DNA of 64,000 nt from Melastoma dodecandrum (lineage: Eukaryota; Streptophyta; Magnoliopsida; Myrtales; Melastomataceae). The position numbers were made by a program, and so were the translations under genes. Positions 1 through 64,000 of the stretch are shown here, piece by piece. Below the pieces are notes generated by a model. It worked only from the letters and a program-made list of their open reading frames with translations. It was not told where the DNA came from and did no database searches. Numbering within the stretch: the stretch's first letter is position 1; each line of letters begins with the position of its first letter. The DNA is taken from NCBI GenBank assembly GCA_029817715.1, contig JARUPY010000189.1:2294001-2358000 (forward strand), in the 5' to 3' direction.

Positions 1-65
1 CTGGTCATCTAGCGAACTCTGTTCTTTCACCGTCTTCCAGGAATCCACTTTTATTAGAGGCCTTG

Positions 66-449
66 TTACAATCTTTGCTGGCATAGGAAGCGTTTTCTTA
101 ACGGGTTTTGAAGATTTCTTTCGGTTCCTTTGTGAGTCCCCAAAGTCCAGTCTTCTTCGGTAGATGCTTCTTCGGAGCTAACCACACAACTTGACATGTT
201 GGTTATATATTGTTGCATTATCCCCAGACTTGGTAGGCCATTCATCTCGACAGGATCAAAAGTCCCGAATATGATGTTAAAAGCATCATCTTCTGCAAAA
301 GTGATCACATTCGAGGATGCAATACATGCACCTAGATCAATCTTGTTGTCACGTACGAGCTCCATGACCTTTTCTTTAAACACGAAGCACTTCTCAATAG
401 AATGCCCTAAGAAGCGATGGTATTTGCAGAAGTTTGGATTCCTAGCCAA
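66..449 (-). pseudogene. gypsy gag C-terminal part with zinc-knuckle-like motif
   Basis: The minus-strand reading contains C-x2-H-x4-GH-x4-C (FCKYHRFLGHSIEKC), a variant knuckle seen at the end of Gag in plant Tat-like gypsy elements. The same kind of motif (CLYHSGGVGHDTRNC) occurs in the second gypsy element near 49200. The reading is separated from the gag core at 456 by a stop or frameshift, and its apparent first codon is TTG, so this is an internal fragment and not a gene start. Confidence 0.6.
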
Positions 450-455
450 ATTAAC

Positions 456-1313
456 CTATTGTGGTCGCTTTGATTGTGGGAGTTTGATCATCTTGGAAGA
501 CGACAGATAATTAAATATTTCTACAACATCTTCATTGGGAAAATAATATTTCTCGTTTCGCTTTTCTTCCAGAGTTGGGTGTCGCCTCTCCATCCTAGGT
601 GCTTCTGCATGTGGTTGTCCATCTACTGAAACTTTTCCTTTCGGAATCGGCACTTTGACATGAGTTACATCTGTAATCACCTGCTTCTTGCCATCTTTGA
701 AAGTGGCTTCTCCAGTTCTGTTTTCTAGTCTTCCTGTCCCTCTAGGTGGCTCAGGTATTGGGATGTTACTCATGTTGGTTCCAACCAAGCTTAACTCTAT
801 GTCGTGAACTTTTGTCGCCAACTCCTCGAATGATCGTGACTTGAGCCCTTGGAGAATGTATCGAATCCTCCATAGCATGCCTTGAATGCACATGTCGATT
901 GACGTTTCTTCTGACAGATGATCCCTGTAGTTCAAGCTTAGATTCCTCCATCGTTGGATATAGTTGATGAATGGTTCTTCTTCCCATTGACAAGTATTAG
1001 TTAACTCGATCATGCTCACCACGTGTCGAGTGCTGTAGAAGCGATTCAGAAACTCCATATCCAATTGTTCCCAATTACCAATGGTGTCTGGCTTGAGCTC
1101 AATATACCAGTCAAAAGCGTTTCCCTTCAGAGAGCGAACAAATTGTTTAGTCATCCAATCCCCATCTATGCCCGCGTTATTGCAAGTTTTAACAAAATGG
1201 GTCGCATATTGCCTCAGATTCCCCTTTTTGTCGAACCGTTGAAAGTATGGGGATTGGTATCCAACAAGCATTTTGAGGCCTTTGATCCTCTGATTGTAAG
1301 GCTTATAATACAC
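456..1313 (-). pseudogene. gypsy gag core (retrotransposon gag domain)
   Basis: About 285 residues are open. The central block (MTKQFVRSLKGNAFDWYIEL, then a W-Q-L-x3-FLNRFY segment and YIQRWRNLS) matches the retrotransposon gag domain of Ty3/gypsy elements, the capsid part that packages element RNA. It ends at a stop just before the knuckle fragment. The N-terminal part continues in other frames at 1342-2090. The element is therefore decayed and unlikely to make a full Gag. Confidence 0.75.
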
Positions 1314-1341
1314 CGTAGATGATGATGATCTGCCCTCAAGC

Positions 1342-2090
1342 TCACTCTATCATGGTTTTCACAGAAATTGGATTATCAACAACAGACTCACGCTTTGCCA
1401 AATTATCAACATCCATGGCCCCCTTTCTTTTGTCAACTTGGGTGCGCGAACATTCCTTCATAGATGTTTTCTCGGCATCTTTACTCTCTAGCCTTTTGAT
1501 GATGTAATCCATTTGCTGCTCTCTTTCTTTCATAAAAACCATCATAGCATCCACAGTTTCTGTGAGAGTCGCGACCTGATCTTTAAGTGAAGGAGTATCC
1601 TCCATCATCATTGCCATGATTTTAACGCCTTTAATTGAATCAGCTTTTGGGGAGGAATCTGACGGTGAGTTGCTTGACGAGATATTTTCAAAATTTATCT
1701 GTGATACAGGAGATACCAATACCTTGTCGAAAGGAATGTAATCAACAGTTGGTTGAAACAGCTTAGGGGTGACGGATCTAAGCATTCCCTCTATTGTCCC
1801 AGTTTGTTTGCGGGTCTTGGCCACATATTGGGCATATGTCCACTTTGGAGAGCCCCACCTCGTTGAGAACATCCTTGTAAGATGGGGAAGCCTTGGGAGA
1901 GATAGACTTGAGCATCTCTTCTTTCTCCTCAGCTTGTTTGTGCGTCTTGGCCATAGACTGGGCATAAGTCCACTTTGGAGATTTTTCCTCATTGAGAATA
2001 TTATTTTCAGTAACATCCTTGTACGATGGGGATGCCTTAGGAGTAATGGACTTAAGTAATTCTTAAGTCTCTAATTTAGCCATGGTCCTA
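1342..2090 (-). pseudogene. gypsy gag N-terminal region with internal duplicated segments
   Basis: The minus strand reads a lysine-rich N-terminal Gag region in several frames. A segment of about 40 residues occurs two to three times. Each copy has a block close to SPKWTYAQ, then MAKT-like and KQ, then EEMLKS(I/V)(S/T)PK. Copies begin near 1980 and 1850, with the shared closing motif again near 2050 and 1780. Frameshifts and stops break the reading. This looks like the variable N-terminus of a Tat-like Gag, placed between the leader and the gag core. Confidence 0.55.
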
Positions 2091-2519
2091 GCCTTGACCA
2101 ACTTTAGAAACTCAACAGATGAAGAGCCCCCAGACAAGAGCGAAGGAAAAGTATGCCCTGTGATTTGTCAATCTGGATCTTGCTTTGCGTGTGGATCGCC
2201 CTACTCCACTTACAGAGGCTAGTATTCCAATGGAAAACGAGTATTTTAGTAAGTGGGAGAATTCAAACTATATGAGCATTCTAGTCACGTGGAGATCTAT
2301 CTTGGAACAATTGTTAAGTGGGTTACCTAAGATAGTTACTGTGAACACTAAAATCTCGCAGACGAATTATCAACGTACAAATTATCGTATTAATAATGTA
2401 ACGGGTTCTTTCTCTAGTTAGGGACAATGCATGTGAGTCATTTGATTCGATCCTTGAATAATAATGGTTGTGGATGATGATCTTGAGTTCTGGCATATAA
2501 TCAACAAAACTTTAGGATG

Positions 2520-2690
2520 ATATGTTGTTGAAGTTATCGGGGCCTTTAGGCTTGATCCGGCAGCACTTTGGTAGCTTGGTGAAGTCGTCGAGGCTTATGG
2601 ACGTGATCCGACAGAGCTTCGATAGTTTGATGAAGTCATCTCGGCCATTAGGCTTGATCTGGCAGAACCTCGGGGGGCGCGTTGCAGAAG
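2520..2690. repeat. imperfect tandem repeat of about 62 bp, 2.5 copies, in the gypsy leader
   Basis: The unit contains CTTGATCCGGCAG, then a TTTGGTAG-type segment, then TTGGTGAAGTCGTCG. Copies start near 2545, 2607 and 2650 (partial), with about 75-80% similarity by eye. The array lies between the LTR and gag of the minus-strand gypsy element, in its untranslated leader. Open frames crossing it on both strands are by-products of the repeat. Confidence 0.6.
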
Positions 2691-2749
2691 AACACTGGGC
2701 AATGGGTGTCGGCATATACCAATAGAAATAGGTTCTTGTTACTAACTTA

Positions 2750-3215
2750 GATTTTTACCGGCACCCTTGTTTTTACTCTAATCGAAGTTAGCTTCGACGA
2801 GCGGGAGGTGGCGAAAATCTTCAAGAGCTCCAAGAGTCTTCTCTCCACCTATGTGTGTGTAGCGAGTATGGTGTGTTGTGTTATCCGTGTATGCCTTGAA
2901 GAAGCCTCTATTTATAGGGCTTCATGACCAATTTATATTAGGCAGCTGGTTTCCCCATAATATGTTACTTCTTGCGGACCGGGCTATGGGTCGGGCTTGA
3001 ATTTCGGTTTAGTTTAGCCAGAACGATTATGTTGGAGTTGGGCTAATAACCCTCTTGTGACCTTATAAGAATATATGGATTGAATCTTCCCTTCATTCAT
3101 GGCCCGAATACTTACCATTTCATGGATTTGGGTTCAGGGCATATTTACATACAGATTAGACTTAATATGAGGCTCGTATTATGATGACACTATAAACAAA
3201 AATTTAATGTCTACA
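2750..3215 (-). repeat. 5' LTR of the gypsy element (inner boundary approximate)
   Basis: The outer end at 3215 reads TGTAGACATT on the minus strand. A TATA box (CTATAAATAG, minus, 2908-2917) is followed by a leader rich in ACACA. The inner boundary is not clear and I could not see a convincing primer-binding site, so about 2750 is an estimate. The second LTR is outside the window. Confidence 0.5.
2908..2917 (-). promoter_or_regulatory. LTR TATA box
   Basis: CTATAAATAG on the minus strand, about 300 bp inside the LTR. It is placed to start transcription toward gag. The same decamer is found in the LTR near 55308. Confidence 0.55.
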
Positions 3216-3925
3216 ACTAATGCTAAGGAGTTGATCACTACTCTTGGGAAAAGTTATCTTGTACCTGATATGGTTGAAGCTAGTGTCTTCTTAAAAAGTT
3301 GATGAGTATGTCTTATGATAGTGTGGGAGGAGTGAGAGACTGTATCATGGAAATGATTTTCCTCCCAAACTTAAAAGCTTTGAAATTTCTCTGCCAGTAA
3401 ATTCATTGCCTCCGAACTTCTCTAAAATCAAGACTAATTTTATCTCTCAAAATGAGAGTTGGACTGTCAATGATCTGATTAATAAGTGTATGGCGGAGGA
3501 GAGGAAACTTAAGAGGGAGAAGATTGAGAGTGCTTTCTTGGTATCTTTTTCTAGACTTACTTTTGTAAAGGTTAAGAAGCACTAAGCGTTTTCACACCGG
3601 TTTTTCTAAGAATAAGGGCTTTAAGAGGTATGATCACGATCAGAGTGAGGGAGGTAAGTCATCTGCTATTTTTAAGAAAGTTGACAAATGCTTCTAATGT
3701 CAAATGCTGGGCATCTAAAGAAAGATTGCTTTAAGCTAAATTCTCGACTTGAGCAAAATAAATCTGGAGGTAACTCATATGTTTTTTTTTCCTATTTCGA
3801 GTCAAATCTGGTTGATGTCTCACCTAGCTCTTGGTGGATTGATAGTGGAGTTTCTGTGCATGTTATTATGACATTGCAGGGGTTCAAGAGCATAAGAAAA
3901 CCAAGTGAGACGGAGTCCATATGAG
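3216..3925 (+). pseudogene. copia gag (UBN2-type) and protease remnant
   Basis: Readings in several frames include a Gag-like MSMSYDSVGGVRDCIMEM near 3305 and a KLKREKIESAF stretch near 3510, resembling the UBN2-type gag of copia elements. A zinc knuckle (C-F-stop-C-QMLGHLKKDC) lies at about 3687-3735, with a stop inside it. The protease active-site region WWIDSGVSVHV is at about 3835-3870. The chain of frames is broken at least four times. Confidence 0.65.
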
Positions 3926-4129
3926 TTGTTCCTCTTGTTTTATATTCAAACCATGTTCTCATATTGAGAACATAATTCTTTTTGAATGAGGTTCAGTTAA
4001 GTTATCTTTGAATTCCCAAATTATTGGTTATGGAATTTTAAAAAGTGGATTATTTCAGTTGCTTTTGACTCCGACTGCTTTGCAAAACTTTTCTGTTGAG
4101 TCAAGTTCCTCCAAGAGATCCTTGTCAAT

Positions 4130-4640
4130 TGAAAATTCATGTCTACTTTAGCATAAACATTTAGGTTACATATCGAGAGAAATGATTCAAAAGTCAGTCA
4201 AAAGTGAAATTCTACCCTTTCTAGACTTTGGTGACCTAGAAACTTGTGTCGATTGTATTAGAAGTAAATTCACAAAGTCTAAGATGAAAGGATCTACTTG
4301 TACCATAGAGCTTTTAGAAATCATTCATACTGATATCTCTGGATCTTATCCTACTACCTTATGTGGAAACAAGTATTTTATAACATTCATTGATGGTTTT
4401 TCTCGGTATGCCTGCTTCTATCATATTAAGGAGAAGTCATAAGCTCTTGACAAATTCAAATCTTTTAAAACCGAGGTTGATAAGCAATTAGAGAAAGTCG
4501 TTAAGGTAGTATGTGAACAACAAATGAGACCATTTGCTAAGTACTTACAAGAAAGTTGGATTGTTCCATAATATACCATCCCTTATACGCCCGAACATAA
4601 TGGTATCGCCGAAAGGCGGAATAACACCCAAATATGATAA
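4130..4640 (+). pseudogene. copia integrase remnant
   Basis: The reading at 4182-4442 has C-x2-C (CVDCIRSK), then IIHTDISGSYPTTLCGNKYF and ITFIDGFSRYACFYHI. This is the HHCC end and the first catalytic aspartate region of copia integrase. A stop ends it at 4440. The expected second region (TPEHNGIAERRN-like) appears in another frame at 4580-4625. The protein would insert the element cDNA, but the gene is broken. Confidence 0.7.
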
Positions 4641-4649
4641 GAAGTATGA

Positions 4650-6110
4650 TGAGTAAGTCTAACATACCGAGTTTTCTATGGGGTAAGGCGCTTAGATTTG
4701 CTTTGTATATCCTTAATCATGTTCCTTTCAAATTGAGTCGTCATAAGACAAGGTTAATGGGGAAACATTTTACCCAGCAGCTTGACATTGATTATACCGA
4801 GACCTTCTCTCCAGTTTCTTCTAAGGATGGTTTTTGCATTATTATGGTCTTGGTTGGTTGCACATTATGATCTTAAATTGCATCGGATGAATGTTAAGAC
4901 TACTTTTTTAAATGATAGTCTCGACAAGGATGTTTATATGGTGCAACAGAGGGTGTTTGAGGAAATTAATAAGTAGAACATGGTGTGTAAACTTAAGAAG
5001 TCTATCTATGGTTTGAAGCAGGCATCTCGCCAGAGGTACTTGAAATTTGATGAAGTAGTGACTTCTTTTGGATTTGTTGAGAACAAAGTGGATCATTGTA
5101 TTAACTTAAAGACCAGTGCTAGCAAGTATATTTTTCTGGTCTTGTATGTTGATGATATCCTCCTTGCTAGCAGTATGCTGGTTTGCTGCATGAAATTAAA
5201 ATGATGTTGACGATGACGTTTTATATGAAAGATCTCGGGGATGCGTCTTTTGTTCTTAGGATAGTTATATGCCGAGACAGATCTCGTGGGCTGTTCAGAC
5301 TCTCTCACAAGTCATATATTGATCGAGTACTCAAACGTTTTAAGATGGATGGTTGCAAGCCCAATGTTACGCCTGTACAAAAGGGGGATAAATTTAGGTA
5401 AAAATTATTGTCCCAAGAATGACTTCGAAAAGGAGTCGATGGTGAATGTACCTTATGCTAGTGATATTGGGAGTTTAATGTATGCATAGGTGTGCACTAG
5501 GCCAGATATTGCATTTGCGGTGAGTATTCTTGGCAGATATCAATCTAATCCAGGTCCTAATCATTGGATGACTGCTAAGAAATTATGAGGCATCTGAAAG
5601 GGACACGTGATTATATCATTATGTACAGGAGCCCAGACAATCTTGAAGTAATGGGTTATACTTATTCTGATTTTGCTTCATGTCCAAATGATAGAAAATC
5701 TACTTCGAATATATATTCATGACGGCTGGAGGCACAATTACTTGGATAAGTGTGAAACAAACTCTAATTGTTCCCTTCACTATGCAAGTAGAGTCTGTGG
5801 CATGTTATGAGGCGGTGACATACGCTATTGGCTTAACAATTTCATATCAGGGTTAGTGATTATTTATTATATATGCAGACCACTGAGAGTATTTTGTGAT
5901 AATAGTGTGACTGTGATGTTATCAATGAACAATAAGAGTTTTAGTGGTTCGATACATATAGAGATCAAACATCTAGTTGTCAGGGATTATCTAAAGAATG
6001 GAGATGTTGAGATTAAGCACATCTGTACTATTGCGATGATTGCAAACCCATTAACTAAAAGACTACCACCTGGTATTTTACAGGTTCATGTTACCAGTAT
6101 GGGGTGGTAG
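4650..6110 (+). pseudogene. copia reverse transcriptase and RNase H remnant
   Basis: Fragments in order are a SNIPSFLWGKAL stretch (4660), the MNVKTTFLNDSLDKDVYM motif (4888), KSIYGLKQASRQ (4998), and the catalytic YVDDILLAS at about 5145. A SHKSYIDRVLKRFKMDGCKP stretch follows (5305), then a tribe of RNase H motifs including VFCDNSVTVMLSMNNK (5893) and SIHIEIKHLVVRDYL (5953). At least six stops or shifts interrupt it. Confidence 0.75.
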
Positions 6111-6829
6111 AGTCTTTTGATGTACTTGATTAGAGAGAGTCTTTATTTTAATGGTTAACACATTGACATTAATGTATGATTTGACACACTTAGTTGTTTC
6201 AATATTATATGATGATAGTCTGTTATTCATGTTGTTAAATGTTACATGTACACATATTTGAAAGTCTCAGGATTCGATGTTTATCTTGAGCATGATGGTT
6301 TTGTCAAACTAGTATGTCTCTAATGACATCATTAAGTTTCTCGCGAGTTTTATGTTCGAGACCTACGAGGCGTCTGTGTCAATTTATTTCATCCAGCTTC
6401 TTGGAAGCATTAAAGTCACGGATGGGTACTTTCACTGAGGTGTGCAGGTTATAAAGTTTTTCTCTGACATCAGTGAAATATAAAGGTTAGAAAGAGATTT
6501 TCCTGACTTCTATGAAATATAAAGGTTACAAGAAAATTTATAGGACCGACCGAAAATAGCATCATTATGATCACCATTGAGGGATGTTGTTTTCAGCTAC
6601 ACTGTCACATTGACATATTGACGTTAGAGTTGTGGATGCTCGTGATCATGGTTGTCTAATGTCGTTAAATGATGTGATGACGACCTTGGTTCGGTGTTAG
6701 CGACTTTGATGGTCGGGGTTGTTTTGAGATGTTGTCTCGTATATTGTTTACTACGACATGACCATATTTGTGTATAGCCCGACAGTCATTTTAAAACTAA
6801 ATGTTTTCACTCATAGCCTGGTGGTAGAA
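6111..6829 (+). other. copia 3' untranslated region, no gene seen
   Basis: The stretch between the last RNase H codon and the putative LTR start contains no open frame of note. A purine-rich GGTGGTAGAA immediately precedes the LTR start at 6830 and may be the polypurine tract. Confidence 0.4.
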
Positions 6830-8250
6830 TGTTGGAATTTTTATAAATGCTTTAGTTTATTTTATTTTGTTTCTAAAATTCCTTGGGTTATAATTAGGGG
6901 TGAGCATAGGTTCCGGGTAAAACCGAGAAGCTGTTGAAACCGGTACCATAAGGTCGGTGTCAGTACAGGTTCTCGAATAGATCGGGTAGGTTTTAGGTTC
7001 TAAATTTTACAAAACTGGCGGTACCAAGTATGGTTCCAGGTTCTCCCCCCGGAACCACCCCGGAGAACTTGAAACCTAACCTAAATTTTACCCAACCCAA
7101 CCCAATAACCTACCCTAAATCTTACCCAACCCAATAACCTAACTTAAACTTTACCCTACCCCAAACAATTGTCTCAGTTCCTTACCTTTCTGTTCCCAGT
7201 CACTCCCCCCTCTTCACAACAACGTCTTCATCAAACGGTTCCAGGGGTTACGGTTTCTTACGGTAAGTCAGCACCCAATCTGCTTTTTCCCTTCTTCCCC
7301 GCCTTGCCTTGATTAAAGCTATGTTTCGTGTTAATTGTCTATCATCTTATCCTATGATACTTTGCTAAGAGCTTTTATATTTCATCTGGCCATCAGATAA
7401 CAATGATCATGTGGTAAATAATAAAATCTCCCTTTTAAAATGTAATTTGTAAAGCAATTTCATTCTCGGAAATGGTATCGGTTCTTTCTATGAAGTTTAT
7501 TTACTGAGCATACGTATAAATATTAAACAAACGTGGACAAGAATTAAATGTTGATAAATTTGAATAGAAATGATTAGTTCATTAACGTTGTTGGCGTAGG
7601 GGTGTCTTAATCATAATCGAAACACGAACCGCTCATAGGGCGACGCCGTTGACCGAACCAAAATTGAAAATCAAAGGGCGACGCCGCTAACGGAAATGAA
7701 ACAGAACCGGAACCTGTACTAGAACCGCTAGGGTAGGTTCTTGAGTGGGTCTTGGATTAATCGGGTATGTTCTAGGTTCTAAAAATTAAGAACCGGACAT
7801 TATAGGATGGGTTTCAGGTTCCACGTTCGGAACCTGGAAACCTGGAACCTGCTCACCCCTAGTTATAATTAATTTTTTTATTTTTTAAAAAATGGGTTGT
7901 ATGTTAATTACGAGACAATGCATGATAATCCGTTCAGGTTTGGGTGATATTGTTTTGGACTTCCGTAACATTTTGGGTTATTATTGATATGGACTAGACG
8001 ACAATTTGATATAGGCCTAATGTCGACGTGAGCCCGTGATGAAAGGGCATGTCACGTTTATAATAATGCTAGGTCCCCTATCCCATTAATGTATCGTTAG
8101 ACAGTTCAATTAGCCGTCACATCAGGAGGGATGGGTAAACCTAAGACACCTTGTTGGCTCTTCTTGCAGATCGTACCTACGAATTTGCGATTTTGGGATC
8201 ATGGCGCAAACATGTACGCATTTCTATTTTCTCTCTTTTTATGTCATAGA
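6830..8250 (+). repeat. probable copia 3' LTR, interrupted by an hAT element
   Basis: The start TGTTGGAATTTTTATAAATG follows a purine-rich tract, as expected for a copia LTR. The LTR is split by the hAT insertion at 6895-7861 and resumes at 7870. A GTTTATAATAATG segment near 8057 may be its TATA region. The end is not resolved, and there is no 5' LTR in the window to compare. Confidence 0.45.
6895..7861. mobile_element. non-autonomous hAT-type DNA transposon (967 bp) with 8-bp TSD
   Basis: The element begins TAGGGGTGAGCA and ends TGCTCACCCCTA, a perfect 12-bp terminal inverted repeat of the plant hAT type. It is flanked by a perfect 8-bp direct repeat GTTATAAT at 6887-6894 and 7862-7869, the target-site length known for hAT elements. 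Subterminal sequence on both sides is rich in GGTTC/GAACC motifs (GGTTCCAGG, AACCTGGAA). There is no transposase ORF, so it would depend on a transposase supplied elsewhere. Confidence 0.92.
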
Positions 8251-9060
8251 TCGACTACGGCAATCTTGGTTTGCATTCGATCCGCTTACACTTTATCTCC
8301 CCTTATTTTGCTAGGTTTTTTATTTTTGATTTTCTTAATAATTTGCGCTATTATATTCCTTCCTTTTTTTTGTGAAAATATAACTCCTTAGGTTTTCTGT
8401 AAATAAGAAAACACAAACATTAGTTTTTACGTATTTCTTGACTTCAATACAAATTATATAATATCTTCTTTTCCATAATATAATAGGTTTAAACATTATA
8501 GCAAATAGTAGTGAAAATGTTATGTACATAAATAATAATGAATTTAAAAGTCTGGACTATGCTGAATAGTCAACATAACTAATGCTTTGAATTTTTAAGT
8601 AGATGGCGAAGTGGTGGGGTTAGAAAATTTTGGCATGTTCGGAATTTTTATGATGATAATTTTTTAATTTTTAATTTTTTTTTCAAATATAATTAAAATT
8701 AGCTTTCTTCCATAAACGAAACTAGCAAGCATGGTTAGATAGAGAGATGAGTTTCCACAAGAAAAGCGGGGGAGAAGGTCGTAAAAGGAGGATGAGGAGA
8801 CCAACGGCAGGCGGAAACTAACATCACATCACATCACATCCCTTCACTTCACTTAGCTTCTTCCATTAAAAACAGGAGTTTCCCTTCACTTCACCACCAC
8901 TTTCTTTCTTTCTTTCCGCAGGAAACAGAAGTGAACAAGCAAACCCCCGACTGTGTAGGGGGTGATGTGATGTGTGTATTAAGGACTCGCCGGCTGTTTG
9001 TCCGACCGAACCCATCTCCATTAAATATTTTAGCTCCTTAACAAAACTTAACTAAATTAA
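8251..9060. other. gene-free AT-rich stretch upstream of the BEL1-like gene
   Basis: I see no coding region. The stretch has poly-A/T runs, a short CACAT-type repeat at about 8821-8841 and pyrimidine-rich blocks from about 8880 that lead into the BEL1-like leader. It probably includes that gene's promoter, but I cannot name specific sites. Confidence 0.4.
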
Positions 9061-9136
9061 ACTCCTCCTCTCCTCGTACGGACTCAACCCTCACCTTCTC
9101 CCCCATTCCTCCTCTCCCACATCCAGGGGGTCGCTC
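9061..9136 (+). promoter_or_regulatory. CT-rich 5' leader of the BEL1-like gene
   Basis: The stretch is dominated by CTCCTC and CCTC units and ends in TCGCTCATGG, the start codon with a G at +4. Pyrimidine-rich leaders are common in plant regulatory genes. The transcription start is not visible with confidence, and a leader intron cannot be excluded. Confidence 0.4.
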
Positions 9137-12100
9137 ATGGCGGAGGGTTCATCCTCCTCCTCCACCACCTCCTACCACGTCACACAGCAGAGCAGGAGAG
9201 ACAAGCTCAGGGTTCTTCCCCACCTCCCTTACGATCCCTCCCTCCTCCCCCCTCCCCCTCCCCCTCCTCCCCCCGCCCATTCCTTCCTCTTCCCTCCATC
9301 TTCCCCCGGCTCCCTCGTCAAGGAAGACCCGGCTTCCTCCAATCTCCTCAGTTTTCCTGGCGGCTCCCCCCACCACATCTATGCTCCCTCGGCAAACCCT
9401 AGCTCTAGTATCCGCGACCGCAACCCGGGTCTCTTTTGTACTAGCCATAGCCTCGGCAGTCAACTCGGTTACCCGCCCTACGGCAGCGTCGATTCGGCCG
9501 CCGGCAACAATGCACGGGGGCTGTCGCTTTCGCTTTGTTCACGCGTGAACACTCAAGGTGGCGGAGGGGGCAACTGTGATGAACAGGGAAATCACACCGT
9601 CCCTCTTGCTCTCCCTCTCCCTCTCCCTTACCCGCTTGAGCTTAACCTAGAGAGTTATGGATCTGGGATGGGGCACCGCGACAGCAGCCGTGGGGACATT
9701 ACGATCGGACCTACAGGGCCGTTCACGGGGTACTCGTTGGTGCTCAGAGGGTCGAGGTTCTTGAAACCAGCACAGCAGCTGTTGGACGAAATCCGCAATG
9801 CTGGGGTGGGGATCTTTGCCGCTGCCGAGAGAGGGTCCGAATCAGATCCTATCCTTATGGAAGGCTTTGGCGAGGGTTTTGGGGATGCGGTCGATCATTG
9901 CGGAGTCGGGGGCGAGAAGAAATCGCGGCTGAAGTCTATGCTGGAGGAGGTAGAGTGAAAAAAAAAATCTCCCTTGTTCTTCCATTTTTCCTCGCAGTAA
10001 ATATGTGTTGGCCTTGCTGGTAGAAAGTATAGCTAACTAACAAGAGGGAGAAATACGTGGTTTTGAGGTAAAGGGTTCTGATCTAATCTTGCTAGCAATA
10101 TCAGTTAATGCATCTTCCTGTATTTTTTTTTTAGGTAAAAATATTTTTATTAGCCTAAAAGTGCAGTGCGATTTCCCAGGAAGCATAATGGTGTTTGTTT
10201 GCTCACTTTCTGACCGTATCCAATGACCAACATTATTGGGATGTGCATGTTTCCGGTAAAATTATGTTTAGAAAGTTGTCCATTTGGTTTGCCAGGATCA
10301 ATATAGCTAGAGATTTCGATCTGGTTCTATTTTATTCCACGATTGAATAATGCCCCAAATTCGGTTTTATAAGTTAAAAGTTTTTATATGGGATAGCCCT
10401 TAATTATTTCTCAAAAAACTCTGCTCAAGTTCGAGACACTTCTGTAGTTACGAGTTCCTTAAGGAGAGCTCTTTTATAAACTGAGCTCATGGCATTATTT
10501 CAAGTATTTCGAAAGTGTGTCCCAAAATGTCGATCAACGCTAATTGGAACAAACTCTTTTTTTCACTCTTCTTCCATGAGCCCACTTTTTCTTTAGTCGC
10601 CCCTGAGTATTAAGGCTTTTGGGATGGGGACGTGCTGGTTCGGCATGCTGTGCTCCATGATTTCTATTTTGACATACGTACATCAGCTGATAGGATCAGT
10701 TTAGGGATTGTTATTGTCCGATGTTGAGCACCGAGACCAAGAACTTAGTGATCCGACCGGGTTTGGGTTGTAGTGAGGTTTTTGGCTAACTTAGATCTTA
10801 AAACCACGCGGGAGTTAGGGTGAATGACTTATAGAGGACCTTCACCATGCTTTCCTTTCCAGAAAGAGTAAGCCTATGACAAGTGATGCATGATTATTCA
10901 TTGATATCATCTACTTCGAGAATCAGGGAGCATCTATAATCTCATCTTATATGAAGAAAATTTTCCTACATCATATCTTCATCCCAAACTAATGGATCTC
11001 CTATATTATAATACGAAGATGTATCATGTCTTACAGAAGTTTTGACAATTACTCCTAGAATTTTTTGGTGCCAGTGCCGGATGATAGCGTATTTCGTCGA
11101 GGTACTTGAAACCCTCTTACGTCTGTACTCAGGATGTTAGTTGTTAATACGTGGGTAAATCGGTTGGGATCTGCTTGTTTTGTGCGTTGAGTACTTCAGA
11201 AAATCCTCTCATCTGTTGAGTCCCCTCAGAGTAACTTGCGCTTAGGCTGGAAAATCCATCATAGCAAAGCCTCTTGCCCTGTAGGCTCTGTTCGGATGAC
11301 CTCCGGTGTTTCAGTGATTCTTCCAATGGCATATGATCTTTAAGGAGGAAGTGCCAAAGAGTTGTTTTAGTTTGTGCATCTCCTGCTACAAGTCATGATG
11401 GTACAATGGTGATGATCAGGCCTATAGATGATAAGTTGTCGAATATGTGATAGGCTTTCGCCTTCTCAAATTGTTCTCCTTTATGCCTTAGGGTGAAAGG
11501 GTCGGGCCATCTCTGCATAGTAGAGAACCTTGACATCTCCATTAGTTGATAACATCTGGGTCTCTCACTAGGGATATTAGGAAAACCTCAAACAAGAATA
11601 TAATGACATGTTTGGTTCACGGAATTGAATTAATTGAATGGACTATGGTAATTGATTGGATTATAGAGGAACTTTTGGTTCCATTTTATTTTCATTTCGA
11701 AAAGCACCACTACCCTAGGCGAATATACTAGGTTAAGTCAATTTAAGCTAATACAGTTTAATCTAATACTCTTTATCTTTTTTATATACTATGTTAGACT
11801 CATTTTCATTTCCTATGTGTGATTTTGGGCGAGGGGTCCCAATCATCATTATTGAATTTAATCGAGCTCTGATACCATGTTAGTGACATCGGACCGACAC
11901 AAATATCAAGTCTAGTATATAAATCGGTTTCCACTCTAAAATCAATTAAATATAGATGGAAGTGGGACTTTGGGTTTGCATTATTTGGATTGCTAACATT
12001 TTCAATATTCTTATATCATTTGAACTTTGAGGCATGAGATAACCTTCGTAATAGTCGGATGTGCATGTGTATCGGCTCCGTCTCTCACACTCTCCCTCTG

Positions 12101-13410
12101 GAATGAAAGTCATTACTCCCTCATTGGGTGAATCCTTCATCTGGCATATCCTTGACTAACTCTGATGCTTGACTTCTCTCTGTTTCTCCAGTTCCTGTGA
12201 ATATTTAATGGAATTGGTGGCTGTCATATGTCCTTTTTTTGGATTATTTCTCCATGTCTATCCTCATGTCTTGTTTGCCAGGTTTGCAGAAGGTACAAGC
12301 AGTGCTATCAGCAATTGCAAAACGTGGTAGCATACTTTGAATGCGTGCCTGGACTGGGGAATGCCGCTCCATATGTTAACTTGGCTTTGAAAGTCATGTC
12401 GAAACATTTTAGGTGCCTGAAGGACGTAATTATAGATCAGTTCCTGTTTACAATGAAAGCGGTGCGAGGAGATGATGTAATGAGATTCGAAATGGAAAAA
12501 CGACCCCATCTTGGACATCGTGGGATCCAGATTTCTGGAATCCTTGAACACCAGCCAGTTTGGCGGCCGCAGAGGGGCCTGCCTGAGCGTGCGGTTACAG
12601 TTCTCAGGGCATGGTTGTTTGATCATTTCCTTCACCCGTGAGTCCGTTGCGCTGTGGCTGGTGTCTTTTCACTTTTAGATGTTTCCATTATTGATTGCCG
12701 GTGTTTCGTGGTAGTTATCCTACCGATATTGACAAGTTAATGTTGGCGAAAGAAACAGGTCTGTCACGAAGTCAGGTCAGTAGAGCCCGGCGTGTGCCTT
12801 CAATGTCTAAATATAAGGTCGTTTCTAGTCGTAGTTAACGGTATCTGTCTTTTCTTTGTCCCTGTTTCCTCCCCAGGTCTCGAACTGGTTCATCAACGCA
12901 AGAGTCCGACTTTGGAAACCGATGGTGGAGGAAATTCATATGCTGGAGATGCAACAAAAGCAGAAGACGTCACAGGCACTGCCCAGGGACGAAAGAAACG
13001 TGACTCAAACATCAAAGAATCCATTCCCGTCGTCAAGCTCAGTTCCATCCACTTCCGCTCCGAGACTTAACAACCCGCTAGCCATGAGAACCATTGGGGA
13101 AATCCCTGCGGACGGTTCATCTCTCCGAAATGAGCGAACTCATCTACTCTCCCATGTGGTTGGCGGGAGCATGGAGAAAGCTAAGACCAGCGGGGTGACT
13201 CTAACGCTGGGCCTTCATCATCAGAATAACAACATCATGAGTGTATCCACAGCGGTGCCGGTGGGTGCAGTACAGCAAAGATTAGGACTCGGGCTAGAAA
13301 TGAACGGCGAGGGGCACGTGATGGGCGGCAGTTATGGATTGCAGGAGCGGCATTTCGAGAGGGACGCGTACGGAGGAAATGTGCAGGTTCTTCGCGATTT
13401 CGCTGGCTGA
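9137..13410 (+). CDS. BEL1-like TALE homeodomain transcription factor, four exons, about 587 aa
   Basis: Exons are 9137-9949, 12282-12637, 12715-12775 and 12877-13410. All introns are GT-AG and phases join without a stop. Residues 191-219 are the SKY box ([20 protein letters not shown]). The BELL domain starts at about 260 ([19 protein letters not shown]) and runs to about 335. The TALE homeodomain is at about 363-425, with the PYP loop extension (HPYPTD) and recognition helix [13 protein letters not shown]-type motifs occur at 128-133 (GLSLSL) and about 516-522 (VTLTLGL). Proteins of this family act in the nucleus as heterodimers with KNOX proteins in meristem and organ patterning. Exon layout, including the 61-nt third exon, is typical of the family. 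The N-terminus has a run of about 12 prolines. The first intron is long (2332 bp) and carries a TRIM LTR. I cannot assign the exact BLH orthologue. Confidence 0.95.
9950..12281 (+). other. first intron of the BEL1-like gene
   Basis: The donor is GAG|GTAGAG and the acceptor TTTGCCAG|GTTTGC. Joining them gives the expected BELL-domain reading MLEE-VCRRYK. At 2.3 kb it is long for the family. It contains a TRIM-type LTR with a primer-binding site at 11866-11998. The remainder shows no coding potential. Confidence 0.85.
11866..11998 (-). mobile_element. TRIM-type LTR (121 bp) with adjoining tRNA-Met primer site
   Basis: On the minus strand the LTR runs from 11998 (TGTTAGCAATCC) to 11878 (CACTAACA), with matching TGTTAG/CTAACA ends. 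It is followed with no gap by TGGTATCAGAGC (11866-11877), the exact 12-nt site complementary to the initiator-methionine tRNA 3' end. A TATA-like TTTATATAC lies inside. The short LTR fits a terminal-repeat retrotransposon in miniature or a small copia LTR. I could not find the second LTR in the intron, so the element is truncated. Confidence 0.7.
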
Positions 13411-14640
13411 TGAAGCCTCCTTGTTTCCATACACGCTTCAAATGGTGGATAAGAAACTCCATGATGCTAGGCACATTGATATAAAATAATCTATGTTATG
13501 TCTAGATATTTATTCAATCAATAACGATTTTCGTCTTTATATCACCCACCCCTCCCCCTCGTTAACTTTAAAATTAAGCTTAACACGCTAAGGGTTCTGT
13601 TAATTAATTAGCTTAACGTACTTAGAGAAGTCATGATTAAGTTGTTTTTGACATCGCTCAGTAAAGATTTAAGATTAGTCTTTAGGAAAAGTACATCCTT
13701 AATTCGTCTTCTTGTTTTGGTACCGATAAATACATGAAGATGCTGGAATAATCTGTCATTCCATGTCAGAAGGCAACGTGTAAGTGGAGAAAGTACGGAG
13801 CCACCGTTGAGCACGTGTAAAGCTACTTCTTAAAAGCGGAAAGAAAAGAAGGTAAAAAAAACAAAAAAAAAAAGGACATGCGAGAGAAACTCCTAAAACC
13901 ATCCGTATTTTGTTGTCTTGCTTTATGTATTTTTTTTTTTCCTTCATTTTGTGTTCTACTCCCATTCTTCCAAACACGGCCTTCTTCGTTTTATGGAAAT
14001 TGTTCCGTTTCTCAACGACGAAAACAAGGAAAAACATATTTGGACTCACTCGGAAATACCTATCACAAAGATTTGAGTGAGTGGTAACAACTTTCCTCCA
14101 ACCACTAACTATTCAAAGATTTTTTCATGATCAAGAACACGTCGTTGTCTTTTCTTAGAAACAACGAAATTAGTGAAAAGAATTTCCATAAACTCCTAAT
14201 GTTTGTTAGAAAACTCAATTTGACATTATATTTAACATTTACACATCAAGGGATTTAGTGCGGGCTTTTGTCAAAAGTATTTCTTGTTTATGTCTCTCAT
14301 TATTATTTTCACGTTGAGGATATAAAATATCAGTGTTGAAAGATCATCACATCTTAATGTATCGTACAAGAACACCCAAATAAATAAATAAAAAAGTGAA
14401 GAAGATCCTGCTTAATCGTTTCTGACGGCGTCCCGATTTAACAGGCCGACCAGACTAACTTCTAAAAACACCTAATGATGATCTATTGAACAAAAAGAAA
14501 GAAATAGCCGATCTACCTCACCAACTTCGTCATTTGTAGTTACAATGAAATTCTATAAGTATTCAATTATTTGAAAATTCAAATTCCACCCACAAATGTC
14601 CTGGACAACAAAAAGAGGATTATACCCTTGTACGGTTAGT
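13411..14640. other. 3' flank of the BEL1-like gene and gene-free AT-rich DNA
   Basis: AT-rich sequence follows the stop codon, with a possible polyadenylation signal region (ATATAAAATAATC) near 13478. The rest holds homopolymer runs and no credible coding region on either strand. Confidence 0.4.
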
Positions 14641-15330
14641 TTTAAATAAAATTTATGAAATACGGTTCGAATTTCAAAACTACTCAAAATACGGTTCGAG
14701 TTTTAAATTCACATTTAACTGGTTTCCTTTTCCTCCTCTTCCTAGCAGCAATGCGTTTGGTACTCTCTCTGATCAGCTGTAGCCTAGATGCATGGAAGAC
14801 AAGGCAGTATGATTATTATCAGAAGGTTTTGAATGGCATCCTTTGAGTGGGAGACTTTACCCGGTGGGTATTTAACCATCGATACGAGTCCCCCTATGCC
14901 CCTGTGCATGTCGTGGCTCCTCTGGTTGACACGCAGCCTGATAGACTGCAGTGGACGGGCCACGAAAGATAAAGGTCTCTTGGAATATTGCGACCCGTCT
15001 TTTGTTTTTGCCGGGTGGACTCTTGCATTCTTCAATTGTCAGCTGCTATGATGGTTTCATTTGGTCTGGAGTGCGGATTCGGACAATGGGTACAAGTACA
15101 TAGTTTACCATGGAAGTTATATACATACGCTCTAGCAGGCACACTGTACAGATTTATTTACCCTTGGGAAGACAGAAGCCGGGCCTGCGACTGAGATGCA
15201 AGTGGAAACAATTCATTCGAGGCCATGAGATTTACAGTGGTCTGGTGTCCCCACAGCTATTCCGCCTTCTCGGGAAATTAGTTCATATAGAATCTTGTCA
15301 TATTCTGTTGTAACATGAGATAGCTGTAAA
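14640..15330. other. unidentified island of higher complexity, possibly a gene remnant
   Basis: The sequence from about 14740 to 15310 has a more balanced base composition than its surroundings. Several short overlapping plus-strand frames read protein-like stretches, such as DYYQKVLNGI near 14814 and a following segment ending in a stop. No frame is open for more than about 70 codons, and I do not recognise any domain. It could be a decayed gene or transcribed UTR. A repeat unit resembling the candidate MITE end (TACGGTTAGTTTT) lies just before it, near 14630. Confidence 0.3.
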
Positions 15331-17087
15331 TTGTGGTAGAGTTTTGTTTTGTTACACAAGGAAGGGTTTGTGTTTTGTGGAGTATTTCAGCATTGCGAAA
15401 ACCCTGGAGTAAGTATTCCTCTACAAAAATAAGCGAGATGGCCCGGGGGGGAACAAACATGGGTTTGGTGGGCATAAGGTTTGGAAGATGATTTTTGGAT
15501 AAAGATCTTGTCACGAGACATGTATACAAGCTATACGACATGATGTTAATAATTTTCTTTATTCGTCCCCTTTATCTCATTAAAAGTCAAGTTCTATGAC
15601 TTCTTTTTTTTTTAATTTTTGGGCGGAGGGGTCCAAATATTTCCTTATAAAAAAACACAAGCACTAAAATGTCAAACTTAGAGAAAAGTCCAAATTGAAA
15701 GAAACGGAAAAAAAATATAAAAAGATAGTTGGCTACAACTTTGATTATATTGTTGAGAAGAAGAAATGGCATTTTATAGGGATGAGTGGCTATTCATTCA
15801 TCCCATATCATCCAATGGAATGATGATAGTAATAATAACAATCAAAGTAGTTAGAAGGAGAAGGTCATCATGATGTCAACATCTTTAGGCAGCAAAACGT
15901 GACAAAAGGGGCACAGGAAGTGATGCTTTGGCTTCTCCCTTTTTCTTTTTCTTCTTTTTCGATTGGAGAGTATATTAGCAATTAATATCGGCCATTATTC
16001 ATTGTTGATAATTTGTTCATCTTCTTCGATATAAAATAATAATGATGAGGGTGGTGGTGGCACACCGTTGCCATCTCTTACCGGCGTTAGAAAATCTCCC
16101 TTGATCCAATTTGCATTAGCTGAATTTATTATTAGACACCCGACACCGACTGCGTTATGGCCATCATCCGATCAAATCAAATTTCATTCAAGATTACATA
16201 CCATACCATCATTATTTAACACGAAACTCTGATACGTGAGATAATGAGAACTAAAGTTATCAAGAGGAGGAGAGAGAGGTCGATGGAATTGGGATTGGAA
16301 GCAAGTACTGATAGAGCAGGGACTTATCTTACATGGGGCACAGGGGAGGGAGGGAGGGAAGATATATTCCGGCTTTGACTTTGATTGTCAGTTCTTTTGC
16401 ATCCACATTTCGACCTTCTTCCCCCACCCCCCCACCCTCTTTTTCATCATAAAATAATGAACCGTGTGTGTGTATGTGGGATCAACATGGGTTTCATTTC
16501 AATTCGACCTCCATAACCCTAGAAAGGTAAAGGCTAAGCTCTCGTAGGGCTCATGTTTCTCCGCAAAAGAGTCCTTTAAAAAAAATACTAGGCTGTCTAT
16601 TTTCCTAGGGCTTACGGTTGTAATTAAATGCCCAAGGGGGCCACGTCATTTTCTTTCACAAATAGTTTTAATTAAATTAATACTTCTAACTTCAGCATCA
16701 GTTGGGTCCAAAAATCACTTCTTGTTTTAACATAAATAGAGTAACACCATAGTAAATTGATTTAATTATGAAAACTGCGTGTTAAATACGTTAAAAGAAA
16801 AGATAATTCGTGATTTTTTTTTTGTTTTATGACTAGGAAGAATATGTGGGACTAATGATGGCGTCAATTTCCTGGAAAAAGGAAAGGCATTCATTCAATT
16901 ACGCATGATATGATTCATTCGCCGAGGTCACAAACCTCCTCCTAAAATCAGGGTTTGCTTTTTCCTTAAATCGTGGCCATAAAGAATTTTTTTATTTTTC
17001 ATTTATTCCCTCCCTCGTGTTCTTCTGCCTCGTGCCTTAAAGAAGGTCAGATAAAGTAAAATATTTATTTGAGGCTGGTTAAATATT
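15331..17087. other. gene-free stretch
   Basis: The DNA is AT-rich with homopolymer runs, a GGGAGGGAGGG block near 16340 and a CCCCCACCCCCCC tract near 16422. I see no gene, RNA or transposon end that I can support. Confidence 0.4.
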
Positions 17088-17484
17088 ATAGAGTTTTGTA
17101 CGGAAATACGGTTAGTTTTTAAAAAAATTTTCGAAATACTGTTCGAGTTTCGTAAAATACGGTTTTACCGTCGAATGGGCGCGTCTTGAAAAGACCTCGA
17201 CCTTCCCGTTATAACAAAAGTCTCTAACCAATCAAGCTAGATAATTTTTTTTGTCTTATTTTTCAAAAGGCGAGTTTTGAAAACCCGCGGCTTGTTCATT
17301 TAGTTAAAGGGGTGCGTTTTTCTTTACCTGACGAATGAATTTTTTTTGCAACACCGCCATTACCTATTTATATAGAAAACGAGTTTTCAAAACCCCTTTA
17401 TAATTTTCAAAATTGTATTCCACGAAAATTAGAATAGTATTTCGTAAATTTTTTTAAAATTAATAATATTTTTATATAAAACTC
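17088..17484. mobile_element. candidate small inverted-repeat element (MITE-like)
   Basis: The two ends form an imperfect inverted repeat of about 60 bp. The left end reads ATAGAGTTTTGTACGGAAAT and the right end, reverse-complemented, reads ATGGAGTTTTATATAAAAAT. Both continue into an A-rich segment and then CGAAATACT. The middle has palindrome-like segments (TCTTGAAAAGACC, GAGTTTTGAAAACCC). No target-site duplication is visible, so the class is open. Confidence 0.4.
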
Positions 17485-17883
17485 CATGTTATATCTTGTA
17501 TACTGTTTGCATGGAACGTCAACAAACTGAACAATGTAGTACAAGTCGATGGGGATGGGGTGAACAGTGCAGGAGCTGCTGCTCTGACAAATTCCAAATA
17601 ATCTAAAAGTGAAAAATAAAATTACATATATATGGGAAAATAATTAGTAAAAAAAAAGTGTTTTCCTTTCCCCCCTTAAAAAAATACATACCTAATACAA
17701 TATATGATGTCAGTAGACCGAACAGAAAGGGAAAAAAATCACATCTACCGAAACCCAAAATAAAAATATACACCAAAAAGGAAGGAGGGGGAGGAGAAAT
17801 CCCCCACCCAACTATTTTACCAGAGAAGACAAGTAGAGAGGGAGGGGGGGGGGGGGGGTAGTTGGTTTCAGTTTGGCTTTGTA

Positions 17884-18159
17884 TCAAGGGGAGGAGGCGG
17901 AAGAGCTTTGCAAGCCAATGTCGTTGTGCTTCCTAGAAGGGCCAGAGTAAGGAATTGGGATCTCTGCCCTTGGTAAGTACCCGAGGAAGTGACCTATCTC
18001 CTCCGGTTGCCTTGGATTGAACCTGGTGTTGGCCTTTGCTGTTGTCGTCATCATGCTTCTTGAAGATCCTTCGCAATGCCCTACTAAGAAGAAGACGATG
18101 ATGACCACCACGGATAGTTGTAGTAATAGGATCTTGATGAGCCTCCTAGGCAAACCCAT
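17884..18159 (-). CDS. IDA-like secreted peptide precursor (91 aa)
   Basis: This single-exon gene starts at an ATG (18159 on the minus strand). Residues 6-30 are a hydrophobic signal sequence ending near HCEG. After a variable middle, residues 58-84 carry the conserved C-terminal block, with the core PIPYSGPSRKHN at 68-79. This matches the extended PIP motif of the INFLORESCENCE DEFICIENT IN ABSCISSION family, whose mature hydroxylated peptides are sensed by HAESA-type receptor kinases in cell separation such as organ abscission and root emergence. The length is normal for the family. Unlike classic IDA it has tyrosine at the fourth core residue and a tail of about 12 residues after HN. The exact IDL subgroup is not assigned. 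Confidence 0.85.
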   Translation of the reverse strand: MGLPRRLIKILLLQLSVVVIIVFFLVGHCEGSSRSMMTTTAKANTRFNPRQPEEIGHFLGYLPRAEIPIPYSGPSRKHNDIGLQSSSASSP

Positions 18160-18360
18160 TTTAGGGAATGAATTGGCAAGTGTGGAGATGGAGGAGGAGG
18201 AGCAGGAAGGTGGTCTTGATGAGATTGGTAGAGAAAGAAAGCAGAAAGGGGATAGGGGTGGGGGGGGGGGAGAAGGTGAAGTTGTTTTTTTTTTTTGGGG
18301 GGGAGGGGGGTTAAAATGGGGTTGTGGGTGGTGGGGATATAACTTTTTTGAATAGGTCTT
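18160..18360 (-). promoter_or_regulatory. 5' leader and likely promoter of the IDA-like gene
   Basis: Read on the minus strand this stretch has a pyrimidine-rich leader (CCTCCTCCTCC-type) before the ATG. Further up is a possible TATA element (GTTATATCC, near 18340). Long C and A homopolymers (18260-18310) lie between them. The start site is an inference. Confidence 0.35.
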
Positions 18361-19753
18361 TACTTGGGTTCTTGTTTTTATATCGTGACATAAGAGCGAA
18401 GCTCTTATTACTATTTATTTCAGAATAAATTCAGCGTCTGTTAAGAAAGGCATACAACCACCTTCAAACAAATATACATCTTCATTCATTCATTCATTCG
18501 TTAGAACACATGGACCAAATATCATTTAAAGAGATAATATGTGTAAGATAGGACACCAAATAATTTGTTTTAGCTTGGTTGTTTGCTTCTTTCTTTGTGT
18601 TTTTTTTTTGGGGGGGGGGGGGGGTTCGAATTGGCAGGACGAGGTTGGTTAAACGAAGGAATGAGCAAAATTGGCTCGACTTTATTTTTTATCTGACTTT
18701 TAAAAATTATTTTCTCAAAATTTGTATTTTAAATATTTTATGATTTAATTTATCGTTCTTATTACTTAAATTTAATTTTTATTTTACTTTAAAAGTGTTA
18801 GCATTGGTGTAAACTATATTCGACGTCGGAAAAAAAAAAGTAAAATAGAGCATATAAAGTCCAACGAGCTGTTCCCTCTACAGTTAGGGCTCGATCAAAT
18901 GATAAAATATTGATTTTATGCCCAAATTTAGGATTTTTTTTTATATAATTTTAGAACCACAGGTCGATATTATTCCTCTCATATAAAAATTAAAACGTGG
19001 AATAATGAAAACAATCGTACGACGTAATAATTAAATCATAAAAAATTAAAATATTTATTTAATAAAACTTTTAATGGTCATAAAAAAGTCTAAGCCGAAA
19101 AAAAAAAACTGGGAGAGGGAGAACAGTGTGGTCGGGCCGAGGCGAGGGGAGTGATGAAATTGCAGTCTGGTTTTGACTTTTTGCACTGTGTAACTCTCTC
19201 ACTTCACTTTCTCCCAACTCCATGTATCTACGCAACACCCCCACCACCCACACGTACCCCCAAAATGAATGCCCCCCCCCCCCCCCTACTTGTTACTTAT
19301 TGCCGACCACCTTCGAGTCGCATCATCATCTACAAATTTCAATCTACGCAAATTCAAAGACTAATTTTTCACTCCACATGCCTGGTTGCTCCTCCAATTT
19401 TGGATGGATACAGTCTACAAAAAGAAAAAAAGAAAATTTCAAAATTTTATAGTAACAATTTTAATAATTAAATAAAACTCTGTTAAAGTATGTGATCGGA
19501 TTATAATTTTTAGAAGATGGATAACCTTAATGGAAGTTAAACATAAATATGGGTGCTTGAAGAAATGTTTGTACAAGTGCGCTACAACATGATTTAAAAA
19601 AAAAAAAGAAATAGTTGGATCGACATTTCCGTCGATTTCATGGCGCAATCGGTTTGTTTACGATTTTAGAGAAATATTCTCTTCTATAACAAATAGACAA
19701 ATAGTTAAGTTACAAAAAAGTTTATTTAGAAAAATCTATCTTGAAATAGATTA
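18361..19753. other. gene-free AT-rich stretch with homopolymer tracts
   Basis: It contains an ATTC microsatellite near 18482, a poly-T/poly-G junction at about 18601-18625 and a poly-C run at about 19270-19286. No coding region or RNA gene is supported. The right end is the target duplication of the SIRE-type element. Confidence 0.45.
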
Positions 19754-19758
19754 GTTTT

Positions 19759-21789
19759 TGTTGGATCGTTTATGTACACTAAGAGGGGGGTGAATTAGTG
19801 TTTCTCACTTTTTCGCCCTTTCTCGGTGTAAGCGGAAGCGTACTGTATCACAGCAGAGCGTTTCTCAGAATGAGAAATACCTTACTGTAACTGTTACGAT
19901 TTTGTCGAGTAGGTTTTCGTACGAGTGTTGCGCGATCGTAATGGACACAGTGATTTATAGTGGTTCGGCCTTAATTGACCTACGTCCACTTTCCACCAAC
20001 AAGGTGATTCCACTATATAAAATAATGGGTGCAAAGAGCCCTTGCACTAGGCGTATGTTCCTCTCACAAAGTGAGATTTAGAATCCCGTACAATAGATGA
20101 TCACTCCTGGCAACGGTCAGCTCCTCACACAGTGGACGTCTTCTCGTTTCCAGCAGAATGATGCTTATCCTCAGCAGTTGGTAGCTCAATGGATTCCACA
20201 CAGCTCGTTGTCGCTTAATATAAACCTGACTTATCAAAGAGCACAGACAACGTTATGTTAGAGTATAAATCCTCGCAGATAACTCCTTACGGTGAAGAAT
20301 GTATTCTCAGAGAGCAGCTCGTTTCTGTTTCACAGCGAAGGATTGCTTCAGCACTTGTTTGCTCAGAAGAGGATTTCCACACAGATCTTGTCTCTCCTTA
20401 AGATAAGCCTGCACTTGCTTAAGAGACAACCACAAAGTTGAACCACAAAGATCACGAAGATAGGAACCACAAAGATCACAAAGAAAACCACAAAGCCACT
20501 TAGATGGTATACGTCCTACACTCAGTTCGGACGTGCACGGTTACCACAGCCGTGACTCACTGCACTGCACACCCAGTGCCTAGGGTGGAATTTTCCGATC
20601 CGTTGGCTTCCACGCAACCTGCTTTACTAACCCTCTGTATCAGGCGTTCAAGACTTCTGCACAGCACCCCTGTGCTCGGGAGGAACTCTTTCCACTCCGG
20701 CGGCGTTCCCAACTCCTGCTCTACCCTGCAGGCACGAGACTTCTGGCGCGCACCCGCAAGTGCGTGTCTAACTGCTCAAACTCCGTAGGCTCGAGACTTC
20801 CCTGCGAAAAGACACGACAAGAACGGCTTCTTGCCGATGGGTCAGCAACCGGTTACTGAATTCAGAGCAGGTATTCACTTAGCTTCCCTCAGACGATTCG
20901 CCGGCTGCTCGTTGAACGCACCGAGGACACTTAGTCCCTCTCAGACGATTCAAGGGATCTGACCTCAGCCCCTTGACACTCTCACACGCAGCTTGCAAGA
21001 GAAAGAACCAGGAGACACTTAGCACCTTCCGCTCTCCGTCGACGCACAAAGCTCACTTAGACCACTTAGACCACTCAGACCACTCAGATGCACAAAGGCA
21101 GAGAGAAAATGTCGTCCATGGTCTGATTATAACGAAGAAGGAGGACGGAAATCGTCTAGGCAATCAACAAGATTTATTGCCAAAACTGGCAGCGAGGACA
21201 CAGCAACGGTCTGCTCAACGTTTGCTGTGTTATAAAAGGAAAGACACAAACGGTAACTTCCTTTACATATATTAATCAGATAAATGATTTCCAAACATAA
21301 TTATCTGATCATAATCTTATCTTAACAATTACGATTAGCAAAGATATTCAATCTGATAATATCTCCTACTACAGCGTATCGTTGCTGTAGAATATTAGAA
21401 AGATATTTTGTTTCCAAAAGTAAAACTTGGAAAGCTAATCTTAATATATTTAGTTGCCTAAGTGCCTAAGATAAGGTCATAAGGTTACATTAAACGAACC
21501 TAGACGTTCAGACAATAATCTGAAATAGATTAAAATAAATCTTAAAATAAAACGTGGTTATTAAAAATATGTTTCCATATTTTCAATGTACATGCGTAAA
21601 ATCACAGTAACAGCTTACTGTAACGCAGCAATATATAACTGCTACTAGCTGTGGTTCAGCAACGTATTGCTCAAGCTCATCACTAAGAATGAACACATAA
21701 CTTGTGAAACATTATTACTGACCACCAGTAACATGTTGCTTACCACCAGTAACATGTTGCTTAAGTTCATCATCAAAACCAGGTCAACA
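19759..21789 (-). repeat. 3' LTR of the SIRE-type element (2031 bp)
   Basis: On the plus strand it starts TGTTGGATCG and ends AGGTCAACA. On the minus strand it therefore starts TGTTGACCTGG, as in SIRE-type LTRs. It is the full-length copy and contains a 165-bp segment missing from the 5' LTR. That segment holds a TATA-like sequence (TTATAAAAGG on plus, CCTTTTATAAC on minus, near 21229-21239). Identical 94-codon open frames in both LTRs are not treated as genes. Confidence 0.93.
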
Positions 21790-21803
21790 TTCTCCCCCTT
21801 TTT
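21790..21803 (-). promoter_or_regulatory. polypurine tract of the SIRE-type element
   Basis: On the minus strand it reads AAAAAGGGGGAGAA, immediately before the 3' LTR start TGTTGACC. This is the standard second-strand priming site of copia elements. Confidence 0.9.
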
Positions 21804-22131
21804 GATGATGACAAAATATGGACTTAGGGATCGAGCTTGTGTCAACTCCCCCTTAAATCCTTAACTCCCCCTGAACTTATTCTTCTCCCCCTTTTTGTCA
21901 TATCAAAAAGAAAAAGAAAAGAGGATAACAAATGATAGTTTTATTACTAGTGCAGCAAGAATATGCTAGCACCCAAAAGACAAAGTCTGCAGCCAACAGT
22001 TGCTGCGATGCATCAAAACAAAACAGTCTTTTAACAAGTTCAGAAATAGAAGAGCATAGCTCATTCTAGAACAACAAAGCAGACATCTAAAGATAAAGGA
22101 TAGTAGCTCAATCCTAAACGGAGAGCATAGC

Positions 22132-23808
22132 TCAATCCTCAGCATCATCAAGCAAGGTCTGGACCATATTTTCCAGGCGGGTCAGCCTCTCAGCAAATCC
22201 ATCCAGCCTCTCAAGAATTGAGCGCCTGGTGTAGCTTAATTCCTCACAGAGGATTTTCTGAAGTTTGGAAGAAGAAGGGAACTCATCCTTGGATGTAGAA
22301 GCTGCCTTCTCACGTTCAGCATAGCGTTGCTTGCCAAGTGCAGCTGTGGACTTGCCACGGACAGAAGCAGCGATCTGTCGCTTGGTTGGTTTCTTGACAA
22401 AAACACCATCCACATACTGATAGCCCATACTTGCTACAGAGTTAGCTCCAATAACCTGAGTACTCCAGGTGTCCATTTGATTCACAGGAACAATCTGCTC
22501 CCCATAGAACTGCAGCAATGCAGTGATAACATGCGCAAATGGAAGTGCCCTGTTCTCGTCCTGAATACAAGATGCCATATGGCCAAATATCACACTTCCC
22601 AAGTTCACAGGAATACCTCTTTTAAGATGAACCATCAGATTCCAATCTCTTGGCATGACAGTATCGATGCTGCCAATCCGAGGGGCCAAGCAAGACATTA
22701 CTGCCTTGTGAAACATCCGGTTGCTGAAACTCAGCCCGGTGTTCTGCAGATATCCGCTGACAGCAACCACCTCACCATCGTTGATGGTCTGATAAGCTTC
22801 CAGCTTTCCTTCACTGATCACCCTCAGGTTGTTAACAAGATCAGATTCAAAGAGGCGGCAGACATCAAACACAGAGAAAACAAAGGTTTTCTCATCTACC
22901 AACACCTTGATGAATTTAATGAGAGAATCTTCCTTATGAAAGGTAATATTGGCATAGAATTCCTTGACCTTTGAGATGGAACTGATGCCATCATACTCAC
23001 AAAAGGATCGCCAGGTCAACCTTTCAAACATCTCAGCAAAGCAGAGCTCATGTTGAGTAAACCAGTCAAAATCTACACGCTTGCATGCAGCAATGTTGCG
23101 CTTAGTCATGTTTCTATTCGGCATATTATCATCAGCAAGAATCCGATTTAATTCAGCCAGAGAAACATACTGATCAACCGCAGGAATAAAAACAGAAGAA
23201 TCTGCATTTCTCACTTTCTTGTGAATAGGAGAGCCAGAATGCATACCATCCCTTATACCAGCATAAGGTCGCTTCATCCTGGTGCGAGAGGCAACACCTA
23301 GAGAAGAGCGAATCGGAGGATTCTGAACAGAGCCGATCACCTCCACATTATCATCCTCATCAGGAGTCTCTTCAGCCAAAGAGTCCTGTTCATCAGCGCT
23401 CTGGAAATCCTCAGGATCCTCAGCGCTTTTCTTGCCTTTTTCGGCTTGAGTCTCCTCATCAGAAGCAGGGGAGTTTGCTGCTTTGGGAGACGCAGAAGTA
23501 GACTTGGTAACCGCCTCCGGTGGGGCGGTTTCCTCCTCAACAACGAGGGTTTTCTCCGCAGCATCCTCAGGTTCGCCAAAAGTGGTGGCATCACCAGTCG
23601 AAGCCACATTGTCCTTGGCAGGAACCGCAGCAGGTGTCTCCTTGGTCTCAGTGACCACCGGAGCAGGGGTTTGCATCATCGAGGGCTCCCCCTCAGTAAC
23701 TGACGGAGGCGCCACAATAGGTAGTTGCTGGGCAGAAGCAGCCACAGCCTGTGACCGTTTCTTGGGAGTTCCCTTGCCCTTTCCAGATTTCGCAGATTTG
23801 GGTGCCAT
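22132..23808 (-). CDS. SIRE-type third ORF (558 aa) with putative plant transposon protein domain
   Basis: The ORF starts at an ATG in good context (AAAATGGCA) 217 bp after the pol stop and is intact. Residues 1-190 are basic at the start, then low-complexity and acidic (EE, DE-rich). Residues about 215-450 contain FYANITFHKEDSLIKFIKVL and a following FVFSVFDVCRLF segment, resembling the domain called putative plant transposon protein. The C-terminus (about 505-555) has a heptad-like helix (SILERLDGFAERLTRLENMV). An extra ORF in this position is typical of SIRE/Maximus elements and has been called envelope-like. I see no signal peptide or clear membrane span, so an envelope role is not supported here. 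It probably needs a spliced or internal transcript for expression. Confidence 0.8.
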   Translation of the reverse strand: MAPKSAKSGKGKGTPKKRSQAVAASAQQLPIVAPPSVTEGEPSMMQTPAPVVTETKETPAAVPAKDNVASTGDATTFGEPEDAAEKTLVVEEETAPPEAVTKSTSASPKAANSPASDEETQAEKGKKSAEDPEDFQSADEQDSLAEETPDEDDNVEVIGSVQNPPIRSSLGVASRTRMKRPYAGIRDGMHSGSPIHKKVRNADSSVFIPAVDQYVSLAELNRILADDNMPNRNMTKRNIAACKRVDFDWFTQHELCFAEMFERLTWRSFCEYDGISSISKVKEFYANITFHKEDSLIKFIKVLVDEKTFVFSVFDVCRLFESDLVNNLRVISEGKLEAYQTINDGEVVAVSGYLQNTGLSFSNRMFHKAVMSCLAPRIGSIDTVMPRDWNLMVHLKRGIPVNLGSVIFGHMASCIQDENRALPFAHVITALLQFYGEQIVPVNQMDTWSTQVIGANSVASMGYQYVDGVFVKKPTKRQIAASVRGKSTAALGKQRYAEREKAASTSKDEFPSSSKLQKILCEELSYTRRSILERLDGFAERLTRLENMVQTLLDDAED

Positions 23809-24025
23809 TTTCGGAGGAGAAATGGAGAAGAAGGAAGAGGGTCGAGGTTGAAGAAGAAACGAGGGAAGTTAGGGATTTGAAAAGAAACTGTAGGTGGTTT
23901 CCTTTTTATAAAATGTTTTGTAGAAGAAGGAAATAAAAAGAAATAGGAATGAAATGGCACCGTAGGAATATTTTTAATTTCCTATCAAAACTTTCTCAAA
24001 ATAAATAGATGACAATCTTATCATC

Positions 24026-27000
24026 TCAGAGATTTGGATTACATATCCCCAACTCACTTCGTAAATATTCAAACCTTTCCTTGTCAAGCGGTTTAGTAAG
24101 AATATCAGCAAGCTGTTGCTCAGTATTTACATACTGAATATCAACCTTACCGCTTTGTACATTATCACGTAGAAAATGGTGTCTCAACTCAATATGCTTA
24201 GATCTTGAGTGATAGACAGGATTTCGTGATAAATTAATTGCACTTGTGTTATCACACAATATTGGAATAGAATCAAAATGAAGATCATAATCTTCGAGTT
24301 GTTGTCGCATCCATAGTAACTGCGCACAGCAACTAGCTGCTGAGACATATTCAGCCTCTGCTGTGGATAAGGCGACAGTTGTTTGCTTCTTAGAGAACCA
24401 GGAAATAAGCATATTTCCCAATAGTTGACAAGTACCAGACGTGCTTTTCCTATCAATACGACATCCAGCATAGTCAGCATCTGAATATCCTCTAGGATCC
24501 AGCAACGATTCTCTTGGATACCACAGACCTAAGCTAACAGTTCCTGCGAGGTATCGAAAGATCCTCTTAACTGCAGCAAGGTGTGACTCCTTTGGAGCAG
24601 ACTGATATCTAGCGCATAAGCATATGCTGAACATAATATCTGGTCGCGAAGCAGTAAGATATAGCAATGATCCTATCATACTTCTGTATAGCTTGGAATC
24701 AATTTCCTTTCCACTTTCGTCTTTATCAATTTTGGTATTACTACCAATTGGAGTTGACAAAGGTTTAGCATTCTCAAGATCAAATTTCTTGAGCAACTGT
24801 TTGCTGTACTTTTCTTGATGGATGAAAATTCCATCTTCCGTTTGTTTAATTTGAAGTCCAAGGAAGAAAGTAAGTTCTCCCATGAGACTCATTTCAAATT
24901 CTCCTTTCATTAGATTAGAGAATTCATTACATAATTTTTCATTAGTTGAACCAAATATAATGTCATCGACATATATTTGAGCAACTAAAAGATCAGCATC
25001 ATGTTTCTTAAGAAACAATGTTGTATCAATTTTTCCACGCCTATATCCCTTTGCTATAAGAAAGGAACTAAGCTTTTCGTACCATGCTCGCGGAGCTTGC
25101 TTAAGCCCATACAAAGCTTTAGAGAGCTTATAAACATGATTACGATACTTTGGATCGGTGAATCCAGGAGGTTGTTCAACATAAACTTCCTCTTTTAGTT
25201 CACCATTTAAGAATGCACTTTTCACATCCATTTGAAATAACTTGAAGTTATTATAGCAAGCATACGCTAGAAGTAAGCGTATTGCTTCTAGACGCGCCAC
25301 TGGGGCGAACGTTTCATCATAATCGATGCCTTCTTCTTGTGAGTAACCTTTTGCTACAAGTCTGGCTTTGTTCCTTATAACATTTCCAGACTCATCAAGT
25401 TTATTTCGATAAACCCATTTTGTTCCAATAATGGAACGATCATTGGGTCTTGGTACTAAACTCCAAACTTTGTTTCTCTCAAATTGGTTCAATTCCTCTT
25501 GCATAGCAAGAATCCAATTAGGATCATCAAGCGCATCATCAATGCCTTGAGGTTCATCTTGAGAAATAAAAGCCGAGTATGCACAGTACAGGCTTGCTGT
25601 ATTTCGAGTTCGCACTCCTGTGTGTAAGGATCCTATTACTTGATCAATAGGATGTCTTTTCTTATATAAAGAAGGAACACGATTCTCAATTTGAATATCC
25701 TGGAAATCACCAGAAGCACTTTCAGTGTGTGCAGCAGGCACTTGCTGTACATCTGCTACAGTGTTTCCGTTCGGATTATTGTCAGCAATCATTTGCTGGG
25801 AAGTTTCATTTGATACTGTTGTTGAGGATTGTGCTGCTGCATCCACAGCAACTTCCTCCTGTGTCGGAGAATCATCAATTTTAACATTGATAGACTCCTC
25901 AACGGTCAGAGTTCTTTTATTAAAAACTCTATATGCTTTGCTTGTTAGGGAGTATCCTAAGAATATGCCCTCATCAGATCGAGCATCAAACTTTCCAACA
26001 CCATCTTTGATGGGTCTCAAGATATAGCACTTACTTCCAAATGGATGAAAGTATGAAATATTAGGCTTTCTGCCTTTATATAACTCATAAGGAGTTTTAC
26101 CTAATGAGTGTCTCAAATGAATACGATTTGAGATGTAGCATGCTGTGCTTACAGCTTCAGCCCAAAGGTTCTTAGCAACCTCACTTTCCAGCAACATGGT
26201 TCTCGCCATGTCTTGTAAGGTTCGATTCTTTCGCTCTACAACTCCATTTTGCTGTGGAGTATATGGAGCAGAGAAATTATGGTTTATACCATATTCTTCA
26301 CAAAAAGAAGTAAAGTCATGGTTTTCAAATTCGGTACCATGATCCGTTCTTATGCTTCTTAGAGAAACACCTTTCTCATTTTGAAGTTGTTTGACTAAAG
26401 TTTCAAAGATTGCAAACGCATCACTTTTGTGAGCTAAGAATTTAACCCAAGTGAATCTGGAAAAGTCATCTACCACAACTAATCCATAACGTTTACCTCC
26501 AAGACTTTGAGTCCTTGTTGGACCAAATAAGTCCATATGAAGTAAATCAAGCGGAGCTTTGCTTGAAATACTATTTTTACTTTTAAAAGATACCTTTGTT
26601 TGTTTGCCAATAGAGCAAGCTTTGCAAACTTGATCATTGTCAAACTTGATTTTAGGCAATCCCTTAATGATGTCCTTTTTGACAAGTTTGGACAGCAAGT
26701 CGTAGTTAGCATGTCCCAACTTTCTGTGCCACAGAGTAGCTTCGTCCTTAACGGACAAGAGACAATTTTCTCCAGCGGAGATGTTCTTAAAGGACAGGAT
26801 ATAGATGTTTTTCTTGCGTTCACCAACGAAGCAAGTGACACCATCCCGTGAAACGTTACATGTTCTCTCATTGAAAGAAACATTGTAACCTTTATCGCAC
26901 AATTGGCTGATACTAATCAAATTATGTTGGAGGCCTTTAACATAAAGAACTCCTTCAATGGTTAGGGAATTAGAACAGCAAATGGTTCCTGTTCCTTTAA

Positions 27001-27166
27001 CCATTCCTTTTCCATTATCACCAAAAGTGACAGCACCACCATCCTGGAAAACCAGTGTGGAGAATAAGGAGACATCTCCTGACATATGCCTCGAACAGCC
27101 ACTATCTAAGTACCATACATGGTCCTTAGTGATAGACTTGAAGCATCCCTGAAATAGAGAAAGAAT
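24026..27166 (-). CDS. SIRE-type copia Pol: protease, integrase, reverse transcriptase, RNase H
   Basis: The frame is open for 1046 codons from just after the gag stop. In order it has the protease active-site region ([11 protein letters not shown], about residue 18), the integrase zinc region ([10 protein letters not shown] near 145, then C-x2-C), and the integrase core with [17 protein letters not shown] and [15 protein letters not shown]. Next come RT ([24 protein letters not shown], catalytic YVDDIIFGS) and RNase H near the C-terminus ([28 protein letters not shown]). No internal stop is present. It would be made as a Gag-Pol fusion by passing the single stop at 27167-27169. The first Met in the frame is downstream of the protease motif, so independent initiation would lose the protease. 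Confidence 0.93.
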
Positions 27167-28684
27167 TTAAGTAAGTCGTTGCTTCCATTTAACAATAGAA
27201 CCATCAACTTTAGAAGTAATGCCAAGCATGTCATTTCGCCGCACATGGCAATTTTTAATGAAATGGTCCGGCTTTCTACAATAGTAACAAAGCCTAGGTA
27301 ACCTTTGAATAATAAAGTGAGACTCGCCATTCCTAACATGAGGGGGAACATATTTCCCATGTCGTGAATGTTTCTCATTTCCAGAATCATGCTTCTCATG
27401 CATACATAATTCTGTTTTGTTGTTTACAGCATCAAGTTGCTGTTGCAGCTCCTCAATCATTAATTTGGATTGAGAAAGTTTCTTTGTCGCTTTCTTAGCC
27501 TTTGCTGATAACTCTTCCTTTAGAGAATCGTTCTCAGCACTCAAGAATTTATTCTCCTTCTTAAGAGCCTTATTGTTTGCGGATAAAGACTCAATTTTAT
27601 CATAAAGTTCGGAGAAAAGATTCTCAATATCTTCAGCAGACAGATCAGAAGGTGAGAAAGCATTTACCTTCTCAGTATCAGCATCAGTTTGCGCCATATA
27701 GCAGATGTTTGCTGTTTCGTCATCCTGATCTGATTCTTCGTCACTATCACTCCAAGATGCCATCATGGCATTTTTCTTATATTTTGAAGGCTTGCCCTTC
27801 TCATTCAAAAGTGGGCAATCTGGTCTCAAGTGACCAGGTTTATTGCACTCATAGCATACACCACTTTTACCTTGGTGTGGTTTAGTATTCTTCTTTTTAA
27901 TATCTCGCTTTCCCTTAAAGCGATTTTTGCGAAGATACCTTTTGAATTTCTTTGCCATCAAGGAAACTTCATCCTCAGAATCAGATGAAGATTCATCCTC
28001 AGATTCATCGGACATTTCGGTACTTCCCTTGAATGCAACAGCATTGATCTTCTTATCATCAGCAACCTTGTTCTCATTTTCGTACGCAACGAGAGAACCA
28101 AGCAACTGTTGAAGACTTAAGTTTGTCAAATCTTTAGCTTCTTCAATTGCCGTCTTCTTGGCTTCCCAAGTTTTAGGCAATGAGCGAAGTATCTTTCTGA
28201 CCAGCTCAGAATTAGAAATTGTTTTGCCAAGTGATTCCATGGCATTAGTGATTTCGGTGAGTCTATCAAACATTTGATTTATTGACTCATCCTTTTTCAT
28301 CTTGAATGCTTCGTATTGAGTTACTAAAGCATTTATTTTGGACTCCTTGACTTGTTCTGTTCCTTCATAGATCAAAGCAAGTCTATCCCATATTTCTTTC
28401 GCTGTCCTACAAGTAGAGACGCGATTGAACTCATTTCCAGAAAGAGCGCACACTAAGTAGTGCCTTACTTTCGTGTTCAGTGAGATAATTCTCTTCCTTT
28501 CAAATTCATGCCGAGAGTCGATGGGATTAGATGAAGGAATTACAAGATCTCCTTCCATTATAATATGCAAGCAATCGGCTTCTTTTGTTTCAATGAACAA
28601 CTCCATTCTCATTTTCCAATATAAGAAGTATTGTCCAGCAAAGAGCGGTGGATGTTCAGTCGAATGACCATCAATCAAGAGCAT
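27167..28684 (-). CDS. SIRE-type copia Gag (505 aa) with two zinc knuckles
   Basis: I chose the ATG at 28684, giving MLLIDGHSTEHPPLFAG. The PLF-x-G-x2-Y-x2-W-KMRMELFI start is the usual copia Gag beginning. The UBN2-type gag domain covers about 20-200 (SLPKTWEAKKTAIEEAKDL). A CCHC knuckle (CYECNKPGHLRPDC) lies at about 277-290, followed by an acidic region, then a long heptad-rich coiled coil at about 350-415. A second knuckle (CYYCRKPDHFIKNC) lies at about 465-478. Gag forms the virus-like particle core and binds element RNA. The ORF ends at TAA in frame with pol. Confidence 0.92.
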   Translation of the reverse strand: MLLIDGHSTEHPPLFAGQYFLYWKMRMELFIETKEADCLHIIMEGDLVIPSSNPIDSRHEFERKRIISLNTKVRHYLVCALSGNEFNRVSTCRTAKEIWDRLALIYEGTEQVKESKINALVTQYEAFKMKKDESINQMFDRLTEITNAMESLGKTISNSELVRKILRSLPKTWEAKKTAIEEAKDLTNLSLQQLLGSLVAYENENKVADDKKINAVAFKGSTEMSDESEDESSSDSEDEVSLMAKKFKRYLRKNRFKGKRDIKKKNTKPHQGKSGVCYECNKPGHLRPDCPLLNEKGKPSKYKKNAMMASWSDSDEESDQDDETANICYMAQTDADTEKVNAFSPSDLSAEDIENLFSELYDKIESLSANNKALKKENKFLSAENDSLKEELSAKAKKATKKLSQSKLMIEELQQQLDAVNNKTELCMHEKHDSGNEKHSRHGKYVPPHVRNGESHFIIQRLPRLCYYCRKPDHFIKNCHVRRNDMLGITSKVDGSIVKWKQRLT

Positions 28685-28810
28685 CGATATTCTGTTCAGC
28701 ACTCAACAGCACCTTACTGTGCTTAATGCAAGAGTTTCAGCAACAAGCTATTTTGATTCAGCAACAGAGTTCTGTACTAGCAATCACACAGAAAGCTTTC
28801 CAACAAACCC

Positions 28811-28822
28811 GCTCTAATACGA
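28811..28822 (-). promoter_or_regulatory. primer-binding site of the SIRE-type element
   Basis: On the minus strand it reads TCGTATTAGAGC, 2 nt from the 5' LTR end. It differs at two of 12 positions from TGGTATCAGAGC, the site complementary to initiator-methionine tRNA. Confidence 0.75.
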
Positions 28823-28824
28823 AT

Positions 28825-30689
28825 TGTTGGATCGTTCATGTACACTAAGAGGGGGTAAATTAGTGTTTATCACTTTTTCGCCCTTTCTCGGTGTAAGCGG
28901 AAGCGTACTGTATCACAGCAGAGCGTTTCTCAGAATGAGAAATACCTTACTGTAACTGTTACGATTTTGTCGAGTAGGTTTTCGTACGAGTGTTGCGCGA
29001 TCGTAATGGACACAGTGATTTATAGTGGTTCGGCCTTAATTGACCTACGTCCACTTTCCACCAACAAGGTGATTCCACTATATAAAATAATGGGTGCAAA
29101 GAGCCCTTGCACTAGGCGTATGTTCCTCTCACAAAGTGAGATTTAGAATCCCGTACAATAGATGATCACTCCTGGCAACGGTCAGCTCCTCACACAGTGG
29201 ACGTCTTCTCGTTTCCAGCAGAATGATGCTTATCCTCAGCAGTTGGTAGCTCAATGGATTCCACACAGCTCGTTGTCGCTTAATATAAACCTGACTTATC
29301 AAAGAACACAGACAACGTTATGTTAGAGTATAAATCCTCGCAGATAACTCCTTACGGTGAAGAATGTATTCTCAGAGAGCAGCTCGTTTCTGTTTCACAG
29401 CGAAGGATTGCTTCAGCACTTGTTTGCTCAGAAGAGGATTTCCACACAGATCTTGTCTCTCCTTAAGATAAGCCTGCACTTGCTTAAGAGACAACCACAA
29501 AGTTGAACCACAAAGATCACGAAGATAGGAACCACAAAGATCACAAAGAAAACCACAAAGCCACTTAGATGGTATACGTCCTACACTCAGTTCGGACGTG
29601 CACGGTTACCACAGCCGTGACTCACTGCACTGCACACCCAGTGCCTAGGGTGGAATTTTCCGATCCGTTGGCTTCCACGCAACCTGCTTTACTAACCCTC
29701 TGTATCAGGCGTTCAAGACTTCTGCACAGCACCCCTGTGCTCGGGAGGAACTCTTTCCACTCCGGCGGCGTTCCCAACTCCTGCTCTACCCTGCAGGCAC
29801 GAGACTTCTGGCGCGCACCCGCAAGTGCGTGTCTAACTGCTCAAACTCCGTAGGCTCGAGACTTCCCTGCGAAAAGACACGACAAGAACGGCTTCTTGCC
29901 GATGGGTCAGCAACCGGTTACTGAATTCAGAGCAGGTATTCACTTAGCTTCCCTCAGACGATTCGCCGGCTGCTCGTTGAACGCACCGAGGACACCTAGT
30001 CCCTCTCAGACGATTCAAGGGATCTGACCTCAGCCCCTTGACACTCTCACACGCAGCTTGCAAGAGAAAGAACCAGGAGACACTTAGCACCTTCCGCTCT
30101 CCGTCGACGCACAAAGCTCACTTAGACCACTTAGACCACTCAGACCACTCAGATGCACAAAGGCAGAGAGAAAATGTCGTCCATGGTCTGATTATAACGA
30201 AGAAGGAGGACGGAAATCGTCTAGGCAATTACGATTAGCAAAGATATTCAATCTGATAATATCTCCTACTACAGCGTATCGTTGCTGTAGAATATTAGAA
30301 AGATATTTTGTTTCCAAAAGTAAAACTTGGAAAGCTAATCTTAATATATTTAGTTGCCTAAGTGCCTAAGATAAGGTCATAAGGTTACATTAAACGAACC
30401 TAGACGTTCAGACAATAATCTGAAATAGATTAAAATAAATCTTAAAATAAAACGTGGTTATTAAAAATATGTTTCCATATTTTCAATGTACATGCGTAAA
30501 ATCACAGTAACAGCTTACTGTAACGCAGCAATATATAACTGCTACTAGCTGTGGTTCAGCAACGTATTGCTCAAGCTCATCACTAAGAATGAACACATAA
30601 CTTGTGAAACATTATTACTGACCACCAGTAACATGTTGCTTACCACCAGTAACATGTTGCTTAAGTTCATCATCAAAACCAGGTCAACA
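28825..30689 (-). repeat. 5' LTR of the SIRE-type element (1865 bp, internally deleted)
   Basis: It is nearly identical to the 3' LTR except for a deletion of 165 bp between two CAAT tetranucleotides (positions 21161 and 21326 in the intact copy; the join is near 30226). The lost segment includes the only strong TATA-like sequence I see in that part of the LTR. It may therefore be a weak or dead promoter, although the U3/R boundary is not proven. Confidence 0.92.
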
Positions 30690-30694
30690 GTTTT

Positions 30695-33248
30695 TAAAAT
30701 TCGTCGAATAATATCCCTAAATCGATATAAAAATTCGATATTAACACATATTTCGCAAAATATTCCTTCAAAAGGAAGTTATTTTGAAACAAACGTCCTG
30801 TCTGCTTGGCAAAGAGGGATCAATTTTATGGGACTCTAGGAATATCAATTTTATCGTGAACAAAACAATCGCAGGCATAATTCGTATCGGGTCCATTACG
30901 CAGACAAACGTGGAATGAGGACGAGGCTGCGAAAGTTATATATAAGTTCTTCCTTTCACGTGAGATGAAGGGAAACATTTACACGGTACTTGCTCACTCA
31001 TTCTTTAACTAATGGTATTAACAACTGGACAACCTAATTTTACAAAAAGAAAATTTATTTATTTTTTTTTAAGGGAACACTTAAAAATCAATCAACACAC
31101 GAGCAAGCACTAAGGTCTACATCGAGAGGAAGAGGAGGGTTTTGCATCATATCATATCATATCCCACCTATCGAAATTTTTATTTAATCATGTCAAAGTT
31201 TTTGTACACTGTCCTCACAACTGGAACCCAAATTATTTGGTCCTCGAGGAGTTATGTATATTTGGCTGGGGATGCTTTCTTTAACCGGTTGTTGTAAATT
31301 AAAGTATCTGCCACGGACTTTTTTAAATTCCTTTTTCGCCCCCCCCACCCAGAAGAACTAAGCTGAGAGCCTCCTCGGTCATTGTGTTCTCAGCCTTGCT
31401 TCTGAATCTGGGAATAATTTTCCATACCCATTACATAAATTTCAAATCTCCCTCTTCCTTATTTAAGTAGAATTTTATAACTTTAATCAAAGTTAAATGT
31501 TTTAAAAGTTCTGGATGACCTTAAGTTTATTATTAATTTTTTATTTTTCCCTTGTCATGTTATACTATTAGTAGTGGGGAGGGGGTGTCTCTATCCAAAA
31601 GGGAGGATTCTAAGTCTTAAAAAAAAAAAAAATTACAATGTGTTTGAAAATTTTTTGTTTCAGTCAGGAAAGTAACTCGCTGCTGCTACAAGTAACGAGA
31701 TATAACTTTTAAAATAAGCTCGTTATTTTATTATAGAAATTCGTTACTTGTTTGAAAAAAAAGGATTAGGATGAAAAAATATAAATTTATTCCTTTTATG
31801 ATAGGAGTAAGTTGTTACTTTAAGTATTGACTTATTTCTTATTAAAATAAAGGGATAATAAAACAAACGAACTTTCTTCTTGTCAAGTAAAGGGCCAGAT
31901 AAAATAAAAAAGTAGTTGGTTGAAGTAGCGATAAACTTGCTACTATATTAAAATTCGTTACTTGAAATAACGATTTTATGTAATGCGATTAAATTATAAT
32001 AAAATCGCCACTTCAAACAACAATTTCATAATGAAAAACCTAAATGATTAGATGAAGCAACGAACTTTTTTCATAAATCGAAAATGCTTATTTAAGTAAC
32101 AGATAATGAAATTTTTTAAAACTAATTACAATCCTCGTCTAAAAAGAGCATAACCAAGAGACATCAATTCGTCTGATAAAAAGGTCACACAGCCTCACAT
32201 CTCGAAGAAGAAAGACCAACAATACTATAATTTTTCTTTCTTTCTCTAAAGAAAGAAAGATCACTAAACTCTAATAATGTCGTTGCCAGGGGGGGTGGGG
32301 TCGTGATTGTTTGTGGGTGTTGTGATCTTGATGGATCACACGCCCTCCCTATTGGAAACCACGACAAACCCGCAACACGACAAACGTAGATTTTAGCTGT
32401 CCCCCAATTTGAAAAAAACTTCCAACTCTATTTCACGACGTGTCATACAATTATTTTACGTGTGACATGAATTATAACGACGCCTCACATCACACGTCAA
32501 CTTTATGGATTATTGGGTTTCGGATTGGTTCGAGGAATTCAGGCTCCTTTTTTTCTAATATAATATCTATAAAGTTTGGCCAAAGAGTTGAGGGAAGAGT
32601 TTACAAATTGGGTTTGGTAATCCGTTCTTATCACACACTCATATCCCCTATAATCTAATTATTTTTTTCTCCTCCTTCTCCCTAGTCATTCTCCCACATG
32701 GGTCGTTTCCAAGTCATGTTTGACGTGAGAAGATGGGTCGTACGAGGGTCGTTCATACTTCCTTTTCTTTCTTAAAAAAAAAATAAAGATTTCATGGTCA
32801 TTTCTTTAGATTTTGTACTTAAAGAGAGACAATCATGGACATTTGGCGAGTGAACTATTTGAACGACAAGTCAGTTTTTTTTTTTCCCCGAAAGCCCTAT
32901 AGGAATTTTGACCAAACGATCACGGTTGGATCAAATTAGTGCTATGAGTAAAGGGGAACCAAGGAAAATTAACACACTAAAGACTTCATGAATTTCATGG
33001 GTGATATGACCCAACTCGAAATGGGATTATTCGTACCCCGCAATAACTTAATAAGATTCAAGAAATTTGAACCGAAGACGAATTGGGATAAGTTATTTTG
33101 ACTAGGACTCGTCGTGGTCGTCGTTTTATATGAAATGTCTAGGTGAAGTAAGTCAAAGGATTCGTAGTCGTAAAACATCAATTTAAAGCTAACACATAAA
33201 CTTAGTCGTAAGCTTTGGAGGCGAAGTACATATGGGAAGACGAGCCCG
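30695..33248. other. gene-free AT-rich stretch
   Basis: No credible gene on either strand. There is a short CATAT repeat near 31146, a C-rich run near 31339 and several A/T homopolymers. The right end is the target duplication of the first MULE. Confidence 0.45.
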
Positions 33249-33864
33249 AATAAAAAAGGTTAAATTATTAAATATATTCCGTACTTATTAATATTTTTTC
33301 GATTTATTCTAAACTTTCAAAAATATCATCATATAACTTGAACTTAGGACGTTAATTCACCATTATCCTCAATTAGCCCCAGTAGTAACAGAATCTAATC
33401 TGGCACCCATGTGGCCACTAACTCCGTTATCGGGGGTACTTTAACTCTTTTGCCCCAAATCGGGAAGAAATCCCAAAAGCTGGGGATCTCAATTTTCTTC
33501 AACCCTAAAGACGAGCTCTCTCGTTAAATTTTCCTTTGATTTTGAAGTTAATGCTCACTCTGCCTCGAATCCATCACGCCAAGGTAGAAAGCTCATATCC
33601 GATTAGTGTTGATAGTCTGTTGGTGTTGTTAGTCCAGTGGTCAATGGTGAGTGATGTATCTCGTGTTGTTTGTCCATTGGTGAGTGATAGCTGTGTTCTC
33701 TAATATGAGTTTCGAAATCGTCCACGTTGAACCCAGCAAGCCAAGGTAGGAAGATCTCGTAGCCGATTGTGTAGGTAATCTGGTGGTGTGAGTGGTCCTT
33801 TATGTTATTCAAATATTTGTTTTTTGACAAGGCGTGACCCAAGCTGTTGCATATAGTTGTAGGA

Positions 33865-34305
33865 ATGTTTGGACATGGAAAAAATATTTCAAGCAAAAGA
33901 AATGAAATCAATAATAGTAGTATCAGCTCGAGTCGACAAGTCCAAGAAAGGACATGTTATTACTACTGTGGATTGGAATGTCCTCTAAAGATTGTACAAA
34001 ATGCGAAAAACAAAGGAAGGAAATATTTTGGTTGTCCTTGTTTTAGAGATGCAGATGGTGGGTGTGGGTCCTTTGTATGGAGGGATAACATTACTGGAAG
34101 ATGATTCATCTTTGAAAGATGGGTGGGTGCTGTCGAAGATGATTCATCTCTGAATGCAAAATTATTGAACACGCAAATAGAGTTGATCAAGGCAGAAGCT
34201 AAAATAGAGATCCTTAAATCTTATGGTAATAGATATATGCTTTTGTGTTATGTTTTAAGTTGTGTAATCTTTGTTTTAGCTTTCGGAATGGGTAAACTGT
34301 TGTAA
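33865..34305 (+). pseudogene. GRF-type zinc-finger/coiled-coil protein gene of the MULE, frame broken
   Basis: From the ATG at 33865 the reading has a GRF-type zinc finger (CYYYCGLECPLKIV, later GRKYFGCPCF and GGCGSFVW) and stops at 34104. The rest, a coiled coil (LNTQIELIKAEAKIEILKSY) followed by a C-terminal membrane-like helix (about 20 hydrophobic residues), continues in another frame at 34123-34305. A 38-bp tandem duplication sharing GAAGATGATTCATCT (34097 and 34135) falls exactly at the break and accounts for the shift. Small GRF-finger proteins often accompany plant MULEs, but their role there is not established. Confidence 0.75.
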
Positions 34306-34689
34306 TCTTTGTTTTTATTGTGTAATCTTTATTTTAGCTTTGGAAATGGGTAATTTGTTGTAGGATATCAAGTAATTGTAATGATTAACTGCTTGTAAAC
34401 TTTATATTGTGGAATTGAATGCAACCACAATTACTGATTTCAGCCACATTACTTTCAAATACAATTGCAAATACCTAATTTACAAAAAAGTTGACAGGGG
34501 ATTACTTTCAGCCACACTAGTTCCTAACTTACAAAAAGGTTCCAACTAACAGAATTATTCCCAGTCATAGTTAGCAAGCCTAAACCCAACTAATAGAATA
34601 GTTCCCAGACAAATTTGACAGAGGTTCTTCATCGAACTTCAACAATTCCTAGATGTTGAGTAAAGATCATTTAAGGTATTGCTTCCTTG

Positions 34690-34985
34690 ATTATCACACG
34701 ACTCTTGCGCGTAAGGATTTTCCAGGTTGGCCTATGTGTAAGGAATTTCCATCAGGTTGGCATGAGATTGATTTACTTGTCCTCTACCCCTCGACCTCCC
34801 TCTTCGTCGTCCTCTTCCTATACCCCTTGAAGTCTGAGCAGGTTCGATCAGCAAAGCAGCCTAGCATTCCACAACAAGATCTGTTAGTGACTATTTGGAA
34901 GAAGAGAAATAACATGAACAAGTACTTACATTAGTTGGCTGTCTTTCACATCATTTCTTATTATGACCATATTCATGACACTTGA
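34690..34985 (-). pseudogene. MULE transposase C-terminal zinc knuckle and RG-rich tail
   Basis: The minus strand reads a CCHC knuckle, MRCIKCHEYGHNKK then stop then C (about 34990-34945). After a gap, probably a spliced intron, an arginine/glycine-rich tail follows (RGIGRGRRRGRSRGRGQ, about 34835-34780). A knuckle of the same type closes the transposase at 41190-41240. It is joined to the N-terminal fragment by the deletion junction at 34957-35070. Confidence 0.6.
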
Positions 34986-35070
34986 TACATCTCATCTGGA
35001 CCAATCCACATTATCATATTCATATCTTATTATGACCATATTCATGACACTTCTTCATCCACATTATCAT
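34957..35070. repeat. filler DNA with duplicated segments at the MULE deletion junction
   Basis: A perfect 27-bp direct repeat lies at 34957-34983 and 35026-35052, 69 bp apart. It encodes part of the zinc knuckle on the minus strand. A second perfect repeat, TCCACATTATCAT, lies at 35005-35017 and 35058-35070 and belongs to the N-terminal coding side. The interval is thus a patchwork of copies from both flanks of the deletion. Confidence 0.8.
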
Positions 35071-35452
35071 TACTATAATCTGGAACAAACTTCACCCCAT
35101 CCACCTCTTCCTCCTCCTTATGTTCTAAATGGTCACTATCATTTCTTTCTTCTCCCTCTATGTACACATCCACATATTTTGATTCTAATAACAATGCAAC
35201 AAGCTCATTAACTTCATCATCACTTCTAATTTCTTTTAGACCTTTCGCTAGGATAAAACCAGGACTTGTAAACCACATTCTAGTGGGATCATATCTACAT
35301 GCTCTAGCCAAACTCACGATAATAAAATACCCTATCTTATTTACATCCACATCGTCAAATCTATTTGTTTTACCACCAATGTATCTAACCCGGCCGGATA
35401 AATTTAGCCTACCACCGACATGAAAGATCAAGGTACCGCGACTTTCATCCAT
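35042..35452 (-). pseudogene. MULE transposase N-terminal PB1-like domain (136 aa, truncated)
   Basis: The ATG at 35452 opens MDESRGTLIFHVGGRL. A YIGGK-x5-DDVDVNKIGYF segment follows, then SDDEVNELVALLLESKYVDV and YIEGEE. This is the PB1-like domain at the N-terminus of many plant MULE transposases. The acidic stretch after it is cut off at the filler junction. The same YIEGEE turn, followed by acidic sequence, begins the transposase remnant at about 39270. That supports a common architecture for the two elements. Confidence 0.7.
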
Positions 35453-36125
35453 CTACCACGAGTTCAAACAATCCCAACTCAACTAAGGAAGGGTTTGTTG
35501 ACGAGTCTAGAATCAGCCAAGGATTGGGATTAGTAAATAGGTTCGTACCTTCTGTGAAAATGATGGTCAGTTGATGGGTGTGTCGATGGAGACTTGTCTT
35601 CCATAACTTCTCTTCTCCTGGACAACAATGGGTACGGGGGGATGGATTCAATCGAAGACTTTCTTCTCCTAATTAGAACCCTAATTTTCTCCACTTTTGT
35701 TCGCTGCTTGCAAGTCGAGGGGAGAGGGGGGAAAATGAGCGTTGGACGAAAATACCCCTGATAACGGAGTTTTTGGCCACGTAGGGCCAGATTAGATTCC
35801 GTTACTACTGGGGCTAACAGAGGATAATGGTGAATTAACGTCCTAAGTTCAGGTTATATGATGATATTTTTGGAAGTTTAGGATAAATTGAAAAAATATT
35901 AGCAAGTACGAGATATATTTGATAATTTGATCAATAAAAAATGATGAACATGAGTCATGATTACAAGTGGAGGGAGTAAAAGGCCCAAAAACACTGAGCG
36001 GGCAGGTCCATCAGTGGGTGGATCGATAAATGATTTTCCTAACCAAATCATTAGAAACGACAAAGCCAAAAATTTCTTGGTATAATATCCATTAATTACA
36101 TAAAATACCCAACAAGTTATCTTGC

Positions 36126-36152
36126 AATAATAATAATAATAATAATAATAAG
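36126..36152. repeat. AAT microsatellite
   Basis: About nine AAT units in a row. It lies between the two small MULEs in otherwise gene-free sequence. Confidence 0.9.
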
Positions 36153-36260
36153 TCACACACTTGTATAAACGGAGGAAAAAAGGGCAAAATAATACGATAA
36201 TATCGAAACTATTACGAAACTTTCTATTTTGTCAAAAACTTAGTTTGTTATACGAGTTTA

Positions 36261-37406
36261 GGCCAAATTATTAAATATATCCTAAACTTTTGGCACTTTT
36301 TCTGATTTAGCATAACATTTGAAAAATATCCTCTAACATCCTAACGTTGCGCCGTTATCTCTATTATATCCTCCGTTAGCCGTCCCCGTTAACAGAGTCC
36401 TACGTGGCGCTAACGTGACAATTAACGTCGTTAATACCACATTTTATATATTTTTTCCTTAGGCTAAATTATCAAATATATCCTAAACTATATCACTTTT
36501 TTTTTAATTTAGCTTAACATTTGAAAAATATCCTCTTGCATCCCAATGTTGGACTGTTATCTCCATCATATAATCCGTAGCCGTCTCCAATACGAACAAA
36601 TATTGTAATAGATGTTTTAGCTATTATGAACAAATGGTAGTTGTTCTAATTAGAGTTAAAGTTAAATGTTTTAAACATATCCGGGATTACTAAAATTTCA
36701 TGACATGCCCACGCAAACACATTGTCATACATTATCGAGGCAAACACACGATCATTATCCAAGCAAATAACACTGTATAAGTATGTCAACATTGTTATAC
36801 AAATGCACAACTCCAAACCAACATTATTGAGATGTCAACTTTTTTGGGTTGGGAGTTGAGGGTTAGGGTGGGATATTGGTTGGGGATTGGTCGGGGTGAG
36901 ATTGCGGTCGGGTGCCGGTGTAGGACTGGTCGGAAGTATAATTAAAATATTCGTTAAGAGTGAGAATAAAATATATTTGTAGCTTTATTCGGGGTTTATG
37001 GTTCAATTTGAGAAAAAAATAGATTAAATGTGGTGCTGACAGCGTTAATTGTTGTAACGTCACGCAGGACTCCGTTAGCATCGACCGCTAACATAGAATA
37101 TAATGAAGATAACTGCTCAACGTCAAGATGTAAGATTATATTTTACAAATGTTATGCTAAAATGGAAAGAAATGTCAAAGTTTAGGATATATTTAATAAT
37201 TTATTATGGATAAAAATAGATTAAACGTGGAGTTGACGACGTTAACTGCCATGTCAGCGCCACGTATGACTTCGTTAGCGGGGGCGGCTAACGGAGGATA
37301 TAATTGAGATAACGGTCCAACGTTGTGATGTAAGAAGATATTTTTCAAATATTAGGCTTAATCGGAAAAAAACGTCAAAGTTTAGGATATATTTGAGTAT
37401 TTGGCT
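36261..37406. mobile_element. non-autonomous MULE (1146 bp) with duplicated TIR units, 10-bp TSD
   Basis: Ends read GGCCAAATTATT on the left and, reverse-complemented, AGCCAAATACTC on the right. A perfect 10-bp direct repeat TACGAGTTTA flanks it (36251-36260 and 37407-37416). The terminal unit of about 200 bp is present twice in tandem at each end: left near 36261 and 36462, right ending near 37205 and 37406. Each unit begins with AAATTATTAAATATATCC or a near variant. There is no ORF, so it depends on a transposase from elsewhere. Confidence 0.9.
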
Positions 37407-37416
37407 TACGAGTTTA

Positions 37417-38220
37417 TTATTAACTTTTGGTAATTAATTTTTTATAGCCCGTCGCGGACGAAAGCCGTTCATTTTCTGACATGTAATTAACGGTGTTCAC
37501 CGTGTCACCCACCCGTTTTCTTGGTTGTTACATACACCTGGAGGCCATACACAAGTTTTCAAATTTTTTTCCTTTCCTTTTTTTCCAAATCTCTGCCCTA
37601 TTTGCCTAATCGCTCCGATGGCCCTAATCGGAGTGGAGGCATAATAATCACACAAAGGCAAGTAGGAGGAAGAGGGAGGGCCTAGGGTGGCGAGGTAGTG
37701 GAGACGCATTAAAGCTTAGGGCTTAGCGAGAAGGAGCTGAAGAAAGGAGGTCCCCCACCACGAGAAGGTATGTCTGTGATTTTATACCTTCGACAGTGTC
37801 TGTAGTTTAGGGTTTAGATAAGTTGAGCTTGAAATGTGGTTGTTGCCCTACATATAAGGCGACCCGCATTTCCTTGAATCCGTATGTTGGCGGGAGGATG
37901 TGTTTTGATGGCTTAGGTTTGTGTGTTGGGGTTAGGGGGTAAAGTTTGCCGATGTTGATAGGATATTTCACATTTGTTGCTATAGGAAAAAAATCTGGGC
38001 TTATGAAGGTGGAAAGAATGTGGTATGGATTTCCAGGAAGTAGTTTATTGTAGGCAAAGAATATCTTAGCAAATAAGGATGTTATGAAAATGGTAAGTGA
38101 ATGTGAAGGTGGTGATAAATGTGAAGGTGGCGATAACTCTATGAAAGTAGAGTTATTTATGTCAATTTCATACCTATGATTTGTTAGATTTGTAAAATAT
38201 CGCTCTTATTGCATATTATT
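37417..38220. other. possible 5' region of the decayed MULE transposase gene
   Basis: I see no clear coding region. A GGTATGTCTG donor-like site (about 37767) and a following region resembling an untranslated leader with intron suggest the start of the MULE gene seen at 39267. A duplicated GTGAAGGTGG(T/C)GATAA segment occurs at about 38101-38135. This is an inference from position only. Confidence 0.3.
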
Positions 38221-39266
38221 TCTTGTTAATTTACATTACTCTCGAGAATTTGGATACTGCCGAATTTTGGGTTTATTTCAGATTAAAAACGGAAACAAGA
38301 AGATTTCGGCTTATCTAGAAAGATTCTGGGCAAAGGAAAAGAATTGAAGGTTACACATAGGAGGAGGACTAATTGAAGAGAAAAAAATATTTTATCCCAG
38401 ATTTTCAGAGATTCTCTAGGGTTTATTTTTTTAGGACTACAAAAGGATTTTGTTCCTTAGGCTATAAAAAAAGGACTTCGACAAGGGAGAAGAAGGGAAG
38501 TTAGCTTATTGTTTTAGGATGCTTTTCTTTTATTGGAATTGTGTCTCGAAAACAATGCTCGGCTAATCTTTCTTTGCTAGGATTATGTTGAACCAAATTG
38601 TGTAGTTGAATTTCCTGAACTCGTTTTAGAACAAATTTGTGCTTTGGATGTTTATTTATTTCGTTTGATCTTAATGCATGCAATTTGTCTGATCACCGAA
38701 TTGTATTGATTTGTTATCCTAACTTAAACTCGGGAGAGGAATTTTAGGAGAGAACGGGAACGAAATAGCCTTGGTTAATATCGCGGGAGCGAATTGGCTA
38801 GTAAGTAATATCGGAAGATATACTTCTAGGTAATCAATAAAGGATTGAATCTTAATGTATTCTGGCCTTCATAATTCACTATAGGGATATAGGTTTATGG
38901 TGGTTTAGAATAATCCTTTGTAAACTCGGGAGAGGCACTTAGGGATATAAGAATCCTGTTAGTAAACATAATTAGTATAAATTTGGGATAAACGAGTGAA
39001 GAGGTTTAACGAAATACGGAGGGATACCTGATCCTAGGCTTTTCTGTCTATTGAATTCAGATTCTTTGCTTTGATATTTATTTCTTACTAGTTTAATTTT
39101 CAGATTTAAAAACTCATTTTTTTCCTATTTGCTTGGCTACATAAAAATTGCAATTGTGTATGCTAAAGGATTTTAATTGCTATCCTCGTGGGAACGATAA
39201 CTCTACTCATATCTATATTACTTATTGCGATCCGTATACTTGCGGTGTACGAATTTAGCGACCAGT
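38221..39266 (+). repeat. LTR-like insertion inside the MULE gene
   Basis: The sequence has features of a plant gypsy-type R-U5 region. Near the right end it reads ATCCTCGTGGGAACGATAAC, then ATTGCGATCCGTATACTTGC, then GTGTACGAATTTAGCGACCA, where it stops. The next base begins the MULE coding segment. The left end may be TGTTAATTTACATT (about 38222). No internal retroelement sequence follows, so a solo LTR is the simplest reading. I could not find a matching target duplication, and the boundaries are uncertain. Confidence 0.4.
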
Positions 39267-41240
39267 TGGGAAAGTAAATATTTACATTGAAGGTGAGGAA
39301 GGGGGTGTTAGTGAGATTGAGTTGGGTTCACAATCTAACGAACCCGAATGTAGTGAGGAAGGAGGAAATAAAACTGAATTTGATAATTTGAAAGATGATG
39401 GGGAAGATGTCAGGACTGGTGCTAAGGAGGCTGATTTGGTAGAGGCGGATCAAGATAGGGATGAAGGTGAGGGTTTTGAAGTGGAGGATGAAGAGGTTGG
39501 TGATGATGAAATTGATGTGGCAGTGGAGGAAGTTAGAGGTGATGAAGGTGAGGTGGATGAGGGGAGAGTTAGGGAAATGGTTGGTGTAGCCATTGAGTCC
39601 GAATATGAGAGAAAGTGATGAAGAAATTGTAGATGATGATGATTGTTCAACTAGGTGAAAGAAGGAAGAAATCGAAACAGGTGTTTAGTGACTACAACCC
39701 CCAATGTGATCACAAGAGAATAGAGTGGAAAGTTGGGAAGTGTTCCGAAACAACTAACCAACTTCATAGGGCTGTTCAAAAGTATGCTATTGCCAATGGA
39801 TTTAACATAAGATGGAAAAGAAGTACAAAAGATAGACAAGAAAGTATTTGCGTTAAAGTATTTGTATTTTTTTACTTGACTTTATCGACTGGGCTGTGCA
39901 CAACGTTCAAAAAATTATTTGTATGGTTTGATGCTTTACGGACTGGTTTATTAGAGGGGTGTAAACCTTTCGTTGGATTTGATGGAATATTTGTTAAGAA
40001 TAAATGTGGTGGGATTCTGTTAAGTGCTGTGGGGTGTGACAGCAATGAAGGTATGTTTCCCATTGCTTGGGCTGTGGTGGAAGGTGAAAATTATGAATCA
40101 TGGACATGGTTTCTGGAGTTGTTGTTCAGACTGCTCGAGGTTGGTTCTGGTAATGGCTATACATTCATAAGCGACTAACAGAAGGTATGATGTGCCTTTT
40201 TAATGTGTTGTTATGTTTTATCCATTGTTATTTGATTGTCATTGTTATATTGATCGTCGTTGTTATCCATTTCATTAAGGACCACTTAATGCAATAGCAA
40301 ATGTGGCTCCGAATGCTGAACACCAAAATTGTGCAAGGCACATATATCAGAACTGGAAGGTTAAATATAGGGGTTGTTCCTGAAAACTTGTTTTTACAAG
40401 GCTGTAAAGAGCACTAATCAGATGGATTATGCAAATGCTCTAAAGGAGATGAGGGAAGGGCGCGATCGGATGCCTGGATTAGTGAGACTGTGGAAGATTT
40501 CCTGAAGAAATGACTTGGCCATTTTTATAAAGCATTTTTCAGAAAATCAAGTAAGTGCACAACTGTCACAAACAACATGTGCAAGACCTTCAATTCTTAT
40601 ATAATTGTCACTCGACGATTGCCTATCATTGATACGTTGGAAAGAATTCGTTGTTTCTTGATGGTTCACCAAGTTCAAGAAAAGAAGAGTCATTATGGAA
40701 GCCATGACATATTGCCGCCAAAAATCACGAAAAAAATTGAATTGCTAAAAGAAAGTTCAGGTAGGTATGTGGTCAAACCTTCTCTGGCTGAGCGATTTGA
40801 GGTATTAGTGGCTACTTCTGAAAAGGATGGGTACCTTGTAAATTTTAGTAGAAGATCTTACAACTGTAACTTTTGGGAGTTGTATTCTTTGTCTTGCCCG
40901 CATGTCGTTGCTTGTATAAACTACCAGAAAAGGCCAGTAGAGGATTACGTTTATTCGTGTTTTAAGATAGATTCATATAGGAAGGCCTATGACCATATCT
41001 TGGAACCACTTGAAGGAGTTAAGTTTTGGCCAAGAGATGATTTAGAGCCAATCAAGCCGCCACCATACAAGAAACTTTATGGAAGAAAAAAAAAAGCATA
41101 ACAGGAAAGTTAGCAAGGAGGAAGAGCCTAAAACTTCATCACAGCCACTTAGAGTTTCAATGCTATCCAAAAGAGGTGTTGCAATGAAGTGTTCTTCATG
41201 CGATGTTTACGGACACAACAAAAGGACTTGCAAGGGAAAA
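39267..41240 (+). pseudogene. MULE transposase remnant (acidic region, MULE core, SWIM finger, zinc knuckle)
   Basis: In order: end of the PB1-like domain (YIEGEEGG, about 39278), and an acidic linker (39322-39618). Next is a transposon-type DNA-binding region (CDHKRIEWKVGKCSE, about 39705, then ANGFNIRWKRS). The MULE catalytic core follows (CKPFVGFDGIFVKN, SNEGMFPIAWAVVEGENYES, about 39960-40178). Then come fragments in other frames, a SWIM zinc finger (CNFWELYSLSCPHVVAC, about 40865) and a CCHC knuckle (CSSCDVYGHNKRTC, about 41192). Stops, shifts and at least one intron-like gap (40180-40270) break the frame. This transposase type moves Mutator-like elements; the copy looks dead. Confidence 0.8.
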
Positions 41241-41780
41241 TGACATTCATTGCATCAAGTTGATGCTCCACAATCCCAAGAATAAGGTATTACACATATG
41301 CCATTAAGTTGAGATCATTCTTATGTTACGCAAAATAACATCATTTTTTATGTTGCACAGTTTCAGGTAAAGTAATACGTGTGATGTGCAAACTGTGGCC
41401 AGCAAGGACATAATAAGAGGACATGTCAACGTAGAAGCATAGCTGCAGTAGATGCACCTCTGGCTAAAGACGGAAGGGACGACCAATGTTTTGAAACTTT
41501 GGCCAGATGCACCTCTGTTTGTTGTTGGCCCTATTATGTTCTTTTTGTTGTTGGCCAAACTGTTAGGCTATATTTGTTGTTGGACAACTGTTAGGCTATT
41601 TTTGTTGTTGGCCGGACTATTTTTGGAAGCTATCTGAATGATAATGCAAAGGGTATCATTGATAATACTTCACAAGGCAAGTTATTAGGATAATAATCAG
41701 GACAATATAATAGATAATATTATCCCATAATAAAAATACCAAATGCATAATATTATGTAGACTATTATCTCCTAACTAAC
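41241..41780 (+). other. MULE transposase tail region with second knuckle and tandem repeat
   Basis: A second knuckle-like reading (CANCGQQGHNKRTC, about 41390-41435) follows the first, as if the 3' part had been duplicated or an exon retained. A short repeat with the unit TTGTTGTTGGCC/ACTGTTAGGCTAT occurs about three times at 41518-41620. No further gene is visible. Confidence 0.45.
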
Positions 41781-41789
41781 GAAAAAAGT

Positions 41790-41955
41790 ACTAGAATATT
41801 TCCAACAGCGCAACCACAATGCTTCGCAAGGCTATTAATTCAGTCTTCAGTTTAGCTATCCTCTGCTCTACTTGTTGATCATGCATTTTAACTTTCTTCA
41901 ACTTCTCAATCTTCGCTTCCAGCTTCTTAGTATGATCTTTTTTAAAATCATACTT
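41790..41955 (-). pseudogene. truncated GRF-finger partner gene, coiled-coil end only
   Basis: The minus strand reads a lysine/glutamate heptad-rich segment (KKLEAKIEKLKKVK, later EQRIAKLKTELIAL), then a short hydrophobic end and stop. It resembles the coiled-coil part of the GRF-finger gene in the MULE at 33258-35932 and has the same convergent position relative to the transposase. Its 5' part, with the zinc finger, is missing where the next gypsy element begins. Confidence 0.5.
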
Positions 41956-42014
41956 GTTTTCACTTTTTGATTATGGGTAACAACAGTTGCCCCTCTTTGT
42001 GAGGACATCTGATA

Positions 42015-42300
42015 ATTTTTAGTAAGCGCTTAACCGGATTGAATGTGATGTCGCGTTTGTTAGTAAATGGTCAGACGAATGGCGTCGCGTTTGTTAGTAA
42101 TCGCTTAGCCGAACGGGAAGTGGTATCGTGTTTATTAGTAAACACTTAACCAAATGAAAGGTATCACGCTTGTTAGTAAGGCTTAACCAAATTGAATGTG
42201 ACGTCGCGTCTATTAGAAAACGCTCAGTCGAGTGGCTTCGAGTTTGTTAGTAAACGCATAGCCGAAAGGTGGTGTCATGTTTAGAGAAACACTTAACCAA
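42015..42300. repeat. degenerate tandem repeat array in the gypsy 3' region
   Basis: About seven copies of a 35-45-bp unit close to GTCGCGTTTGTTAGTAAACG followed by CTTAGCCGAA. Copies diverge by substitutions and small indels. It lies between integrase and the expected 3' LTR of the minus-strand element, where some plant gypsy families carry variable arrays. Confidence 0.75.
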
Positions 42301-43679
42301 TATGGATAACTGGGAGTGGTGTCATAAAAAAAACTTGGACGTACTGAAGAGGAACATACCTTAGCTATGAGGGTCTGGATCTCGAAATCTGGGGTCATCT
42401 TGAGGTTGTTTGCTTCTCTCATGTGCATCTCTTGTTGCAAGTGCTGACTACGGATTATATGAATGCAAGATGTCTCATGTGCTTGTGCATTTTGTTTTTC
42501 GAAAAGGGTAAAGAAAGGTCTTCCTTGCATCTCTCAAGGCTCACTCAACGGATCTTTTCATGCTATCGGAGTGGAAATTTCGATTCCTTCGAAATGAATA
42601 CTCAGGTGCTAGTCGAAAGACTTTGATTTTGGTTATAATACAGGCTTGGTGTAAGACCGTATTTATAGAAGGCTTAATCTTTTAAGAAAGAAGACAAGTC
42701 AAAGAATCTCATTGAAGAAGACTCAAAATGTGAGGGCGTCACCTTTAAGTATGGTTCTCCCAAGGTGGATTTGCCCATCGACACAATACTCAAGGGTAGG
42801 GATATGATGGTAAGAGTATGTTAAGAAAGGTGCTGAAGGATGATATTTTTTTATTGGTTATGAGGCTTTTGAACTAGAAGCGCTTTTCCCCAGTTTGATA
42901 ATCAGGATCTTTGTTTTATCGGGGTCTAAAACTTTTGTGACCGTCATATTTCGGCCCATTTTGCTTTTGCGACTTTCATGTTTCGGCCCGTGTGTTAAAC
43001 TTTACTTTTTCTTTTGAGTAAACTTAATGGCTCGCTTCTTCTTCTTTTTTATGTTTGCCCCTCTCTTTTTTTTTTTTGAATTTTCAACAGGCTCGGTTCT
43101 CTGAAATTGTTTATGGATGTATTTGAATAGTTGAAAGACGGTAGGAGTATTGTGTCGACTTGCACGATCCATTAGAGATGTAGTTCACACTCAAACTTGA
43201 GGAAGTGACGCATCTCCATCTGAGTCATATTTAAAAGTCTAGACTATAAGAACTCTTTTTACCTCGATGAGAGGCGACTCTTTGACTTGAAAAGGGAATT
43301 GTGTTTCAAAAAATCTCCACTTTGGCAAGGAACGGCTAGCAATGGTAATTTGTTTGAGGATAAGAAAGAATGCCCGATGTCATCCTAGCTAGAGCACTTT
43401 CCGTCAAAGGGATTTCCTTCCCACTCTAACGCTTGTATGATTTCCTTGTAAGTGTTTTCTCTCAACTCTCCAAAAGGGTGCGTGTTTGGGGATATGTTTG
43501 CCTTTCTATCTTTAGCACACAAGTGTTCCGCTGAGGAAAGTGTTTCAATTCTTTTTAAGAAAATTTATTTACTAAAAATGCATGACAAATGTTTTATCAC
43601 TCGATGATTTTACCTATGATATTCGCTATGACTTCATGCCCTGTAGGGAAAGAGAAGGTTATAGTCAAGTACAATGTGA

Positions 43680-43870
43680 GAAGTTTTAATTTTGGAACAA
43701 TGCTTTCCTTTACAAATTACCTAATGACATTTGATGGTTTCCCCAGTAAAAGCATCTGCACAAAAAGGTAGCGTTGATTAGTTCCTAATTTGTATGAAAT
43801 CTAAACTGGAACGATACTTCCTTCACTGGTTACCTAACCACACTTGATGGTTGTCCCAGTTAAAACACCG
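43680..43870. repeat. imperfect duplication of about 65 bp
   Basis: A segment with GGAACAATGCTTTCCTT, then TTACCTAATGACA, then TTGATGGTTTCCCCAGT (43694-43748) is repeated at 43810-43865, with about 75% similarity by eye. It lies downstream of the gypsy integrase in sequence without coding signal. Confidence 0.6.
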
Positions 43871-43983
43871 TTTATTTGACATGGTTTGGAGCTCGTAGGT
43901 GGAGGCCTTTTTGTCGATTTTCCTGAGCTCAACGATCGTGGATGTGCGAATTTTATTTTCAAGTATAATAGCGCCGAAGCGAG

Positions 43984-44904
43984 TCAGCATTGACTAGTTG
44001 GATGAGAGTCCATCTTCATTAGGATGAGAGCGCCTCTAGGGAAAGCTTGCTTGACAACATACGGACCGTCATAGTTAGGGGTGAACTTCCCTCGAGGGTC
44101 TTTGACATTCGACAGAATTCGCTTTAGAACCATATCACCAGACTTGAATATTACTGGTTTGACCATTGTATTGAAAGCTCGGGATATGCGATCTTGATAA
44201 CATTGCATATGATGTGCAGCGATGAGTCGCTTTTCATCCATGAGATCCAGATGAGCTATACGATGTTGCACATAATCGTCTTCAGTCATGTTTGCCTCCT
44301 AGAGTACCCTAAGGGACGGGATCTGAACCTCGTTTGGTAGAACCGCTTGTGCTCCATAGACAAGTTCGAAAGGAGTTGCCCCAGTTGAAGTGCGCGTTGT
44401 TGTCTGATAAGCAAGTAGAGCATATAGGAGCTTTTCGTGCCAATCACGATATGTCATCGCCATCTTTCGGATAATATTCTTTATATTTTAATTCGTAGCT
44501 TCTACGGCACCGTTCATTTGTGGTCGGTATGGAGAGGAGTTGAGATGCTTGATTCGAAATTCCTCACACAATGAATCAATAATCTTGTTGTTAAAATTGG
44601 TGTCGTTATCAGTTACGAGCAGTTCGGGTATTCCATAGCGAGCAATTATATTGACGCAGACGAATCAAGCCACGTTCTTTGTTGTAACTTCTTTGAAGGA
44701 CTGTGCTTCTATACATTTGGTGAAGTAATCAATGGAGACTAGGATAAATCGATGACCGTTTGAATCTTTCGGATTTATTGGGCCTAGGACACCCATCCCC
44801 CACATTGAGAAAGGCCAGGGTTCGAATAACAGGAACAATCTAGTAGGAGGCAAGTGGACTTTGTCACTATAAACATGGCATTTCTGGCAGTGACGTACAT
44901 ACAA
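43984..44904 (-). pseudogene. gypsy integrase and C-terminal tail remnant
   Basis: Minus-strand fragments give the H2C2 zinc region (about 44990-44870, YVRHCQKCHVYSD), the first catalytic block (WGMGVLGPINPKDSNGHRF, then VSIDYFTKCIEA) and, in another frame, a PYRPQMNGAVEAT-like block at about 44530. A GATPFELVYGAQAVLP-like stretch follows near 44370, with the C-terminal DNA-binding tail (FKSGDMVLKRIL, GKFTPNYDGPYVV). Stops near 44665, 44490 and 44299 break it. Confidence 0.75.
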
Positions 44905-45383
44905 AAATGTAATCCGCTTCGATTGTCAGCCAGTAATACCCTTGTCGCATGATCTTTTGTGCTAGAGCATATCCATTCATATGCGGCCCGCATACGCCTT
45001 CATAGATTTCAGTAATAAGTTCTTGTGCTTCGTGCGCATCAACACATCTCATAAGAGTCGCAGTAAATGACTTCTTGTGTAACACGTCTCCATCTAGAAA
45101 GTAGTTGTGGGCGATCCGCTGTATGAATATTCGTTCTTTCCCGTTGCTTCCTTCTGGAAAGTGGCCCGTTTGTAAGAAAACTTTGATATCGAAATACCAT
45201 GGTTTGTCTGTTTCACTGGTGATGGCAGCACAACTCGCATTATGAGTGATGTCGATTTGTAAGGGCTTGATTCTGTCCGACGAGTGGGATCATTGAAGCC
45301 AATGTGACTAGTGCATCTACGAAACGATTCTCCGTTCGAGGTAAGTAGTTGAACTCAATATTGCGGAAACGTTTGATGACATC

Positions 45384-45821
45384 TTAAAGGTAATCATGAT
45401 ATGGAAAGAGTTTTGCATTACAGGCCTTTCGTGCCCCATTTGTTTGAGCGATAATGAGTGTTGAGTCTCCGAAAACGTCGATATCTTGCACTCGCAGGTC
45501 CAGAGCATGTTGAAGGCCGAGGATATAGGCTTCATATTCTGCAATGTTGTTGATGCACGGAAAAACAACCTTCGAAGTGGCCGGATAATACTGACAGGTA
45601 GGAGATATCACAACAACTCCAATACCTGACCCACTAAGATTGACTGCTCCATCAAAGTACAGAGTCCATCGTTGATCATTGTCTGCAACTAGAATGTTCT
45701 CGTCTGGTAACTTGACATCCAAAGGAGACACATCCGGTCCAGGGTAGTCGGCAATATAGTCTATGAATATTTCGTCCTTTGACAGACTTAGTGGCAACAT
45801 ATCGTATGTCAAATTCAGCAA
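45384..45821 (-). pseudogene. second RNase H-like domain of the Tat-type gypsy element
   Basis: The reading contains WTLYFDGAVNLSGSGIGVVV, then NNIAEYEAYILGLQHAL and VFGDSTLIIAQTNG. This is the complete set of catalytic motifs of the additional RNase H found between the classical RNase H and integrase in Tat-lineage elements. It is open for 145 codons and frames are broken on both sides. Confidence 0.8.
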
Positions 45822-46021
45822 GTTATAGTTGTCATTTGGAGATACGTCCAGCTGAACAGATATTTCAAAGGATCATTTTCCGACACCAGAAGAATCTCGT
45901 AGTGAAGAGTGTATTGCCTTAATCGATGAAGTACCCAAACTAATGCACAGTATGTTCGTTCCAAAATCGTGTAACGGGTCTCACTGGGTGTGAAATTCTT
46001 GCTCGGGTAATATATAGCGTA

Positions 46022-46432
46022 TTATTTGCCGCCATCCGGTTGTTGTGCCAGAAGAGCTCCTAGTGATTCATCCTGAACAGTAAGGTAGAGTGTCAAGGGA
46101 TGCCCCGGTATCGACGGGAGTAATATCGGAGGGTTCAACAGGTATTGTTTCATTTGTTCAAAGGCGGCGTGGCACTCGGTGTTCCACTCAATTGAGGCAT
46201 CTTTCTTGAGGAGCTTGAATATGGGTTTGCAAGTTTCCGACAAATTTGAGATAAAACGAGCTATATAATTGAGCCGACCAATGAAATATCTGACCTCCTT
46301 AGCCGTCTTTGGTGGTGGTAAATTTAGAATGGCCTCCACTTTGGCTAAATCAACTTCGACACCGCGGTTGCTAACGACAAAACCAAGTAGCTTTCCTGAT
46401 GTTGCCCCAAATACGCATTTTGCAGGGTTCAA
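46022..46432 (-). pseudogene. gypsy RT thumb and first RNase H segment
   Basis: The reading shows the RT end and connection (KCVFGATSGKLLGFVVSNRG, later VRYFIGRLNYIARFI), followed by LTLYLTVQDESLGALLAQQ, the start of the classical gypsy RNase H. The remainder of that RNase H is in other frames at 45850-46020. Confidence 0.78.
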
Positions 46433-46439
46433 TCGTAGC

Positions 46440-47318
46440 TTGAATTTCCTTAATTACTCGAATAATTTTTGTAAAACATTGACACATTCCTCCCCGACGC
46501 GCGACTTAGCAATCATGTCTTCCACGCACACCTCAATTTCTTTGTGCATCATATTGTAGAATAATGCTACCACGGCCCGTTGATAAGTTGCCCCAGCGTT
46601 CTTAACCAAACGGCATTACTCGATAGCAAAATATTCCCCAAGGGGTAGTAAATGTCGTCTTTTTCTTATCTTCCTCTGCCATTCGGATATGATTATAACC
46701 CGAAAAGCCATCCATGAAAGAGAAATTATTGAATCCCTCAGTGTTGTCTACCAGAACGTCGATGTGTGGTAAGAAAAAATCGTCCTTAGGGCTAGCCTTG
46801 TTTAGGTCACGATAATTGACGTAAATGCGGAAATTTGCCATTTTTCTTCATAACCGGTACAATGTTTGCAACCCATTGAGGGTAACGAGCGACCTCGATA
46901 CCTTTAATAATTTGTCAACTTCTTCCTTGATGGCAAGTACGAGTTCGGGCTTGTATCGGCGTTGCTTCTGTTTCTTGGGAGGTATTGACAGATCTGTAAG
47001 AATGTGGTGCTGCACAATGTCTACGTCGAGTCCTGGCATGTTCACATAACTCCATGCGAATACATCCGAATACTCATGCAGGAGGGATGTGAGAAGGTCG
47101 GCTTCATTTTGAGGAAGGTCGAAGCGTATGAATAATTCTTTCGGCTCCTCATGTGTCCCTATGTTGATAGCAATTGGTTCATGGACAGTTATTCCTTTGG
47201 GTTCTTCATGACGCCGAAGTTCCTGCCCGAAGCCGTAGTAATCATCGAGTGACTTTGGGATTTCATCAGTGTCTGAGCGCTGTCCCTGCAAGGCAAAATG
47301 AAGTTTTGTGAGGGACAT
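46440..47318 (-). pseudogene. gypsy reverse transcriptase remnant
   Basis: Fragments at 46848-47318 include MPGLDVDIVQHHI and KKQKQRRYKPELVLAIKEEV, the usual approach to RT. At 46602-46841 are FRIYVNYRDLNKASPKDDF, SFMDGFSGYNHIRMAEEDKK and GIFCYRVMPFG. The YxDD-type motif should fall near 46500-46540, where the reading (VCVEDMIAKS) keeps an ED in place of the usual DD. Frame breaks occur near 46845 and 46600. Confidence 0.75.
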
Positions 47319-48121
47319 GAAAATTAACTTAATGAGGCAAGAAGATGAAGTGAGAGGACGTCAGGCATCGGTGAGCACGAAACGGCTGTGAACTGCCCCA
47401 AGAGAATGCTCCTTTTCGTCATATGCCTAACGTTGTTTCCCTCACACTCCAATTCGACAACTTCTAATGTACCGGTTATTACATACTTTGACCACAGTAA
47501 GAATATAGCAAGGTGACTCGATCTAAATGAAGACGCGTTCGCGTAAACACGACGACCTCAAAACAATCCAAATGACTAAGAATAAATTAGATAAGAAGGA
47601 GAAACGGGACGGTTCACCCTTCAACTGGTGCAACGATGGTGAAAGAGGGCGGCACTTCGTCAATGGTGCATACTGAAAGGACATGGAATAATGGGATGAG
47701 ATCCACACTGTTTCCCGATGCAGGGATGAAAGTCTCTCGAAGAAGTGGGCATATTAAGGACCCCTTCCCGTCTCGATAAGGCTTTTCTCGACCGGGATAT
47801 CTGAAACCCGGGCCAACAGTTCCAATTTGGCTTCTAATATGGAGCGCAAGGGGTTTTGGACTCCCTTGACCATGGGTACCCAAGTCTTTCCCTGTCAGAT
47901 AACTATAATATACAAGCATCCGGGCTGCATTGAGTAAGGGGAGCGGGATCTCCGGCTTACTTTCTTCCTCTTTGCACCATGTAGATTATCTCAATCGTTT
48001 GAGTGGTGCTCGGCTCCTCTGCCGGTTCTGGTACATATGGAAGATCGATCTCGTTGTAGACAGGGACATCACACTCTCCTTGTACAATGATGAGTTTGTC
48101 TCCGATGACGAACTTAACCCT

Positions 48122-48448
48122 CTACTGTACGGTAGAAGGGACTGCGCCAGTCGCATGGATCCATAGGCTCCCCAAAAGCATATTAAATGAGCCTACGGCT
48201 TCGAGCACGTTGAAGGTTGTTTCAAACTTAGCAGGTCCCATGTAGATGTCTAGAAGAATCTCCCCAAATTCTTTGTGTCTCTCCCCATCGAAAGCTCGGA
48301 GGACAAGGCTGCTGACTCGATGCTGGGACTCGTCGATGTGATGTTGCTTCAGTACTGTGACAGGGACAATATTCACACCAAATCCACCATCAATCAACAC
48401 CCGTGGAATCATCATTTCTCGGCACTTAACTGTGACAAAAAGTGCCAT
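48122..48448 (-). pseudogene. gypsy aspartic protease remnant
   Basis: The reading MALFVTVKCREMMIPRVLID then GGFGVNIVPVTVLKQ contains the LIDGG active-site position (most family members have D-S/T/N-G). Later GSFNMLLGSLWIHATGAVPS is the conserved flap-side L-LG-x-W motif. Position between gag and RT agrees. Confidence 0.7.
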
Positions 48449-48862
48449 GTTGTTCTCCTTCCCGGATTGTGGCAGATCTTCGTCAGAGAAAAAAATCGAG
48501 TCTCAAGAGAGAAGGCTTGACATGAATACATCAAGGCAGTTAACTTCTGCACAGGCACGTAGACTTCCGCTAGAAATTTCTGCAAGACTTCGCGATGCTT
48601 GTCTGATGAGTTACTGAGATCAAAGAGAGAGATCTAACCTCGTTGCTTTCTTAATTGTTCAACGATATCATATTCACTTGTTCTTATAAACTTCACCACT
48701 TTCTTAGCCTCTTCAAGCGGCACCTCGCTTATCTTTGGAGTCTTAGAACTCTTCAGTGCTTTAGTTGCAGGGATAACTCGGCCAGAACGAGTGATCGTGG
48801 CTGCTCTTTCGCCTTCTCCCGACGGAATGGTTACCGAATTAGTCGAAGCATTAGTTTATGGC

Positions 48863-50954
48863 TTATAGATGAAAGGTTGACTGGTGGTAGATGTCTGGTA
48901 AAATGAAGGTGGATGTTGCAAGTGGCATGTAAATAGTAAGCTTTCCATTTCGATCTCCTGGTTGCGTTGAGTGCAGAACACATACGATCTCTTCATGTAT
49001 CGGCCAAGCTGACTCTATAGTGAGGAAAAGTGGTGGTAGCTCTGCCTCGAAATTGTCGGTTGCTATCATATTCACATGCTCAGGCAACAGATTTTGCTGA
49101 ATGTTCGGAGGGTTGGTTGGGGTCTCGAAGGCTATTATTTTGTCGTCGAGCAGCGACTGTATTTTAATCCTAAGCGCAAAACAGTTCCTTGTATCGTGGC
49201 CCACGCCACCTGAGTGATACAGACAGATTGCATTTGGGTTGTAATAGCGGGCTAATGGGTTGACTCGTGTTGGAGGAATCGGAGAGATGTAACCCATCTC
49301 ATGCTGGCGTTGAAACATGGTATCCAATGGATCGGGAAGGGGAGTCAGATCTTTGACTTTTCTACGTGGTCTATCATTCCTGTTGGCATTTTGCTCCGGC
49401 TTAGAGACTTGACTATGTTCTTGCGAACCGAATCCGGATGAGTAGTCAACGGTCGGTACATCCTAGGATTCGCAGGTGCATGACTGTTGGTATTTCGCTC
49501 AATACTTGCAAAAGTTTCACTCTTTCCTTTTTCGCGAGGTGTTGATTTGACAGTCGAGTTAGCAACAATCAGGCCATCCCTCATAGCATCTTCTACCTGC
49601 TCCGCATTTAACACAACTTCACTAAATGAAGAGTCGCGCTGTGTGAATATATACTGGTAAAAATCCCTTGGGAGGAGATGAAGAAATTCATCCATAAGTT
49701 CTCCCTCCTTTAGTAGAGGTTGGATCTGCAATGCCTTCTGACGTATTTATCGTGCATAATCCTTTATGGACTCGTTGCGATATTTCTCTAGCTTATGCAA
49801 ATCACATATAGTGGGCTCCATCTCAATATTGAAGCTGTAGTGGTTCAGAAATTCTTGCGCTAGCACCTTAAATGATGCGTAGTTTGAGGTGTTTAGAGAT
49901 AGATACCAGTGTAGTGCCGAGCCAATGAGGTTTTGCTGAAACAGAGCTACTTGGAATGGATCATCTTTGGGGCAAATAGACATCTAATGGATAAAGAATT
50001 TCAAATGCATTTTTGGACAGCCGTCCCCCCTTGAACTTCTAAAAATCTGGTAGCTTGAATTTGTGGGGTATTGAAATCTTCAGGATTTGGATGTCATAGT
50101 CCTCAAGAGAGTATATGTTATGTCCCTGGACCATATTTAGTCTTCCTTCAAAGTGGGCGAGGCGCTTCTGCTCACTTTCTTGTAATGATGCGATCCTGGG
50201 TTCGACTCTGGCCTCAATGTCAACTTGTCCTTTAGGTCTGAGAATAACTCTTCAAAAACGGCTGCATTTTTTCGTGTCGGCGTTTGAGTGATAGCCTCGA
50301 CAATACAGACCTCTGGCAAGGTGGTAGGTGGAGGAAGAACTCCAGGATATTGGAACGGTTATACTGTCTTGGCATGGTGGAGGGGCGCCAACCCCGAAGT
50401 GGCGCCTTGTGACGGATGCAAACAAGGGATCACTGGTGGAGTCATGGTTGATGCCAATGGTGTTGTGGGTATTGGAGGAACAAAGGATGGGATTTGAGGT
50501 GTTATGGTCGTTGATGGAAGATGTGTCTTTGCTGTAGTGGATAAGCTCGGCTGTTGGTTAGGGACCATGTTGCTCAGCATTGTCTGCAGCAGTGCCATAT
50601 TCTCACAAGTTGATCCACTCGTGCCTCCAAATGAGCATTTGTAGTGTGCTCGTGGTTTCTATTTTCTGTCAGGGGGACACGTGAGCTATTTAGAGAGATC
50701 CCCGATTGCAACTGATGGTCGTCAATCGGGCTAAAGGGAGTTGATCCGGCGGCTGACGCATATCTAGCTAAAACGGAAGTGAAATCTGCAGACGTTCTTG
50801 GGTTGGGCATCATCGTATCAGACGAGGAGACTCGTGAGTTGGCCATGTGCACCTTCCGGCTTCGAAGCTCGAACGGACGCGTCCTTGGGATATTAATTTG
50901 GTACCTTGGATTGAAAATTGTATTAGTAAATATAAATAAATGAGGATGATGCAA
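48863..50954 (-). pseudogene. gypsy gag remnant in several frames
   Basis: From the N-terminal side (right): a MANSRVSSSDTMMPNPRTSA segment (about 50850), a proline/threonine-rich linker (50598-50359), a gag core (SICPKDDPFQVALFQQNLIG, then ALHWYLSLN, 49983-49747), the following YIFTQRDSSFSEVVLNAEQV (49731-49345), and a knuckle-like motif CLYHSGGVGHDTRNCF at about 49215. At least five breaks separate the pieces. Confidence 0.72.
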
Positions 50955-51727
50955 ATGACGTGGAATGCAACATGCGAATGAGCATCCGTGCTTGACATAC
51001 CTTTCGGACCAAGGGATTTCTCGTGAGTTTTAAAAGGAAAATGTAAAGATCTGGATTGGTCGTCTGCGCTCTAGACATGTAGAGGACCTGTAAGCATACG
51101 ATGACTCAATTGAAGAAGCTGATTATTTTCGACTTAAATATGACATCATTAATTTTGACCGCCTCCGCGAGGAACATAACTATTGATGTTCAGGTGTGGA
51201 GTAGAGAGACAGAGCAAGGAGTGGAATTTAGCCGGAGAGCAGCGCACTACGAATATCCCGCCTCGACATCTCGGGGACTTGTAGGGCGGTAGGTGCCTTC
51301 GGGATGAATCTGATTGTGAATACTCTCGACTTGGGGGAGTTCGGCTAGGGTCCTGGCAGGCGAAGGAGTTCTAGTGGATGTTCGAATTTGTTCGATGGAT
51401 TCGAAATTTTCAAGAGTTTGGAAAGAAATGCCTCGTTAAGATCCTTGTCATTTAAAGGGTCAAAAGGGATGTATCTAGTCGTCTATTGCATCTCTCAGAA
51501 AAGAGGATTTCTTAGCTATGGAATCCCGTTTATGCGAACTGATTACTTCGGTTGGACTTGCCTAGTTTCCTCGTTTACAATTTTCAAGTTGGTGTTCACT
51601 ATCAGTTCTCTTCTATGGATACTTTGTTTGTTTTAAAAATGGACCATGCTAGTTAGAAGTTCACATGCAGATAAAAGTGCATTTCTTATACGTTCGATCA
51701 AATACATTATATATTAGCTTTATTGGA

Positions 51728-53025
51728 TCAGACAATCAATGGCAGGCCGTCCTTAGGCTGAGCTGAGGTGGATGGGAGGCTCCTTTCCATTGCTAGACGT
51801 TGGTGCTTGAAGGTTGCAATCATGAGATCATATTCGTCGAGGTCAATGAATGGACAAGTGAACTCGATGATCTGCGGCTGCTCCCACACTTTGACGATGT
51901 GTTTAATAGCACTCCCAAATCGAGCTTTTTGAAGTTGTAAGTCATCTGTGTAGAAAGGCTTGTGAAGATGGTGGAACCTTCGGGAATCCTTCGAGTTGGT
52001 GCTCAACTCGAATGGGTACATAATAAGAGCTCCCGTGAAGACCGAGGATTGGTATATAGGCACTCCCCTTAGCTGCGAGCATGATCGAACCGGTCTTAAA
52101 ATGTTGAGACATATGGGAAAAATGATATCTCGTAAGACCCTCGAAAAAAGACTTCCAATATGTGAATCCTTTGGGGGTGTGGCGAGAAAAGTGTCGCAAT
52201 AAATCTTGATCATGAAGATATTCATAGGCGCTAATCCCCAAGTGAGAAGGAAACCATGCTAGGAGCAGAGGCAAGCAAAACATTATGTCGTGATTACGAA
52301 CTCCTCCGACTTGGATACTGATCCTCGTGAAGCCGCTGAGTGTTTCGCCAAGAATAGTGGGAATGAAGGGCTTGCCCGATAATAATGCTCTTGTGATATG
52401 GACAGCCCGTGCATGAATGGAACGCTTGGCAAATGGAAAGATGATCGTCTCGACGATGGCAAGAATGAAACCCCGAGCAGACAATTAACTTGCTTCATTT
52501 TCAGCCAAGTAAACACTCCTTTCACAGGAAAGAAGCTCTTCAATATTCACATGGCTATGAGAGGTAATTAGTGACGATGCTGCAGTCGGTGTAACATTGA
52601 GAACAATTGGAAGATCATTCTTTAGTGAAGGGGTACGTTCTAGAGGAAGTAAACCAAGGATGTGGGGGAGTCGCACAAGCTGGGTATAGTCCTCTAATGT
52701 TGCTGATAACTCAAAGTCTCCGAACTTGAATGAGAAAGTGTTTTGAGTCCCATTTTTCTAGTAAGTTACGTAGGAATCCCAAATCCAGTTCGATATCAAT
52801 GAGGTCAACAAGGCTTCCCAGCTTTGTTCGGACAAAATCTTGCTCAGACGGGTATAAACATTTGAACCAATCTTTTAGCGCGTGGCCGGATGAGAAATCA
52901 TGTGTCAAGTTTATTATAGGCATCCTGGATTTTAGAGAAATGGATCCGAAAGACATGTAAAGAATGTGCTTAAGATGCAAACAGAAAAATATATGCAAAT
53001 TGCTAAAATGGATGCAAGCGCACAA
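51728..53025 (-). pseudogene. extra ORF upstream of gag: DUF7745-like protein, broken
   Basis: Three minus-strand pieces read as one protein. They are 53025-52711 (DFSSGHALKDWFKCLYPSEQ, LVDLIDIELDLGFLRNLLEK), 52676-52485 (DYTQLVRLPHILGLLP-type) and 52484-51728 (FAKRSIHARAVHITRALLSG, ILGETLSGFTR, LPLLLAWFPSHL). The layout resembles the DUF7745 proteins related to the plant mobile domain that are often linked to gypsy elements. A stop after NEAS and a shift near 51940 break it. It lies between the 5' LTR and gag, in the sense orientation. Family assignment is from memory of the pattern and is moderate. Confidence 0.55.
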
Positions 53026-53532
53026 CGCAAATGAATAAATTTAACAAGAGAAAAAAACAACCCCCTCACCGAACCGAGCTAAATTAAACAAGACACAGAA
53101 AAGAAGGGGTTAGAGTAAGATAAATAATAATGAAAACATGAGTAATGAAATCATGAAGAGGGGAACCCATCAAATGATTCTATCTACCGTCTCGGATGTG
53201 GCTTGGGCCCATTCATTAACCGTCAAGCGGAGAAATCCGAGTCTGGGTTCATTTTAAATGAAATGACTCGGATATTCGTCCGGGGATAAATAGGTACCCA
53301 CCTAAACGTAGAGGCAAACGACCAATACCCGTCGGCATATGGTATACCCGAACAAATCATGTGGCGCCCGGGATGAAGGCTCATATAGCAGAGGAAAACC
53401 AAACATCAAGTAAAATTAAACATGAAAGAGCATCAAACAAATTCAAGCACAAAACACATACGGAAAGCTAAGCGTCCCTCTTTTCGAAAAATGAGTTTTC
53501 GACCCTAATTTTCTAAAAAATCACCAAGTTTC

Positions 53533-53551
53533 CCTAGCGGAGTCGCCAAAT
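53533..53551 (-). promoter_or_regulatory. primer-binding site of the decayed Tat-like element
   Basis: On the minus strand, immediately after LTR end CGCGACA, the sequence is GATTTGGCGACTCCGCTAGG, the TTTGGCGACTC-type primer site used by many plant gypsy elements. Confidence 0.75.
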
Positions 53552-53552
53552 C

Positions 53553-54600
53553 TGTCGCGGGTGGATCCCATTTCGGGTTCCATCTAAAATGGAAATCCTC
53601 CCTTGATGATAAGGCTTTGGATTTTGAAAACGTGTTGCAGTCGTCACTAAATTATTTTAAGTTCAAGTTAGAAAAACTATAGAGATTCATTTAGGTTCTG
53701 GAATTAGGTATTACTAAATCACATGCATCACAAAGAAAATGGAGGCAATAAAATTGTCTGTATCTAAATACCTGAATTTATTAAGGCTCAGTTTTGAAAA
53801 GGAATTGTTTGGCATTAAAAATGATCTCAGGCTCATTAATGGTTAAAATGTCTATGTGAATTATTTTTTAGAAGAATTATTCGTTAAAAAATACTTTGGG
53901 CATAACGCAAGAAACATAGATTGATTAATGCCCTTGACAATTCCTAAGCCGAATTGAATTCGAGGAAGAGCCGGTTATAGGATCAGCAAGATTGGTTCCA
54001 TTTCTCATCTCCCTTAACGCACCCGTTAGCGTTGTACCTTATGATGCTGTTTTAAAATAGGTTTACAGCGAACCTGGCGAGCCGCTGATGCAGTACTTTT
54101 TTTTTATAAATACTGATGCAGTACGTTGGTGAGTGCGAAGCCGTCTTTTGAGGGTCTTGATCTTCGAGAATCCAAATAATCCATTGAATATATATCCTCC
54201 TTGATTCTTGTCTCGAGAGCGTCGAACAGGGTACGTGCCTTGGTTGTCCTCGTCTGCAAGCATGCCCCCGGAGTGTCTGCATATAAACAAAGCGACGAAG
54301 TAAACCGTTTCAGAAGAAATAATTAAGTTTTGAAAACACACAAAATAATTTATCATTTCAAAGTGCTTTCAAAATAATGAGACGCGCAATGAATCGGAAA
54401 AATAATTTAAGGAGAAAACATTGTTACGTGTGTTTAATTTTAGGGCTTCGTTATGATTTATAATATAGCAAGTTCAACATAATTTTGACTAGTTAACAAT
54501 TCATTTTACTCTTAAGAAAGAGCATTTCACCGAACAATATTTCAACAAATCCCAAAGCAAGAAGAGAGGAACCGAGAATGTCTCACCTTTGGAGCCGTAA
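53553..54600 (-). repeat. 5' LTR of the decayed Tat-like element (outer end uncertain)
   Basis: The inner edge is clear: plus-strand TGTCGCGGGTGG at 53553 next to the primer site. The LTR extends right through AT-rich sequence. A 12-bp direct repeat CTGATGCAGTAC at about 54084 and 54108 flanks a T-rich segment. The outer end was not found because the next element's LTR follows. Confidence 0.55.
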
Positions 54601-55055
54601 CTTATTGTTGAAATTAGTGTCATCGCAGACGATGCTTGACTGATTGAACGGAGGAGATGGCAACGATGACCCTAAGGAAGGTGGATCGGCGCAAGCGGTT
54701 GAAATTGACATCGAGCCGCAGTCGAAAAGTTCTTTGTCTAACTAAGGTAAGATGTCGAGGATTCCGCCAAGTAAGGTTGCTGAGGCGGTTTGCACCGAAT
54801 AGCGTGGGGCAAGTCTTGAAAGAAAACGAACATCCACTCTGTTCGCGCACGAAGTGGATCACGTTGGAAATATTTGGCAATGGACTCACAGTAGTTATAT
54901 TGTGGTCGCCAGTAAGAAGATGCACTAACTTATACAGAAATAATGCAAGTCTTACAATCTTAATGAATAAAGGAAACAGGGCTTACAGCCATTAAAAATG
55001 GAAAAAAAGCGCAAGTATTGACGACGACGTGGAAATCTGTGACGGTGGAGAACTT

Positions 55056-55205
55056 GTGACGAAGGCCTTGGAAGCTCGCTCCGTCGGTGATGGTCGCTGG
55101 CGGGAGGCTGTGACGAAGGCCCTACGAGCTCACTCCGTCGGTGGTGTCGCTGGCGGGGGTTGACGGCAAAGGCCCTACGAGCTCACTCTGCTGGTGGAGG
55201 GAGGT
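55056..55205. repeat. three tandem copies of a roughly 50-bp unit in R/U5
   Basis: Copies start at about 55056, 55110 and 55160. Each has a GTGACGAAGGCC-type start, CTACGAGCTCACTCCGTCGG and GTCGCTGGCGGG. They lie downstream of the minus-strand TATA box, so they are probably transcribed at both ends of the element RNA. Confidence 0.8.
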
Positions 55206-55307
55206 TGACCTACAAACCGGGTCGAGGTATCTAATTCCTAAGGTTGACGATCAAACTTCAGGGTTTTGGCTGTGTATGGTCGTGTTTTGTCTTGAAAAAT
55301 TCCTCTG

Positions 55308-55317
55308 CTATTTATAG
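55308..55317 (-). promoter_or_regulatory. LTR TATA box of the Tat-like element
   Basis: CTATAAATAG on the minus strand, about 495 bp into the LTR from 55811. It points away from the antisense gene. The same decamer is in the gypsy LTR at 2908. Confidence 0.65.
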
Positions 55318-55483
55318 AGGACTTGTACGTGTTTAACACGTAACAGATAGATCGTGTTATAGATCGTGATCCCTAATGTCGTGGGAGTGTCTCAACAACC
55401 CCCTTGATACATGGGATCACGTTCCTGGATATTTAAGATCAGTTACGATCCTTAACAAACGTGATTGAAAATGAATAAATTTA

Positions 55484-55745
55484 TTTCAACCTCGTCGACT
55501 TGACTGATCTGTACGGGCTGCGATCGACTTGGTCGACTTTATCCAGGACTCCGTCGACTTGACCCTACTAGTAGACCTAGCTACTGTTGAGTCATCTTGA
55601 TTGGCTTTGATCATCATATTCCTTCATCGTGAGTCGACCTAGTCGACCCCGTTTATAAGTTGACCTAATCGACTTCGTCATAAATCGACCTAGTCGATTT
55701 CGTCATGAGTCGGCCTAGACGACTACATCTTGGGCCGACTCGGAG
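55484..55745. repeat. TCGAC-rich short tandem repeat array in U3
   Basis: Multiple degenerate copies of a 20-28-bp unit close to GTCGACCTAGTCGA followed by TTCGTCATRA. At least six copies are visible between 55490 and 55740, with GTCGAC or its half TCGAC in each. The core TCGACCTAGTCGA is nearly palindromic. The array sits between the two divergent TATA boxes (55308 minus, 55865 plus), so it could act as a shared enhancer. That role is an inference. Confidence 0.8.
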
Positions 55746-55811
55746 TGTGACTTGAGGGATTACTGAGTTTCTGTTCTAAACCCAGGCCCAAAATTAATTG
55801 CCATGTCAACA

Positions 55812-55825
55812 TAAGCCCCCATTTT
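55812..55825 (-). promoter_or_regulatory. polypurine tract of the Tat-like element
   Basis: AAAATGGGGGCTTA on the minus strand, directly before LTR start TGTTGACA. It fixes the right edge of the 3' LTR at 55811. Confidence 0.75.
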
Positions 55826-55864
55826 ATGCTGGGTTGGCTATGCCGACTCAGCAGAAATCATTCC

Positions 55865-55875
55865 CTATATAAAGG
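55865..55875 (+). promoter_or_regulatory. TATA box of the antisense plant mobile domain gene
   Basis: CTATATAAAGG on the plus strand, 54 bp outside the LTR edge and 135 bp before the ATG. It is followed by a pyrimidine-rich leader (TTTCTTCCTTGCTC, later CCATCTTCTCC), as expected for a plant promoter and 5' UTR. Confidence 0.7.
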
Positions 55876-56009
55876 AGAGTCATCGTCCTTTTCCCGCACT
55901 TTTCTTCCTTGCTCAACACTTCTCCATCTTCTCCAAGAAACCAGAAACCCTCGTTTCCCAGAAAAACTCTTCGTCTCCCTCCTCAAAAACTCTTCCGATC
56001 CTTAAAAAG

Positions 56010-59000
56010 ATGTCGACTTTTAAGGCTTTCGAGCTCTATAATCTGCGTGCGGGGCCAACCGGACCCGTTTCGGTTGCAGAGGATCAGGGATCGGGCGACA
56101 CTCTCGGACCTATCCTGCCGGAGCATTTTTTCCCGGGGACGGTGCCGCTCAACTACCTCGTCACTGAAAAGCCCATCCCGATTTGCCATCCCAACTTCGT
56201 CGATCCCCTCAACTGGGAAGGTCAGGGATCCTTCCTGTGTTTTCCTTCTGCATCTAAATCTGAGATGGTGGAATGGCTCGAGATGTGGGAGGAGCACTTC
56301 GCAGAGTGGTTTAGGAATCAGAAAATCTTGAGGTTCTTCAGAATGTCCGTGGCAGACAAGAACTGTGATCCTAGGGTTTGCTCGGCCATGCTGCCTTTCT
56401 GGAACTCTGCTGTCAATTGCTTCTATTTCCCGGAGGGTCCCATGTCTGTTACATTGGCAGATGTGAAGATTTTGACCAGGTGCAAAATCAATGGCCTCCC
56501 TGTTCGACAATACTCTCAGGCAGGTGATATTAATCCTAAGGGCGCCCTTCAGTACATGGAGGTGGTGAGCAGGCACTTAAAAATGGCCTCAGCAGGCAAA
56601 GAGCCAGATGAGAAGTTGTCGACCGAAGGTTTTGGCGCCCGGGAAGAGGTCGAGTTTCTCAGCACCTGGTTAAACAAGTTTGTTTATTGCTTCCCTGGGA
56701 AGAAGGTCAGCCACACTTCTTATGCAGTGGCCAACTTTCTGAGGGAGACCAATGAAGAAATCTCTTGGGGCCCCTTCCTTTTGGGTCTTCTTTACCACAA
56801 TCTGGACAGAGCGACGACTCAGATCAAGCCATTTCCAAAACATCCAGCAGGAGGGTTGCTCTGGTTAGTTCACCTCTGGTCGGCTATGTGGATGCCAGGA
56901 TTGACTTGGTTCAAGGGCCCTGCTTCGCCCCTCGAGTCTGCTTATTATGGGGAGACCATCTTGGAGCAGTGCTGCCAGCGGAAGGATCAGTGGCTTATGA
57001 CGTGGATCACTGGCCACATGAAGCACATCGTCGACTTCGGCAGGGTAGATCGACGCAACTGGGCACCCTTTCCAGGCGGCAAGACATTTGCTCAGGAAAT
57101 TAATCCTCAAGCTGCTCGTGGCTTCTGGAATGGGGTATTGACCCGCAGGGACCTACCAGTTATCTTCGACGGCTACTTGACCTTTGAAGCCTATAACCCT
57201 CAGCTGTGTGCAAGGCAGTTTGGGTTCATCCAGGGTGTAGCGGTTCCACTTGCCGACCCTACTGGTGGCTTGTGCGGGGACAGGATGAAGAGAATCGTGT
57301 GCAAGCCGATCTCCCCGAAGACCCTCGACTTGCTCAACAGCAAGGCGCAGCTCTCCCAGATAGAATTCCCATCTGGTACTTATGCCTGTTTTGCCACACA
57401 GTTCTTCACTGTGCTATGGTCGACTACCTATGAAGAGCTGCGGGCTTTGATGCATTTCTTGGAGGTCTCCAAAGAGCCTGATTTTTACATAGGCGACGCG
57501 CATATCAAAGCAAAAGGTAAAGACTTAGCTTGATTTTAAAAGTATTGGGTTCTTAGTATTAATCGTGAGCTTTCTCCTTTTCAGGATCAATGATGCCTCA
57601 GGGCTCTGGAAAATCCAAGCCTAAGGCTCCCCTTGCCCCCGCTCCTTCTAGACTCAAGTCGACTGGCAAGGGGAAAGCTAAGGTGGCGAGCCCCAGGGAG
57701 ACAGCTGCAGGTGATCCCTCTAAGGCTCGACCTAAAAGCGCTCCAAAGCGCAAGGCGGCCGAGGCAGGAGATCTTGAAGAGATGCCTCTATCCCAGAGGA
57801 GGAGACTAGTGAAGGTATCATCTTCAGTGGCGGCTCCTCTTCCCAAGTCGCCGACTACCGTAGCGGCGACTTCTTCTTCGAGGTCGCCAGCAGCGGTGGC
57901 CCCATTCAGATCACCAGTAGTGAGTTCATCATCTGCTGCGGTGCCTGCGACCTTAGCGATGGTCGACATCGCTCGAGGAGCGACTACAGAGGTATGATTC
58001 TACTGATTCTAATTCATCTTGAGCTTCTGTATCTAACCCGCACTATATTGCCTAGGGCGAAGCGTCAACCGGAGGTGGTGACCAACCTACTCCGGTTGTG
58101 TTCGAGACAGGTGCAACGGCTTCGATCGCCGAGGTGAGCTCGACTCCCTGCTAAGATATATCACTCTAGTTTATATATGAACCTTGGTTTTATTACACTC
58201 TACTCTAGGAAGAGCAGGCTCCTGAAGTCTTGCTACAAGAAGGAACCGCTATGGTTTTAGTCGATCCTCCAACTCGGTCGACGCGAGAGGGGGCACCACC
58301 TCAGTCAATGCAAGAGGAGGAGGAACAAGGCGTTCCTTCTTCCTCAGTCCCCACTCCTGCACCACCAATGGTACGTGTTCTTCTCTCACACGGAGCATGG
58401 CGTTGTTATCGCGATTCTAACCGCGACACTTCACAGGCTCGTCCGAAGAGAGTGAAGACGACTGCTGGTCGCAAGAAGGCTCCTACTCCCTCCACTTCTT
58501 CGGGCGAAAGTCCTGAGGATTTACTACCTTCAGAGGTAAGTATTCGATTGCATGGAGGTGTCGACTTTTCGGGATGTTGTATCTTAGCAACATTTCATTT
58601 CTTATTCTGCAGGGTCCTGCTGCAGCGACCTCGACTAGCGACCCATGGGTGAAGCTTCACCAGGACATTGAAGAATTCTGCCAACTTCTGCTCATTGACC
58701 CCTTAAACGTCGACGAGTTTAGGAGGATGCAGAACCTGCTGAAGGAGATCGAGACATCCCCTCGGGTTACGGACGAAATACTGGGGGCCTGCAAGAGTTT
58801 CAGGTCGACGTATTGGACCCGCTGGAGGGATTACTACGCCGACCTGCTCGCCTATGACTTGACCGACTCGAAGATTCAGTCGATCAATGAAGCTCGAGGG
58901 CAGGCCTCTAAAGCTGCACAGGACGCCCGCCAACATTTGGTCGATGTGCAAGAGAAGCTGACCGAGGCAGAGAGACAGATAGAGTTCTATACGAACCTGA

Positions 59001-59197
59001 AGAATGACCTGACTCGGCAGCTTGCGTCGATCAATACTCAAGAAATCGAGGAGCTGGAGGCCAACGCTGAGAAGGATAGAGAAAAGGTCGTCGACCTTTA
59101 TGCCCAGCGAAACAAGGTGAACGCGAAGCGACGAGCTCGTAAATCCCTTGTCCTCGATTTTAGAGAAGTTGGCGGGTTATGGAGTCTAGACTTGTAA
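56010..59197 (+). CDS. antisense six-exon gene inside the retroelement: plant mobile domain protein, about 945 aa
   Basis: Exons are 56010-57516, 57585-57991, 58056-58133, 58209-58370, 58437-58535 and 58613-59197. All five introns are GT-AG, 64-77 nt long, with CAG or TAG acceptors, and the joined frame stays open. Residues about 20-470 are the aminotransferase-like plant mobile domain (NCFYFPEGPMSVTLADVKIL at about 144, WLNKFVYCFPGKKVS, WFKGPASPLES). Exons 2-5 encode a basic, Ser/Pro/Ala-rich linker with nuclear-signal-like clusters (PKRKAAE, QRRRLVK, RPKRVK). Exon 6 is a coiled coil (about 830-925, rich in Glu, Gln and Lys). It lies tail-to-tail with pol, 133 bp apart, on the opposite strand. 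Known plant mobile domain proteins such as MAIN and MAIL act in the nucleus in silencing and genome stability. The function of this copy is unknown. Confidence 0.88.
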
Positions 59198-59329
59198 CCA
59201 AAGAACAACGCAATTCGATTATTTTTGCTTTACTGAACAAATCAAGTATCTTATGTCTCGAATGAATTTCTGCCCACTACGCTAAATTCATTCTTCCAAA
59301 CAGCATTACTGAAGCCTAGCGCGGTTTTC

Positions 59330-62300
59330 TTAGGAATTAAGCGCTTCCCAAATTAATGGAGTCCTTTGTCTTAGGATTTTATGATGAGCTTCCCAGATAG
59401 TCGCGCGGTAGGATTTAAGATATTTACCATTGACCTTCAATGGATGCCTATCCCCTTCTCTGGTCATAAGTCGATACGTATTAGATGAGTATGTCTCGCA
59501 CACTTCATATGGACCCTCCCAATTAGGAGACCACTTACCCAAGACTTGGTCTTTTGATTTAAGGGGTAGGATCATCTTCCATACCAAGTCGCCCACTTTG
59601 AAGCGCTTATGGACAACCTTTTTATTATAGTACCTAGCAATTCTTTGCTTATGTACCTCGAGTCGGTCTATTACGTCGAGTCGCTTCTTCTCCAATTCTT
59701 CTAAAGCGAGGTACATTGCCTCGTCTTGCAAGTCAGGATGAGCTACCCTGAGCGACTTGTATCGAATCTCAATAGGTAGGACAGCGTCTTGCCCATATAC
59801 CAGCGAAAAAGGGGCTTCTCCTGTGCTGTCTCTCTTGGTGACTCTTAGAGCCCACAAGGTGTCCTGTAATAGTTCGTGCCATTTTCTTGGATTTGCACCA
59901 ACCATTTTCTGAATGTTATTCTTTATGAGCTTATTAGTAGCTTCAGCTTGTCCATTCGACTGGGGGTAATAAGGTGTCGAATTAGTGATTGAAAAGCTAA
60001 ATTCAGCAGCGAATTCACGCACCTTCTCATTATTGAAAACGGTGCCATTATCTACTACGATATTCTGGGGAATCCCAAATCTATAAATGATGGAGGATCT
60101 GAGAAAATCGATCACCTCTTTGTGATCAATTTTCTGGTATACTTGAGCCTCGACCCACTTGGTAAAGTAGTCAGTAGCGACTAGAATGTAGGCATCGCCT
60201 TTACTCGAGTGTGGGTGAATCTCCCCGATTATATCTAAAGCCCAAGACCTAAACGGCCAAGGCTTGATGACTGAGACTAAATCGGACGCTGGGGCCCTTG
60301 TCACCGGACCATGTTTTTGACACTCTTGGCACCCCCTAGCCATTTCTATGCAATTCTTTAGCATTGATGGCCAGTAAAAACCATGTCTTTGGATAGTCCA
60401 AGACATTTTGGTGCCAGATTGGTGAGACCCGCATAAACCCTGGTGAGTCTCCAACATAATTGGGGTCGCTTCGCCTAAGTCGACGCACCTTAGTAGGACC
60501 CCTTCTTTGGTCTTTCTGTAAAGTACCCAATCTATAAGGGTGTACGACAAAGCCTGAGTCTTGATTCTTTGGCTCGCCTTTTGTGTTGGGTCAGAGAGGA
60601 AATCGGAGATTGGCCTCCTCCAATCTTCATCGCTTGCCATTATGTCCAGAGTGAACGCGTCGCCTGGGGGAGCTAGGTGGGAAGCTATTTCTGGGACACA
60701 ATCGCTTCCTCTTTTGGCTTTGTACCCTGAAGCCTTTTGGGCTAAGTCGTTAGCAATTGTGTTTTCCTCCCGGCCTACAAAGAGGAAAGAAATTGCTTCA
60801 AACCGCCTGACTAGCCTTCGAGCGACTTGATGATAGGGTGCGAGTTTCTCTTGACATAGAGAGTCGCCGTTCATCTGGTTAACAACCAGTTGAGAGTCCC
60901 CCATTACTCTGACTTTCCTGGCTCCCAAGGCTAATAATTCCTTCAAGAGCGTGATCAACGCTTCATATTCAGTCGCATTGTTTGTATGAGTCGCCGACAA
61001 ACGATATGCTAGGCGAACGTCCTTTCCTAGTGGCGAAAGTATGTGGAGGCCTATGCCTACGCCGGATTTCGCCGAAGATCCATCAAACCAAGCTTGCCAG
61101 ACATCCTCGAGGGATTCCTCTTGATCGATTAATGTAGATGAATCGTGGTTTACTAAGAAGTCGGCTAAGGCCTTCCCTTTCACCGACTGTTGAGGTTTGA
61201 AACGCAGATCGTATGCGGATAGGACCAAGCTCCATTTACTAATTCTTCCGGTCAATAAGGGACTTTCGAAAAAGTATTTTATGACTGGAGACTTGGCAAT
61301 AACATGAACCTCTTGGGATCCGATATAATGTCTCAGCTTCTTAACAGCATAAAAGACTGACAGGCATAACTTCTCCTTAATTGTATAGCGCTTTTCTGTA
61401 GCAGTTAGTTGTCTTGACAAATAGTAGACTGCTCTTTCGGTTTTGTCCTCCGCCTCTTGGGCTAACATGGCACCGATGACTAATTCAGTCGCTGCCACGT
61501 AAAGCAAATAGGGTTTTCCTATCCGAGGAGGGGCAAGCACAGGCGGCTTTATTAAGTACTCCTTTAAGCCTTCAAATGCTTTTTGGTGTTCGTCGCTCCA
61601 CACAAAATTTCCCTTCGCCTTTAGTAAAGTTGAGAAAACTTCTGTCCGTCCAGCGACGTTACCAATAAATCGCCTTAGATAGTTGACCCTTCCTAAGAAA
61701 GCCTGTAACTGCTTCTTATTACTTGGAGGGTTCAATCTTTGAATGGCATTGACTTTATTCTGGTCGACTTCTATGCCACGTTGATGGACTAGGAACCCTA
61801 GGAAATGTCCTGCTCTGACTCCGAAGGCACATTTGAAAGGGTTTAGTTTGAGCTGATGCTTTCTCATTTGAATGAAAGCATTTCTAAGGTCATTAATATG
61901 TGATTTCTCATCTTGCGACTTGACCACTATATCATCTATGTATACTTCGACTGTTTTGTTAATCAAGGCATCAAATATAGCGTTCATGGCTCGTTGGTAG
62001 GTTGCCCCAGCGTTTTTGAGTCCGAATGGCATGACTACCCATTCGAAAATGCCTAAGGGACACCTAAACGCAGTTTTATGGATATCCTCCTCAGCTAGAA
62101 AGATTTGGTTATATCCTGAGAAACCATCCATGAAGGACATAATTTGGTGCCCTGCAGTCTTGTCGACTAAGTCGTCTGCGATGGGCATGGGGTACTCATC
62201 CTTTGGAGTGGCACGATTCAAGTCTCTGAAGTCGATGCAAACCCTAATCTTACCATTCTTCTTAATGACGGGAACTATACTGGATATCCATTCGGTGTAC

Positions 62301-62899
62301 CTCGATGTCCTTATATATCCAGCTTTAAAGAGCTTCTTGACTTCCTCGAATACTGCTTGAGTGACTTCATGACTCATTCTCCTCGGCGCCTGTTGGACTG
62401 GTTTAAATCCTGTTTTGATTGGTAACTTGTGTTCCACAAGTCGGCGATCTAGGCCAGGCATCTCGGTGTAATCCCAAGCGAAACAGTCTTTAAACTCTTC
62501 TAGAGTAGCTTTGATAGAATTGAAAAGTTCTTTATTTATTGAAGAACTGATGAAAACAATTCGAGGGCTTGAAGTCTCGCCTAAATTGACACCTACGAGT
62601 GAGTCACATGGCATCATCAGTGATTCACGACTCTGGACACCACCTAAATCGGTGTCGACGTTATTACATGACCTAGCTTCAAGATTGATGTTGCTTATTT
62701 GGCACCCTACTTTCCTAGACATCCTAACATGCTTCTGAAGTCGCTGTAGGATATCAGCAACTGCATGACCTTTCTCCTCACTGTCCATGCATCCCTTCGT
62801 GTAGGAGTCTATCGGGCTCCAACTCCGTCGCAGTGCTCTCTTGGCTCTTAGGCGCTTCTCCCTTGTTGCCGCTTGGGCTGTTGTTCGTCTCGCTTCCAA
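59330..62899 (-). CDS. Tat-like Pol: reverse transcriptase, RNase H, second RNase H, integrase
   Basis: The frame is open for 1189 codons; its first listed codon is TTG, so it is probably reached by frameshift or splicing from gag-protease and not started here. RT shows IRVCIDFRDLNRATPKDEYP (about 220), SFMDGFSGYNQIFLAEEDIH and the catalytic YIDDIVVKS (about 317). The classical RNase H follows (about 465-590). The second RNase H has WFDGSSAKSGVGIGLHI, NATEYEALITLL and VMGDSQLVVNQMNG (about 620-720). Integrase has an H2C2 finger (CQECQKHG near 865), ALDIIGEIHPHSSKGDAYIL, VDNGTVFNNEKV and YYPQSNGQAEATNKLI. The tail is KVGDLVWKMILPLK. No stop interrupts it, so it may be functional. Confidence 0.93.
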   Translation of the reverse strand: MEARRTTAQAATREKRLRAKRALRRSWSPIDSYTKGCMDSEEKGHAVADILQRLQKHVRMSRKVGCQISNINLEARSCNNVDTDLGGVQSRESLMMPCDSLVGVNLGETSSPRIVFISSSINKELFNSIKATLEEFKDCFAWDYTEMPGLDRRLVEHKLPIKTGFKPVQQAPRRMSHEVTQAVFEEVKKLFKAGYIRTSRYTEWISSIVPVIKKNGKIRVCIDFRDLNRATPKDEYPMPIADDLVDKTAGHQIMSFMDGFSGYNQIFLAEEDIHKTAFRCPLGIFEWVVMPFGLKNAGATYQRAMNAIFDALINKTVEVYIDDIVVKSQDEKSHINDLRNAFIQMRKHQLKLNPFKCAFGVRAGHFLGFLVHQRGIEVDQNKVNAIQRLNPPSNKKQLQAFLGRVNYLRRFIGNVAGRTEVFSTLLKAKGNFVWSDEHQKAFEGLKEYLIKPPVLAPPRIGKPYLLYVAATELVIGAMLAQEAEDKTERAVYYLSRQLTATEKRYTIKEKLCLSVFYAVKKLRHYIGSQEVHVIAKSPVIKYFFESPLLTGRISKWSLVLSAYDLRFKPQQSVKGKALADFLVNHDSSTLIDQEESLEDVWQAWFDGSSAKSGVGIGLHILSPLGKDVRLAYRLSATHTNNATEYEALITLLKELLALGARKVRVMGDSQLVVNQMNGDSLCQEKLAPYHQVARRLVRRFEAISFLFVGREENTIANDLAQKASGYKAKRGSDCVPEIASHLAPPGDAFTLDIMASDEDWRRPISDFLSDPTQKASQRIKTQALSYTLIDWVLYRKTKEGVLLRCVDLGEATPIMLETHQGLCGSHQSGTKMSWTIQRHGFYWPSMLKNCIEMARGCQECQKHGPVTRAPASDLVSVIKPWPFRSWALDIIGEIHPHSSKGDAYILVATDYFTKWVEAQVYQKIDHKEVIDFLRSSIIYRFGIPQNIVVDNGTVFNNEKVREFAAEFSFSITNSTPYYPQSNGQAEATNKLIKNNIQKMVGANPRKWHELLQDTLWALRVTKRDSTGEAPFSLVYGQDAVLPIEIRYKSLRVAHPDLQDEAMYLALEELEKKRLDVIDRLEVHKQRIARYYNKKVVHKRFKVGDLVWKMILPLKSKDQVLGKWSPNWEGPYEVCETYSSNTYRLMTREGDRHPLKVNGKYLKSYRATIWEAHHKILRQRTPLIWEALNS

Positions 62900-64000
62900 C
62901 CTTGGTCGTGACTACCTCCTGCAGGACCTCGTCTATGTCTTTGTCTGTGAAGTCGGGCCCCCATCCTGTTGGCACAATCGGTCCTTCGTCAGGCTTGGGG
63001 TGAGAGGTGCCATAGCTTACGATGAAGTCGAACTTCCCAGAAGGTTGACCTAAGGGTCCGACTGTGGGGTCTCCCAGCTTGTAGCGCTGGTCCAGAGTAA
63101 GGTCCTTGACTGTCTTACACGTCTCTGCATGCAAAATACCCTTGTCACAACAAGAGTCTTCATCAGCCTTAACGATTTCTATTTCGGAGTCAAGCCATAA
63201 GATTAACTCCCTATGCAAAGTAGATGGAATCGCGGCGGCCTTATGAAGCCAATCGCGTCCTAAAAGCGCATTAAATGAAGGGGTTATATCGATTACAAAG
63301 AAAGCAGTTTCCTGCTCGTGTCTCCCGACGCCTAGGCGCACGGAGCATATGCCCAGGCACTCGGATTTTCTCCCATTGAAGCCACTTACAGCTACGTCGG
63401 TTCGCACCAACTCGCTAGGCTTGTACCCAAGTAATCTAAACTTGGCGAGGGGAAGAACATTGACAGTGGCGCCATTGTCTATTAAGACTCGACCCACTAA
63501 GACACCATCAAAGGTGGCTGAGATATACAGCGAATGCATATGCTGTTTCATGCGATCTGATGGTTTCCTCAACCAGTGCAGAGGGAAGCCAGAAGGAAAT
63601 GTAATGACTTTAAAGTCGAGAGTTTTACCTTCCGGTGCCTCCGACTTGTCGTTGCAGGCGAACTCCGCAGGGAGGGTAAGAGCGTTGCAGCTCACGAGGG
63701 GCCCTTGCTCTGCGTTGAAGTCGCAGGGCTTATCTCCTCGTAGAGGAGTGTAGTCGAAGCTCGAGCCTGGGTCTTCCGAGTAGTCAGTAGACTCGACACG
63801 CTCGGGCTCTGCAACTTGTTTCCCTGTGGCGTGGTTCCCGCCAAAGGGTGGCATCACAGGAGTCATTCTTGGCTTCTTCTGGGCGTGACTTAGACGCCTT
63901 TCTTTTCTCTTTTGAGCCCTTACGGGAAGCGTAAGCTTCCTTTCCGCCTTCTGCCATTGAGACGAAGGGTTAAGTGCTTTGACGAACCTTGGTTTCTGAG
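62778..64000 (-). CDS. Tat-like gag-protease reading, partial at the window edge
   Basis: The frame is open from the window edge to 62778. Protease motifs are clear: VLIDNGATVNVLPLAKFRLL (D-N-G in place of D-S/T-G) and later FNALLGRDWLHKAAAIPSTL. An in-frame ATG is at 63866, but the natural start is outside the window. In the overlapping frame a lysine-rich reading (MAEGGKEAYASRKGSKEKRK) precedes 63870, so a further frame change may exist there. The C-terminus overlaps the start of the pol frame by about 120 nt, with pol offset by one nucleotide. Confidence 0.75.
   Translation of the reverse strand, partial: QKPRFVKALNPSSQWQKAERKLTLPVRAQKRKERRLSHAQKKPRMTPVMPPFGGNHATGKQVAEPERVESTDYSEDPGSSFDYTPLRGDKPCDFNAEQGPLVSCNALTLPAEFACNDKSEAPEGKTLDFKVITFPSGFPLHWLRKPSDRMKQHMHSLYISATFDGVLVGRVLIDNGATVNVLPLAKFRLLGYKPSELVRTDVAVSGFNGRKSECLGICSVRLGVGRHEQETAFFVIDITPSFNALLGRDWLHKAAAIPSTLHRELILWLDSEIEIVKADEDSCCDKGILHAETCKTVKDLTLDQRYKLGDPTVGPLGQPSGKFDFIVSYGTSHPKPDEGPIVPTGWGPDFTDKDIDEVLQEVVTTKVGSETNNSPSGNKGEAPKSQESTATELEPDRLLHEGMHGQ

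What the first reader, a model, noticed from the sequence alone, without database searches (positions are those of the whole stretch)
56010..59197. Six-exon plant mobile domain gene on the antisense strand inside a Ty3/gypsy element
Seen directly: six exons with five GT-AG introns of 64-77 nt. Phases agree at every junction (phase 1 at the first, phase 0 at the others), giving about 945 codons without a stop. The gene lies between pol and the 3' LTR of a well-preserved Tat-like element, on the opposite strand. Known: extra ORFs, some antisense and some similar to the plant mobile domain, have been reported in Tat-lineage elements, and plant mobile domain proteins MAIN/MAIL act in silencing. 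Inference: the element carries a complete, independently transcribed gene that may counter or steer host silencing. The multi-exon structure with its own promoter is what I do not know to be described.
Basis: partly seen in the sequence, partly recalled or inferred. Interest (0 to 1): 0.9.

Follow-up and report, generated by a model that had tools for sequence, protein, structure and literature searches.

The report
Spliced antisense gene in plant retrotransposon
A jumping element in a plant's DNA appears to carry, on its opposite strand, a complete split gene for a chromatin-type protein; such passenger genes are known, but here it looks like a full six-part gene that may help the element deal with the plant's silencing machinery.

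Summary
Six exons between 56010 and 59197 join in frame to 945 codons through five GT-AG introns of 64-77 nt; 0 of 200 shuffles gave a comparable chain. Exon 1 holds the plant mobile domain (PMD, E=3.2e-22). Ten homologues were returned, all from Melastoma candidum. P0001 aligns end to end at 79% and passes junctions 1, 4 and 5 at the same residues, but lacks exon 3; 8 of 10 stop before exon 6. Conservation is uneven (PMD 93%, linker exons 55-73%, last exon 88%), suggesting protein-level constraint. The gene starts 198 nt inside the 3' LTR edge and ends 132 nt from the convergent pol of a Tat-clade element.

Antisense PMD accessory genes, an own-promoter antisense gene (Grande gene23) and the counter-silencing idea are in print; a multi-exon layout was not found in my limited searches. 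A GTCGA(C) excess beyond codon usage recalls VANC motif targeting, untested. Expression, dN/dS and the 5' LTR could not be tested. Verdict: real; a new variant of a known kind.

The parts
54606..55811 (-). 3' LTR of the element; inner edge 55811 well placed, outer edge (54606) only a guess
   Evidence: Inner edge ...ATGTCAACA|TAAGCCCCCATTTTATGC on + (element strand: purine tract then TGTTGACA) read by eye. The outer edge cannot be fixed without the second LTR.
55308..55317 (-). TATA-like box (CTATAAATAG) of the LTR promoter
   Evidence: Read; function inferred.
55494..55724 (.). GTCGAC-rich U3 segment, with a 25-bp tandem array of 3.7 copies at 55632-55724
   Evidence: Tandem Repeats Finder; five GTCGAC starting at 55494-55642, 0.28 expected in 55300-55812.
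55812..55829 (-). polypurine tract (inferred)
   Evidence: by eye.
55866..55872 (+). TATA-like box of the accessory gene
   Evidence: Only plus-strand TATATAA in 54001-56020; function inferred.
56010..57516 (+). exon 1: N-terminal part and plant mobile domain (aa 110-413)
   Evidence: PF10536 E=3.2e-22; window vs P0001 284 of 304 identical over the PMD.
57517..57584 (+). intron 1, 68 nt
   Evidence: junction matched by P0001 and P0010.
57585..57991 (+). exon 2: basic, low-complexity linker with a bipartite NLS-like stretch
   Evidence: 83 of 125 aligned residues (of 136) identical to P0001.
57992..58055 (+). intron 2, 64 nt
   Evidence: models P0003 and P0005 end ...EV, as a read-through of this donor would.
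58056..58133 (+). exon 3, 78 nt, symmetrical cassette; absent from P0001 and P0010
   Evidence: matched only by P0002, from mid-exon on, reading into intron 3. Least supported exon.
58134..58208 (+). intron 3, 75 nt
   Evidence: P0002 ends VSSTPC, as its read-through would.
58209..58370 (+). exon 4, 162 nt
58371..58436 (+). intron 4, 66 nt, GC 0.515
   Evidence: junction matched by P0001.
58437..58535 (+). exon 5, 99 nt, with KRVK basic stretch; skipped in model P0010
58536..58612 (+). intron 5, 77 nt
   Evidence: junction matched by P0001.
58613..59197 (+). exon 6: C-terminal helical, coiled-coil-like domain and stop
   Evidence: 171 of 194 identical to P0001; long helix in a low-confidence model of P0001; only weak Pfam hits, all below cut-off.
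59330..62899 (-). pol: RT, RNase H, second RNase H, integrase
62778..63866 (-). gag-protease end of the element, other frame than pol, overlapping it

Best explanation
This is an accessory gene belonging to a Tat-clade Ty3/gypsy element. SHOWN: an intact six-exon frame, a PMD, conserved N- and C-terminal parts with a faster-changing linker, a position flush between the LTR edge and pol, and relatives at ten annotated loci in Melastoma candidum. INFERRED: RNA polymerase II starts near 55900 from a promoter beside the 3' LTR U3, running opposite to gag-pol. The transcript is spliced to an mRNA for a nuclear protein: a PMD, a basic disordered linker and an oligomerising coiled coil. Because the introns can be spliced only from this opposite-strand transcript, the genomic RNA keeps them through reverse transcription, so a split gene can persist only in this orientation. 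The protein most likely acts in chromatin, countering or redirecting host silencing of its own family. The symmetrical phase-0 exons 3-5 can be skipped without loss of frame, so isoforms differing in the linker are likely.
For: Frame, phases and splice signals; 0 of 200 shuffles; PMD E=3.2e-22, PMD also in 4 of the 5 homologues that I scanned and in the precomputed Pfam column of 7 of 10. P0001 aligned over the whole length. Uneven conservation, chi-square 77, p=1e-16 over exon 1, exon 2, exons 4-5 and exon 6 against P0001, not expected if the whole frame decays neutrally. Two TATA-like boxes on opposite strands flank the U3. NLS-like stretches at aa 558 and 722. Prior cases: Grande GENE23 nuclear with own promoter (PMC7264820); gypsy-only PMD-A clades and MAIN/MAIL1 in silencing (PMC5418596 passages).
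Against: No RNA evidence. No nucleotide sequence of another copy was reachable, so no dN/dS. Eight of 10 homologues stop before exon 6, and no homologue supports the exon 3 acceptor. The homologues are gene models built from ab initio, homology and RNA-seq evidence (PMC9911893), so truncation may be real or an annotation fault, and annotated models are biased towards intact frames. The linker could vary more simply because it is low-complexity. The PMD's biochemical function is unknown. Both fold models are poor (mean pLDDT 30.7 and 35.7).
Confidence: 0.6

Rival explanations
1. The working product is the unspliced 507-aa PMD protein (56010-57533) or a linker-truncated form; exons 3-6 are optional or decaying.
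For: The exon 1 ORF is complete without splicing. Models P0003 and P0005 end as a read-through of intron 2 would, P0002 as one of intron 3; 8 of 10 homologues lack exon 6.
Against: Exon 6 is 88% identical to P0001, nearly as much as exon 1 (456 of 502, 91%), and P0010 also keeps it. Coherent frames and phases would not be expected in a decaying tail.
Confidence: 0.2
2. A host PMD gene (MAIN/MAIL type) was recently captured or inserted into this one element and is a passenger.
For: It has introns and a gene-like promoter, which fits capture as genomic DNA.
Against: The gene fits between the LTR edge and pol with 198 and 132 nt to spare. PMD is reported in 57% of Ogre elements (PMC6317226). Which PMD clade it belongs to, and what flanks the M. 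candidum copies, was not tested.
Confidence: 0.07
3. The antisense transcript acts as RNA, making dsRNA with the genomic RNA and tuning its own silencing; the protein is secondary.
For: The gene is convergent with the element's own transcript. The review proposes this for antisense additional ORFs (PMC7264820).
Against: An RNA role does not explain the intact 945-codon frame or the domain-wise protein conservation.
Confidence: 0.1

Closest known systems
PMD-bearing extra ORFs of Tat/Ogre Ty3/gypsy elements; PMD-A1/A2 clades
   Same: PMD (PF10536) in an extra ORF outside gag-pol of a Tat-clade element. PMD is reported in 57% of Ogre elements (PMC6317226 passage), in ten species under the filters of PMC9289625 (passage), and as gypsy-only clades (PMC5418596 passages).
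   Different: The passages I saw do not describe a six-exon gene. PMD clade and pol lineage (Ogre, Retand, Tat) were not tested here.
Grande gene23 (maize) and Retand antisense TRP28 genes
   Same: Antisense, between pol and 3' LTR. gene23 has its own promoter and a nuclear product (PMC7264820). Retand antisense ORFs carry TRP28, and 11 Smc domains are found among antisense ORFs (PMC11963269).
   Different: The Retand domain is TRP28, not PMD. That survey called ORFs of 600 nt or more with ORF Finder (plus shorter ones with TRP28), and the word 'intron' does not occur in its main text. Gomez-Orte 2013 on gene23 was not read.
VANC anti-silencing proteins of VANDAL MULEs
   Same: TE-encoded, with introns, conserved domains plus variable regions with peptide repeats; a short DNA motif dense in the element and in tandem repeats (PMC5735166 passages).
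   Different: Another element class; no relationship of the proteins was tested. The VANC21 motif is mainly non-coding, here the motif also lies in coding DNA, and no binding is known.
MAIN/MAIL1 host PMD proteins
   Same: PMD domain; MAIN/MAIL1 act in TE silencing (PMC5418596, PMC7156037, PMC8616336 passages).
   Different: Host genes; here the gene is element-borne with a linker and a C-terminal helical domain. No sequence comparison with them was made.
HBZ, the HTLV antisense gene
   Same: HTLV has an antisense promoter in the 3' LTR (PMC7264820); spliced HBZ forms are recalled, no call.
   Different: Different protein and host; analogy only.

Membership tests
Plant mobile domain proteins (PF10536) | Match above Pfam gathering score | tested here: met
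   79.6 bits against cut-off 34.9
Tat clade of Ty3/gypsy | Ty3 pol order with dual RNase H | tested here: met
   RT_RNaseH at 461-563 and RVT_3 at 631-723 before integrase; dual RNase H as a Tat mark per PMC9289625
Tat clade of Ty3/gypsy | RT phylogeny placing it in Ogre, Retand or Tat | not tested
   No reference RT set was at hand
Antisense additional ORF between pol and 3' LTR (aORF-3R) | Antisense to gag-pol, between pol and 3' LTR | tested here: met
Antisense additional ORF between pol and 3' LTR (aORF-3R) | Present in most copies of the family | tested here: inconclusive
   Ten annotated loci in M. candidum; their flanks and the total copy number are unknown
Independently transcribed accessory gene (Grande gene23 type) | Own promoter and transcript | tested here: inconclusive
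   TATA-like box only; no RNA data
PMD-A gypsy clade | Groups with gypsy PMDs, not MAIN/MAIL | not tested
   Homologue searches returned only M. candidum proteins
VANC-type anti-silencing factor | Binds a motif dense in its own family and removes methylation | not testable with these tools
   Motif excess seen in this one copy; binding and methylation untested

The most novel reading that the evidence does not exclude
The element encodes a motif-guided anti-silencing protein working like VANC but built on the plant mobile domain. The multi-exon protein would recognise GTCGA(C), which is dense in the U3 and kept even inside the element's coding sequences, and so free its own family from silencing. 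More widely, the separate antisense ORFs (an N-terminal domain ORF and a distal 'Smc'-type coiled-coil ORF) listed in Tat/Retand surveys would be exons of one spliced gene, kept split because only the antisense orientation lets introns survive reverse transcription.
Probability: 0.15. Interest if true: 0.85.

Novelty: new variant of a known kind. Interest (0 to 1): 0.5.

Why it matters
If the exon structure is used, ORF-based surveys of retroelement accessory genes may have been seeing only the largest exons, and the antisense orientation of these genes gets a simple reason: introns survive reverse transcription only on that strand. If the protein acts on silencing, an element family with relatives in a small plant genome (M. 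candidum assembly 256 Mb; PMC9911893) would offer a direct test of the published idea that element PMDs counter host PMD-based silencing.

Tried and rejected
Structure: two AlphaFold2 jobs, exon 1 (mean pLDDT 30.7) and P0001 (35.7), are too poor for a fold search, so none was run; only the long C-terminal helix in P0001 is mentioned. No PDB sequence matched the alignment profile at E up to 1.

Other copies at DNA level: viral contigs (37 pattern matches, 0 confirmed) and genome contigs (63 matches, 0 confirmed) gave nothing. The window's own genome search did not complete, so copy number, synteny and dN/dS are untested; protein identity by exon is reported instead.

Third homologue search (PMD residues 112-412 of P0001, E up to 1) was meant to reach other plants and returned only the same M. 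candidum proteins (7 of 1171 candidates). This may be a limit of the word-based search and does not show that the gene is confined to Melastoma.

LTR outer edge: searched for TGTTGACA and TGTTGAC, the inverse of the inner edge, in 49001-56020; none found, so the edge is left open; 54606 is merely a TGTTGA.

Motif: GTCGAC was picked after scanning all 6-mers, so one search is post hoc for the choice of motif. The nine other palindromes tried there (GAGCTC, GAATTC, CTCGAG, AAGCTT, GTTAAC, ATCGAT, GACGTC, GGTACC, CACGTG) did not stand out (lowest: CTCGAG, 124 of 2000 in the gene, 60 of 1000 in pol). Against one clean motif: the favoured form differs, AAGTCG being unremarkable in the gene (273 of 2000) and CGTCGA and GGTCGA in pol (375 and 658 of 1000); the gag-protease stretch has no GTCGAC.

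Literature: Gomez-Orte 2013 and Steinbauerova 2011 were not read; what I say of them comes from other papers. One search listed only 10 of 637 papers, none on the subject by title, so it adds little. Search one search was rejected for a slash in a term; the next search used other terms.

Full report
OBSERVATION. Six plus-strand exons (56010-57516, 57585-57991, 58056-58133, 58209-58370, 58437-58535, 58613-59197) give 2838 nt, 945 codons and a stop; the introns are 68, 64, 75, 66 and 77 nt, all GT-AG, phase 1 then 0,0,0,0. Introns are AT-richer than the exons except intron 4 (GC 0.515). When exon 1 was extended by any chain of GTR..YAG introns of 60-120 nt, the real sequence gave 1421 coding nt, against a median of 80 and a maximum of 728 in 200 dinucleotide shuffles.

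WHAT IT ENCODES. The protein carries the plant mobile domain at residues 110-413 (PF10536, E=3.2e-22). Residues 503-751 (exons 2-5) are 57% P/S/T/A/G with two NLS-like basic stretches at 558 and 722. Exon 6 gives only weak Pfam hits below cut-off, and a low-confidence model of the relative P0001 makes most of its end one long helix. Three homologue searches returned 7 of 5274, 10 of 7016 and 7 of 1171 candidates, ten different proteins in all; every one is a Melastoma candidum annotation. The window is therefore probably from Melastoma or a close relative (inference).

INDEPENDENT SUPPORT FOR THE EXONS. P0001 (918 aa) is 79% identical over the whole length and passes junctions 1, 4 and 5 at the same residues; it joins exon 2 to exon 4, lacking exon 3. 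P0010 keeps junction 1 and the 2-to-4 join, skips exon 5 and keeps exon 6. P0003 and P0005 end in EV and P0002 ends in VSSTPC, as in-frame read-through of introns 2 and 3 of the window would, so those donor sites seem shared even where the model stops. Against this, 8 of 10 homologues do not reach exon 6; P0002 passes from mid-exon 2 to mid-exon 3, so no homologue supports the exon 3 acceptor. These models combine Augustus, homology and RNA-seq (PMC9911893 passages), and I cannot say which junctions had reads.

CONSTRAINT. Window against P0001: N-terminal part 96 of 109 identical, PMD 284 of 304, rest of exon 1 76 of 89, exon 2 83 of 125 aligned, exon 4 24 of 44 aligned, exon 5 24 of 33, exon 6 171 of 194; chi-square over four blocks p=1e-16. 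This domain-wise pattern fits selection on the protein. It is not a dN/dS, which needs nucleotide copies that I could not reach, and it rests on one pair.

THE ELEMENT. On the minus strand lie a gag-protease end (62778-63866) and pol (59330-62899) with RT, RNase H, a second RNase H and integrase; the dual RNase H marks the Tat clade (PMC9289625). The 3' LTR inner edge is at 55811, with a purine tract on the element strand. The accessory gene's ATG is 198 nt inside this edge and its stop 132 nt from the pol stop. The 5' LTR, PBS and gag start lie beyond the window.

PROMOTER AND MECHANISM. TATATAA at 55866-55872, the only plus-strand one in 54001-56020, is followed by a CT-rich leader to the ATG at 56010. 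On the other strand the LTR has CTATAAATAG at 55308-55317. The U3 between them holds a 25-bp tandem array (55632-55724). I infer a shared, two-way control region. The genomic RNA carries the introns only as antisense, so they survive reverse transcription; a sense-oriented split gene would be expected to lose them. This explains why a multi-exon accessory gene has to be antisense and argues that the gene entered as genomic DNA. Exons 3, 4 and 5 (78, 162, 99 nt) are multiples of three with phase-0 borders, so skipping keeps the frame.

MOTIF. GTCGAC is the top 6-mer of 55300-63866 by the score used, just ahead of AAGTCG: 20 seen, 1.49 expected. It is 5 against 0.28 in 55300-55812 and 11 against 0.59 in the gene, but 5 against 5.41 in bases 1-54000 and 0 in the gag-protease stretch. 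With amino acids and codon counts held fixed, the coding sequence has 10 GTCGAC against 2.78 (0 of 2000 shuffles) and 32 GTCGA against 11.5 (0 of 2000), while AAGTCG is unremarkable there (273 of 2000); pol has 13 AAGTCG against 3.6 (0 of 1000), 4 GTCGAC against 1.31 (24 of 1000) and 15 GTCGA against 9.15 (40 of 1000). AAGTCGAC occurs 9 times in 54606-63866 and once in 1-52000. So a DNA-level signal seems superimposed on coding, strongest in the U3 and the gene. The motif was chosen after the scan and seen in one copy. [quoted passage not shown] Five of the ten M. candidum relatives have 3-5 RSP units in the linker, the other five none, the window protein two. The likeness is suggestive only.

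KNOWN AND NEW. Antisense additional ORFs between pol and 3' LTR, Grande gene23 with its own promoter and nuclear product, and possible RNA or protein roles are reviewed in PMC7264820 (parts 1-2 of 3 read, plus a term search). PMD in Ogre elements (PMC6317226 passage), PMD-A clades of gypsy elements (PMC5418596 passages), and the proposal that TEs make PMD proteins to counter silencing (PMC8616336 passage) are in print. The 2025 Retand survey (PMC11963269, parts 1-3 of 5 read, plus a term search) used ORF Finder and does not contain the word intron. My searches (listings, showing 10 of 637) found no description of a multi-exon antisense accessory gene; Gomez-Orte 2013 and Steinbauerova 2011 were not read, so this is not proof of absence.

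VERDICT. A real, probably functional accessory gene: a known kind of thing with an exon layout that I did not find described, plus an unexplained motif excess. Expression and function remain unproven.

Noticed in passing
window 55300-63866: GTCGA(C) is over-represented in U3 and accessory gene, and AAGTCG in pol, beyond codon usage; near expectation in bases 1-54000.
   Followed up: partly
window 19758-30689: Copia element, LTR stretches 99.6 and 100% identical, with an extra same-strand ORF between pol and 3' LTR (22132-23808, minus) that matches Transposase_32 PF20167, E=3.7e-13.
   Followed up: partly
window 45384-53560: ORF pieces on the minus strand that look by eye like a second, degraded Ty3/gypsy pol; 46571-46751 matches the main pol at 61985-62167 with 69% DNA identity. 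A stretch near 53550 resembles a Tat-type PBS as recalled; no call tested it.
   Followed up: no
window 62778-62899: gag-protease and pol ORFs overlap by 122 nt in different frames, so pol needs a frameshift or splicing; Ogre elements are reported to have an intron between these ORFs (PMC6317226).
   Followed up: no
window 9137-13410: Pieces of a likely host gene with POX and KN homeobox matches, BEL1-like (both just below Pfam cut-offs).
   Followed up: no
window 39633-40178: MULE transposase fragment (PF10551, E=4.2e-10).
   Followed up: no
window 36259-37408: Inverted repeat with 197-nt arms, 82% complementary, and related direct copies, like a small inverted-repeat transposon.
   Followed up: no
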